Positions 1-64,000 of a DNA stretch of 64,000 nucleotides are shown here, in pieces. The stretch is from assembly GCF_000003855.2 (NCBI RefSeq), contig NW_003101667.1, positions 1,465,581 through 1,529,580 of the forward strand, given 5' to 3'. Both the position numbers and the translations under genes were made by a program. The DNA is from Blastomyces gilchristii SLH14081. Lineage: Eukaryota > Ascomycota > Eurotiomycetes > Onygenales > Ajellomycetaceae. The notes beneath the pieces were generated by a model. It had not been told where the DNA came from, ran no database searches, and worked only from the letters and a program-made list of their open reading frames with translations. Position 1 is the first letter of the stretch. Every line of letters begins with the position of its first letter.

Positions 1-1680
1 CTATGCTCTGAGAGTTGTACGCGTTGCGTGCCCAGCGTTTTTGAAGTCCCAGAGGCTCGTCTTCATTTCATCAATTCCCCCCGGGCAAGGGACTGGGGCG
101 CCTTTTTACAAATTGATTAGAATGAAAATAATTCTTCAAAGAAAATGTCTTCTCAACTGTACAGACTATGCTCTCTGATTAAAAATCAATTTTCTTCTTT
201 AAATGTTGAAAAAGTTGATCATGAGAAGTTATCTCTCTGAAGAGAAAAGCTTGAATCTCTTATAGACTTACAAATAAGTGAACTATCAAAAGAGAAAGAA
301 TATGAACAGCATTTGAAGAGAATTTCTACAATCAATATAAAAGACTCTATTCTGGTTTATTCAGATGACTCAAAAAATGAGAACTTGAATAGATTAGGCG
401 CAGGCATTGCTTATACTGAAGATAATATTAATTTTATCTCAGATTTCTGAAATCTAGGCTCTGAATGTGAAGTCTTTGATGCTGAACTATTTGTAATAGT
501 GAAAGCTTTCAAACTCATTGAAATAAAATCTCATAAAAGAGGAAATTGTTTGAAAGAGGCATGAATATTCTCTGATAGTCAAGCTGCTTTAAAAAGACTT
601 AGATTAATAGTCAGATTCATAATGATCAAATGAATCTTGAACTGATCTTAAACTCTGTTTTGAAAATTCAAAAGAGAAGAACATCAAAGCTGATAATTCA
701 TCTGCACTGAGTTCCTGCTCACATGAATATTCATGGTAATGAATTGGCTGATTCAGCTGCAAAAAAGGGTGCAGAATTAAGCAGATCTATTCAAAAAATT
801 GTGTCCTGGTCTTTTATAAAGAGAAAAATAAAAGAATCTTGTTTAGACAAGTGAAATGAAAGCTGGCAGAAACAAAAGAAGAGTATACATTATTCAAGAT
901 TTGAAACAAAACTCAAGTGGAAATCTTGTTCAATTAAATGTAAAAAGAAAATATTCTCATCTATAATACAGCTGAAACTAGGACATGGCTATTTCAAATC
1001 TTATATACAAAGATTTGATGATAGATTTGACTCAATAGAATGCTTGTTCTGCAATACAAATGAGAATCCTGAGCATATTGTAATGCACTGTGCATTATAC
1101 AATAGTCTCAGAGCCAGATTGAAAGAGAAGTATAATCTAAATCAATTAAATATGAGATTCTTATTCTCAACTGAGACAGGAATTAAATACTTAATAGACT
1201 TTCTATCAGAAACTCAAGCAGCTACAAGAAAATGGCTAAATTCAGAATTATCTGAGTATGAAGAGGAGGAAATTAATCAGATATAGTCTGTTAAAACAGC
1301 TATACACTCTCTTTTAATAATTTGTTTTGTTATAGTCTCTCTTTACTCTATCTTTTTCTTTATCTTTTTCTTTCAATTTCTTTCTATCTATTTATTTAAT
1401 GTGTCTATCTTTGAGACTGTGTTCTTTTTCTCTTTTCTTTTGTCATGATATTGTCAAATGGTTTCAAAGTATTAAAAGATGTTAAAACACTGCAATTTGT
1501 AAACAGTTTTTGTATTCTGGGCTGGAATTTTCTAATTTTGCATATCTGAAATTGATGAATGTATAATAGTTAACTTTACAGACATAGAAAAAACCCTGAG
1601 AACTAAAGTTCTCAGGTAGATGTCATAGTCTCTGACTGCATACATCTATAATTGAAGAATAATAATAATAATAATAATAA
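1..1680 (+). mobile_element. LINE fragment, 3' part (RNase H, zinc knuckle, AAT tail)
   Basis: This is the 3' end of a non-LTR retrotransposon, broken at the left window edge. Translation with stops shows an RNase H core around 340-620 (YSDDSKNENLN, then GAGIAYTEDN, later DSQAALKRL). A CCHC-like knuckle follows at about 1041-1092 (CLFCNTNENPEHIVMHC). A 3' UTR with a CCTGAGAAC/GTTCTCAGG hairpin lies at 1595-1616, and the element ends in an (AAT)n tail at 1658-1680. Trp codons are largely TGA, so the copy is dead. RNase H after the RT is typical of the Tad1/I-like LINE groups of fungi. The first 110 bp keep much higher GC than the rest. Confidence 0.85.
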
Positions 1681-2639
1681 TTTACTCTATTCTCAAGCAT
1701 TTCATTTGAGATATCTTGACTTTGATTTCAATAAAGCTCACTCTGTCTTTCAGATTTCAGCTGTTTTACTCTTTCTTCAACTGCTTTTCAATCAGCTTTT
1801 TCAAAGTTATACTGATTAGAGAGAAGAGGATTTTCACTTTTTATTTTTCACTTAGTTCAATATCAAATTGAATGATCTCATGACTTGATTCTGAGGTTTC
1901 ATTTGAATTAATAAACCAGTTTATAAGTCTTTTTTCAATTAGATTTTGTGACATGAAAGTTAAATCTATAATAGATTTCTGTTTCATGTCTTTTCTAAAG
2001 AATGTTTGTTAATCAGACTTGTTAACTAAATCTATTGAATGTTTAAAAGTTCATTTAATCAGTTTATCTACTCTTACTACTCTTGTGCACTCTGAGTTTT
2101 ATCAGAGATAATGTGCATTAAAGTCTTCTATAATTATAGAGTTTTTTAAGAGAGTTACATTTAAAAATTCTCTATTAATTGTTCACATATTGTTGTTTTC
2201 TTTCAATAACTTTTCATTATAGATATTTATAAGTTGAATAGTATTAAACTCATTCTCTTTATCTATAATATCACTCACTAGAATATCAGAGTCAGATATG
2301 ATATCAAATCTCAAATTAAATTGATATCTTGATCTTTTTCTCTCATAGATTACTACTCTTGATTTTATCTCAGATTTTTCAGAAAGAAAGCAGTAATAGC
2401 TTGAATGAGAAATAATGTACTTTTGCTCAGTATCAAAGTTTGATTCTTGAAGAAGTACAAAGTCAACTTTTTATTCAAATGCAATCTGAAGATAAGAATA
2501 AATGCAATTTAAGTTTCTATTCACATTATTTTGAATAAATGTGATTTTTGAAAAGTTTTTAAACTTTTTTTATTATTTTTGTTATATATCCATACTAAGA
2601 GAGAGTAGAGATAGAGTAGAATCTAATTTCTATCATCAG

Positions 2640-4242
2640 ATAGTAGATTATAACTATTTTAAAAAGTAGGAATCTCAACTGCTTGCATTATATCTAGTTT
2701 ATTATCAGAGTCATTTCTCAATTCTCTAATCTTAACAGAAGTTTGAGAATTCAAATTCTGTTTACACTTAGCTGAAGAGTTGAAGTTTGAAGATCTAGAT
2801 AGTTGAGAATTTCTTCTTTTTGAGCTTGCAGTTGTAGATTTACTAGCTTGACTTTTCTCTTCAGTTTTAGATTCACTTTGAGCTTCATCTTTTCTCCAGT
2901 TCTTCTGAGTTCTTGAAGCAAATACACATTCTTTTAAGCTAGATGCATGTTTTTCTTTGCAATTGAAGCACTTAAGCAGAGTATGTTGACATATTTCATC
3001 TCTTTTTAAGCATGTTTCACAATTATGCTCACTAGTTTTGTAATCTCTAGCACAGAATGCACATTTTGAGTCTCTGAAATAAGAGATTACAAAGTGTTCA
3101 TATCTTTGACAGTTTGAACACTGTGTTTGAGCTTTGAGATTCATTCTTGAGTCTTTGTATTGATGAACTCTTATTTTCAAATCTGCTACTCTTACTTCAG
3201 AGATTCTTAATTATTCAAGTGTCTTTATATACACTAGAATAGAGGCATTTCTTCTACTCTATCTGAACTCAATTGAATTAAGTTATACAGGCTCTTTTCT
3301 CAGTTGAATAGAATTGTATTCTTTCAATTCATTTTTGAGAAGTAGTATTTCTTTCTCACAGTCAAAGATTTCAACTAAAATATTATAAAGAATGAATTTA
3401 TCTCACTTTTCATCTCTCTCAGATAGAATTATTGTGTTTAACAGAGATTCTACTACTGACTTTCAGAGATTCTCATTCTGAATAAGGAATTCTGCACTGA
3501 ATTCAGGCATTGTGATCAGAATGATGAAGTTTTCAAAGAAGAATGACTCAATTGAAGCTATAACTGATTTTTAAACTTTAATATCAGTTATTAACTGAGA
3601 AAAGAACTGCTGATTGATTTCATTTCTAATTCTGAAAATAAGGTTTGAGTTTAGCTTATTTCTTTGCAATATGTCCTGATTTGAGACTTTGAGAATAAGT
3701 CTTTTATTTCTGAAGATTTGAAGATTTTTCTCTTTTTACATTTTTTTCTTCACTCTTCTATGAATAGAAGTATGAGCAGTATTCTTCTCAGTTTTCTCAG
3801 AATTTTGAGCAGGTTTTGAGATAGTAGATTTAGAGATAGCAGGTTTAGAGATAGCAGATTCAGCTGCTTAAGCATATATTTTCTTCTGATTTAAAGAAGA
3901 AGAAGAAGAAGAAGTAGAAAAGAAAGAAGAGCAAACTGAAGAGTCAGTGATTATATTAGAAATTTTCAAAGTTTTTTGAACTGTGTTTGAAATTCCAAGT
4001 TTGAACTTGATCACTTTCTGTAGTTATCTAGCCTGAGTATGAAGAATTAACAGAACTTCTTCATTCATCTCACTCAGATACTGCTTTCTAAGAATTTTAC
4101 TTACTTTTTCAAGTTTCTGTATTTCAAGAACTTATTGTTTCTCTATTTCTTCTTTCTTTCTTCTCTTCAGAATTTCAATCTCAGAAATAGCATTTAAGAA
4201 AGCATTCTTTTTCACATCAACTGAGTGTACTTTCAAACTCAT
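2640..4242 (-). pseudogene. LINE ORF1 (gag-like, zinc knuckles), mutated
   Basis: This is a nucleic-acid-binding ORF1 of the LINE. The longest open part (3,180-2,659, 173 codons) carries clustered cysteines and histidines: CSNCQRYEHF, CAFCARDYKTSEHNC, CETCLKRDEICQH and CFNCKEKHASSLKEC. This is the knuckle array known from gag-like ORF1 proteins of fungal and insect LINEs. A Ser/Lys-rich tail follows. The upstream half up to the ATG at 4,242 is interrupted by stops. The parallel copy on the plus strand is at 31,764-33,752. Inactive. Confidence 0.7.
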
Positions 4243-4400
4243 TGTTCTTACTCAATGAAAAGTTGATCAGACTAATTCAATTGAGATATTTATTAAACTC
4301 TTTTGAATTGAAAAGTTGATCAGACTGTTTCATTTAAGAGGTTTCTAAGTCTGTTTTCAATTGAAAAGTTGATCAGACTATTTCAAAAGAAGAATAACAG
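4240..4400 (-). repeat. 53-bp tandem repeats in LINE 5' UTR
   Basis: The plus-strand motif AGTTGATCAG recurs at 4,261, 4,314 and 4,367, a spacing of exactly 53 bp. The repeats lie just upstream of the ORF1 ATG on the minus strand. The same 53-bp repeat occurs four times at 27,936-28,120 and again in the other 5' copies. The position directly before ORF1 suggests promoter monomers; that role is inference. Confidence 0.75.
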
Positions 4401-5932
4401 ACTTTTATGTATAAAACATCTGATTTTTTTCACACTAGTTCAGTAACTAGATTAGATTTTTGAAGAGAATCTAATGAATTAAAATTGATTTTTAAGATAA
4501 ATCAATAAAATCTTTACAATCTCTTTCTTAATATATAGTGAGAAAAAGTATGATATCAATTGATAATAAATCAGATAATATGACAGTTTTTGAGAGAAAA
4601 ACTGATAAAAAATAAATCAATTTTTTGCAGAGAAATTGATTAAAACTATTCAATTTTATTCTAAATTATTCAATTCTTCTCACACAATAAGTATACAACT
4701 CAAATCAGTTAATAAAGAGTGTAAAAAAGAATTAAGTATTAATAAAAGCTCTTCAGTCACTGAAAAAGTAATTCTTACTTAAAAGAATATGAAATTATGA
4801 CAGAAAATAACTCTGTTTTTAATTCTTTGTAAGAATATTGTGTAAAATCCAGAGAAAAACATCTTACTTTTTCAAGAGAAGTAAAAAACTATTTCTAAGA
4901 TCTTTTTTTTTTTTTTGCATTAACTGCTGTAGAAGAATAAGATAGAAACTGCTAAGATATATACTACTGTATACTCTCTATCAAGACTTTTTCTCTTCAG
5001 AGTCTTGATATTATGAAGAATATAAGTCTGTTTCTATATAATAATGTAAATATTGTCAGTGGGATGTAGAGAAACTGGTTATTTATATCTCAAAATAGAA
5101 GACTTTATCAATGATTATATCAATATAGAGTTAATTCTTAAATTCAATAGAAATCTAGTGTTGCTGTTCTCAATCTCTTACAGAATCTATTGAATATTGA
5201 GATATTAAAACTAGATTTAATATATCTCACTGTGCAGGGATCAAAGGCTCAGTCAGATCTTGAAATATACTGATTTTATAGTTGTTATGACTGCTAATTA
5301 TGTATTGAGTACAGTTGCTGAGGTATCTTTTTGTACTTTTCTATCAGAGATGAGCCAGATTGAGAGAGGTGGTATGAGAGTGAGACTTGATGTTGATGTC
5401 TAGATACACTGAAGACAGACTGTGAAGATTGCACTTCAGAAGTGGCTGTTGATTATGTGCTTGATATTATCATCAAGGTATCTTTTTGTATTTTTCTGCC
5501 GGGGATGGGCCAGATTAGGAAGGGCGGTACAAGGGTGGGACTTGGCGTTGGTGTTTTGGAACATCAAAGATGGACAGGGTTTTCGCGGAGGTCACTCCTC
5601 AGATATCTCCACAACTACAGATCAGGGATCTTCCAAAATCAAGAAGATTGGTGTATATGGCTAGGTCTCTTTACCTTACAATTTGTATGGCAATTTGGCC
5701 CGGGGTTGTGGTGTGGTAGGGGAGAATGGGGGATAATCCCACACAGGAGTTTCGAACGACGTCTGGTTCACATTTGGCTGGATAACTCCACCACCACACG
5801 GGGTATGCAGTCGGCGATGGGGTCAAAATGCTCGTATGATCGAGGGCTTTTCGATGGATCTATCGGCGGGTTCTTATTCGAAAAATCGAGCGAGTTCGTG
5901 GTGGCGCGGTTGTATGTATTGCTGACCTCTTT

Positions 5933-7139
5933 GCATGAATTGCTGAGATCTATAGTATCAGATTAAGACTGTCAATTCATGAGTACTCTCTGAACAAGAA
6001 TCTGTCAAGTTCTCAAGATTACACACTGTCTATCAACTGTCTATCACTCTGAGACTGATGATGCATCAGAATAGACAATTCAGACTGTGAAGAATTATCT
6101 TCATAAGTTCTGCAACTACTTATAAGATGATTGACATGATCTTCTTCTACATGCAGAGGTTGCTATCAACAGTCAAGATACTGTTTCAACAGATGTAAGT
6201 CTGTTCTTTCTTATACACAGATATCATATAAAAGTGTTGAATCTTCTATAGATCACACAGTTCACACTGAATCTCTGCAGTTCAATTCAGATCACTGATA
6301 ATATAGTAATAAAGCTCTGAGATGCCTGTGATTGAGCAGAGGTCTTCATGACAACTGTGAAACAAAATCAAGAGAATCAAATTAATATTCACTGAGACCT
6401 CACTGAACAATATAAGATAGAAGATCTAGTATGATTAAATCTTAAGAATATACAAATCACATGTTCATCTCATATGCTAGATTACTATCATATCAAATAT
6501 AAAGTAATAGAAGTTCTAGATAGTCACAACTACTATCTTGACACATTAGAGATTTATAATATATTTTATACAAGCTTGCTCTGTCACACTGTCACTGATT
6601 CATTCTCTTCTTAACTGACTTCTGACTGACAGTCACTGAGCATTATAGAAGAAGATAATAAGCTTGAGTGAGAGATTGAGAATATTCTCAATGAGAGACT
6701 TCACAGCTGCAGTCAGTAATATCTCATGAAATGAGTCAGCTATAATCAACTGACCTGAACTCTGAGTTCCGCATTATCTGAAACAGCAGTTCTTGACTGA
6801 TAAGAACTGCTTCTGAAAGAGAGGAACTAATGTGACAGGCTGCACCTGATCAATTATATAGACTATTTCACTTCACTTCATAGATTCTTCTGTTTCACTA
6901 TTGAACATGTACACTCTGATTCTCAGCCATTCTCAATTGCTGATTCTCAGTCACTATAAACATGTATAGATTCTTCCGGCCTGAAGCTCCACTGTGTACA
7001 CTATCACATACATGTATAAATATTCATCTTAATCACTGATTTCTACACTTTCTCTTTCTTTTTCTTCTTTAACATTTTTCTCTTTGTTATATAAGACCTA
7101 TCAATATCATACTGATCTATTCGGCGTAGGCCTCTTACA
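5933..7139 (+). mobile_element. Ty3/gypsy 3' fragment: integrase, chromodomain-like tail, LTR
   Basis: This fragment starts inside the integrase core. Translation gives SIVSD at about 5,948, followed by mutated remnants of the core up to the segment matching 'DDW..LLP.AE' around 6,130. It then passes a region equivalent to the chromodomain-like tail of the full copy and ends in an LTR at 6,831-7,139 (TGTGACAGGC ... CCTCTTACA). It is fused at the left to the GC-retaining LINE 5' segment, so the 5' part of the element is lost. Fossil copy of the family seen complete at 15,675-20,932. Confidence 0.75.
6831..7139 (+). repeat. Ty3/gypsy LTR (3' LTR of truncated copy)
   Basis: 309-bp LTR starting TGTGACAGGCTGC and ending CGGCGTAGGCCTCTTACA, with TG..CA ends. 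It keeps more CG than the LTRs at 15,675 and 20,640. Related LTRs lie at 15,675-15,967, 20,640-20,932, 22,186-22,505 (minus) and 39,617-39,876. Confidence 0.8.
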
Positions 7140-7444
7140 CAGTAGTATTATCAAAAAGTGTTATCAAAAAGCAATATTAAAAAGTGTTATTAAAAAATAT
7201 TATCTTTTATAAAGTGAATATAAAAGTTACTTAAGTAATTACTTTCATCTTATTCTTATCTCAAGAATCAGTCATCTCATTATTCATTATCTTAATATTA
7301 AGATTCTTTATCAGTGTTTGTATTACAAGTTGAATTATATGAGTAATGCAGAGAATATAATCTTATTTATTATTTTAAAAATACAAAGTCAATTTTTACT
7401 TCAAGCTCTTTATCATAGTATAGTTATTCACAGTATTATCAGTT
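7140..7444. other. AT-rich stretch, no gene
   Basis: Short degenerate repeats of the type 'gtgttatcaaaaag' at 7,145-7,200, then AT-rich sequence. A short piece near 7,370-7,410 resembles the LINE endonuclease region. Nothing coding seen. Confidence 0.5.
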
Positions 7445-10268
7445 GTTATTATTATTATTATTATTCTTCAATTATAGATGTATACAGTCAGAGACTATGA
7501 CATCTACCTGAGAACTTTTAGTTCTCAGGGTTTTTCCTATGTCTGTAAAGTTAACTATTATACATTCATCAATTTCAGATATACAAAATCAGAAAATTCC
7601 AGCTCAGAATACAAAAACTGTTTACAAATTGCAGTGTTTTAACATCTTTTGATACTTTGAAATCATTTGACAATATCATGACAAAGGAAAAGAGAAAAAG
7701 AACACAGTCTCAAAGATAGACACATTAAATAGATAGTATAGAAAGAAATTGAAAGGAAAAGATAAAGAAAAAGATAAAGTAAAGAGAGACTATAACAAAA
7801 CAAATTATTAAAAGAGAGTGTATAGCTGTTTTAACAGACTATATCTGATTGATTTCCTCCTCTTCATATTCAGATAATTCTGAATTTAGCCATTTTCTTA
7901 TAGCTGCTTGAGTTTCTGATAGAAAGTCTATTAAGTATTTAATTCCTGTCTCAGTTGAGAATAAGAATCTCATATTTAATTGATTTAGATCATACTTCTC
8001 TTTCAATCTATCTCTGAGACTATTGTATAATGCACAGTGCATTACAATATACTCAGAATTCTCATTTGTATTGCAGAATAAGCATTCTATTGAGTCAAAT
8101 CTATCATTAAATCTTTGTATATAAGATTTGAAATAGCCATGTCCTAGTTTCAGCTGTATTATAGATGAGAATATTTTCTTTTTACATTTAATTGAACAAG
8201 ATTTCCACTTGAGTTTTGTTTCAAATCTTGAATAATGTATACTCTTCTTTTGTTTCTGTCAGCTTTCATTTCACTTATCTAAACAAGATTCTTTTATTTT
8301 TCTCTTTATAAAAGATCAGGACATAATTTTTTGAATAGATCTGCTTAATTCTGCACTCTTTTTTACAGCTGAATCAGCCAATTCATTGCCATGAATATTC
8401 ATATAAGTAGGAACTCAGTGTAGATGAATTATCAGCTTTGATGTTCTTCTCTTTTGAATTTTTAAAACAGAGTTTAAGATCAGTTCAAGATTCATTTGAT
8501 TATTATAAATCTGACTATTTCTAAGTCTTTTTAAAGCAGCTTGACTATCAGAGAATATTCATACCTCTTTCAAATAATTTCCTCTTTTATGAGATTTTAT
8601 TTCAATGAGTTTGAAAGCTTTCACTATTACAAATAGTTCAGCATCAAAGACTTCACATTCAGAGCCTAGATTTCAGAAATCTGAGATAAAATTGATATTA
8701 TCTTCAGTATAAGCAATGCCTGCATCTAATCTATTCAAGTTCTCATTTTTTGAGTCATCTGAATAAATCAGAATAGAGTCTTTTATATTGATTGTAGAAA
8801 TTCTCTTCAAATACTGTATATATTCTTTCTCTTTTGATAGTTCACTTATTTGTAAGTCTATAAGAGATTCAAGCTTTTCTCTTCAGAGTGATAACTTCTC
8901 ATGATCAACTTTTTCAACATTTAAAGAAGAAAATTGATTTTTAATCAGAGAGTATAGTCTGTACAGTTGAGAAGGTATTTTCTTTGAAGAATTATTTTCA
9001 TTTCAATCAAGAAATCTATTTCAATTCAGTTCATTTCCAGAGTTAATTAGTGGAAATGAAGAAGAGACTCTTTCTCTGATTATATGATTTAAGCTCATCT
9101 TTACAACTCTCAGAGCATAGTTCATACAGGTCTTTTCAAATCTAATAGCAGGAGAAGGAATTGAAGCTTCAATTTTTATTGCTTTAATAGAAGATGATTT
9201 GAATGCTCTCAGAATTCTTCTCAAGGCTCTGTTTTGCAGACTTTGAAAGAGTTCAGTGAAATTCTCTTGATTATTTCATCAAACTTGAACTCTATAATCA
9301 GCTACTGATGTAATACAGGCTATATATAACTGTCTCATAGCCTGGAAGAATAGACCTCTCTCTGTATTTGATAATCTGATTATGTTATTCAATAGTCTTT
9401 CTGCCTTGACAGTTCTTTGTTGAATGTGATATTTAAAATTCAACTTGAAGTTTAATCATACTTCTAATCATTTGATATTTACACTGAGTTTAATCTCTCT
9501 ATTTAAAAGAGTTAGAGATAGTTCTTTCTCATTGAATTTAGAAAAGAAATGAATTAACTCAGTTTTATTCATATTAAATTAAATTTGATTAATATCTGCT
9601 CTAACAAAGATTTTCTTTGCAGCTTCTTCAATTACTTTTAAATTCTCTTTAATAGTTTTTAAGCTGTAGACTAGATCAATATCATTCATATAACTTAAAG
9701 ATTGCACTATTCTCATATTTCTATTTTTGAATAGATATGCAGTGTATATTGCAAATAAAATGAGTGAGATTGAAGATCTCTGTGATACTTCTATTTTTAT
9801 CTCAGTCTTATCTTGTTTCATTTCATCAAAGAAGAGTTGTATAATTCTTTTAGACATAAAACAGTTAACTCATTTTATTAGAGAAAGTGACAGTTTTAAT
9901 ATCTTCAATATCTGAATTAACTTTGACTTTGAAATGTAATTAAATGCTTCTTTTATATTAATAAAAACTGCAGTTGAGACCAGACTCTCATGCTTTGCTA
10001 TTTAAATATTATAAACAACTGAGAGAACAGTATCAATTGCAGAACACTGTTTTCTATCTCTCATTTATTCACTGAATAAAAGAGAATCATCTATAGAGCT
10101 TATAAAAGATAGTTGAGTAGCTATTATCTTTTCTAAAACCTTTTCTAGGCAGTTCAATAGAGATATTACTCTATATGACTTAGAAATTGAAGTTTTTCTA
10201 TTAGGTTTTGCAAGAATCACTCCAGTGGCTTCTCTTCAGCATTCAGAATGATATTCATTTTTCAAGAG
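7445..10268 (-). mobile_element. LINE fragment, 3' half (RT, RNase H, zinc knuckle, tail)
   Basis: This is an antisense LINE copy. Its (AAT)n tail appears as (TTA)n at 7,445-7,465, and the 3' UTR hairpin is at 7,507-7,529. Moving to higher coordinates come the zinc-knuckle region (about 8,030-8,100), RNase H (about 8,350-8,800), the post-RT region, and reverse transcriptase around 9,550-10,200 (SYMNDIDLVYS near 9,690, the mutated catalytic YxDD box). It ends abruptly at 10,268 against a GC-normal island. It is one of the less mutated copies, but Trp-to-TGA changes break it throughout. Confidence 0.8.
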
Positions 10269-11018
10269 CTACGGGCGCTAGCCACCCGCAGGATGCACCT
10301 TAAGCTAATTACATTTAACCCCCTATAATTAACTGACCACCGCGTTCGTCCTCTCGGGCCAGCCACTAATTTCCAGGGGTGTTAGTTAGTGGCTGCCACC
10401 GCCCACTTGGTGGCATACACACCAAGCTTCCGGTTGCTGATCTCGGCCCCATTAGATGCCCATAGGCCTATCAATCAGCCGTCATGGCCTCGCCCCGTGT
10501 TAGGGACTAATCATAGGCTTGATGACTGCAGTCCTCTCTGCCAGTATTAGGGCTTGGCAGGGAGCTTGCAGGCTCTAGCCTATCAGGGTGCCCTGCCTAG
10601 GGCCTAGATGCGCATCTAGGCCTGCTAGTCGGGTGGTTTTCAAAATCATTCTCTGTATTTGAGGGGGAGCTAGGCTCCGATGACGGCCCTAGTTAGGGAC
10701 TTGCTTAAGTAGTGTATAACCACTACATTAGGCTTGGCTCTATATTGTTAGAACCTTGACGGGTGCACAGTAGAATAGTGGGACATTGGCATCTCATGCT
10801 GGCCCTGGTGAGTGTTTGCAGAATCTTGCTTAACTAGTGGCTTGGCTTGCAGTAGAGAGTTCTACCCCGCACCAAGCCTTACTAATTAGGCTCAGCCCCT
10901 ATTACATGGGGGCTTTCATGGGTAAGAAGTGGCAGGTGCCAGCGGTGGGATTCGAACCCACGCACCCCTAATGTGTGCGGCCTTGGTTACCAGTCTTACC
11001 AACTGGGCCACGCTGGCA
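10269..11018 (-). mobile_element. GC-normal island with tRNA-like head, possible SINE-like element
   Basis: About 750 bp of normal GC lying between heavily mutated AT-rich DNA. On the minus strand it starts with a tRNA-like sequence (11,018-10,937) and runs left to a sharp junction with the LINE at 10,268. It contains a perfect 22-bp palindrome at 10,601-10,622 (arms GGCCTAGATGC/GCATCTAGGCC). No open frame of note. No clear target duplication was found on comparing the flanks. A tRNA-derived retroposon is my best reading; a captured or translocated host fragment is possible. Confidence 0.45.
10937..11018 (-). tRNA. tRNA-like sequence (degenerate; SINE head or pseudo-tRNA)
   Basis: The acceptor stem is a perfect 7-bp match (TGCCAGC with GCTGGCA, extendable to 8). 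The T arm is perfect (GTGGG, loop TTCGAAT, CCCAC). An A-box-like TGGCCCAGTTGG and a B box GGTTCGAATCC are both present. The middle does not form a normal D arm plus anticodon arm: GGCC pairs with GGCC across the D region, and no 7-nt loop with T33 is found. I read it as a tRNA-derived Pol III promoter head, not a working tRNA. Confidence 0.45.
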
Positions 11019-11030
11019 TATTATCAGTTG

Positions 11031-13203
11031 TAATTGTAAGAAGACTAGAACTAATATTTTAATAGTTGTTTTTAATCACTGTTATTAATATCTCTGTCAT
11101 ATAATTCTCAGTATGACTACTGATTAATAATTCAAATTCAATTAATATCTCTTAATAAGTTCAGTTCTCATTAATGTAATAACATGTAACTCTTATAAAT
11201 GCAAGATTGTTTATACTAGTTTATACATTTACTGTGAGAGACACTTTTCAATAATTCTTCAACTCTGATTCTAGATATTATATATTAACTTTGTAGTATA
11301 TCTCAAGATTGAATCAAAGACATAATCAATGTGAAATATAAAGATTTAAATTAAGTATTTAAAGAAGTATTCAGAATTCAGAGTTTTCAATTAATTGAAG
11401 AGAAAGATTCAGAGATATATATATATAAAGTAATTATTCACAGAAGTTATCAGATAAGAGTTATAGAATCAGAGTACTGATATATAATTGTTTTTACATG
11501 ATTTTCTTCAAATTAGAAAGTTAGTATTATTAAAAATTATTATCTGATAGAGTAACTTATCAGCTTAGTAGTAATTTTCTAATTATTTTTCTTTTATTAT
11601 CTGCATTCTAATGACTTTAGATGTCAGAAAATTCCTTCAGAGTTATAATCAGTTTATAATAAATGTTTCTGAATGAAGTTATAGTAATTATAGTAGAGAG
11701 ATGACTCTTCAGTAATCTGTAATACAATCTATTGATAATTATTTCATAGTTCATCTTAATATTTATATTGAGTTTTTTATAAATTTCATGACCTGAAATC
11801 AGATGTGAAGAATGAAGTGATTATTTATTATAATTAAAAGAGAATATTCTGTGTTGAATTGTAAACAATATAGACTTTATAATTCACAGTAATTTCTTAA
11901 AGAGTTTGTGAATCTTTAATAGAAATGAAAGAAGTGAAAGAAGTGAATTCAGAAGATATAATAAAGATTTAAGAAAGATAATAATTTATTTTTAATAAAG
12001 ATAATAACTGATTACTGATGTGTGTAAGAAGAATTATTGTAAGAGAAAATAATCTTCTTTTTTAACTTAGTTATAATTTTAGTACTAACTCAGATTGAAT
12101 ATTATTAATATATAAAAGTAAATAAACAATCTTGATTAATCTCTATCATATTTCTTGAAATATATTAATATTGTGAAAGAGAGTGTTATTAAATTGTATT
12201 ATTAAATAATATTATTAAAAATATATTAATATTATAAATATCAATATTGAAAAAATGTTGATACTTATACATTATAATGATTTGTGAATCATGATAGTTA
12301 AATATATATATATATATATATTATTCCTGACTTGATTACAACTTGTATAATAATTTTTGAAAACTCAAAATTAATTTTAATTATTAATAATTATGAACTT
12401 ATAACTAACTAATATAAAAAGAAAAAAACTTTTTCTACTTATTATCTTTCTTCTCTTTCTCATTCTTCTTATCATTCTTTATAATTCACTTCTTATTTTT
12501 CTTTTTCTTCTTCTTCTTCTTATCTGAAATGATAATCATCTCAAAATCTCTCTCTGCTATCTTCTTAGAGAAGAGTTTCTACTGCTCTCTCTTAGCCAGG
12601 TTAATTTATATCTTAAAATCCCGCATTTTCTGATCTGCTGTCTCAGGTTTCATCTCAGTAGTAAGTAGATTGATATGCTCAGAGAGTAGAACTATCTTCT
12701 TAATATTCTGAATCATAAAGTATATTCAAGATCTGAATAAGATCTTAATTTTCTTCTTCTCTATCAGCTTCTGCTAATTAATTAGAGAATAGAAGTGTTA
12801 TTAAAAATCATTATCTCTTAATAAATAAAAAACTTATCAGTTTTAACTTCTTTATCTCTCACTTTAATACTCTTTTAATCTTCTTTTATTATCACTTATT
12901 TATAGTAATACTCTTCTTCTCTCTCTCTCTCTTCATCTTGATCTTAAATTATTCTCAGAACTTCTTCTAATCTCATTACTACTATATAAGACTCTTTACT
13001 ATCTTCTTCTTCAATCTCTTACAGACAGTATTATTTATATTATTTCTATACTTAGTTCAGTCTAAATCTATTAGAAGTGTTACTTAAAATTGTTATTATT
13101 CTACTTTTTTACAGAGTCTCTTCAAGACATTATAATATGTCTTACAATCTGTCTTCTCTTATTTAAATATCTTCTTCTTCTCTCTCTTCAATCTGTGATA
13201 GTA
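11031..13203. other. AT-rich, mutated repeat DNA, not identified
   Basis: Extremely AT-rich sequence with a (TA)n run at 12,302-12,320. Between about 12,420 and 13,190 the minus strand reads as Lys/Glu-rich, coiled-coil-like fragments with many stops. This resembles the basic C-termini of some fungal DNA-transposon proteins but is too decayed to assign. No host gene seen. Confidence 0.4.
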
Positions 13204-13211
13204 CTCACGCG

Positions 13212-13717
13212 TAGACTGACCGTGTGACCGTGTCTGGAACTAGGACTAGATTTTTTGATAGTTTCATTACCAATTTGACTGATCCCATTACACAGTTTTA
13301 ACATTAGATAGTAGTTTCATACTGTTTCAGTGAGACTTACTGTCTACTCTTGTCACATTTTCCAAATGAGACCATGATTTCCACTTCTCAATTTAAATTA
13401 TTTTTATTGCTTTAAATGACTTTAAATCTTATTTGAGTGTTACCAAAAAGTGTTACTTTTTAAAAAATTAAAAATAGTCTAAAAAAAACCTTAAAATGTC
13501 TAAAAATAGTAACTTTATACCAAGAATGGGACTAAATGGAACCAAATGAGATCACTTTCTCATTTTTTTCAAGTCTTGGTTTCATTTTAAGATCTGATAT
13601 ATAGTCACTTTACATGTTTTTTTGATAGCCAGTCCCAGCGGGATTCACGCCAAGAAATGTATGAGATCAGACCAAATGAGATTAAACGTGAAATTCATGG
13701 TTCTGACGGTCAGTCTA
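13212..13717 (+). mobile_element. hAT-like non-autonomous element (506 bp) with 8-bp target duplication
   Basis: The element starts TAGACTGACCGT and ends ACGGTCAGTCTA, a 12-bp terminal inverted repeat. It is flanked by an identical 8-bp direct repeat CTCACGCG at 13,204-13,211 and 13,718-13,725. Eight-bp duplications are the mark of hAT transposition. No transposase frame, so it is a MITE-type element. Clear relatives lie at 39,121-39,616 (minus) and 40,350-40,846, and end pieces at 15,487-15,540 and about 43,080-43,175. This copy is less mutated than its surroundings. Confidence 0.85.
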
Positions 13718-13828
13718 CTCACGCGTCCTGATAATCTGCAGGACTGCAGAATATTTAAAGGAAAATAACATGATTAGTTTCAGTGAGTGTTGAAGAGAGA
13801 TAAACATAGAAGAGACAGTTAGAAATGA

Positions 13829-13936
13829 TATGATAATAATAATGATAGTAATAATGATAATAGTAATGATAGTAATAATAGTGATAATAATGATGATAAT
13901 AATAGTGATGATGATAATAATGATAATAATAATAAA
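13829..13936 (+). repeat. GAT/AAT/AGT trinucleotide microsatellite
   Basis: Imperfect run of GAT, AAT and AGT triplets about 108 bp long. On the minus strand it reads as Tyr/His repeats, which has no coding meaning. Confidence 0.9.
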
Positions 13937-13949
13937 AGAAGAAGTGCAT

Positions 13950-15486
13950 TGAAATATATTACTAACTTATCAAATATAAAGAGACTTAAAGAAAATATTA
14001 ACAGCTTTCAGAGATGTACAGAAACAGCTACAGTATTGTATAGTAATATTATCTTCATTCAATACATGCATTATTAATATTTTTTATATACAGTTATCAT
14101 ATAATCTGTATCAGAGATACATGCAGAAAACAGATCTTTATTACAAGAATAAATAATTGCAGTAATTCTCTGTTTTTATATTATAAAGATAAGTTATTCT
14201 TATTTCTTTCTTCTCTCTTTTCTCTTCTTTAATCAATCACTAATTTCAAGCTGGTATGAAAACTATTAAAACACTCTCAGAAACTCTCAAATTGAAGAGT
14301 ATAGACTAATCAAATTTTAAATACAGAAGAAATCAAATTATCTTCTATAGATTCAATTACTCACTTCTTCTCAAATAAAATAGCAGTCATGTTCTCTTCT
14401 CTCTTCAACTAAATGAAACATGGCCTGTGAAAAGTGAGTATTATGTCAGATTATAATGATCAACACAGTCTCAGCATGCAGAGCTGTATATACACAGTGT
14501 ATACTGAACTGAGAGACTGTATGAGTTGTAAATCAGCAGCAGCATCTCAGAGAGAGCTGTGTAGTATGAGAAAGTTACAACTCTCAGTCACATATACAGA
14601 GAGTGAATCACTGTAGTAAGTATATATACATTGAAGTAATGCTTTTTAAAAACACTCAGTCTCTAATATAATGAAAATAGAGTCTCTCTGTGAGATCTGT
14701 TTTTATCAGAAGTTAGAGAATCTTATATTTTTCAAGATTATCTTCATATATCTTGTCTGTGAAATTGATGAGAGAAATCATTAATTTCAGTATTCTGTTC
14801 TTAATATTATTCAAGTGACAGCAGAGTTCATTCTGATCATACTTTTTAAGTGTATGTTTTCTAATTATTCACATTTATACAGATATATACTGATTATTTA
14901 TTAGATAATATTAAGATAATAACTTATTATAGCTGTGTTACTCTCACTGTGAGAGATATATAATTAGTAATAAATATTGTAAAGACTCTGAGAAGTGAGT
15001 ATTTTAAGAGTGCTGCAGCTCTGTAATCTTGATTTTTTTTATTTTTATTTTTTATTTCTTTCTCTTTCTTTTATTTTTATTTCTTTCTCTTTCTTTCTTT
15101 CTCTTTTTTTCTTTCTCTCTCTCTTTTTTTTTTTTTTTTTTTTTTTTTTTATATTATATATTTTTTTTTTAATTAAAATGATATTAATTATAATCTGTAT
15201 TTAGAAAAGTAATAATATTTAATAACACTCTCTGTTGAATTTTCAACAAATGAGTACTATGTTATGATATTATGTAAGTGAGAAATGATTTCATAATCTC
15301 ATTTAATATTATTTTCAATAATGAGATCAGAATGAAAATGTGACTAAGAATTCAAATATATTCTTTATCTGAGACTAGATTTTTATTTGAAAAGTGAATC
15401 TGAGATCTTTAATATTTGAAATAACATGATTTGAGATTAATGTAATGAATACAAATTATGATCAGAAGTAATGCTTTTAGGCAATA
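13950..15486. other. AT-rich decayed DNA with pyrimidine tract
   Basis: No gene recognised. A strong pyrimidine tract spans 15,034-15,175, including 27 T at 15,124-15,150. A patch with more moderate composition at 14,400-14,620 (many CA/TG pairs, few CC/GG) has a 60-codon frame but no recognisable product. Confidence 0.5.
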
Positions 15487-15540
15487 TAATAACTGTAAAG
15501 TTTAATTCTGGTCTCAGACACAGTCACACGGTCAGTCTAG
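15487..15540 (-). mobile_element. hAT-like element end (remnant)
   Basis: The last bases match the left end of the 13,212 element in reverse: the plus strand ends CACACGGTCAGTCTA at 15,540, next to LINE sequence. I could not find the opposite end or a target duplication, so how far the element reaches to the left is unknown. Confidence 0.55.
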
Positions 15541-15669
15541 TTTATACAGATCTTTTCAAATCTAATAGTAGAAGAGAGAATTGAAGCTTCAATTTTCATT
15601 GCTTTAATAGAAGATGATTTGAATGCTTTTAGAATTCTTCTCAAAACTCTGTTTTGCAGACTTTGAAAG
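15541..15669 (-). mobile_element. LINE fragment, left part (split by Ty3 insertion)
   Basis: 129 bp matching the LINE region seen at 9,121-9,250. It stops at the target duplication AGTTC (15,670-15,674) of the Ty3 element and resumes at 20,938. The two parts were one LINE copy before the insertion. Confidence 0.8.
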
Positions 15670-15674
15670 AGTTC

Positions 15675-15967
15675 TGTGACGGGCTGCGTCTGATCATTAT
15701 ATAGACTATTTCTTTACACTTCATAGATTCTGCTGAAAGCTCCGATTCTCAGTCATTCTCAATCATTAATTCTCAGCTGAAAAACTCACAGAATTTCTAT
15801 TCTTTCACTCTGAAGCTTTACTATGTACATATCATGTACATGTATAAATATTCACTCTGATCACTGATTCTTACACTTTCTCTTTCTTTTTCTTCTTTAA
15901 TGTTTTTCACTTTGTTATATAAGATCTATAAATATTATACTGATCTATTCAGTGTAGGCCTCTTATA
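15675..15967 (+). repeat. 5' LTR of the Ty3/gypsy element
   Basis: 293 bp, TGTGACGGGCTGC ... TAGGCCTCTTATA. It differs from the 3' LTR mainly by transitions: near the end it has ATTCAGTGTAGG where the 3' LTR keeps ATTCGGCGTAGG. This fits cytosine mutation after insertion. Confidence 0.88.
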
Positions 15968-16439
15968 CTTGAAAAACATTCATTATCTTCTTATTAGAAA
16001 TGATTACTCACTGAGATATCTGAATGCATAATAATATGTAAGAAATAGAGAAACAGTTAAACAGTTAAGTAAACACTGAGTTCTCAGATAGAAGCTTACT
16101 CATCAGTCACTCTGACTCTGTAACAAGATCTTATGAAGAGAGTAAGATCTTACAAAGAGAATATCAGTGAAAGACCTGAGAGTTCTAATACAGACATATG
16201 AGATATTCATACGATTACACACATCCGACGAACGATACAGCTATGTCTACTGATAATATGAGAGAACCCTCGAACGCGAGCATAGATGCAGTGCCACAGT
16301 GATTCCGAGCAATGTTGAAATTACAACAGCAACAGAAAGCATTAGATTGGTTACAGAGTGCTTGACAGAGAAACACTTCTCTCACAACATTCATCTCTGA
16401 CTTCAACATCAAGATTCTAGAAGCAGGTGGTCAATCTTG

Positions 16440-16900
16440 GAAGAACTGAATGAAGATTAGTATGCTCAAGAAGGCATTAACTTTTGAACTCTTACAGGCT
16501 CTTGTAAGTATAGATGAAGACCAGACTTATGAAGGTTTCTGCATACAACTTCAGACATTGAATGACTGTCTTATCAAGCTCAAGAGTATACAGAACAGTG
16601 ATAGAAGATGTTACATCTCAGTCACTTATACATCTGTGCTGAGAAATAACAACAATGACACAGATGTCATGAACTGAGTAGACTTAAATGTCTATGTATA
16701 AGCAAGAGTCTCTGCTGTCTGAACAGGCTTCTGAGTTCCTGAGATCACTTCTGAAGAAGTCACTAATCAACATCAATAAGAAGTGTGCATCAACTGTAAC
16801 TGATCAGAATATATTACTTTCAACTGCTGATCAGTTTACATGTCTTCTTACTCAAAGAATGAATCAATACCTGTCTGTGTTAATCACATTGCATTGAAGA
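16440..16900 (+). pseudogene. Ty3 gag remnant
   Basis: Two open pieces (16,450-16,677 and 16,688-16,897) read as a gag capsid-like segment. The run QALVSIDEDQTYEGFCIQLQ matches the pattern common in fungal Ty3 gag proteins, in which a short hydrophobic/acidic helix is followed by a 'YEGF' turn. The pieces are broken by TGA codons at tryptophan positions. No zinc knuckle could be read with confidence. Confidence 0.65.
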
Positions 16901-17029
16901 AAGATTCAGAAGATAACTATAAGAATACTCTGATAAAACAGAGAAAAGATTAGCTTCTATTCAAATTTATAAACAGAAGCTTGAAGAGATCAGATAATAA
17001 TAATTTAAAGAGAAAATAACAATGAATGT

Positions 17030-20000
17030 GATTCTTATATCTACTGTAATTAATGATATATATAATATGAAAGCCATGATAGACAGTGATTTATATTATT
17101 ATATAATGATTAAATCTTTAGTTATAAGATATTACAATCTTCAGCATATTTTCTTATCAAAATTCTGACTTCTTGCAGAATTTAATGACTCAAAAGATGT
17201 TTGTATCTGTTACATGATAAAGTTGAACATAGATGTTGAAGAATATCAATATGAAGATATCTATATATATAAAGTTGATAATCTTGATTATAATCTTATA
17301 TTAGAACTTATCTGACTATCTGTATAAAATATCTTATTAAACACTTGAAATAGAAGCTTAATATTCTCTAATAATAATAGAATTCACAAAGATGATATTC
17401 ATAAGACTATGAATCTGACACAGATCTCTGTCAATATCTATGAAATACTCTGAAAAGAAAGTCACTGAAAAGATCACTGATAGCAGAATCATATAATAAT
17501 CTATTTCATCACTCTGACTGATATTAAGAAAGCTCTAGAGAAGTTATTCTATACTATAATAACAGATTCTCATACAAAACTCTCTTAATAATATTACAAA
17601 TATCTAGATATTTTCTGATAAGATAACATTATAAATATACTCTTCTTACAAGACTCAGAAGTAGATCACAGTATCAAGTTAGAAAAGAAGAATGATAAGA
17701 ACTCTGAGTTATCATAAGACTCTCTTTATAATATGTCTTAAGATGAACTTCTTCTTCTTCAGAAGACACTCAATAATCTATTAAATAAGAAATTTATATG
17801 TATTAGTAACTCTTTCACTGCAGCTTCTATTCTCTTTGCAAAGAAATCAGATGAAGAACTTCAATTCTGTGTGAACTATCAAGAATTGAACAGATTAATT
17901 AAGAAGAACTGCTATTCTTTATCTCTTATCAATGAAATTCTAGCTCACATCAGACAAGCTCAATGATTTATAAAACTAGATATCATTACTGTGTTTTATA
18001 AAATCTGTATCATCAAAAGAGATGAATGACTTACAGTATTTTAAACATGTTATAATCTCTTTGAATGAATAGTTACACTCTTTGAACTGATCAATGTTCT
18101 CAGTATATTTCAGAAGTATATTAACTGAGCACTTCAGAATTTTCTTAATGAATTTGTATCTGTATATCTCAATGACATTCTCATCTTCACTGATGAGTTC
18201 AGAAAAGCATATCAAGAATACATGTAAAGAGTATTACAATGATTATGAGAAACAGAACTATCAATAGATATTGACAAGTATGACTTCAAAGTCAAGAGTA
18301 TTAAATATCTAGATTTTATTATAGAAGCTGATAAGAGAATTTGAATAAATTCTGAGAAAGTCTTTATCATTCTTGAATAAGAAGCTTCATATACTGTGAA
18401 AGATGTATAAAGCTTCATCAGATTTGCTAACTTCTATCAGTGATTTATATGAAACTTCTCAGATATTATGAGATCACTTATAGAACTCATCAGAAAGAAC
18501 TCAGTATTTCAGTGATCAGTGAATACTGAAGCTACATTTATACAGATAAAGAAGATATTCATCAATATCTCTCTGCTAATAACATTTAATTCTGATTCTA
18601 AAACAGTTATTGAAGCTGACTTCTCTGACTATGTTATAGAAGAAGCTATATTATAATATGATAATAAAGATATCTTATAATCATGTATTTTCATGTCTAA
18701 GAAATTGAGTTCTGCTGAATGCAACTATGAGATCTATGATAAGAAACTTCTTACAATTATATACTGTCTAGAAGAATAAGACTCTAAACTTCAAAGTATC
18801 TCTGAATTTAAGATAATCACAGATCATAAGAGTCTCAAGCATTTGATAACTATCTATAAACTCACTGAATGATAGATATAATAATCTGAGTTCTTAAGCT
18901 GCTTTCATTTTATAATACACTACTATCTCAGCAGTCAGAGCTTAATAATAGATGCTCTTTTATAATAAGAGTAAGATATATCTTCTGATGTAACAGACAC
19001 TCATTGAATAAATTGAGAACACTAGCTTCTAGATTTGAAGATATTAGTTAATCAAGATAAAACAACTCATGACACTATACATACTTCTCTGATTAGAACA
19101 CTCTCTCTTTAAACTGTCACTGACACTGATATTCTAACTTCTTCTGAATCTATACTCAATGAATTATAGCATGTAACAGCTCAAACTGATGAACTTCTTC
19201 AAGCACTCACTGAAGTGATATGTCAAGAAGCACTCTGATTTCTCTCAGAACTACATATAAGAACTGACATCTCAGAATATTTAATTGATGATAATAACAC
19301 TCTGCAGTTCTGTGAATGATGTTAAGTCTCTTACTTCAAACTCTTACATATCTGAATAATGTAAGAGATATATGATTCATGTATAACTGACTACTCAGAT
19401 TATGAATAATTATACTAAATAATCTCTTGAGAGTTCTACTGATCTGAGATATTAAACAGTATCAGATATTTTATTTAAAACTGCAACTGTTATTCTTTCA
19501 TCATCTCATAGAAGAACTGTAGAAAAGATCTACTAAAATCACTTAATATCTCTGATAGAATCTGATAAGATATAGTAATTGACTTCACTGTTAATCTCTC
19601 TGAGAGTAAGAATTATAAGAATATTCTGATCATTGTGAACTGATTAAGTAAAGATATAATATTAAAATCTTGTAATAAGATAAATACTGAATAAGTCACT
19701 AAAGCTTTTCTATGAAGTCTGTTCTATTGAATACATGAATTACTGAGATCTATAGTATCAGATCAGAGTTATTAATTTATAAGTACTCTCTAAATAAGAA
19801 TCTATTAAGTTCTCAAGATTACATACTATTTGTTAACTATCTATCACTCTGAGACTGATAATACATCAGAACAGATAATTTAAACTGTAAAGAATTATCT
19901 TTATAAGTTCTGCAATCACTTATAAGATGATTGATATAATCTTCTTCTATATGCAGAGAACACTATTAATAGCTGAGATACTATCTTAACAGATATAAGC

Positions 20001-20600
20001 CTATTCTTTCTTACACACAGTTATTATATGAAAGTATTGAATCTTCTAGAAATCATACATTTCATATCAAACCTCTGCAGTTCAATTCAGATCACTGATA
20101 ATATAGTAATAAAGCTCTGAGATATCTGTGACTGAGCAGAAATCTTCATAGCAACTGTGAAACAAGATTAAGAGAATCAAATCAATGTTCACTGAGATTC
20201 TGCTGAGTAATATAAGATAGAAGACTTGATGTGATTGAATCTCAAAAATATATAAATCACATGTTCATCTCATACACTGAATTACTGTCATGTTAAGTAT
20301 AAAGTGATAGAAGTTCTAGATAGTCACAACTACTGTCTTAATATATTATCAGAGATTCATAATGTCTTTTATATGAGCTTGCTTCACTATGCTGTCACTG
20401 ATTCATTCTCTTCTCAACTAATTTCTGACTGACAGCTGCCAGGGATCATAGAAGAAGATAATGAACTTGAATAAGAGATTGAAGATATTCTTGATAAGAG
20501 ACTCTGCAGCTGCAGCTGACAATATCTTGTAAAATGAGTCAGTTATAATTGTCTGATCTGAACTCTAAGTTCTGTGTTATCTGAGATCACAGTTCTTAAC
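17030..20600 (+). pseudogene. Ty3 pol remnant (PR-RT-RH-IN-chromodomain-like)
   Basis: Pol order protease, RT, RNase H, integrase is Ty3-type; Copia would place integrase before RT. The RT catalytic box reads YLNDIL at about 18,162-18,180, with Asp changed to Asn by a G-to-A mutation. The integrase core shows DIVIDFTVNLSES at about 19,570 and SIVSDQ at about 19,747. The tail around 20,440-20,560 has EIEDILDKR and YLVK, the pattern of a chromodomain. In-frame TGA replaces Trp repeatedly. Confidence 0.8.
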
Positions 20601-20639
20601 TGATGAGAACTATACATAATCAGAGAAGAAAGAAGCTAA

Positions 20640-20932
20640 TGTGATAAGCTGCATCTGATCATTATATAGACTATTTCTTTACACTTCATAGATTTCGCTG
20701 AAAGCTCTGATTCTCAGTCATTCTCAATCACTGATTCTCAGTTAAAAAACCTATGAAATTTCTATTCTTTCACTCTGAAGCTTCACTGTGTATATATTAT
20801 ATATGTGTATAAATATTCACTCTGATTACTGATTCTCACATTTTCTCTTTCTTTTCCATCTTTAATGTTTTTCACTTTGTTATATAACATCTATAAATAT
20901 TATACTGATCTATTCGGCGTAGGCCTCTTACA
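20640..20932 (+). repeat. 3' LTR of the Ty3/gypsy element
   Basis: 293 bp, TGTGATAAGCTGC ... CGGCGTAGGCCTCTTACA. It is preceded by a purine-rich tract (about 20,621-20,635) that fits a polypurine priming tract, and followed by the target duplication copy AGTTT. Confidence 0.88.
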
Positions 20933-20937
20933 AGTTT

Positions 20938-22185
20938 AGTAAAATTTCCTTGATTATTTCATTAAACTTAAACTTTATAATCAGCTACTGAGATAATACA
21001 GACTATATATAACTGTCTCATAGTCTGAAAGAATAGACCTCTCTCTGTATTTAATAGTTTAATTATGTTATTCAATAGTGTTTCTACCTTGATAGTTCTT
21101 TATTAAATATGATATTTAAAATTCAACTTGGAGTTTAACCATACTTCTAATTATTTGATATTTAAACTGAGTTTAATCTCTCTATTTAAAAGAGTTAGGC
21201 ATAGTTCTTTCTTATTGAATCTAGGAAAGAAATGAATTAACTCAGTTTTATTCATATTAAATTGAATTTAATTAATATCTGTTCTAACAAAGATTTTCTT
21301 TACTGCTTTTTCAATCACTTTTAAATTCTCTCTAATTGTTTTTAAGCTGTAGACTAGATTAATATCATTCACATAGCTTGAAGATTACACTATTTTCATA
21401 TCTCTATTTTTGAATAGATATGCAGTGTATATTGTAAATAAAATGAGTAAGATTAAAGATTCTTACAGTACTTCTATTTTTATCTCAGTCTTATCTTGTT
21501 TTATTTTATCAAAGAATAGTTGTATAATTCTTTTAGATATAAAATAGTTAACTTATTTTATTAGAGAAAGTGACAGTTTTAACATCTTCAAAGTCTGAAT
21601 TAACTTTGACTTTGAAACATGATCAAATGCTTCTTTTATATCAATAAAAACTGCAGCTGAGACCAGATCTTCATGCTTTTCTATTTAAATATCATGAATA
21701 ACTGAGAGAATAGTGTTAATTGCAGAACATTGCTTTCTATCTCTTATTTATTCACTGAATAAAAGAGAATTATTATTAATAGAGCTTATAAAAGATAGTT
21801 AAGTAGCTATTATCTTTTCTAAAACCTTTTCTAGACAGTTCAATAGAGATATTACTCTATATGACTTAGAAATTAAAGTTTTTCTATTAGGTTTTGCAAG
21901 GATCACTTCAGTGACTTCTCTTCAGTATTCAGAATGATATTCATTTTTCAAAAGATTGAAAAAGAGCTCAAAATATTCATTCTTTAAGTAGAAGTATGTA
22001 TTTTAAATAATTAAGTGATTGATTGAATCAGGCCCTGCAGCAGTTTTAACTGAACTTAAGAAGATAGCTAACTCTAATTCATCTTATATAAGCTCAGATT
22101 ATTTTCAGTTATTTTTATCAATATAGTTATGAAGTGATATATTCTCTTTCTCTGAATCTGAATCTGATGAGTTTTAAAAGAGAAT
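20938..22185 (-). mobile_element. LINE fragment, right part (RT region)
   Basis: Continues the LINE interrupted at 15,669 and covers the RT domain in antisense, matching 9,250-10,268 and going further into the region upstream of the RT. It ends at 22,185 against a minus-strand Ty3 LTR. Heavily mutated. Confidence 0.8.
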
Positions 22186-22505
22186 TATAAGAAGCCTACG
22201 CTGAATAGATCGGTATTATATTTATAGGTCTTATATAACAAAGTGAAAAACATTAGAGAAGGAAAGAAAGAGAAAGTGTGAGAATCAGTAATCAAAGTGA
22301 ATATTTATACATGTATGTGATGATGTACACAGTGGAACTTCAGAGTGAAAGAATAGGGGTTTTCATACGCGGTGAAGCTTCAGAGCGGAAGAATAGAAAT
22401 TTCATAGATTTTCAGCTGAGAATCAGCAACTGAGAATTAGAGTGATAGAAATCTGTGAAGTGTAATGAAATAGTCTATATAATTGATCAGATGCAGTCTG
22501 CTATA
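22186..22505 (-). repeat. Ty3/gypsy LTR, antisense
   Basis: About 320 bp, ending near TCAGATGCAGTCTGCTATA, the mutated complement of the TGTGACAGGCTGCATCTGA start. It holds a less mutated patch with CG (around 22,365-22,385). Confidence 0.7.
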
Positions 22506-23638
22506 TTGATCTCTCTTCTCTTTCTTAATCATACATAGCTCTCATCAGTCAAGGGCTGTGATCTCAGATAATGCAGAACTCAGAGTTCAGATCAGATGAT
22601 TATAACTGACTCATTTCACAAGATATTATCAGTTACAGCTGTGAAGTCTCTTATTAAGAATATCTTCAATCTCTTATTCAAGTTCATTATCTTCTTCTAT
22701 AATCTCTGGCAGCTGTCAGTCAGAAGTCAGTTAAGAAGAAAATAAATCAGTGACAGTGTGACAGAGTAAGCTTATATAAAAGATATTATAAATCTCTGAT
22801 AATGTGTCAAGACAGTAGTTATAACTGTCTAGAACTTCTATCACTTTATACTTTATATAATGATAATTCAGTATATGAGATGAGCATGTAATCTGTATAT
22901 TCTTAAGATTCAATTATACTAGATCTTCTATCTTATATTGCTCAGTGAACATTAATTCAATCTTCTTAATTCTATTTAGTACTCACTATGAAGGCTTCTG
23001 CTCAATTATAAGTATCTCAGAGTTTTATTACTATATTATCAGTGATCTGAATTGAACTGCAGAAGTTCAGTGTGAAATGTATAATCTCTAGAAGATTCAG
23101 TACTTTTATATAATATCTGTGTGTAAGAAAGAATGAGCTTATATCTGTTGAAATAGCATCTCAATCATTGATAGCAACTTCAGTGTGTAGAAGAAGATCA
23201 TATCAATTGTCTTATAAGTGATTGCAGAACTTATAAAGATAATTCTTTACAGTCTGAATTATTCATTCTGATACATCATTGATCTCAGAGTGATAGATAG
23301 TTAATAAACAGTGTATAATCTTGAGAACTTGACAGATTCTTATTTAGACAGTACTCATGAATTAACAGCTCTGATCTGATACTATAGATCTCAGTAATTC
23401 ATATATTCAATAGAATGAGCTTCTTAGAAAAGCTTCAGTGACTTATTCAGTATTCATCTTATTACAAGATTTCAATATTACATTCTTACTTAATCAGTTC
23501 ACAATGATCAGAATGTTTCTATAACTCTTACTCTTAGAGAGATTAATAGTGAAGTCAATTATCATATCTTATCAGATTCTATCAGAGATAGTAAGTGATT
23601 TCAGCAGGCCTTTTCTACAGTTCTTTCATAAAATGATT
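22186..23638 (-). mobile_element. Ty3/gypsy 3' fragment, antisense (LTR plus integrase)
   Basis: The LTR in reverse is at 22,186-22,505 (starts TATAAGAAGCCTACGC, the mutated complement of the LTR end). Chromodomain-like and integrase regions follow, reading on the minus strand up to 23,638, where homology to the 19,500 region stops and an unrelated inverted repeat begins. A 60-codon open piece at 22,913-22,731 lies in the part after the integrase core. Confidence 0.75.
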
Positions 23639-24361
23639 GAAGTTCATAAATACTATGTATAACTCAGCTTGAATGCTATTATACATTTGACCTTTACATT
23701 TTATCTTTCTATTATGAATACTTCTAGTAGTTAACAGTACATATTACATCAAGCTGCAAACATCTGAATAATTACCTGCGAGCACTTATTCTTACATTTA
23801 CAGATTATGATTTAATAGATAATCTTAAGTGATTACAGCTTAAGAAAGTTTCTTTTCAGTTTATAAATATTTCTGAAGATTATATCTAGAGACTCAGTTT
23901 GAGAGTATTTACAGATAGTAAGTATTTCTTATAGAAAAATAGCTTAATTCTGTGAGAGATACTCAAGAATGTTCTTTACTAAGATTAATTTATTTATAAG
24001 TTTAGAGAGTTTCTCTGTTATAGATGTAGAGAATAATATTTTATAAGTAATTAATAAATTCTCTGAGACTTCTTTTACAGAGATTATTTATAATTTAAGT
24101 AACTGCTTCTGAGTATCTGCAGTAGAGTTCACAGAGATTAAAGTATATAAGTTTCTAGTTCTTTTAGTTATAATAGACAGTTACTAACTAATAGAGCTTG
24201 AAATATAAGAATAAGTACTTACAGATAATTATTCAGATACTTACAACTTGATATAATATATAATATTAACTATTAGAAGTATTCACAGTAGAAAGATAAA
24301 ATGTAGAGATTAAATATATAATAGTATTCAAGCTGAGTTATGAATAGTATTCATGAACTTC
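23639..24361. repeat. Long inverted repeat (arms about 155 bp)
   Basis: 23,639-23,795 and 24,208-24,361 are reverse complements with scattered transitions (GAAGTTCATAAATACTATG against the complement of CATGAATAGTATTCATGAACTTC-type sequence). About 410 bp of AT-rich DNA lies between them. The right arm continues into a roughly 270-bp unit that recurs at 39,877-40,148, so each arm is probably part of an LTR-like repeat in opposite orientation. Element type not recognised. Confidence 0.65.
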
Positions 24362-24463
24362 AGTCTATATAGTTATATATAGTCAAGAGCTGCTAACTCT
24401 ATTGATTACGCGAGAGATAGAAATAGAGGTAAAGAATCCGCGAGAAGTGAGATTTCTTACAGT
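24362..24463. repeat. Right part of the 270-bp LTR-like repeat
   Basis: Continues the right arm; matches 40,040-40,148 ('gtcaagagctgctaactcta' region, then 'agaggtaaagaatc'). Keeps two CG-bearing words (ACGCGAG, CCGCGAG) that are lost in the 40-kb copy. Confidence 0.6.
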
Positions 24464-25665
24464 AATTGACACTGTTCTTTCAGTTGTTCACAATATTTAA
24501 ATAGCAAAGCATGAAGATCTGGTCTCAACTGCAGTTTTTATTGATATAAAAGATACATTTGATCATGTTTCAAAGTTTAAGATGATTCAAACTTTGAAGA
24601 TGTTAAAACTGTTACTTTCTCTAATAAAATAAGTTAACTGTTTTATATTTAAAAGAATTATACAACTATTCTTTGATGAAATGAAATAAGATAAGACTGA
24701 GATAAAAAATAGAAGTACTGTAAGAATCTTTAATCTCATCTGTTTTATTTACAATATACACTACATATCTATTCAAGAAGAGAGAGATGAAAATAATGAG
24801 ATTCTTAAGTTATATAGATGATATTGATCTAGTCTACAGTTTAAAGACAATTAAAGAGAATTTAGAAGTGATTGAGAAAGCAGTAAAGAAAATCTTTATT
24901 AGAGCAGATATCAATCTAATTCAATTTAATATAAATAAAACTGAGTTAATTCACTTTTTTTCAAGATTCAATAAGAAAAACCTAAGTCTAACTCTTTTGA
25001 ATAAAGAGATTAAACTCAGTTTGAATATTAAATAACTAGAAGTATAATTAAACTCCAAGTTAAATTTTAAATATTATATTTAACAAAGAATTATCAAGGC
25101 AGAGAGACTACTGAATAGTGTAATCAGACTATTAAATACTGAGAGAGGTCTATTCTTTCAGACTATGAGACAATTATACATAGTCTGTATCATCTCAGTA
25201 GCTGATTATAAAGTTTAAGTTTAATAAAATAATCAAGATAATTTCACTGAACTCTTTCAAAGTCTGTAAAACAGAGCTTTGAGAAGAATTCTGAAAGTAT
25301 TCAAATCATCTTCTATTAAAGTAATGAAAATTGAAGCTTCAATTCTATCTTCTACTATTTAATTTGAAAAGACCTGCATGAACTATGCTCTGAGAGTCAT
25401 GAAGATAAGCTTAAATTATATAATCAGAGAAAGAGTCTCTTCTTCATTTTCATCAATTAACTCAGAAAATGAACTGAATTGAAATGAATTTCTTGATTGA
25501 AATAAGAATAATACTTCAAAGAAAATACTCTCTCAACTGTATAGACTATATTCACTGATTAAAAATTAATTTTCTTTATTAAATATTGAGAAAATTGATC
25601 ATGAGAAGATATCTCTCTGAAGAGAAAAGCTGAAATCTCTCATAGACTTACAAATAAGTGAATCA
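24464..25665 (+). mobile_element. LINE fragment (RT to start of RNase H)
   Basis: Plus-strand LINE piece with RT: DTVLSVVHNI, FIDIKDTFDHVS, then YIDDIDLVYSLK at about 24,812-24,850, where the YxDD box is still intact. An 82-codon open piece lies at 24,787-25,035. It breaks off at 25,665, before the RNase H, where the 5' unit array begins. Confidence 0.8.
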
Positions 25666-25686
25666 ATATATCATTTACAACTACTC

Positions 25687-26060
25687 CACCACGAACTCGC
25701 TCGATTTTTTGAATAAGAACCCGCCGATAGATTCATCGAAAAGCCCTCAATCATACAAGCATTTTGACCCCATCGCCGACTGCATACCCCGTGTGGTGGT
25801 GGAGTTATCCAGTCAAATGTAAACCAGACATTGTTCAAAACTCCTGTGTGGGATTATCCCCTGTTCTCCCCTACCACACCACAACCCCGGGCCAAATTGC
25901 CATACAAATTGTAAGATGGAAAGACCTAGCCATATGCATCAATCTTCTCAATTTTGAAAGATTCTCAATCTGTAATTGTGAAGATATCTGAGAAGTAATA
26001 TCAGTGAAAACCCTGTCCATCTTTGATGTTTCAAAACATCAACACCAAGTCTCATTCTTG
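25687..26060 (+). repeat. GC-retaining LINE 5' segment, copy 1
   Basis: Keeps CC, GG and CG words (CATACCCCGTGTGGTGG, CAACCCCGGGCCAAATTGCC) while the neighbouring LINE parts have lost them. Matches 5,480-5,930 (minus), 28,230-28,640 and 30,070-30,430. Interrupted at 26,061 by the TA-flanked MITE; the match resumes at 26,750. Confidence 0.8.
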
Positions 26061-26062
26061 TA

Positions 26063-26749
26063 ATATAATCAATCACCTAACACTCATTTCCACCTAACAC
26101 TCACCTTTGTAAATCAATTACAATCAACTTTAAATGTTAATATCTCAATAAATATTCATTATTTTAATTTTCTAATTTGTAATCTATAAATATCAAGACT
26201 TATAGTATAATATAATTCAAAATTATTATAATATAGTTAAAATTAATTAAAATATGAATTCAATTAGAAAATAAAATACAGTAAAATAAAATATATAATA
26301 TTTTATTATAAATTAAGAAATATGTATTATATATTATTAAAAATAATAATTCTTATATAAATATATTATAATTTAATAAATATTAAATTATTTTATATAA
26401 GAATTCTATATTTTAATTTTTAAGAATTTTTTTATTTTTTTATTATAATTTTTTTTATAAATTACAAGTAAAATATTGACAATTCTTGAAATTTTAAAAT
26501 TTGAAAAATAATTTATTAAATATAAATATATTTAAATGATTTAATAAAATAATTTATTTAAATTACAACTTTAAAGTATCAATAATACACTGTTATTACA
26601 ATAATATAATATATATCTACAAATTATTATTCTGTTTTTTAGAATAGTTTCAAATAAATATTCATTGAGATATGAATATTTGAAGTTGATTGTAATTGAT
26701 TTACAAGGTGAGTGTTAGGTGGAAATGAGTGTTAGATGATTGATTATGT
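26063..26749 (+). mobile_element. TA-flanked MITE with 67-bp terminal inverted repeats
   Basis: 687 bp, flanked by TA at 26,061-26,062 and 26,750-26,751. The empty site is visible in sister units (near 28,600 and 30,440), which show one TA. The ends ATATAATCAATCACC... and the complement of ...GATGATTGATTATGT match over about 67 bp with a few transitions. Inside, it is almost pure AT without a frame. TA duplication with long inverted repeats points to Tc1/mariner-type mobilisation. Confidence 0.85.
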
Positions 26750-27935
26750 TATCACTCTTCTCAATCTGACTCATTCTCAGCAGAAAAATACAAAAAGATA
26801 TCTCAGTAATAATATTAAGTATATAATCAACAGACACTTCTGAAGTGTAATCTCTGTGAATACTCTGTCTGTCTTCAGTGTATCTAGACATTAACATCAA
26901 GTCTCACTCTTGTACTGCCCCTCTCAATCTGGCTCATTCTCAGCAGAATAATATAAAAAGATATCTTGACAACAGTATTCAATACATAATCAGTGAACAA
27001 TGAGTCAACAGAAGAAGTCAACAGTATATCAACATCTATAAATTCAGTATATCTCAAGATCTGACTGAGCCTTTGATCCCTGCACAGTGAGAAATATTAA
27101 ATCTAGTTTTAATATCTCAATATTTAATAGATTCTGCAAGAGATTGATAACAGCAATACTAGATTTCTATTGAATTTGAGAATTAACTCTATATTAATAT
27201 AATCATTGATAAAGTCTTCTATTTTAAGTTATAAATAACCAGTTCCTCTACATCTCACTGATAATATTTATATTATTATATAGAAACAGACTTATATTCT
27301 CTATAATATCAAGACTCTGAAGAGGAAAAGTCTTGATAGAGAGTATATAGTAGTGTATATCTTAGTAGTTTCTATCTCATTCTTCTACAGCAGTTAATAC
27401 AAAAAAAAACAAAAATCTTAGAAATAGTTTTTTACTTCTCTTGAAAAAGTAAGATGTTTTTCTCTGAGTTTTATACAATATTCTTACAAAGAATTAAAAA
27501 CAGAGTTGTTTTCTGTTATAATTTTATATTCTTTTAAGTGAGAATTACTTTTTCAGTGACTGAAGAGCTTTCATTAATACTTAATTCTCTTTTACACTCT
27601 CTATTAACTGATTTGAGTTGTACACTTGTTGTGTGAGAAGAATTGAATGATTTAGAATAAAATTGAATAGTTTTAATCAATTTCTCTGCAAAAAATTGAT
27701 TTATTTTTTGTTAGTTTTTCTCTCAAAAACTGTCATATTATCTGATTTATTATCAATTGATATCATACTTTTTCTCACTGTATTTCAAGAAAGAGATTGT
27801 AAAGATTTTATTGATTTATCTTAAAAATCAATTCTAGTTTATTAGATTCTCTTCAAAAATCTAACCTAGTTACTGAACTAGTGTGAAAAAAATCAGGTGT
27901 TTTATACATAAAAGTCTTTCATTCTTCTTTTGAAA

Positions 27936-28113
27936 CAGTCTGATCAACTTTTCAATTGAAAATAGACTAATAAACCTCTCAACTGAAACAGTCTGATCAA
28001 CTTTTCATTTGAAAATAGATTAATAAATCTCTTAATTAAAACAGTCTGATCAACTTTTCATTTGAAAATAGATTGATAAATCTCTTAATTTAAACAGTCT
28101 GATCAACTTTTCA
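27936..28113 (+). repeat. 53-bp tandem repeats upstream of ORF1, unit 1 (4 copies)
   Basis: The word CAGTCTGATCAACTTTTCA starts at 27,936, 27,989, 28,042 and 28,095, exactly 53 bp apart, and ends about 14 bp before the ORF1 ATG at 28,127. The same array precedes the ATG in unit 2 (about 29,778-29,955), with three decayed copies in unit 3 (about 31,630-31,750). Confidence 0.85.
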
Positions 28114-28229
28114 TTCAGTGAGTAAAATGAGTTCAAGAGTACACTTAGTTGATGTGAAAAAAGATGTTTTCCCAGATGCTGTTTCTGAGATTGAAATTCT
28201 AAAGAGAAGAAAGAAGAAAGAAATCAAAA

Positions 28230-28640
28230 GCACTTCATCATGAACTCACTCAATTTTTTGAATAAGAACCCACCGATAGACCCATTGAAAAGCCCTCAAT
28301 CATATGAGCATTTTGACCCCATCGCCGACTGCATACCCCGTGTGGTGGTGGAGTTATCCAGCCAAACATGAACCAGACATTGTTCGAAACTCCTGTGTGG
28401 GATTATCCCCTGTTCTCCCCTATCACACCACAACCCCGGGCCAAATTGCCATACAAATTGTAAGGTGGAAAGACCTAGTCATATGCATCAATCTTCTCAA
28501 TTTTGGAAGATCCCTGATCTGTAATTGTGGAGATATCTGAGAAGTGACATCTGTGAAAACCCTGTTCATCTTTGATGTTCCAACACCAAGTCTCACCCTT
28601 GTACCGCCCTTCCCAATCTGGCCCATTCCCAGCAGAACAA
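28230..28640 (+). repeat. GC-retaining LINE 5' segment, copy 2
   Basis: About 400 bp with CCCC, GGG and CG words inside a repeat that is otherwise stripped of them. Contains an A-box-like TGGTGGAGTT (28,346-28,355) and a B-box-like GTTCGAAAC (28,382-28,390) 36 bp apart. No convincing protein: frames of 78 and 88 codons exist on both strands, but nothing is recognised. Confidence 0.8.
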
Positions 28641-30069
28641 TACAAAAAGATACCTTGGTGATAATATCAAGCACATAATCAACAGCCACTTCTGAAGTGC
28701 AATCTTCACAGTCTGTCTTCAGTGTATCTAGACATCAACACCAAGTCTCACTCTCATACCACCTCTCTCAATCTGGCTCATCTCTGATAGAAAAGTACAA
28801 AAAGATACCTCAGCAACAGTACTCAATACATAATCAGCAGACAACAAGTCAACAGAACAAGTCAACAGCATGTCAATAACTATAAATTCAGTATATTTCA
28901 AGGTCTGACTGAGCCTTTGATCCCTGCACAGTGAGATATATTAAATCTAGTTTTAATATCTTAATATTCAATAGATTCTGCAAGAGATTGAGAATAGCAA
29001 TACTAGATTTCTATTGAATTTAAGAATTAACTCTATATTAATATAATCATTGATAAAGTCTTCTATTTTGAGATATAAATAATCAGTTCCTCTACATTCT
29101 GCTGACAATATTTATATTATTATATAGAAACAGACTTATATTCTCTATAATATCAAGACTCTGAAGAGGAAAAGTCTTGATAGAGAGTATATAGTAGTGT
29201 ATATCTTAGTAGTTTCTATCTCATTCTTCTACAGCAGTTAATACAAAAAAAAACAAAAATCTTAGAAATAGTTTTTTACTTCTCTTGAAAAAGTAAGATG
29301 TTTTTCTCTGAGTTTTATACAATATTCTTACAAAGAATTAAAAACAGAGTTGTTTTCTGTTATAATTTTATATTCTTTTAAGTGAGAATTACTTTTTCAG
29401 TGACTGAAGAGCTTTCATTAATACTTAATTCTCTTTTACACTCTCTATTAACTGATTTGAGTTGTACACTTGTTGTGTGAGAAGAATTGAATGATTTAGA
29501 ATAAAATTGAATAGTTTTAATCAATTTCTCTGCAAAAAATTGATTTATTTTTTGTTAGTTTTTCTCTCAAAAACTGTCATATTATCTGATTTATTATCAA
29601 TTGATATTATACTTTTTCTCACTGTATTTCAAGAAAGAGATTGTAAAGATTTTATTGATTTATCTTAAAAATCAATTCTAGTTTATTAGATTCTCTTCAA
29701 AAATCTAACCTAGTTACTGAACTAGTGTGAAAAAAATCAGGTGTTTTATACATAAAAGTCTTTCATTCTTCTTTTGAAACAGTCTGATCAACTTTTCAAT
29801 TGAAAATAGACTAATAAATCTCTCAACTGAAACAGTCTGATCAACTTTTCATTTGAAAATAGATTAATAAATCTCTCAATTAAAACAGTCTGATCAACTT
29901 TTCATTTGAAAATAGATTGATAAATCTCTCAATTTAAACAGTCTGATCAACTTTTCATTCAGTGAGTAAAATGAGTTCAAGAGTACACTCAGTTAATGTG
30001 GAAAAAGATGTTTTCCCAGATGCTGTTCCTGAGATTGAAATTCTAAAGAGAAGAAAGAAGAAAGAAATC

Positions 30070-30430
30070 AAAAGCACTTCATCATGAACTTGCTCAATTT
30101 TTTGAATAAGAACCCGCTGATAGACTCATTGAAAAGCCCTCAATCATATGAGCATTTTGACCCCATCGCTGACCGCATACCCCGTGTGGTGGTGGAGTTA
30201 TCCAGCCAAACATGAACCAGATATTGTTCAAAACTCCTGTGTGGGATTATCCCCTGTTCTCCCCTATCACACCACAACCCCGGGCCAAATTGCCATACAA
30301 ATTGTAAGGTGGAAAGACCTAGTCATATGCATCAATCTTCTCGATTTTGGAAGATCCCTGATCTGTAATTGTGGAGATATCTGAGAAGTGACATCTGCGA
30401 AAACCCTGTCCATCTTTGATATTTCAACAC
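30070..30430 (+). repeat. GC-retaining LINE 5' segment, copy 3
   Basis: Nearly the same as copy 2 but a little more mutated (GTTCAAAAC where copy 2 has GTTCGAAAC; CCGCTGATAG for CCACCGATAG-type sequence). Frame of 78 codons on plus at 30,148, product not recognised. Confidence 0.78.
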
Positions 30431-31763
30431 CAAGTCTCACCCTCATATCACCCTTCTCAATCTGGCTCATCCCCAGCAGAACAATACAAAAAGATACCTC
30501 AGTGATAATATCAAGCACATAATCAACAGCTACTTCTGAAGTGCAATCTTCACAGTCTGTCTTCAGTGTATCTAGACATCAACATCAAGTCTCACTCTCA
30601 TACCACCTCTCTCAATCTGGCTCATCTCTGATAGAAAAGTACAAAAAGATACCTCAGCAACAGTACTCAATACATAATCAGTGAACAACAAGTCAACAGA
30701 ACAAGTCAACAGCATGTCAACAACTATAAATTCAGTATATTTCAAGGTCTGACTGAGCCTTTGATCCCTGCACAGTGAGATATATTAAATCTAGTTTTAA
30801 TATCTCAATATTCAATAGATTCTGCAAGAGATTGAGAATAGCAACACTAGATTTCTATTGAATTTAAGAATTAACTCTATATTAATATAATCATTGATAA
30901 AGTCTTCTATTTTGAGATATAAATAATCAGTTCCTCTACATTCTGCTGACAATATTTATATTATTATATAGAAACAGACTTATATTCTCTATAATATCAA
31001 GACTCTGAAGAGGAAAAGTCTTGATAGAGAGTATATAGTAGTGTATATCTTAGTAGTTTCTATCTCATTCTTCTACAGCAGTTAATACAAAAAAAAAATA
31101 AAAATAAAAATCTTAGAAATAGTTTTTTACTTCTCTTGAAAAAGTAAGATGTTTTTCTCTGAGTTTTATACAATATTCTTATAAAGAATTAAAAACAGAG
31201 TTGTTTTCTGTTATAATTTTATATTCTTTTAAGTGAGAATTACTTTTTCAGTGACTGAAGAGCTTTCATTAATACTTAATTCTCTTTTACACTCTCTATT
31301 AACTGATTTGAGTTGTACACTTGTTGTGTGAGAAGAATTGAATAATTTAGAATAAAATTGAATAGTTTTAATCAATTTCTCTGCAAAAAATTAATTTATT
31401 TTTTATTAGTTTTTCTCTCAAAAACTGTCATATCATCTGATTTATTATCAATTGATATCATACTTTTTCTCACTGTATTTCAAGAAAGAGATTGTAAAGA
31501 TTTTATTAATTTATCTTAAAAATCAATTCTAGTTTATTAGATTCTCTTTAAAAATCTAACCTAGTTACTGAACTAGTGTGAAAAAAATCAGGTATTTTAT
31601 ACATAAAAGTCTTTTATTCTTCTTTTGAAACAGTCTGACCAACTTTTCAATTGAAAACAGACTTAGAAATCTCTTAATTGAAACAGTCTGATCAACTTGT
31701 TAAAAGAGTTTAATACATATCTCAATTAAAACAGTCTGATCAACTTTTCATTGAGTGAGAATA

Positions 31764-33752
31764 ATGAGTTTAAAAATACACTCAGTTAATGTGAAAAAAG
31801 AGCCCCGGTGGCCGAATGGTTAATGCGGCCACCCGGTAGCGCCTTGGCGTGGGAAACCAAGGCGCGTGGGTTCGAAACCCGCAGGGGATACATTAAATCC
31901 GGAACTCAAGCACCTCAGGTTTCTAATAAATACAGAGGTGTACAAATCACTTCAATGAATCGCTCTATGTTCCTGGGCTGGGAAGTTATTATTGCATGTA
32001 TCTAATTGTCACTTCTTTGTATTTTCCTATGTTCTTGTTATCTTGGTGTGATCTCAACACCTGTATTTCCTCCTGTATAACCAACACTTGACCTGTATTT
32101 AACATCATGCAAGGACTCATCATTAGCTCCGCTTGCATATAAGTATAATGGAAGAATAATAATAATAATAATAATGTGAAAAAAGATGCTTTCTTAAATG
32201 CTATTTCTGAGATTGAAATTCTGAAGAGAAGAAAGAAAGAAGAAATAGAGAAATAACAAGTTCTTAAAATACAGAAACTTGAAAAAGTAAGCAAGATTCT
32301 TGAAAAGCAGTGTCTGAGTGAGATAAATAAAGAAGTTCTGTTAATTCTTCATACTCAGGCTAGACAACTACAGGAGATGATCAAGTTCAAACTTGAAATT
32401 TCAAACACAGTTCAAAAAACATTGAAAATTCCTAGTATAATCACTGACTTCTTATCTTGCTCTTCTTTCTCTTTTTCTACTTCTTCTTCTTCTTTGAATC
32501 AGAAGAAAACATATACTCAAGCAGCTGAATCTGCTGTCTTTAAATCTGCTATCTCAAAACCTGCTCAAAATTCTAAGAAAACTGAGAAGAATAATACTCA
32601 TACTTCTATTCATAGAAAAGTGAAGAAAAAAATGCAAAAGAAGAAAAACTTCTAAATCTTCAGAATTAGAAGACTTATTCTCAAAGTCTTAAATCAGAAT
32701 ATCTTACAAAGAAACAAGCTAAACTCAAATTCTTATTTTTCAGAATTAGAAATGAAATTAATCAGTAGTTCTTTTCTCAGTTAATAACTGATATTGAAGC
32801 TCAAAAACCAGTTATAGCTTCAATTGAGTCATTCTTCTTTGAAAACTTCATCATTCTGACTACAATGTCTGAATTCAGTATGGAATTCCTTATTCAGAAT
32901 GAGAATCTCTGAAAATCAGTAGTAGAATCTTTGTTAAACATAATAATTCTATCTAAGAGAGATGAAAAGTGAGACAAATTCATTCTTTATACTATTTCAG
33001 TTGAAATTTTTGACTGTGAAGAAGAAATGCTACTTCTCAAAAATGAATTAGAAGAATACAACTCTATTCAACTGAGAAAAGAGCCTGTGTGATTAAATTC
33101 AATTGAGTTCAGATAAAGCAGAAGAAATGCCTCTGTGCTAGTATATATAAAAATACTTGAACAGTCAAAGATCTCTGAAGTAAGAGTAATAGATTTAAAA
33201 ATGAGAGTTCATGAATACAAAGACTCAAGAATGAATCTCAAAACTCAAACACAGTGTTCAAACTATCAAAGATATGAACTCTTTATAATCTTCTACTTTA
33301 GAGACTTAAAATATACATTCTGTGTCAGAGATCACAAAACTAGTGAGCATAAATGTGAAACATGCTCAAAAAGAGATGAAATATGTCAATACACTATGCT
33401 TAAATACTCTAATTACAAAGAAAAACATGCATCTAGCTCAAAAGAATGTATATTTACTTTAAGAACTCAAAAGAACTGAAGAAAAGATGAAGCTCAAAGC
33501 AAATCTAGAACTGAAGAGAATAGTTAAGTCAGTAAACTCACAACTGTAAGCTTAAAAAGAAGAAACTCTCAGCTATTTAAATCTTCAAACTTCAATTCTT
33601 CAGCTAAATATAAACAGAATTTGAATCCTCAAACTCCTGTTAAGATTAGAGAATTGAGAAATGACTCTGATAATAAACTAGATATAATACAAGTAGTTGA
33701 GATTCCTACTTTTCAGAATAGTTATAATCTACTATCTGATGATAGTGATTAG
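31764..33752 (+). pseudogene. LINE ORF1, interrupted by SINE and mutations
   Basis: Starts MSLKIHSVNVKK; the SINE lies between 31,801 and 32,176. After it come a Lys/Glu-rich coiled-coil-like stretch, a Ser-rich linker (SCSSFSFSTSSSSLNQKK at about 32,455-32,508), and the zinc-knuckle array around 33,255-33,450 (CSNYQRYELF, CETCSKRDEICQ). One knuckle cysteine has become Tyr. It ends LLSDDSD before a TAG at 33,750-33,752. Confidence 0.7.
31802..32175 (+). mobile_element. tRNA-derived SINE (374 bp) with target duplication
   Basis: Inserted in LINE ORF1. An 11-bp direct repeat GTGAAAAAAGA flanks it (31,791-31,801 and 32,176-32,186), 14 bp if the preceding AAT is counted. The head is tRNA-like: A box TGGCCGAATGG at 31,809-31,819, B box GGTTCGAAACC at 31,869-31,879, and a T arm GTGGG/CCCGC. 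The tail is (AAT)n. The last bases before the tail, TATAATGGAAGAATAATAAT, match the LINE 3' end TATAATTGAAGAATAATAAT with one difference. GC is normal and unmutated, so it is young or was below the mutation length limit. Confidence 0.88.
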
Positions 33753-33779
33753 ATTCTACTCTACTCTCTTTTAGTATAA

Positions 33780-36700
33780 ATATACAATAAAAACAATGAA
33801 AAAAGTTTAAAAACTCTTCAAAAATCACATTTATTTAAAATAATGTGAATAGAAACTTAAATTGCATTTATTCTTGTCTTCAAATTGTATTTGAATAAAA
33901 AGTTGATTTTATACTACTTCAGAAGCTGAATTTTGATGCTGAGTAATAATATGTCATTTCTCATTCAAGCTACTACTGCTTTCTATCTCAAAAGTCTGAG
34001 ATAAAGTCAAGAGTAGTGATCTATGAAAGAAAGAGATTAAGATATTAATTTAATCTAAGATTTAATATCATGTCTGACCCTGATATTCTAGTGAGTGATA
34101 TTATAGATAAAGAGAATGAGTTTGATACTATACAGCTCATAAATATCTATAATGAAAAGTTATTGAAGAAAAATAATAACATCTGAATAATTAATAGAGA
34201 ATTTCTGAACATAACTTCATCAAGAAACTCTATAATTGTAGAAGATTTTAATGCACATTATCTCTGATGAAATTCAGAATGCAAAAGAGCAGTAAGAGCT
34301 GATAATCTAATTGAATGAATTTTTGAGCATTTAATAGATTTAGTTAACAAGTCTAATCAATAAACATTCTTTAGAAAAGACATGAAATAGAAATCTATTA
34401 TAGATCTAATCTTCATGTCATAAAATCTAATGAAAAAAAGACTTATAAACTGGTTTATTGATTCAAATGAAACCGCAGAATCATATCATAAGATCATTCA
34501 ATTTAATATTAAACTGAGTGAAAAATAAAGAAGTGAAAATCCTCTTCTCTCTAATCAGTATAACTTTGAAAAAGCTAATTGAAAAGCAGTTGAAGAAAGA
34601 GTAAAACAGCTGAAATCTGAAAGACAGAGTGATCTCTATTGAAATCAAAGTCAAGATATCTTAAATAAAATGCTTGAGAATAGAGTAAAGCTGATTATAT
34701 CTATTCTTCTAACAAGTATTGAAGAAAATATTTCAAAGAAAAGGTCTTCTGAGTATTTCAAACCTTGATGAAATGAGAATATCACTTCTAAAAGAAAGAA
34801 ATTAGTCACTGCTAAAAGAGATTGAAAGAATAACTTAATATCTAATGAAGAGTTCAAAGCTATTTAAAATGAATATTTTTCAGATATTAAAAGAGTCAAA
34901 ACAGATTACTGAAATAAATTTCTTAAAGAAGTATAAGAAAAAGAAGTTTTTAAAGCCTTTAAGTATACTAAAACAAGAAGTGTAGCAAAGCTTTCAACCT
35001 TAAAATATGAATTTCAGAATGAATTGTATACAGCAAACTCTTTTGAGAAAAAATGTCAAGCTTTTATAAGAATTTACTTTTAAAACTCATCACATTTAGA
35101 AGAGAAGAATATGTTATTTCATGAATATATTAATGAAAATAACTGGGAATGGCCTGAGCTTACATGTGATGAACTAGAGTCAGTAATATTCTCAAGTTCA
35201 ATTAAAACTGCTGCAGAGCCTGATTCAATTAATCACTTGATTATTCAAAACACATATTCCTACTTGAAGAATGAATATTTTAAGCTCTTTGTTAATCTCT
35301 TAAAAAATGATTATTATTCTAAATACTGAAGAGAAGCTACTGAAGTAATTCTTACAAAATCTAATAGAAAAGCTTCAATTTCTAAGTCATATAGAGTAAT
35401 ATCTCTGTTGAACTGTTTAAGAAAAATTCTAGAAAAGATAATAGCTACTAGATTATCTTTTATAAGCTCTATTAATAATTCTCTTCTATTTAATGAATAA
35501 ATGAGAGATAGAAAACAATGTTCTGCAATTGACACTGTTCTTTCAGTTATTCATAATATTTAAGTAGTAAAGCATGAAGACCTGGTCTCAACTGCAGTTT
35601 TTATTGATATAAAAGATGCATTTGATCATGTTTCAAAGTCTAAGATGATTCAAACTTTGAAGATGTTAAAACTGCCACTTTCTCTAATAAAATGAGTTAA
35701 TTGTTTTATATCTAAAAGAATTATATAACTATTCTTTGATGGAAGAAAACAAGATAAAACTGAGATAAAAATAGAAGTATCACAAGAATCTTCAATCTTA
35801 TCTGTTTTATTTGCAATATACACTGCATATCTATTCAAGAATAGAGACATGAAAATAGTGAGATCTTCAAGTTATATAGATAATATTAATCTACTCTACA
35901 GTTCAAAGACAATCAAAGAGAATTTAGAAGTAATTGAGAAAGCAGTAAAGAAAATCTTTATTAGAGTAGATATCAATCTAATTCAATTTAATATGAATAA
36001 AACTGAGCTAATTCACTTTTTTTCCAGATTTAATGAAAAAGAACTAAGTCTAACTCTTTTAAATAAAGAGATTAAACCCAGTTTGAATGTCAAATAAACT
36101 AGAAGTATGGATTAAACTCTAAGTTGAATTTTAAATATCATATTCAACAAAGAATTATCAAGACAGAGAGACTACTGAATAGTATAATCAGACTATTAAA
36201 TACTGAGAGAGATCTATTCTTTCAGACTATGAGACAGTTATACATAGCCTGTATTATCTCAGTAGCTGATTATGAAGTTCAAGTTTGATGAAATAATCAA
36301 GATAATTTCACTGAACTCTTTCAAAGTTTATAAAACAGAGCTTTGAGAAGAATTCTGAGAGCATTCAAATCATCTTCTATTAAAGCAATGAAAATTAATG
36401 CTTCAATCTCATCTTCTGCTATTTGATTTAAAAAAGCCTGTATAAACTATGCTCTGAGAGTCATAAAGATGAGCTTAAATTATATAATCAGAGAAAGAGT
36501 CTCTTCTTCATTTTCATTAGTTAACTCAGGAAATGAACTGAATTAAAATAGATTTCTTGATTGAAATTAGAATAATGCTTTAAAGAAAATGCTCTCTCAA
36601 CTGTATAGACTATATTCACTTCTTAAAAATCAATTTTCTGTATTAAATGTTGAGAAAATTGATCATGAGAAGATATCTCTCTGAAGAGAAAAGCTGAAAT

Positions 36701-37730
36701 CTCTCATTAACTTACAAATAAGTGAACTATCTAAAGAGAGTGAATATGAACAGCATTTGAAAAAGATCTCTACAATTAATATAAAAGACTCTATTCTGAT
36801 TTACTCAGATGACTCAAAAAATAAGAATTTGAATAGATTAGACACAGGCATTGCTTATACTGAAGATAATATCAATTTTATCTCAGATTTCTGAAATTTA
36901 GACTGTGAATCTAAAGTCTTTGATACTGAACTATTTGTAATAGTGAAAGCTTTCAAACTCATTGAAATAAAATCTTATAAAAGAGAAAATAGTTTGAAAG
37001 AGATATAAATATTCTCTAATAGTCAAGCTGCTTTAAAAAGACTTAGAAATAGTCAGATTTATAATGATCAAATGAATCTTGAACTGATTTTAAACTCTGT
37101 TTTGAAAATTTAAAAGAGAAGAACATCAAAACTGATAATTCATCTGTATTGAGTTCCTGCTTATATAAATATTCATGACAATGAATTGACTGATTCAGCT
37201 GTAAAAAAGAGTTCAGAATTAATCAGATCTATTCAAAAAACAGTGTTCTGATCTTTTATAATGAGAAAGATAAAAGAATCTTATTTAAACAAGTGAAATG
37301 AAAGCTAGCAGAAACAAAAGAAGAGCATACATTATTCAAGATTTGAGACAAAATCAAAGTGAAAATCTTGTTTAATTAAATGTAAAAAGAAAATATTCTC
37401 ATCTATAATTCAGCTGAAACTAGAACATGATTATCTCAAATTCTATATACAAAGATTTAATGATAGATTTGATTCAACAGAGTGCTCATTCTGCAATGTG
37501 AATGAAAACTCTGAGTATATTATAATGTATTATACATTATACAATAGTCTCAGAGTCAGATTAAAGAAGAAGTATGATTTAAATTAATTAAATATGAGGT
37601 TCTCATTCTCAACTGAGACAGGAATTAAATACTTAATAGACTTTCTATCAGAAACTCAAGCAGTTACAAGAAAATGACTGAATTCAGAAGTATCTGAATA
37701 TGAAGAGATGGAAATTGATTAGATATAGTC
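33780..37730 (+). pseudogene. LINE ORF2 (endonuclease, RT, RNase H), mutated
   Basis: The endonuclease part reads IIVEDFNAHYL and SIIDLIFMS at about 34,220-34,420, the GDFNAHH and DLTF boxes of APE-type LINE nucleases. The RT part reads FIDIKDAFDHVS (about 35,600), then SYIDNINLL (35,867-35,893), where the catalytic YxDD has become YIDN. RNase H has YSDDSKNKNL (about 36,800) and SQAALKRL. A C-terminal CSFCNVNENSEY knuckle closes it. Stops, mostly TGA at Trp positions, throughout. Confidence 0.8.
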
Positions 37731-38019
37731 TGTTAAAACAGCTATATACTATCTTTTAATAATTTTATTTTGTTATAGTCTCTCTTTACTGTACTTGTTT
37801 CTTTCTGTTCTTTTCTATATATCTATTTAATGTGTCTATCTTTAAGACTATGTTCTCTTTTCCTTTGTTATGATATTTTCAAATGATTTCAAAGTATCAG
37901 AAGGTGTTGAAATACTGCAATTTGTAAACAGTTTTTGTATTCTGAGCTGGAATTTTCTGATTTTACATATCTGAAATTGATAAATGTATAATAGTTGACT
38001 CTATAGATATAGGAAAAAC

Positions 38020-38042
38020 CCTGAGAACTAAAGGTTCTCAGG
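38020..38042 (+). other. LINE 3' UTR hairpin
   Basis: CCTGAGAAC, 5-nt loop, GTTCTCAGG: a perfect 9-bp stem about 45 bp before the AAT tail. The same hairpin is intact at 1,595-1,616 and (minus) 7,507-7,529, and mutated at about 39,040. It is probably read by the LINE reverse transcriptase; that is inference. Confidence 0.7.
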
Positions 38043-38117
38043 TAGGTGTCATAGTCTCTGACTGCATACATCTATAATTGAAGAATAATAATAATAATAA
38101 TAATAATTAAATACTAT

Positions 38118-39120
38118 TATAAAGTTTTAAAAGAGAAGAATATTAAAACTGATAATTCATCTACACTAAGTTTCTGCTTATATGAATATTTATGACAATG
38201 AATTGACTGATTCAGCAGTAAAAAAGAGTTCAGAATTAAGCAGATATATTCAAAAAACAGTGTTCTGATCTTTTATAAAGAGAAAGATAAAAGAATCTTA
38301 TTTAAATAAGTGAAATGAAAGCTGGCAGAAACAAAAGAAGAGTATATATTATTCAAGATTTGAGATAAAATCTAAGTGAAAATCTTGTTCAATTAAATGT
38401 AAAAAGAAAATATTCTCATCTATAATTTAGCTGAAACTAGAACATAGTTATTTCAAATCTTATATATAAAGATTTGATGATAGATTTAATTCAACAGAAT
38501 GCTCATTCTGCAATGTAAATGAAAATTCTAAGTATATTTTAATATATTATGTATTATACAGTAGTCTCAGAGTCAGATTAAAGAAGAAGTATGATTTAAA
38601 TCAATTAAATATAAGATTCTTATTCTCAACTGAGACAGTAATTAAATACTTAATAGACTTTCTATCAGAAACTCAAGCAGTGATAAGAAAATAGCTAAAT
38701 TCAGAAATATCTGAATATGAAGAGATGAAAATTGATTAAATATAGTCTGTTAAAACAGCTATACATTATCTTTTAGTAATTTTATTTTATCATAGTCTTT
38801 CTTTACTTTACTTTTTCTTTTTTTTATTCTTTTCTATCTATTGATTTAGTATGTCTATCTTTAAGACTATATTCTCTTTTCTTTTATCATGATATTATCA
38901 AATGATTTCAAAGTATTAGAAGGTGTTAAAATACTGTAATTTATAAACAGTTTTTATATTCTGAGCTGGAATTTTCTGATTTTATATATCTGAAATTGAT
39001 AAATGTATAATATTTAACTTTATAGATATAGAAAAAACTCTGAGAACTAAAAGTTCTCAAATAGATGTCATAGTCTCTGACTATATACATCTATAATTGA
39101 AGAATAATAATAATAATAAT
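38118..39120 (+). mobile_element. LINE fragment, 5'-truncated 3' end
   Basis: Second 3' end directly after the first, covering the RNase H end, zinc knuckle, 3' UTR and (AAT)n tail (39,101-39,120). 5' truncation with a tail is the usual product of LINE insertion. More mutated than the copy before it, and its 3' hairpin is broken. Confidence 0.82.
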
Positions 39121-39616
39121 TACTGAGATTATAAATTTCATATTTAATCTCACTTAATCTGATCTCATATATTTCTTAGTATGAATCTCACTGAGACTAA
39201 TTATTAAAACAACATACAAAGTGACTATATATCAGATCTGAAAATGAAATCATGTCTTAGAAAAAATAAGAGAGTGATTTCATTTGATTTTATTTAGTTC
39301 TATTCTTAGCATAAAGTTACTATTTTTAGATATTTTAAGGTTTTTTTTAACTATTTTTAATTTTTTAAAAAGTAATGCTTTTTGATAATACTTAAATAAG
39401 ATTTAAAGTCATTTAAAGCAGTAAAAATAATTTAAATTGAGAAGTGAAAATCATGATCTGATTTGAAAAATGTAATAAGAGTAGACAGTAAGTCTCACTG
39501 AGACAGTATAAGACTACTATCTAATCTTAAAACAGTGTAATGAGATCAGTTAGATTGATAATAAGACTATTAAATATTCTGATTCTAATCTCAGACACAG
39601 TTACACGGTCAGTTTA
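39121..39616 (-). mobile_element. hAT-like element, antisense, mutated
   Basis: Reverse copy of the 13,212 element. The plus strand ends ACACGGTCAGTTTA at 39,616, and the left part matches the right end of the family (AATTTCATATTTAATCTCA). The left end is eroded next to the LINE tail. No target duplication seen because both neighbours are other repeats. Confidence 0.75.
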
Positions 39617-39876
39617 ACTGCGTCTGATCAATTATATAGACTATTTCATTACACTTTATAGATTTCTATTCTTCTGCTCTGAAGCTCTGATTCTCAGCTG
39701 AAAAACTCACAGAATTTCTATTCTTCTACTCTCAAGCTTTATTATGTATGTGTATAAATATTCACTCTGATTACTAATTCTCATACTTTCTCTTTTTCCC
39801 TTCTTTAATGTTTTCTACTTTTATATTATAAGATCTATATATATTATACTGATCTATTCAGTCTAGACCTCTTACA
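39617..39876 (+). repeat. Ty3/gypsy LTR, 5'-truncated
   Basis: Starts ACTGCGTCTGATCAATT, lacking the first TGTGACGGG-type bases, and ends GACCTCTTACA at 39,876. The body matches the other LTRs. Solo or truncated LTR between an hAT copy and the 270-bp repeat. Confidence 0.75.
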
Positions 39877-40148
39877 CTAACAGAACTTAAAATATAAGAA
39901 TAAGTACTTATAGATAATTATTCAGTGATTCACAGCTTAATATAATATATAATAATAACTACTAGAAGTATTTATAATAGAAAGATAAGTATAAAAATTA
40001 AATATATAGTAGTATTTAAGCTGAGGTATAAATAGTAGTTATGAACTTTAGTCTATATAGTTGTGTATAGTCAAGAGCTACTAACTCTATTAATTATATA
40101 AGAGATAGAAATAGAGGTAAAGAATCTGTAAGAAGTAGAATTTCTTAT
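39877..40148. repeat. 270-bp LTR-like repeat
   Basis: Matches 24,190-24,463 along its length, with transitions. Possibly an LTR of another element; no pol sequence is attached to it here. Confidence 0.6.
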
Positions 40149-40349
40149 ATCTGTATAAATCTACAGCTATATTTATACAGAATAGATAAAAAAAGAATAT
40201 TTACAGTTAATTCTTTAATTATTTATAAAGAAGAAATCAGAAGATTTATAGAATTAATATAAATTATAAATAAAGAATTAAATTTTTACAGAGATAAATT
40301 ATATTATATTTTTATAAAAAGTCTTTTATTGTATTATAGTAGCAGTAAT
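40149..40349. other. AT-rich decayed DNA
   Basis: Short AT-rich stretch without a recognisable element, ending in the target duplication GCAGTAAT (40,342-40,349) of the next hAT copy. Confidence 0.5.
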
Positions 40350-40846
40350 TAGACTGATTATATAATTATATCTGAGATCAGAATCAGAATATTTAATAGT
40401 TTTATTATTAATTTAATTAATCTTATTATACAGTATTAAGATTAAATAGTAGTTCTATACTATCTCAGTAAAATCTACTATCTACTCTTATTATATTTTT
40501 AAAATAAGATTATGATTTTCACTTCTTAATTTAAATTTATTTTATTGCTTTAAATGACTTTAAATCTTATTTAAATGTTATCAAAAATTATTACTTTTTA
40601 AAAAATTAAAAATAGTCTATAAAAAACTTTAAAATCTCTAAAAATAGTAACTTTATACTAAGAATGAGACTAAATGAAATTAAATGAGATCATTTTCTTA
40701 AGTTATAGTCTCATTTTGAGATCTGATTAATAGTCACTTTGCATGTTTTTTTAATGATTAGTCTCAGCAGGACTCATGCCAAGAAATGTATAAGACCAGA
40801 CCAAATGAGACCAAACGTGAAATTCATGGTCCTGCCGGCCAGTCTA
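40350..40846 (+). mobile_element. hAT-like non-autonomous element (497 bp) with 8-bp target duplication
   Basis: Starts TAGACTGATTATATAAT (the mutated form of TAGACTGACCGTGTGAC) and ends CCTGCCGGCCAGTCTA. Flanks are GCAGTAAT (40,342-40,349) and GCAGCAAT (40,847-40,854), an 8-bp duplication with one C-to-T change on the AT-rich side. The left two thirds are stripped of CC/GG/CG, while the right 80 bp keep normal GC, so the composition change lies inside and at the end of this element. Confidence 0.85.
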
Positions 40847-40854
40847 GCAGCAAT

Positions 40855-41724
40855 TGCAGTAATTGAAGCTGTAATTGCCTGCTTAATGGGTGGTGACTGG
40901 TGACTACCTATACAGGCGGCTCAGGCCATTGCGGCTTCCTCTACAGGCGTCTATTCTAATCAGGTTTTGAAAGCACCTAACATATTGCTTCGCTTCGCTC
41001 CGCAAATTAGGATATGTGCGATAACTCCGTGGGTGTACCTGATTTAATTCGACTAACAGAGTAGGGAGCATGATATTCGTAGTTGTCAATGCCGAGGAAA
41101 ATTAATGTGAGCTATGGGCTGCATACATAAATCAAGCTGGGGTGTTTGGATACTAGACCTCTGCTGATCTTGAAAAGGCAGTTCTGTTGTCGTTCAATGG
41201 TTATCTTAAATGCACTATGTCCAGTGAAAATGCCACCTGAAGCGAAGATTTATCTGGGAGAAGGTACGCAGGCAGGCCCTTGGTTCACTCCGGCAGTGTA
41301 TTTTTTATTGTTAAGAAAGAAAGAAAGAAGAAAGAAATGGGCAACTTGCGCCGTTCTTGCATTTCGAGCTGTCGGATCTATCACTCTCGTGGGTTGAAAG
41401 AAAGAGCTGGGTTTAAGATTCGGTAAAGAGAATGTTGATGTTGTGGAGTCGACATGCCCACCTTTATGCCTATCTGCGTCCAAACATGAGGAATTCAGGA
41501 CGCTCTGTCGGAGGTCTTCGTGTGGGAAACGTCGATATGACATTGAGACTAATAGTGCTACGATCCAATTTCCCACAACTGCATATCTAGTTGCTAACAT
41601 ATCGGGGCTGTTCGGCAGATTGCTTGGGTTTGGGTAGAGGTTAGTGTTCAACCCCATGGGAAACTCCATAAGTCAAGTCGTTTGGTATGTGCAGTAGGTT
41701 CTTGGATGATGTCTAATATGACGT
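40855..41724. other. GC-normal intergenic DNA downstream of the thioesterase gene
   Basis: No recognisable product. Overlapping frames of 60-139 codons on both strands look like chance frames (no family, no intron logic). A GAAA-rich tract lies at 41,316-41,340. The part near 41,640-41,724 is probably the 3' UTR of the gene on the minus strand. Confidence 0.5.
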
Positions 41725-42660
41725 TTAGAAATTATCACCGAGAGTTCTCAACGTCACTGTCTTCGGCACCACGAATAGGGCATTTCCTGTGGTACATAAT
41801 CTACCCTCAGAATCTCGAATTTCGCCCTTAACGATGGCTTTGCGTTCTGTGCTCTTCTCTGGATCGTATTCTGCCGTCACTGTATAGAAGTCCATTGCCT
41901 TGACGGGTCTGATATAGTCAATGTTGAGGTTGGCCGTTACACCTGTTCGAGCCGGGAAGCTGCGTATGGCAACCCGTCCCAAGCATTCGTCCAGCACTGT
42001 AGCGATTGCTCCTCCATGAACTATTAAGGGCCAGCCGCTGACCCCGATCCCAAAATGTACGACTGTTGTAGCCTTGTGTTCTCTTTCATTCCAAAATACT
42101 TGCTGTGAATATCAACCATCGGTTAGCCACGCCATTGTCATGTCCTCCAGAGAACATATAGACGCGATAAGCTCACGAACCTGCACAGGTATATTGCGAC
42201 TCCCACTTAGAGGCCCAGTCGTAAGTCGATGAGGCTTCTCCTCCTCCGTAAAATTACTGTATGCTTCCCATTCGACATAGTCTGGATCAGCCCGCAGCTT
42301 CTTAACCATATCTAGGCTATCCATAACTCGCCTCAGGTGCTTAACTCGTTGTGTATCCTCATGGGAGCCGGGGGTAGCGGGATTCGCTAAGAATGCGGAC
42401 AAAGAATTTCCTATACTATAGCCCAAACAGCCGAAGATGGCGACGTAAACCAACGAGCGTAATCTTCGCCGATTTACATATTCTCTTTGGGTCAGTGGTA
42501 CTCGTGCCGCACGGACGAAGTAACGTTTCAAACCAGGCGAAACGCTGGAGGAGGGATTGGGTATTAGCGAGCGGGCGGGAAGTTTAATGGCGCCCTGGGC
42601 ATATACACCGCGGTAGAAGGTGGTGGATATTAGTTTTGGAGAGCGAAACATTGCTGCCAC
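41725..42660 (-). CDS. Hotdog-fold thioesterase, THEM4-like, probably mitochondrial
   Basis: Probable acyl-CoA thioesterase of the hotdog superfamily, 285 aa. Exons: 42,660-42,181 and 42,102-41,725. The 78-nt intron (GTTCGT ... TTCACAG, branch GCTAAC) removes an in-frame TGA and keeps phase 0. Residues 1-60 are basic and Ser/Arg-rich like a mitochondrial presequence, and residues 69-91 form one hydrophobic segment (VYVAIFGCLGYSIGNSL). The hotdog domain starts at about residue 161. HGG (189-191) followed by ATVLDE (193-199) is the usual substrate-pocket and catalytic helix. The segment TGVTANLNIDYIRPV is typical of the family. Substrate unknown. It stands alone next to the AT-rich block. Donor GTTCGT is non-consensus but is the only in-frame choice I found. 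Confidence 0.85.
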
Positions 42661-43457
42661 ATATCAACTGTTGTGATGGTGCCTGGATGCGTTTACGGTG
42701 CAACGAGGATACAAGTTTGGTTGCGGAGATAGGCTGTGCCGAGTCATGTGATATGGAATTTCGACAGCCTATCACCGCCTTTATCTCACTTTTCAGATTA
42801 GCATTGAAAAAGAAATTATATTATTATTAATTAGTTACAGTATATATGTACAGTGTAGTTTTCATAAGAGAATGAAAAATAAACTTGTATAAAAATGTAA
42901 TTAATTATTATTTCATAAATATTATTAATAATTGTTATCAAATTCTTACTGAATGAGATTGAATTTGTTTTTCAATCTCAGTATTATTCTGGTTTTTGAA
43001 GAATGATTATCTTTCACTGTTTATTATTGGAAAATCTGTTTTATTTTTGAAATCATTTCTGAAAAATAGTTCATTTTTTTCATGATAGATTCTGGTGGGA
43101 CTCATGCCAAGAAATGTATGGGCCAGACTAAGTAGGACCAAACATGAAATTCATGTTCCCGCTGGCTGGCCGAGCAGAATGGAGGAGGATGAGGAGATGA
43201 AGGCCAAAGTGGTCCATGGACGTAAGTAAATGTGTTTTCATTAAAAGAGCACTCTGGTTTGCTAGATAAATCTATCAGCTTTTCCGCAATCCCTCTTTAA
43301 TCCCATGCTTTATAAAGATAGCCCGGCCGAAACAAATCGTTACAGCTAATTTAATACAGCATAGGAAAACAATAGCTCTCGCAAATTTGAAAGAAAGCCA
43401 GTAATCATTATGACTGATGCAGCTGAGGCTTGTCTATTTTGAACAAAAGAAGCAGAA
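42661..43457. other. Intergenic, with AT-rich islet and hAT-like end
   Basis: 42,661-42,800 is the upstream region of the thioesterase gene. 42,800-43,078 is AT-rich. 43,078-43,175 matches the right end of the hAT-like family (GGGACTCATGCCAAGAAATG; AACATGAAATTCATG), ending CTGGCTGGCCGAGCAG, a diverged terminus. A small transposon remnant therefore sits between two genes. The rest is 3' flank of ubp6. Confidence 0.6.
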
Positions 43458-45322
43458 TTATTCGTTAACTTCCTCCGCAGTTGGCAGATCGATTGCACGG
43501 TAGAGCAGTATCAGTGCAGAATGCGATTCACCTAGGAAATTTATGTTAGTTAGCCCACTCTCATAAGTTGTTATTCCTTTCCTTTCCTAGTATATAGGAG
43601 ACAATAGCGCAGTATATGACAACTCACCCCCCCCTGATAGAGTTTCAATCTTCTCAGCCTCAACCTCAGAAACCTTGTCGTCGTTGAACCACCACCATTT
43701 GCCATCATCCTCTCGTCTACTGCCGCCAGGGGCAAGGGGATCGTCGACAATCCTTCCTTGCTTCTTCACGTACGAAGTGTAGTGACCGCTGTCAGCGCTA
43801 GCGCCCTGGTGGGTAATTACTCCGCGCAATTCGTACAGTCCGGATTTGTTGGAGCCATCATCCGCCGCGAGCTTGGGGTCAATGAGCTTGAACAACTCTC
43901 GCTTTGCAGCTAGAACTGCTGCGGCACGCTCGGCTTCGTACTCAGCATCAGTTTTGAAGGTTTCATCCATAGGAACATCGGTGGTTGCTTCAGCCTTTTC
44001 CTCGGCCATTTGTTTTTTTTTGACAGGCTCAACCATCGCTGCATCAGCCTTCTGCTCCTCTTCTCGCTGATGTGCGATCTTCTGACGCTTCCGAGCTCGT
44101 TCCATATCGTGTTCATCCTTGCGAATCTCGCGGACCTTGTCCCTAACAGGGATGAGTTTTTTCTTGAGCTCATCGGTACAAAATTCCACAACATCCAACT
44201 CGGAGGGAAATGTTACTTTGCGCATAATTTTTACCTTCTTCTGTACATCCCGCTTCCAGAAGAAGCGTACGAAATGCACTGTAAGGTATTTGGGTAGTCG
44301 AGAGATCTTAGAACGTTTCGTATAAATTGTGTCCTGGTCGAGAGTAGGCGAGTGCTTCTCAACCTTCTCCTCCAAACTTGCTAAAAGACCGTCCCGCAAA
44401 TGGTTTATGCTTTTGTCGATATGGCAGTCTAGCTTAAGAAAAGAGTCTGATGTTTCCATAGCCGTTTCACCTGCTTCTTTTGCTGCAGGATCATCGCATT
44501 CAAGAACCGACTCGAACCTCCCGGAGAGGTACTTGTCCACAAAGGAGATCTCGGCCGTTTCCGCGTCGTTCTCGCCCCTGATTGTGAGATTCTGGCGCAG
44601 CTGCGAGATGATCTGCGACCACGCCTCTTCTGCGTCTTGCTGCGCATATCCGTGGCCGTCCTTCGCCCTCTGTGCAAACTGCGGGAATGCATTCCGCAGA
44701 GTGTTTAAAAAGGCTCTGGGCGGAAATCCTTCCTGCGTTTCAGACATGCGCTTGTAAAGATCCTTCAGAGAAGCAGTCAGGTCCCCAGATGCAGTCATGC
44801 CTAGCATTCTAGAGGTATTTGATGCACCGCTTGAAGGTCGGTACTTCAGAAGCTCTTCCTGCAGTTCTGGGAGGATTCGTAACGTCTGCAGCGTCGAGTT
44901 TAGGTAGCAAGTGTTGCCCAGGTTTTGTAGACCGGCAGGAGTAGCACCATCAGCTCTTGCAGCTTCCGCTTCCGTCATATCCTCGATGAACCTTATGGCT
45001 TCTTTAGGCTTCGCTAGGGCTACAGCGGCATCGCTGGAGCTTGGCGTTCCCAGCATCATGAATGTTTGCCCAGGCTTTGCGTTGAGGGTTGAAAGTTCGG
45101 TGTCATCCTTCAGCTGGCCGCCCTTCACGAGAACCTTCTGACGTTCCGGTTCAACTCCTGTGAGAGAATAGAGTTGGAATTTGAAGATCTCTCCGTTGGC
45201 AGTCGGGTCGAGATCGACTTCGTGACGCTTGCCTTGGTGTTTGACGATTACTGGGTCTAGTTAGAAGAAAAGTGAGAGCAGTGGAAAGTAGAAAGGGGAG
45301 GCTCACCGGGTATCGTAGCCAT
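43458..45322 (-). CDS. ubp6: Ubiquitin carboxyl-terminal hydrolase Ubp6/USP14
   Basis: Proteasome-associated deubiquitinase that trims ubiquitin chains from substrates on the 19S regulatory particle. Exons: 45,322-45,307, 45,250-43,628 and 43,531-43,458; 570 aa. An N-terminal ubiquitin-like domain (about 1-78, IPVIVKHQGKRHEVDLD) is what docks to Rpn1 in the family. The USP domain starts at about 110 with the Cys box GLQNLGNTCYLNST (Cys120). The His box is ADSGHYTSYV (His about 495), followed by WWWFNDDKV. A charged Lys/Glu-rich insert lies in the middle. The third exon gives the conserved end LILLYRAIDLPTAEEVNE. Introns of 56 nt (GTGAGC) and 96 nt (GTGAGT) restore frame. Reading straight through the last donor gives a false end at 43,587. 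Divergent from ARPC4. Confidence 0.95.
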
Positions 45323-45706
45323 GGCGGAAGCCAACTATTACTCTGAAAAACACACACGAAATATGTATATTCAGGTTTCAGCCCTTTGGAGATTGGGGAA
45401 GGGATGGTAGGAATATAGGGACTACAAACAACGTTGTTGGCTGAGAAATGCTTCTGGAGGTTGGCGGGGAGAAAGAGTGCAAACAGTGCAAACAGCGCCC
45501 ACCACCCCATCAGCGACACAGCCAGAAACCAGAAAATGAGTGCGATATACTGAGAATTTCACCACCCTGTTTCCCTTTTTATCCTATGAATAGCGTGGCA
45601 GACTATTTTATCAAGCTAATTACTGCCCGCACGAAATCCCATTTTCTCCGTGTCCTCCAACCCCAATCTTTCCCCAGCTGAGGTGACGGCCCGCCCCACA
45701 TCCATT
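45323..45706. promoter_or_regulatory. Shared divergent promoter of ubp6 and arpc4
   Basis: 384 bp between the two start codons, read outward in both directions. No TATA box or named operator could be assigned. CT-rich stretches of the kind common before fungal starts occur on both strands. Co-regulation of the two genes is possible but not shown. Confidence 0.6.
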
Positions 45707-46477
45707 ATGGTACGTATATCCCCTAGCGACTACATCCGGGTATCCAACTGAACTGATCGTATTCCAGTCTCAATCATTGCGTCCTTACCTTCAGTGTGTG
45801 CGATCCTCCCTCACAGCCGCCCTCGCAATTTCCAACTTTGCTTCGCAGACATCAGAACGACATAACGTCCCCGAGGTAGAAGCGGCCACTTCCCCCGAAG
45901 TCCTACTAAACCCCCTTACGATTGCGCGCAACGAAAACGAGAAGGTCCTCATTGAGCCCAGTGTCAACAGTATCAGAGTCAGCATTCGAATTAAGCAAGC
46001 AGATGAGATCGAGAATATTCTAGTGCACAAGTTCACGAGATTTTTGACTCAAAGAGCAGAGGCCTTTTTCATCCTGCGACGGAAGCCTGTTAAGGTACGC
46101 AGCCCCTGTAACAAGTAGTATAGAAAGGGGCATGGTTGACATAGTCTAGGACTACGACATTTCATTTTTGATAACCAATTTCCATACGGAGGCTATGTTG
46201 AAACACAAACTGGTTGACTTTATCATAGAGTTTATGGAAGAGGTGGACAAAGAGATATCGGAAATGAAACTCTTTGTGCGTATATCTGCTCCGCACTCGA
46301 CTGGCTGATACCTGACTACTTCCCCATCGGAGTAATACATTGTTCTGTATACTAACGGTTATGTAGCTTAATGCTCGGGCGAGATTTGTGGCGGAATCAT
46401 TTTTGACTCCTGTAAGTATGGTTTCCTTTTTCGAAGGTATATGCGGATGCTAATATTTCTAATACAAGTTCGATTAA
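45707..46477 (+). CDS. arc19: Arp2/3 complex subunit 4 (ARPC4)
   Basis: The 20-kDa subunit of the actin-nucleating Arp2/3 complex, which branches actin at endocytic patches; 169 aa, the usual family length. Five exons: 45,707-45,709 (the ATG alone), 45,768-46,094, 46,150-46,275, 46,367-46,411 and 46,469-46,477. All introns are phase 0, with donors GTACGT, GTACGC, GTGCGT and GTAAGT and lengths 58, 55, 91 and 57 nt. Family signatures: [13 protein letters not shown] at the start, [60 protein letters not shown] and EISEMKL. The end LTPFD lies across the last two exons. At the exon 2/3 join Asp replaces the common Gly (PVKDYDISF). The first intron follows directly after the start codon. Confidence 0.95.
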
Positions 46478-47567
46478 TTAATGACACGCCTTTGGGGACC
46501 CATAGGCTTTATACGATGTTTATTCTCTCTTCAGCGGCCTAGTACATGTCTTTTTTTTTTTTTTTTTTTTTTGCCGGGTGATAACTCGGAATCTGATGTC
46601 CCTTTTGACACTTTTCCTCTGTGTAGATTCCAATAAAACCCCTTGTGTTTCTATGCTTAAACTTCTGTTCCAAAGAAGTGTTAATTATGCTATCCAGCAT
46701 AGTTTTCTTATCTTTCATTTCTATTATCTCCTTCCGGCCCAATATGCACTTTCATCATCTAACTTCACTTTCCACCTCATTAATTTGGTAATGTTCTACC
46801 ACTGAATCATCGCCGAGGCTTTAACAAGCGCATTGTCTTAATTGCTTCTCCTCTGTTTTTTTCCGGCACCTCGAGGTTTTTTGGTTGTGCCTGCAGTCCT
46901 GTCCTGCTTGTTAAGCACCTAGGCTAGATTGCTATCCTGATATCTCTATACCTTAAGTGAGCGGAGTCACTCCAGATGCTGGGTAGGAACGCCATTTCCG
47001 CTTTCTCTTTTGGATACCGCCGACGCCTTACTTACGTAGGATTTGGCTCACATACAGAGCTATGGCGATTTAGATTAAACCTGCAACAGTCATAAAGCAA
47101 AGAGCTAATTTTGTCCGAAACGGAGAGCAAACAACCCCAGGTAAATGGTCTTTGTGAAGAGTCCGGAGCCCAAGGCACATTTGAGTTTGGTTATAAACAT
47201 CTAACATCATATTGCAAGCTGATCCACAGTACAACTACCCTTCCAGTAGTAACATATGCCTATTGCCCATGTGTCAATTCTCTCGTGGTAGGTCCAGCTA
47301 AGGACTAAGCAGCACACAAACCCTATGAAACTGTTTGATTTTAATATCTGTTTCATTCATCGTGCTATCTTCCCTCCTCATTCACCTCTAAGCACTACAA
47401 CAAGCATCTCCTGGCTGGACCAATTTAGGGCCGCCAAGTGGGGTATCACCTTTTCTCGTCGTTCGACCTCTTGTTTCGTTTTAAGCAGACTCTTTCATTG
47501 TTGGTGGAGTTTTGCACACTCACCTCACACTCGTTTCTGGCGTGTCTAACAAGAGATTCAGCACACA
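46478..47567. other. Intergenic between arpc4 and the RRM gene
   Basis: GC-normal. 22-T tract at 46,551-46,572. No recognisable gene; short frames (up to about 75 codons) have no family resemblance. The part from about 47,330 on, with CT-rich words, is probably the promoter and 5' UTR of the RRM gene. Confidence 0.5.
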
Positions 47568-50331
47568 ATGACTTTTTCCGCGTATCATATGACGAGTAAA
47601 GCTCGGGACTACTGGAGGGAAAATCCTCCCAATTCCCCCTATACCGTGCCAGCGATAGCCATCTGCGAGTATGGCAATAGATCGTCTGAGAGTGATTTGT
47701 TGGGCTTCAATCATGCACATCCCCAGATCAGCGGCGATGGATATAGGTTCTCGGCCTCAGAGTACGAATGCGGCAGCAATTATGGAAGTATATCCGTGTC
47801 CTCAGATGCGCTCAGTGACAAGCAAACCGAAAAATTTCCTGATTTCGTTGACGATGGCAGCCCCAAGACTAGGGAAGATCGCCTCCCAGCTCCCAACAGT
47901 GGCCAGCAGCATCACTTTCCTCAACACTCCCCTCTCCAGATGGTTACTGGATACCCTTACCATCCCAACAGCAGCCCCGGACAGACCTCGACCAGGTATC
48001 AAGCGGCTTATAAATTCTATCCCAGCGTGTCATACTTGCCGCGTCATTCTCTTTGCGCAATAAAGACAAACTATTTACCAATTCTGGAACGGGGGCTTCG
48101 AAAAAACCCAAATGGCGGACTCGACGATAGCTTTACGAAGTCTCAAGATCAAATCACAAGCCTTCCTCCTACTGTTGTATCTAGGGAGTGCACGGAAATT
48201 CCTTCATCAGTGAATCCAAATATCGTTGGGGTAAACCGTCACTTTGTTGGGGTTGCTTCGACAATGGAGCAAAAAGGAGGTGATGTCGTCTCACCTGTCA
48301 CTCTAGCGACGTCTGAGGAACACGCTCCTTCGTCCTCGTCTGCACCAGCTTCTCAGTTTCCATCTGACTACAACAACACCCTACAGCACCCAGACACTGC
48401 ACCAGCTTCTGCTGCGATTACTGCGATCACCGGAACAGTTGCCACAATGCCAGTCGCAGACAACAGTCCTCACACCTACGCTAGCAATCCGGTCTGCTAC
48501 CCATACGCGATGCCATTCGATAACGGGGCGAGATACAGCCTGCCACCCAGTTTTGGGGTTATCAAAATTACCAATGTGCGTAATATCAAACTTCCGATGC
48601 GTTCATTTTCAATCTCACTCCTCCATCATGAGCACTCACAATAGTTCTGGGGCCTATGGCTGCTTCAGCACTTCAGACACTTGGAGACAGTCGTGTCTCT
48701 TGATATGGAAGCCAAGTTAACATGATTCTAGATCCCTTATGCGGTAACCAAGCATGAGATCTTGCAGTTTCTTGGTCGCAACGCCAGACCATTGACGCCA
48801 GACCTGGGATGCCCTGTCCATATTATAATGGAGCGTTCGACTGGAAAAACTATGGACTGCTACGTTGAATTTCCAGCTAAGGCTGATGCGGACTGTGCGC
48901 TTGCCTGGGTTAACCGGGGTCTAGACAGTTTCCAAACCCCGAAGTTAGGCAATCGCCACGTGGTAGTCAGGGCTAGCAACCAGGACGAGTTGCTCAAGGA
49001 TCTCTTTCCCCGTGCCAAAAATGTCGATTGGAAAGATGGTATTCCTCATGTGAGGGCCGGAAGAGAGAATTATTGCTCTGGATTTCAGGGATTTTTGACT
49101 GGGGAGGAAATCTTTTGCACTGTTCGCCATGCTGAGGTGCCTCAGCGTGTAAGTGGTGCCTTAACTTGCTGCTTGAGAGCTCTCAGATACTGATCCCTTC
49201 AACGCAACAGTCCGTTTACTGCGCAAAGTGCCTTCAACGCCCGTACGAAAATATGATGAGTACCTTGCACAAGGTAAGTCCAGTTCCCACGATATTTGAT
49301 GACGTTCCTAATCCTAGCCCCAGTTCCCTTGGTATGCGACATATCATTACACCGTGGAAGATCGCAATCAGATTTTCTCTGCCACCCTGCGCCTGATCCA
49401 TGCTTTGGTGCCGCAAGTGGAGCGAGGACAAACTATTGGGCTCGACTCGCGCCTTGTTCAGGAGCTACTTGAGGCAGGACTGCGCTGCCCTGTCTTCAAT
49501 GACCGTCAGAAGTTTGTTCTCAATGTTGCAGCAAAGAACCATAGTGTGGTTGCATCCCCCACTGAACGCTTCTGGCCGTTTGATACCATCACCCGCAAGC
49601 CTAACGCTACTGAGGAGCACGTCATGGTATGGGAATCCCTGGAAATCTGACTTGTTATCTTGTTCTAATACCTTCTATAGCAATATGCTGAATTCATCGT
49701 AGCTGGTGCTGCTACCTTGGACCCTGGTACTAACTTCCTTGCGAACACCTGGCATCCTGTCATGCATGCAAGCTCTCCTTTTGGAAAGATCTGGCTTGAG
49801 TGGGGTTGGGGAAATACCCACCACAAATGGCAGACCGCGGTGGACTATGAAAATAGTATTTTAATACAGCTAGTCACTGAGGGCGTTAAGAACAAACGTG
49901 GTGCAGAGAGCCGGTCTCATTCACTCGCAACTTCTGGTTCATCTACTTCAGCTTCCGTTGAAGCTCCCTCTTCAGCCGCAGACCCTATCACTAAGAAATT
50001 TTCCCAATCCTTTGCACACGATACTCTCCGCTACCCCGTTCGGGCTACCCACAACATGAACCGCCAGGCCAGCTCTGCTCCAATCAATTTAATCCATATT
50101 CCACTTTCTACAAATAAGTTAAGTGACAACGATGATGCCTCGCGTGCCAGTCCGGCTAATCACCGGAGGCCTGCAAACTCCTTTTCGGGACTCGCCGATA
50201 CTCAGGACATGGTACCCAAAAACATATTTGGAGCAGTGGGCACTCGTCGCCGCACCCGTGCTACAACTAATGGAAGTCGTCATTCTCCAGTGCCTGAGGT
50301 GGATGAGACTTGCTATGAGTGTTCTGTGTGA
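47568..50331 (+). CDS. Fungal RRM-domain RNA-binding protein
   Basis: Large RNA-binding protein of a family I know from filamentous ascomycetes but cannot name; 813 aa. Exons: 47,568-48,575, 48,732-49,148, 49,211-49,273, 49,324-49,626 and 49,681-50,331, all phase 0. Residues 1-320 are low-complexity, rich in Ser, Pro, Thr and Asn. An RRM spans about 330-410: RNP2-like VIKITNIPYAV, RNP1-like MDCYVEF (377-383). After it come DLLKDLFPRAKNVDW and YCSGFQGFLTGEEI, then a helical region with CLQRPYENMMSTLHK. GLRCPVFNDRQKFVLNVAA follows, and a C-terminal SPFGKIWLEWGWGN. The tail (from about residue 670) is Ser/Ala-rich and probably disordered. The first intron is 156 nt; others are 50-62 nt. Post-transcriptional regulation is likely; the target RNAs are unknown. 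Confidence 0.85.
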
Positions 50332-50754
50332 TTTTGCGCACATCATCTAGTTCTGTTAATTGTCACGCAGTTTTCATTAACTTCACCTATTCAGAGCACC
50401 TCTGGATTGTTTCTTCTGAACCGTCCCAATTTTTTTCTGATGTCCTCTTCACTCTTTTGGGATCCTTTTGGCAAGTTTTCCCTTTGGACTTCTTCCAGGA
50501 TAACCGGCTACAATTCAATCGCGCCAGGGAAGCAAGGACGATAGGTAGTTTACTCCAAGATATCCTTCGATACAATAACACCTACAGGATAAAGGCCATA
50601 AAATTTTGGTCAAATTTTATGTTTGCCGAAAAGCACCAGGTTTTACTTTTTCTCATCTTTTTCCCCTCATTTTTCACAAATGAAGAAATACGGCTTGTGT
50701 ATTTCGCACCATGAAAGCGATCGATTTATTGCTTTGTTCTTATTTCTCTCGCCT

Positions 50755-50792
<38 letters not shown>

Positions 50793-51398
50793 ACATCCAT
50801 GGGGATCTATGCCAATGGCAATGGCTACAAAGGTATTGGAAGCAGGCGCATCTAGTCTACGGTGACGGAGGGCCAAATCGAAGTGACAGTGAATTTACTG
50901 ATATGTTTTAGTTTCGTTTCCTTTATGCTTTTCGCCTTTTTCTCTTTCTTTTTTTTCTTCCTCTCTTCCCCCCCCCTCCCCCCCGCCAAAAAAAAAAGTT
51001 CCTGGGTGGGACGAGCAGGGATATGTCAAGCACAAATAATTAGTTTGTGGGTTAGTTAACAGAGCACTAACAAAATGAAGCCCGTAAGTTGCCATTTGCA
51101 TTTCATTGCCTTTCCAGCGGCAAATTTTAAAGTCCGTGAGCGGTAGCCACCATACTTCCAAAGGGATCAGTAAAGATGTACGCAGTAGGGTTACTTGAAG
51201 AGATGGCGACACATTGTAGGAAACATGGCTCCACAATATCTTCATAATTTTAGTCCGCTGGATGACTATATACACAGCCATAGAGTATCATATATAGCTC
51301 GAATCAGATCAATTAGCCAACTGCCACGAGAAAGGCAGTAAGCGGCTGGCAGCCAACAACAAAAATCAAAGATTCTCTTGAATTATTTTAACCCCGAA
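50332..51398. other. Convergent intergenic region (RRM gene and tyw3 3' ends)
   Basis: Both neighbours end here, so it holds two 3' UTRs. A 35-T tract lies at 50,757-50,791, a C-rich tract at about 50,969-50,986, and poly-A after it. No gene recognised. Confidence 0.6.
50757..50791 (+). repeat. Poly-T tract, 35 nt
   Basis: Uninterrupted T run in the convergent intergenic region. One of four tracts of 33-39 nt in the GC-normal half. Confidence 0.95.
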
Positions 51399-52552
51399 TC
51401 AAGGATACAGAAATGATGGTTCACCCTCCTCGCCTATTATCTCAACATACGTATCAAGCCCACTCTGAGCAGCCTTTGCTTCCATGGCGGCTTTACTCCG
51501 CCTTAAGCCCTCCGCCCTCTTCCTTTGCCTCCGCGCTTCAGGATCTTCCCAATCAGGCCTTCTCGAAGAAATATTACCAGGATGCCCCTTGCAAAGCTCC
51601 TGCAATTTCGTCCAAAATCTCTCTCGCCGCTCTGCGTTCGTCTGAAACCTCTCATTTGCAGCTGCAAGCAACATGCGAAGATAGTCTTCAGATACTAGGC
51701 TCCTGACAATGTCTTCCTCGCGTTCATTTCCGATGGATTGCTGGTGGAAGCCGATTATGGACTCAAGGGCAAGTCCGGAGGAACGAACTGCCACAATAGG
51801 GTATGCTTCCGTATCATCTAGACACCGTAGGCTTTGTATGCCACTTTCTCGAAAGCCGGCTGTTGTGGCCGCTGTGAGGACTGGCTGGGCATGCTTTAGA
51901 GATGATGCCATAATGTGTAGAATCTGTGGGTTCCGTTAGGTTTTGATTTATATATTTGAAAGCTAGATTTTGAAAATTGTAGATACTTGGAAATTAGGTA
52001 TAACATATTCAACAGGTAGGGGAAAAAACTAACCATGGGTTCAAAATGAAAGCGGACAAGTCTCAAGCTACCAGAATGGTTTGCTATCCCAATCTTCTCG
52101 TCCCCCGGAACCAGATGAAATATCCCATGGAGATAATTACCTTCACAGCTCTGATCTATCTGCACTGGTTCATGAGATTCAAATAACCATTTTCCACTTC
52201 CTTTCCCACCAGTTGGGGCAAACTGTGGTGCGGTTTGTGCTGAGCTCTCTCCGATCTCCGCCTCCGCTTCTATGGTCTTTTGATCACTTTCTCTGAAAGA
52301 AACATTTTTATTATCTTCTACTCTTGTCCTTTCTCTTCCACTTCCTCCCCCTTCTAGAAATACGCTGATTCTTCCCGCGCAGCTGCTAGTCGTAACCAAG
52401 CCCGGTATCTGATTTATATTGTGAATCAAGTCGCGGATGCCCGCATCTACAGATCCTTTGGGTGAGAGGTCTGTATATTCCTCATCTGGGACAGATAGAT
52501 CGCGTAAAATCTTCTGCTTTTTAGCTTCAAAGCCGGGTCGAGGGGAAGCCAT
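51399..52552 (-). CDS. TYW3: tRNA wybutosine-synthesizing protein 3 (TYW3)
   Basis: AdoMet-dependent methyltransferase that, in the known pathway, methylates the yW-86 intermediate on tRNA-Phe G37 during wybutosine synthesis. Exons: 52,552-52,034 and 51,923-51,399; 347 aa. The 110-nt intron has donor GTTAGT, acceptor CCCACAG, phase 0. The N-terminus FEAKKQKILRDL and the signature TTSSCAGRISVFLEG (about 54-68) are those of the family. Further on come GKWLFESHEPV, LHGIFHLVPG, LRLVRFHFEPM and ILHIMASSLKHAQPVLTAA. The C-terminal third, DYLRMLLAAANERF plus an Arg/Glu-rich helix, is longer than in the short archaeal forms, as is usual for fungi. An insert of about 40 Ser/Glu-rich residues follows the SSCAGRI loop. 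No other wybutosine gene is nearby. Divergent from the DUF2461 gene. Confidence 0.93.
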
Positions 52553-53175
52553 GTCTTCCGAACTGAGTTCAATTTGTCTTCTTCACAGCAAGAACTTGAT
52601 ACGGATCCGGTCCGGGCACAGTCAAAGAGTGTTTTTCATTCGAGCCGGATTTGTTTTCATTAATAATGCTGGACGATAGACAATGAAATGCAGCCCGATT
52701 CCTCTGGTTCCATTTGTTCTCTCGATCGAAGCCGTAACCGCGTGTGTCGTTGGCTGTTCATTCAGTGGGGAGGATGATATAAATAGAAGAAATGTGTCTG
52801 CAATCAAATATCCGGATGCGCTACCGCGAAAAATATTTCTCTTTGGATAATTCCCACCGCCAACAAACTCTCTCCCTTAGAGAATATCAACCCAACCCAG
52901 ACAAACAATGGAAGAAAACATTTTCATTCTGATAGACTCGAAGACTCAAGAGCTCTTATCATGCTCCTATTTAGTTAGTTCCGCGCTAGCTAAAGCTTTG
53001 TTTCCTCTCGGCCCCCCCTCAAAGAGTTTCGTTTCAACGCATACTAAATAAATTGAATTCCTCTTTCTTGAACTAATACTTCTCTATCGAAATTGCGGAT
53101 TTTATTTGCTATTGTATGCTCTATTAGCTACAGGATAGAAACCTCCCACGCAGAAACCCGAGATCTTCAGCCAAA
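52553..53175. promoter_or_regulatory. Divergent intergenic region of tyw3 and the DUF2461 gene
   Basis: 623 bp between the two start codons. It holds both 5' regions. CT-rich words precede the DUF2461 start on the plus strand (about 53,060-53,090). No specific factor site can be named. Confidence 0.5.
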
Positions 53176-56100
53176 ATGCCCAGACGTTCCTCCCGCCTCA
53201 ACCTCCGATCATCAGCCACCGAACAGCAGAAGAAACGAGCTTCTGCCAACGGCTCGGTTTCCAGTTCAGAAGCAGCCAGAGAGTCTAAACGACGAAAGCC
53301 CTCTAAGGGTAAAAGCGCTGCAAGGGAGCCGAAGCCCGTTAAATCTACAGATAAAAAGAGCAAATACTTCAGGAACCAGCACGCGGCGAGTGTGGATGCG
53401 GAGACGACAGAGCTCTCCGAGGTAGCTTCTAATACACCGGCGGCTTACGAAGAGGGCGAAGAGGGCGACGAGGACTCACTTTCTATACCGCCGGTTAGGG
53501 ATGAGTCCGAATCAGAATCTAAGCCTACCAAAAAGCGCGGCAGTCGGGGCTGGGCAAGCGGGCGGAAGAAAGCAACGGAAGCCACTCAGGGTTCTAGGAG
53601 GGAAAAGGCAGTCTCCTCTGCTTCGACGGCGGGCAAAGGAAAGGAGTTATGGCGGGAGGGTGTGAAGACTGGCCTAGGACCTGGGAAGGAAGTCTTCATT
53701 AAGCTACCCAAGCCTAGGGATGCTGGTGATACGCCCTACGAGGATAATACGATTCATCCAAACACATTATTATTCCTCAAGGATTTAAAGGCGAATAATC
53801 AGCGCGAGTGGCTGAAGAGTGAGTACAAGCGAAGACTTATGTGGTATTGCTATATTTTGCCTCGTTGCTCACTCGGAGTAGTGCATGATGCGGATTTTCG
53901 GACCTCGCAACGTGACTGGGACACGTTCGTCGAAAGTCTCACGGAAAAGATCATGGAGAAGGATAGCACAATCCCAGAATTGCCTGCCAAAGATCTGGTA
54001 TTTGCGCAACATGTTGCCATCACCTGCCTTTACGGGACTAATCAGACCCGTTGTGGTCATTTTGTAGGTCTTCCGTATATATCGAGATATCCGGTTCAGC
54101 AATGATCCCACCCCATACAAAGTACGTCCCACCAAAACTCAGTGTCTTTTTGCCTCAACCTCTGTTACATTGCTGTCTTGGGAGTTGGAATATCGCTAAC
54201 GCACTACGAAGCCTCATTTCTCGGCTGCATGGTACGCAATCCACGAGTTGACCGCATTTAACCGCACTGATATTAATCGAGACGCCGTCAGCGAACGAGC
54301 AGCAGAGCTGATAAACCATTTAGGTCTCGCACCGGACGCAAGGGCCCTTACGCCGCCTATTACGTGCATATAGAGCCTGGCAGAAGTTTTGTGGGTAAGT
54401 TGCACCAAACATGTGCTTCCACGCGTGGTGTCCCTTATTTGGCGGAATTAGTCGCCTGCAACAGGGACCTTAGCCACGAAAATTCGCTTTATTCTCCACT
54501 CCAAATATAGCGCCGGCTGTATGGTTTGATCGGTGGTGACTTGGTGATATCATCGCCTCGTTTCACACCACTCGGTGGTGCATACGTTCGAAAATTCGAT
54601 AGGCGGGACTTTGTTGCACTACAAACCAGGCGAGAAATGACGCACAAATTTTTACATCCACTGACAATCACCACCTGAATCAGGCTCGGGCCTCTGGCAT
54701 CCAGAAGCTGCCAAGCTTGCCTTGCTTCGCCGAGATATTGACCAGAATTCACGGCGAATCAAGAACGTGTTAAATGCAGTGGACGTTCGAAAGGAGCTCT
54801 TCAATGGTGTTCCGAAATCTGAAAAGGAGGCCGTCTTAGCATTCGTCAGCCAGAACCAAGAGAGTGCGCTGAAAACTAAACCAAAAGTAAGATGAAAAAT
54901 AATCTTTCGTCTAAGTAAACTCGACGTGAAACACGGATGTGATCCTGCCCATCCCATTTCCTCGTCTTACATTCAATACCCCGTCATTTCCAAGGCTCCG
55001 ACCTCAAACTCTCGTGTATTGAACCATCCATCTCGGACAACTCAATCCATAACATGAGGTCATATTACTGGCTGTCTAGAATAATCCTTTGGTTTGCCGA
55101 TCTCTTCGTCGACGATGTATGACAGTTGTACGGTGGACTTTGAAATCCTCAGCAGATTATTCCCCATCAAGGACATTTCATGGACCTCTGTGGCCAGTGC
55201 TCCATCCCCAACACTTGGACTACTGGTCCCTTCGGTATTGCCCCGTCCACATATCCCCGTTCGTAAATCGCGCGCTATCTTTGACCGGACCGTAAGGCGA
55301 TGGTTACGGCAGCGGTCTTTAACTGGTCAATGGGCTTACTCCGTCCGTGCTCAGTCAATCTCAGTTCTTTCGGACCTGGACATTGGGATGAATTTTCATG
55401 TTTCATCTGATAAAGGGGTGCAGTCTTGATGCCACCGATGACACCATCTCCATGACAGATCGCATCTGGGGGTAAAGTTGGGAAGGTTTGATGGAATGTC
55501 CCGCGCGTTCCAACCCTCCTCGGTTCCTCTCGCTAAAGTCGAAGCGGATTTGCCACCCCTTGTGGTCCTGCCGAGCTTCCCCTGATTCCTTAGGCCAGTC
55601 TTGATTTATATCAGAGTTCACGCTATTGCTTCCTTTGTCCTAACCATCTGTCACGTTCCAAAGTTTCGGCCTGCTTAGATTCGAGGCTAACACTTTCCCT
55701 TGTTTGAACCAGGGCTACGATGCTGATAACAAGAACATCGATCTTCTGCGGCTCCGCAGCTTTACCATTAGCAAAAGACTTGAGGACAAAGACTTGCTAG
55801 GTCCGAAAGCCCTCGATCGTGTTGCACGTACGGTTGAGATCATGGTACCTTTCGTAAGACATTTCCACCTCTCCAGTTTTCCCCTCCCTTCTCCCCTCAA
55901 CCCTGTTTAGCCTGGAGCGGTCTGTTCTGTTTTGACTCCCGCTTGGCACTACTGCACCAATCCACGGCTTGTGTGTGTTTCTGTGGATGGCCCATACTCG
56001 GACCAGAGAAGCTGCCGACTCCACGGCAGCACCCTAGCCAGTTGGGCCATTAGAAACTGTTTGTGCTCCACCCTCCTGGCGGTGTGAACGCTGGGTTCTC

Positions 56101-56484
56101 CTAAATTCGCAATACGGTCGCAAATAACCATATAGCGTATCTGAGAACTCCAGCGGAAATCCTGCGCCCAGGTTCGGTCAGCCTAGATAGTATCCGACTG
56201 GCTCAGTTGTCGCCCACCGGCGATGATGCCAGTAAATCCGAGTGTACCTAAAAGCATTCCATTCTAGCCTTCTCCATCATCGTATTACTGATTGGCTTTC
56301 AACCACTCGATTGGTGATTTTTTGGGCTAACATGCATAACTACCGATAGGTCACATACTTAAACAGTGTTGTGATGCCCGATCCCCCTTTAGAGGAGGAT
56401 CCTAATGATGATGATATTATTATTGATAGAGACTCCGGCCACGATGACGGTGGACCCGGTGAAGTCGTTAGCGAACCAGAGTAG
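53176..56484 (+). CDS. DUF2461 (TIGR02453) family protein
   Basis: Conserved protein of unknown function, 460 aa, eight exons: 53,176-53,818, 53,882-53,997, 54,068-54,121, 54,212-54,231, 54,324-54,394, 54,684-54,886, 55,713-55,853 and 56,350-56,484. Residues 1-190 are basic and Ser-rich with nuclear-signal-like clusters (SKRRKPSKGK, TKKRGSRGW). The domain starts NTLLFLKDLKANNQREWLK and goes on with MHDADFRTSQRDWDTF, VFRIYRDIRFSNDPTPYK, PHFSAAWSRTGRKGPYAAYY, HIEPGRSFVG and GLWHPEAAKLALLR. It ends with the acidic tail EEDPNDDDIIIDRDSGHDD. All joins keep frame. Introns 5-7 are 289, 826 and 496 nt, far above the 63-92 nt of introns 1-4; the protein on either side is contiguous in family terms. 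Bacterial and fungal members exist; function not established. Confidence 0.87.
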
Positions 56485-57238
56485 CAACGCTCATCATAGC
56501 TAACGCACTGAATGACGCTGGGCCGATTTTTGCTCCTCCCTATCTGCCACCTGTCTAGCGCTGGATGTTGTAACAATATGGGTATTTTGAAGAGTGATGC
56601 AGTTGCTTTATCATTTTGTGTCAGTGGAGAAGTGTCATCCTCCCAATCATCTAGGTAGCAGGACTGTTTGCTTGATTTGGAATTGGTGTTGGATCTCATG
56701 CCGTTCTTTGATGGTACCCTATTCCTATTGCATCCTAACCCACTCGAATCCTCGCGGATGCAAGAAACCAAGTTTTAGAACAGGTCCCTTCAGCTCCATT
56801 CTCTTGCGAGCTACGAGTTTCAAAATTTCAACTATGTGGCATTGTGACTCCAGTCAATGCGGAATCCCCCATCCCATCAAAGCCTGCCATTCTTGACACA
56901 CATTATCTCAGGCTGGGGCCGTCTCCTCGTACGCACACCGTCAATTGCAAACTGACTTTCGGGTGGGGTCACTCAGAAGGAGAACGGGGAAATGGCGCTT
57001 GCGCATTGCTCCGGCAAGCTCTCTTTTTTCACAAGAGGTGAAAGAAAAGGGAAAAAGAAAAGAAAAACGGAAAAGCAAAGGAAAGGAAAAGAGGCTTGAC
57101 AAACTCGTATCCTCCAGGTCCCTCTTATTATTATTACTACCTTCCCTCCCGGCCCAACTCAACTCTTACTCCCACTCTTTGGTTCTGTGTCATATCCTTG
57201 TCTCCTCTCTCCCCCCCCCCCCTCTGAACGAACGAACT
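56485..57238. other. Intergenic, with purine and pyrimidine tracts
   Basis: No gene recognised. A purine-rich run lies at about 57,030-57,100, and a CT-rich run ending in C10 at about 57,195-57,222. Confidence 0.5.
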
Positions 57239-57280
57239 ATGCCTCCAACTAAAAACCCCCCAGCCAAACCTCCAGCCTAG
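57239..57280 (+). other. Possible 13-codon leader ORF after a CT-rich tract
   Basis: ATG after GAACGAACT, which looks like a fungal start context. It reads MPPTKNPPAKPPA and a TAG. It follows a CT-rich stretch typical of fungal transcription starts. It could be an upstream ORF of a gene reaching beyond the window, or chance. Confidence 0.2.
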
Positions 57281-57696
57281 ATCTTTCTCTGGGACAGGTA
57301 AAGCAGGAAAAGTGGCCCCCTCCCTCAGCTAGTAGTAGGCGTCTTTTAAAACGAATGAAGTTTCACTGGATCCGGTCGTCCCCAAAAGAAAAATATTATA
57401 AATCCTTCCCCTATTATTATTATTTCGGCAACGTGTAGAGAATTAACACGAGCCGACTTGCAGGTCTCGGAAGGCGCGATCACAGCTTATGCCCCCCCCC
57501 CCCCCTTCAACCAAAAAAAAAGGGGGAAAACCTGGGGCGTTGTGATTCTTCTCACATGCGCAAATGATATGTCGTTTCAATAATATTTTGAGAAGAGTAA
57601 GTATAGAATAATTTAGAATGAATGTATGCCACCTTCGTTTGGGAGGGGGTTAGTTCGTCGTGGTCGTTGGTTCTGACGTCCCAATCTCAGTGACAT

Positions 57697-57729
<33 letters not shown>

Positions 57730-58770
57730 GTGAACACTTCTCGCTATCCCCAGCAGCTAAGGTAGTTATAGTTCCCAGTCAAAACCAGTAAATCTAATAT
57801 CATACCGCGATCAATTGAAGAGCCAGTTTATATGCTGGATTGGTATGTTTCATTCAGAGCAGATTTAACATGTAGATATATAGTTACGTAAAAAAAAAAA
57901 GAAAAAAAAAAAAAAAAAGAATGCGGACTGGCAGAATATATCTGATGATTTTCTATTTTGCTGAAGAGCTCTACCTAGTCTGATGATGCTCCTGGCACAA
58001 TCCAGCAAACCCAGTGAGTTCTATCATCATGCGAAGAAGGAAAGACTAGTTGAGAGCATGCTTCTTGCAGAGGAGTGTATAATTCAAGCTCTGGCTAGGC
58101 CTTGATATGAAGGTATATATATATATATACATATTCATTAACACATTCGTAAGGGAAGGAAAGGAAAAATAAAATAAAATAAAATAAAATAGAAAAAAAA
58201 ATAAAAAGGAAGCCAAAGTAACTCCCTAGACTATGCTGTGCATATATTTCTAGACTCCCCCATCTCAACAGCCTCTCTCACGTATCAAATGAAATGGGCA
58301 GAGGCAAAACATACTACTACACAGTCAAGTTCACTCCGTAAGAGAAGAGAGTAACGGCTATATTGACTCTCTCATTTTGCTAACCTCAAAGAGAAAAATG
58401 GATGCGGTACGGAAAATCATAATATATTCATGTACATGTACGTGTACATTCATTATATTAGCTACCAAAGGACCGCCCTTCTGCCCGCCGCCCACACGTC
58501 CGTCCCGCTCGTCCCGCTCGTCCCGCTTCCGTTTCCGCTCCCGCTACCCGAAAACCGATGTCCAAAGGTAAAAAAGGAACGTGCGATGAACACCAAAAAG
58601 TTACTGGCATTGCATATACTAACTACCATGACAGTCAGTCGGGCGTATATGCCCATAATACAGTTCTCGTTGGAAAACTCCCAGTTAAAGCAACTTTGGT
58701 GAAAAGAAAGAGATAGAAAGAAAAAAGAAAATAAAGTTAAAATTAAAATTAAAAAAATTAAGAAAATTAA
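57281..58770. other. GC-normal DNA without recognised gene; simple repeats
   Basis: Holds C11 at about 57,494, (TA)n at 57,702-57,727, a broken A tract at about 57,890-57,919, (TA)n at 58,113-58,128, (AAAAT)n at about 58,166-58,190, and a CCGCTCGT repeat at about 58,500-58,530. Frames of up to 90 codons look non-coding. Confidence 0.5.
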
Positions 58771-59781
58771 GAAAAAAAAATTAAAAAAAAAAAAAAAAAA
58801 AGGGTGTAAAGGGGCACACAAACACACACACCTCCGTTCGTATTTCCCACACAAAACCCATGTGTAAAAGTATGAGTGAGATGACTGTCCAATAGGTATG
58901 TATATAATAAGATTGATAGCTGGAAGTCTGGAAGTGGGATATTGGGGCTGGCGTGAGGGGAAGGGGTGACAACCATGCCCTCCTCCCAATGTCAAGAAAT
59001 GAAAGAAATGATGCCTTTGGATGTTCCTGAAAGGAGGCCCGATGGCACTTCCCAAGCTATCATTGTGTGTCAACAGGAGGTGTGGACAGACATGTGTCTC
59101 ACACGCGGATGCGTCAACGTCAACGCGTTCCACCCACAATCGTCGGATGGAAGTTTCAGGACGGGAGACGACGAATTCTCCTCGGGGTTAGTGAATGATG
59201 TTATATTATATTGGAACTGCTGTGCTGTCAGCTAGGACCCCCCCGCCCTCTGCAGTTTTCTGGAATTGGTAGAGGACGGGGGTAGAAAGTTTCGACCTTT
59301 TTTTCTTTTCCCATTTCGAGAACCGTATGGTGTAGATTGGTAAAGGAGTTGGCTGGCAGCACGAACATACATGTAGCTAGCTAACTTTAGAGCTCGGCAA
59401 CAAGTCCATAGTCCTTATCATGCGCGCCCGGCGGCGTAGGGGAAGTGAGAATAAAAGGCATAACAACATCTCCATGCACAATTGGGAGCGAAATGGTTGA
59501 TGAGATTGATTAGATTTTGCCAAGGGTGACGTCAAAAAGGACAATGAGTCTCAAAAGGCCTACTGCTCGACAACTGGAGAGCGATCGATGTTTCGGCTGT
59601 TCATTGAGAATTATCTGGTGGCACATTCACGAGCGCTGAGATGACAGCGCGGATTCAGCACACGATCGCGGTGTGGCCCCTATTTGCTTTTTGTGTTGCT
59701 CGTTTTCTCTTTTTGGGATCGCATACGTTAGTTCCATCAATAAATAATGTAAAGTTCATACGCCGAGGGAACAAATCGGGG

Positions 59782-59784
<3 letters not shown>

Positions 59785-59817
<33 letters not shown>
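59785..59817 (+). repeat. Poly-T tract, 33 nt
   Basis: Uninterrupted T run in the gene-free right part. No retroposon-like duplication was seen at its edges. Confidence 0.95.
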
Positions 59818-60200
59818 CCCTCCGTCTACCCCGTTTTTGTCGCTTTGTTAACTTAGCTTGAACCAGACCCGGGACGACGAAAAAAGAGGGACCGTTCGTT
59901 CGGATAGGAAATACCGATACGCGTTTCGAATAGTGGCTGGGGGCCCTAAGCTTCGTTGATGGGCATCTCCTCCCTCAGTCCGTTCAAAGGTTCGGAAAAC
60001 AGATTTTTGCGACGTTGTACAGCTCACACATGCATGAACCCCGTCGCAAATATTCGTCCTGCACTTTGTGTCTCGCACTCTAAATGATATCTGCCAAATG
60101 GAGAATCGGACCATAAAATTTCCTTGGCCCCCCTTCCACCGAGACACAAAACAGTCGTAATTAAGATGTCCCTGCTACACATTGCGTCATTCGGAATGAG

Positions 60201-60203
<3 letters not shown>

Positions 60204-60242
<39 letters not shown>
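60204..60242 (+). repeat. Poly-A tract, 39 nt
   Basis: Uninterrupted A run, only about 390 bp from the T tract at 59,785 and in opposite base sense. Confidence 0.95.
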
Positions 60243-60245
<3 letters not shown>

Positions 60246-61300
60246 CATGGTCCCAAGTGCGTGGTGTCAGTCTGATTCCCTGAAAAAAAAGCGCCCTGCA
60301 GGAAAGCGGGTGGGGTGCCGCAAATTTTCATAAAAAATGTCACGGCTCCTCCTCCGGGTGTCAATCTTGTCTCCACAACGCCGAACTATCGGTTTTTCTC
60401 ATCTCGACCAGTTTGATTTGTCAAGTAGCGAGCATGTTCCCAGCGTATCAGGACAGAAATAAACTTGAAAAAAAATGTAGATCGACGCCCGTACGTTCAC
60501 CAAGAGCTTTGCACAGTTTCATGTAGCTGTGCTTCTTTCATTTCCTTGACCAACAATGAAGGGATGTGTTTTGGAGGAACACCTCAAACGCGTCACGCGT
60601 GGAATTGTTCAAGACAATGAGAGAGATCCAGATTATTGGCCAATGTCCTTGTCTCGGTGGCATCGCGATGGAGAGCCAGGATTGGCTATCTTCAAAGCAC
60701 ATGACCAAAATCATATGCGGGCCTAGGCGGGAGACAGGGATGGGGTGGGATTTAAGTTTATGTGGAACCAGTGTTGGGTAGCGAGGGTTGAGAGTGTAGG
60801 AGGGAAAATAAAAAAACGAATGTGAGGGAAGGAGGAAAAAAAAAATCCAAAGCCCAGTCGTGTTTTGCGTGCCCTGCGACCCCCTCAGGCAGTCCAGCCC
60901 AATGGATTAGTTGGCACCAAGCCGCCTAAGTTGGTTTTTTGGAGAACTCCGTTCCTCCCTGGCGTCAAGTGGGGATGTGGCTATATCTCCATTTTGGGTG
61001 AAAGATGGCGGAAAGGAGTGGATTACGCAACGGAGGCGGTGACAAACTTGCATTAGCGGCGACGTTTACCCATTTCCTGGCCTGTCCGCTGGGACAGGCG
61101 GTAGCAGCGCCAGAGGCACAGCCGGATTGGTCTTTGCCCCGTGATGGATGGATGGGACTAGCAAACAGGGGGGGAGGAGGAAGGGAAGGAGGAAGAAAAA
61201 GAGGGTCGGTCAGCTGGGGGGGAGAACAACGCTTGCAAGGAAACGGTCGTCATATGCGCCATGTGACTGGTCTGATGGACCTTGTTCTGTTACTCCAGAC

Positions 61301-61570
61301 TCCATCGCTGCTAAGATAGCCCATGCTGCCCAGGCGGTAAGGGGAGGGGGGGTCCCATGTTGTTTGTGGGCTGGGCGAGAGAGATGGGTGGCAGCAGTGG
61401 GGGGGGCGGGGGGCGGCCGCGGCGGACGAAGGCGAAAAGCACACGCTGGAGCGCCGGCTAGCGGTGGTGCAGGGCCGGTGGGGAGGGACGGCAGCAGCCA
61501 GCACAGCAGGAGGAGGCGCCCGTTCGATTGATTGGCCGTGGGCGGCGGTGGGCGCGGATTGCAGGGATGC
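61301..61570 (+). other. G-rich patch, possible G-quadruplex
   Basis: Repeated G runs (GGGGAGGGGGGG at about 61,342-61,353; GGGGGGGCGGGGGGCGG at about 61,400-61,416) within a GC-rich 250 bp. Such patches occur near promoters. No protein family seen in the frames across it. Confidence 0.45.
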
Positions 61571-62546
61571 CCCGATTGACCCGAGCAAAACGTGGGCGGA
61601 CAGGGGTATGGTACGCTGGTATACTCCGTAGAGCCGTTCTGTTTGGTATCATTTATCTATTGACGGATGGTGGTGTATCGTATTACCAAAACAGCGCTAT
61701 GTTCTAATACGGTACGGGTACGCGCTATTTCCCGCCCCCATCTCATCTCGACAAACCCATCAGTGACAAGTGGTTAAAAGTAAGTATGCTCGATAGGCGG
61801 AGTAGAACCATAGCACTCCCGCAGAGTTGCCTCTCATTCATGTCGGCATTGCAGGTGGGTTTATGCAATGGTTGATTCCGACCCTTGTTTTTCCGACCGC
61901 AGAGGCCTAGGATACACCGGTTATGTCTATCGGGCAATATCAGGATTGCGTTCTCATATGCCCGAAACCTGCAAAGCTGCATAATATCTGCAGCGACGGG
62001 AGGTCTGATGGAGGGGTGTCATCGCAGCCTCACCATGTCTCTCACGTCGGTTGCCATCTCATGCAAACAAATTCTCCCAGCATCAGCTGAATATCCCTCC
62101 CCCCTCCCCCCTCCCTGGCCCACCAACAAATGCAATGGCTATGTTGGCAAGTAGAGACTCCAATGGAGAGGGAAAGAAAAGGAATGCAGGCGCAAAGCTG
62201 TCAGGTCCTTCATATGCTGCGACCATATCATCACATACATTCAGAGCATGAAACAGCACATGATCGCAACGACATGCAACGCCCCCGCGCCTGCATGTTT
62301 TGGCTGCATAACTGATTCCGCCCATCTCCTCATGTCTGGTATGGTTTATCCAGGTCCAAGAGAAAGGGAAAAAAGAAGAAAAAAAAAAAAGAACTTTCTT
62401 GCATGGTATCCCGCCCATCCGTCGCCCGAAGTGAGGGCCAATGATTTTCCATTTCTCTCTCCTCTGGCTGCCTGTCAAGCAAAAAGAAACGGGACCGGGG
62501 AAATCAGGGGGACTCAGTCGGCTGGGAAGGGAAAAGAAAAGAACTG

Positions 62547-62587
<41 letters not shown>

Positions 62588-64000
62588 GCAGCCCAAAGCC
62601 GCTGTCCCACTCCATTGGGTGTTGAACAAGTGATCGCCAATAATAATAATAATAATAATGTTTTGCCAAGTTGCCATCCGGGGCGGCCCGTCATCGATCA
62701 AGGCGCGCGCCGGTAGTTATGTCGTGGTAGGGGGTGGGGGGGCGCTACGGACGGACGACGGACGGGTTGGGCAGCCAAATAAGAAGTCAGTCCGGGCTAT
62801 GAGAAGCAGCGAACTAGAACTAGCGGGAGGTGCCTTAAAAAGCTGGCTTGAGACTCCTTTGAAGCATATGGTTCCTAGATTATTATTGATTACTGGGGGT
62901 CGGTCGGAAAGAAAACAAAAAAGAAAAATAAGTGCTGCGGCTGGGCGGGAAGGACGGGACTGGGGTCAACGTGTTCGATGTATGCAAGGAAACTCATGCA
63001 GATGCAGGCGGGGATTGAATGGTCATTGGTGGCCAGCAGAGAAGAACCGGCATGATTTATACAGCGTAAACATAAGAAGACCGATCCGATATAAAATCCA
63101 ATGTGTGTACGCTGGAGTTCTTCTGGCGAGTGTGATTTGCTGGTGGTTATTGGGGGAATTTCGTGGTGGTTGCCGTATCCGGAAAGGATGAGGTTCTGCT
63201 GGGCGCGGCTGAGAACCGACACCAAAGCTCAGAATATCTCTCGATATTGCATAGTTACGTTACAAAAATATCTATTATTATTGTCAACATCTGAATATTC
63301 TTGCTAGGTAACGATCACCATTGCTAAGAATGGCATGATTGGTTATACGCTGCATTACCCATAGTTACATATAACTAATTGCTTGCTAGCAGGAACATCT
63401 ATCATCAAACAGCCAAACTCGCCGCCAGCTGGGGAAAACCAGAAGCGTTGCATCCAAGCCAGCACCCGCAGAGGGATTCTAACGATGACGGCAATTCCTG
63501 ATGCACTCCCGCATCACAAGACCTCTGACATGTGTGCGTGATTATGCACTTCCGCAGTTATCCCGGCAAAGCGCCAGCAGCCAATCGAACGGTGATGGAT
63601 CTTCCACAGCTGTGGAAAATCTGCAGCGGCCAACATCTGAGGTCTGGCGGGGCGGTGCGGTGCGGTGCGGTACGGGCGCTGGCTTGCCCTCCACCGCTAT
63701 TTCGTGTTTTTCTTTACACCGCAATTTTTCTTTTTCTCTTTTTTTCTTCCCTTTCCCTTAACTCGGCATTTTCTCTAAAAGTAGTACTCCGTAACCAATT
63801 TTTAGAACTAATGCCAGGAGAAGAAGATGATGTGACACCCGATGCATGCTCCCTCCCGCGGCGGCAAGTGTCAGATTTTTTTTTTTTTAAAAAAAAAAGG
63901 TCCCGATACATATAGATTTTGTCCGGAGATATTTCAACGCATCAAGTTCTCAGCAGCCTCTCACAAGGGTCCGTCCTGCATAAGAAACATTTTGGATGAT
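61571..64000. other. GC-normal DNA without recognised gene, to window end
   Basis: 37-A tract at 62,547-62,583, an (AAT)n run at about 62,640-62,658, a GGTGC-type repeat at about 63,650-63,670, and T and A runs at 63,878-63,898. The largest frames (203 and 177 codons) include homopolymer translations and match no family I know. It may be the upstream region of a gene to the right. Confidence 0.5.
62547..62583 (+). repeat. Poly-A tract, 37 nt
   Basis: Uninterrupted A run after a purine-rich stretch (62,520-62,546). An (AAT)n microsatellite follows about 60 bp later. Confidence 0.95.

What the first reader, a model, noticed from the sequence alone, without database searches (positions are those of the whole stretch)
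28230..28640. A 400-bp part of the repeat is spared from mutation in every copy
The GC-retaining segment at the start of the LINE 5' unit (5,480-5,930 minus, 25,687-26,060, 28,230-28,640, 30,070-30,430) keeps runs such as CAACCCCGGGCCAAATTGCC, while sequence on both sides in the same repeat unit has lost almost all CC, GG and CG. The copies are repeated, close together and part of 1.84-kb duplicates, so a repeat-sensing mutator should have hit them. The sparing must come from the segment itself: protection, later replacement by conversion from an intact source, or capture after mutation.
Basis: partly seen in the sequence, partly recalled or inferred. Interest (0 to 1): 0.75.

Follow-up and report, generated by a model that had tools for sequence, protein, structure and literature searches.

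The report
Mutation-shielded start of a fungal retrotransposon
Hundreds of copies of a fungal jumping gene were riddled with C-to-T mutations except near their starting end, where one kind of mutation almost disappears; much of the contrast was inherited from an already damaged parent copy.

Summary
The segment is the 5' end of a non-LTR retrotransposon (LINE) in a Blastomyces-like genome; copies start near window 25681, 28230, 30074 and 5909(-). Hundreds of dispersed copies share it. First, sparing is graded and context-specific: in the first 250 bp 3 of 30 CA sites are mutated in any of 25 copies, against 73 of 86 at 650-1450; relative to 250-600, CC is reduced four- to fivefold and CG about twofold. 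Second, not every copy is spared: two tandem heads here have 18 and 20 of 87 CC/CG sites mutated, against a median of 5 in 25 dispersed copies. Most of the GC contrast appears inherited, the body being already depleted before these copies spread. Private mutations and differences between tandem units show protection continuing after insertion, also in heads flanked by LINE on both sides. That speaks against later conversion, a pure edge effect or insertion-site composition. Best reading (moderate confidence): the 5' promoter/start region is kept out of reach of the non-CpG C-to-T mutator. The chromatin step is inferred.

The parts
25681..26034 (+). LINE 5' head, unit 1 (outermost; interrupted after about 354 bp by an AT-rich insertion)
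   Evidence: left flank unique
28230..28929 (+). LINE 5' head, unit 2 (given finding; GC 42.9%)
   Evidence: CC/CG mutated 18/87 in 0-300
28930..30073 (+). AT-rich remainder of the 1,844-bp tandem 5' unit
30074..30773 (+). LINE 5' head, unit 3 (GC 41.9%)
   Evidence: CC/CG mutated 20/87 in 0-300
30774..38110 (+). rest of unit 3 and LINE body to its AAT/TAA-repeat 3' end (right limit about 38,100; interrupted by a SINE at 31803-32170)
33117..33476 (+). open piece with a degraded cysteine-rich (zinc-knuckle-like) stretch, probable ORF1
   Evidence: read by eye; no Pfam match
35729..36094 (+). degraded reverse-transcriptase piece
   Evidence: relatives lie inside RVT_1 matches at the seven places compared; the piece itself gives no Pfam match
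38126..39120 (+). second copy of the LINE's last 1 kb, ending in the same tail
5210..5909 (-). LINE 5' head of another copy (GC 44.9%; CC/CG mutated 4/87, 4/88)

Best explanation
The segment is the 5' terminal region of a LINE, the place where such elements usually carry their transcription start and internal promoter (recalled). SHOWN: the copies share an already CC/CG-depleted body and a largely intact head, and afterwards the C-to-T mutator (CC, CG > CA > CT) went on acting on the body while CA, and to a lesser degree CC, changes fell towards the 5' end; CG changes in the head are only about half as frequent as further in. SHOWN: the CA deficit persists in units of tandem arrays and head mutation does not follow insertion-site GC. 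INFERRED: the head is kept open (promoter, nucleosome-poor, unmethylated), so the non-CpG part of a RIP-like, methylation-linked mutator rarely acts there, leaving mainly CpG decay. INFERRED: promoter integrity also filtered which copies could act as sources, which together with mobilisation in trans would explain how a body-dead lineage reached hundreds of copies.
For: Site level, 25 dispersed copies: CA sites with any mutation 3/30 (1-250), 31/57 (250-600), 29/38 (650-1000), 44/48 (1000-1450); Mann-Whitney 1.8e-5 (against 250-600) and 5e-12 (against 650-1450); with local GC matched (17 against 43 CA sites) P = 0.02. Singletons: CA 1/909 in 0-300, 6/642 in 300-650, 29/1262 in 650-2500 (first against last Fisher 2e-6), while singleton transversions are 10/7499, 7/7845 and, in 650-1500, 53/20731 (first against last P = 0.06). 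51 heads, summed: 0-250 CA 8/1524, CC 60/2218, CG 244/1913; 250-600 CA 210/2690, CC 190/1814, CG 156/681. Four within-array unit pairs, differences at consensus CA sites: head 1/119, 250-600 20/222, body 31/240 (head against body P = 4e-5). Head mutation does not follow left-flank GC (rho -0.10, n = 37, P = 0.56). Four of four RT-selected elements whose 5' end was covered in the expected orientation have 1-4 of 88 CC/CG sites mutated.
Against: No chromatin, methylation, transcript or start-site data exist here; promoter status is an assumption (one B-box-like match, no A box, no TATA in the head). CT sites show no clear sparing against 250-600 (P = 0.28). CG is hit at 12.8% in the head, so this is not general protection. 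Heads in multi-head loci are hit more than solitary ones (CG 85/369 against 159/1544; CC 30/425 against 30/1755), which an edge effect also predicts; L028's two heads are inverted, not tandem, and were counted among those ten. The 38 copies were picked by similarity to a mutated copy, so rates are not those of the whole family. Transversions are also somewhat lower in the head, so some selection is possible. The pairs are not independent (one L017 unit is used twice), and when contexts were taken from each copy rather than from the consensus the head-body difference shrank (CA 17/390 against 40/467, P = 0.02; CA+CT 18/606 against 53/1201, P = 0.16); I prefer the consensus contexts because CG decay creates new CA sites, but that choice was mine.
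Confidence: 0.43

Rival explanations
1. Selection on source lineages only: body-dead copies are moved in trans, only those with an intact promoter head are transcribed, so every newborn copy has an intact head and an inherited AT-rich body; after insertion all parts mutate alike.
For: Body depletion looks ancestral: 1.4 CC/CG targets per copy at 1000-1500 against 77.6 at 0-300, minority C in T columns not enriched before C or G; in the RT-3' part residual targets are shared far above independence (e.g. 14 against 0.6 expected). A SINE with the same 3' tail is abundant and 97-100% alike in the places scored, consistent with trans mobilisation.
Against: Equal post-insertion rates are rejected for CA: singletons 1/909 against 29/1262, tandem-unit differences 1/119 against 31/240 (weaker by the other counting). 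Selection that strong would also remove transversions, which fall only about twofold.
Confidence: 0.25
2. Repeat-edge effect: the mutator senses homologous DNA and is weak within a few hundred bp of the end of the shared block, which for full-length copies is position 0.
For: Graded rise from the terminus; heads in multi-head loci are hit more than solitary ones, and within arrays the difference between head and body is smaller by the counting; a 490-bp repeat has GC 38-43% at its ends and 19-21% in its middle in 21 copies; the LINE's last 100 bp keep slightly more CC/CG than the next 100 in 5 of the 9 copies.
Against: Units with LINE sequence on both sides still have CA 1/119 in the head against 31/240 in the body at consensus sites. 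The LINE 3' end is not comparably spared (GC 22-31%, 0-6 CC/CG per 100 bp in the last 100 bp of 9 copies). The 490-bp repeat has CC/CG mutated 36% and 22% and CA 9% and 9% in its terminal 60-bp bins, inside the ranges seen within it (14-54%, 6-21%).
Confidence: 0.15
3. Chimeric source: an intact 5' head was captured once by a LINE whose body was already mutated, and the chimera amplified.
For: Body depleted before dispersal; the head-body transition is shared by the copies that continue past it.
Against: Explains the GC contrast but not the continuing CA deficit in private and tandem-unit differences; mutation rises gradually, with an intermediate zone at 250-600, rather than at one junction.
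Confidence: 0.12
4. Later replacement of heads by gene conversion from an intact source.
For: Hundreds of heads carry unmutated words.
Against: Distances in head and body correlate as well as body parts do with each other; transversion diversity is similar in 0-450 (0.2-0.5%) and 650-1500 (0.4-0.7%), though it is 1.7% at 450-650 and 1.3-2.6% beyond 1700.
Confidence: 0.04

Closest known systems
Repeat-induced point mutation (RIP) of Neurospora and other Pezizomycotina
   Same: C-to-T changes on both strands of dispersed repeats; AT-rich tracts; heads in multi-head loci hit more
   Different: Here CC and CG are the depleted contexts and CA is near expectation in the AT-rich tracts (CC 0.21-0.30, CG 0.03-0.14, CA 0.95-1.09 in two stretches), whereas CpA is the usual target (start of abstract of PMC2621366 in the listing; passage of PMC10787394); and this element's 5' end is largely exempt at CA and CC
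Tad1-like non-LTR elements reported in Blastomyces (PMC4595289; section 9 and passages read)
   Same: non-LTR element in the GC-poor tracts
   Different: The parts read name Tad1-like repeats but say nothing of a GC-rich 5' end or of mutation context; the clade was not tested here
CpG-island-like, mutation-spared promoters of vertebrates (recalled)
   Same: a promoter-proximal stretch that keeps its C while the surroundings lose it
   Different: here CG is the least spared context and CA the most spared
Short LTRs and fragments that escape RIP (crapaud, Podospora; PMC10787394, passages read)
   Same: part of a retrotransposon family keeps high GC
   Different: there whole short copies escape; here one end of long copies does

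Membership tests
LINE / non-LTR retrotransposon | reverse transcriptase domain | tested here: met
   RT relatives of window 35729-36094 lie inside RVT_1 matches above the cut-off at the seven places compared (C7:2491824, C4:3512639, C16:1202014, C10:1673714, C10:526911, C4:3723573, C55:74054); the window piece alone gives no Pfam hit
LINE / non-LTR retrotransposon | simple-repeat or A-rich 3' tail | tested here: met
   the nine 3' ends printed end in an AAT/TAA repeat
LINE / non-LTR retrotransposon | no long terminal repeats | not tested
   the 5' head was not seen at the nine 3' ends, but no LTR search was run
LINE / non-LTR retrotransposon | target-site duplications | tested here: inconclusive
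   none found for the one window element with both ends, whose 3' end is disturbed
Tad1 clade | RT phylogeny | not tested
   clade only suggested by the literature on Blastomyces
RIP | C-to-T on both strands of dispersed repeats | tested here: met
RIP | confined to repeats | not tested
   mutation in unique sequence was not measured; one search compares composition only
RIP | CpA as preferred context (Neurospora type) | tested here: not met
   CA 0.95-1.09, CC 0.21-0.30, CG 0.03-0.14 obs/exp; so 'RIP-like' only
RIP | occurs in the sexual cycle and needs RID/DIM-2 | not testable with these tools
   no crosses or mutants
Promoter / open-chromatin island | transcription start and open chromatin over the head | not testable with these tools
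   only weak motif matches

The most novel reading that the evidence does not exclude
The first roughly 250 bp of this LINE act as a portable shield: wherever they sit, even inside tandem arrays, they exclude the non-CpG arm of the fungal repeat mutator while leaving CpG mutation, which let a coding-dead LINE lineage keep a working promoter and go on multiplying in a mutating genome.
Probability: 0.23. Interest if true: 0.8.

Novelty: new variant of a known kind. Interest (0 to 1): 0.52.

Why it matters
RIP-like defence is usually described as acting along whole repeats (recalled). A repeat whose 5' end evades one sequence context of the mutator, in hundreds of natural copies, would separate two arms of the process (CpG and non-CpG), show how retrotransposons persist under it, and give a natural assay for what shields DNA from repeat-directed mutation.

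Tried and rejected
Edge effect as sole cause, gene conversion, insertion-site GC, selection as sole cause and local GC were each tested and judged insufficient; the edge effect keeps some support. An early idea that the left flank is the same LINE's body was wrong: it is unique in 40 of 42 copies. A bacterial promoter scan and the plasmid search were uninformative. ARAGORN found no tRNA in the window, Rfam one. Literature: the rows shown by searches (8 to 15 rows each, titles and starts of abstracts) held no paper on 5'-end sparing in a fungal LINE; only open-licence PMC papers are covered. Passages were read in PMC4595289 (plus section 9), PMC11540331, PMC7296669, PMC4352252, PMC9910759 and PMC10787394; none was read whole.

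Rows dropped: the multiple alignment used 28 of 42 copies (25 dispersed, 3 window); 14 were left out for insertions, truncation or several heads. The copy taken for L017 is an inner unit. Columns with too few letters were skipped. In one search the 2000-2500 bin includes L010, whose homology ends near 2034. One search used 21 of the 28.

Full report
WHAT IT IS. The window is G000:C16:1465581-1529580 of a 74.8-Mb genome. A Ubp6-type protein at 43587-45128(-) is 93% identical to one from Blastomyces parvus, so the source is a Blastomyces or near relative; the species was not determined. Published Blastomyces genomes have GC-poor tracts of 29.6-31% GC filled with repeats (PMC4595289, passages and section 9). 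In two AT-rich stretches of the window CC (0.21-0.30) and CG (0.03-0.14) are depleted and CA (0.95-1.09) is not, which differs from the CpA preference usually given for RIP (PMC2621366, start of abstract in the listing; PMC10787394, passage).

The segment is the 5' end of a LINE. In 42 copies (38 dispersed, 4 in the window) the sequence right of position 0 is shared and, by the test, the left flank is shared with no other copy in 40; the two exceptions are the tandem pair 28230/30074. The element runs through a degraded RT (35729-36094) to an AAT/TAA-repeat tail at about 38,100, printed for nine 3' ends. The RT piece gives no Pfam match by itself; its assignment rests on relatives lying inside RVT_1 matches at the seven places compared. 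In this window the element has three 5' units (25681, 28230, 30074), the last two 1,844 bp apart, then the body.

IS THE SPARING REAL. Mean GC falls from 41-53% in the first 600 bp to 23-28% at 700-1500 bp in 38 oriented copies. Literal words from the head occur 469 and 400 times genome-wide, controls 0. Four had the 5' end in the expected orientation and all four have only 1-4 of 88 CC/CG sites mutated in 0-300; one locus held a head in the other orientation with 18/82; two matched only from 411 and 463 on, and one (L048) not at all. A head mutated beyond recognition would escape such searches.

HOW MUCH IS INHERITED. If each copy had been mutated independently from an intact source, surviving CC/CG sites would be scattered among copies. 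In the body they are few (mean 6.1 per copy at 650-1000, 1.4 at 1000-1500, against 77.6 at 0-300), a C found where most copies have T is not preferentially before C or G (1000-1500: before A 0.0057, C 0.0069, G 0, T 0.0037), and in the RT-3' part copies share survivors far above independence (for example 14 against 0.6). Site-specific resistance could mimic sharing, but the simplest reading is that the ancestor of these copies was already depleted. So most of the GC contrast predates the insertions.

IS THERE CONTINUING PROTECTION. Yes for CA and CC, by measures matched for context. (1) Singletons among 25 copies: CA 1/909 in 0-300, 6/642 in 300-650, 29/1262 in 650-2500; CT 0/564 in 0-300 against 40/4808 in 650-2500 (P = 0.02); singleton transversions 10/7499 in 0-300, 7/7845 in 300-650, 53/20731 in 650-1500 (first against last P = 0.06). 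(2) Per site: 3/30 CA sites mutated in the head against 31/57, 29/38 and 44/48 further in; with GC matched P = 0.02; CT not different from 250-600, P = 0.28. (3) Differences between units of the same locus at consensus CA sites: 1/119 in 0-250, 20/222 in 250-600, 31/240 in 650-1440 (four pairs, one unit used twice). With contexts read from each copy instead, the contrast is smaller: CA 17/390 in 0-300 against 40/467 in the body, P = 0.02, and CA+CT together P = 0.16; CG decay turns into apparent CA sites under that counting, so I weight more. The rise is gradual, and context matters: summed from the 51 heads, going from 0-250 to 250-600 CA rises from 8/1524 to 210/2690, CC from 60/2218 to 190/1814, CG only from 244/1913 to 156/681. 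The head is thus nearly closed to CA, partly to CC, and little to CG mutation.

WHAT THE CAUSE IS NOT. Head and body distances correlate (0-300 with 650-1000 r = 0.51; 650-1000 with 1000-1500 r = 0.57; 21 copies), so heads were not replaced later. Head mutation is unrelated to left-flank GC (rho -0.10, n = 37). A pure edge effect is hard to square with the CA counts in tandem units and with the unspared 3' end. But repeat geometry contributes: a 490-bp repeat has GC-richer ends, though its terminal bins are mutated within the range of its inside, and heads in multi-head loci are hit more (CC/CG 135/858 against 225/3572, Mann-Whitney P = 0.001; L028's inverted pair included). In the window the inner heads (13/38 and 15/38 CG) exceed the outer (10/38), in L017 likewise (13 and 16 against 4 of 38), but in L035 not (3 and 3 of 38).

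MECHANISM. I favour a promoter/start region kept open so that the non-CpG arm of the mutator rarely acts on it. No chromatin or transcript data were available and motif evidence is weak. A tRNA-derived SINE at 31803-32170 (1155 candidates; 40 full-length places scored, 97-100% alike) carries the same kind of tail as the LINE and an exact flanking repeat of about 11-14 bp read by eye (sequence). It suggests that LINE-type machinery worked recently and that elements without coding capacity could spread in trans, which would explain a body-dead LINE lineage.

VERDICT. Real, graded and context-specific; overstated as spared in every copy. It is a new variant of a known kind, with an inferred mechanism.

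Noticed in passing
window 31803-32170 (+): tRNA-derived SINE inside the LINE, 97-100% identical in 40 full-length places scored of 1155 candidates, ending in the LINE's kind of tail with a flanking repeat of about 11-14 bp: a probable SINE/LINE pair.
   Followed up: partly
window 39123-39613 and 40371-40846: About 490-bp MITE-like repeat, 21 full-length matches in the window and fetched loci, GC high at both ends and 19-21% in the middle; terminal inverted repeat read by eye.
   Followed up: partly
window about 26040-26750: AT-rich (about 15% GC) element with long inverted terminal repeats that keep CC/GG while the interior has almost none (read by eye); it interrupts the first LINE unit.
   Followed up: no
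window 11000-25600 and 32000-40500: CC/CG are depleted with CA near expectation, unlike the CpA preference usually quoted for RIP.
   Followed up: partly
L017, L035 and window 25681-31900: LINE 5' units in tandem with different periods (about 1.1, 1.6 and 1.84 kb), reminiscent of tandem promoter monomers of mammalian LINEs (recalled).
   Followed up: partly
window 10937-11017 (-): Rfam tRNA match (34.3 bits) inside an isolated GC-rich island of the AT-rich tract.
   Followed up: no
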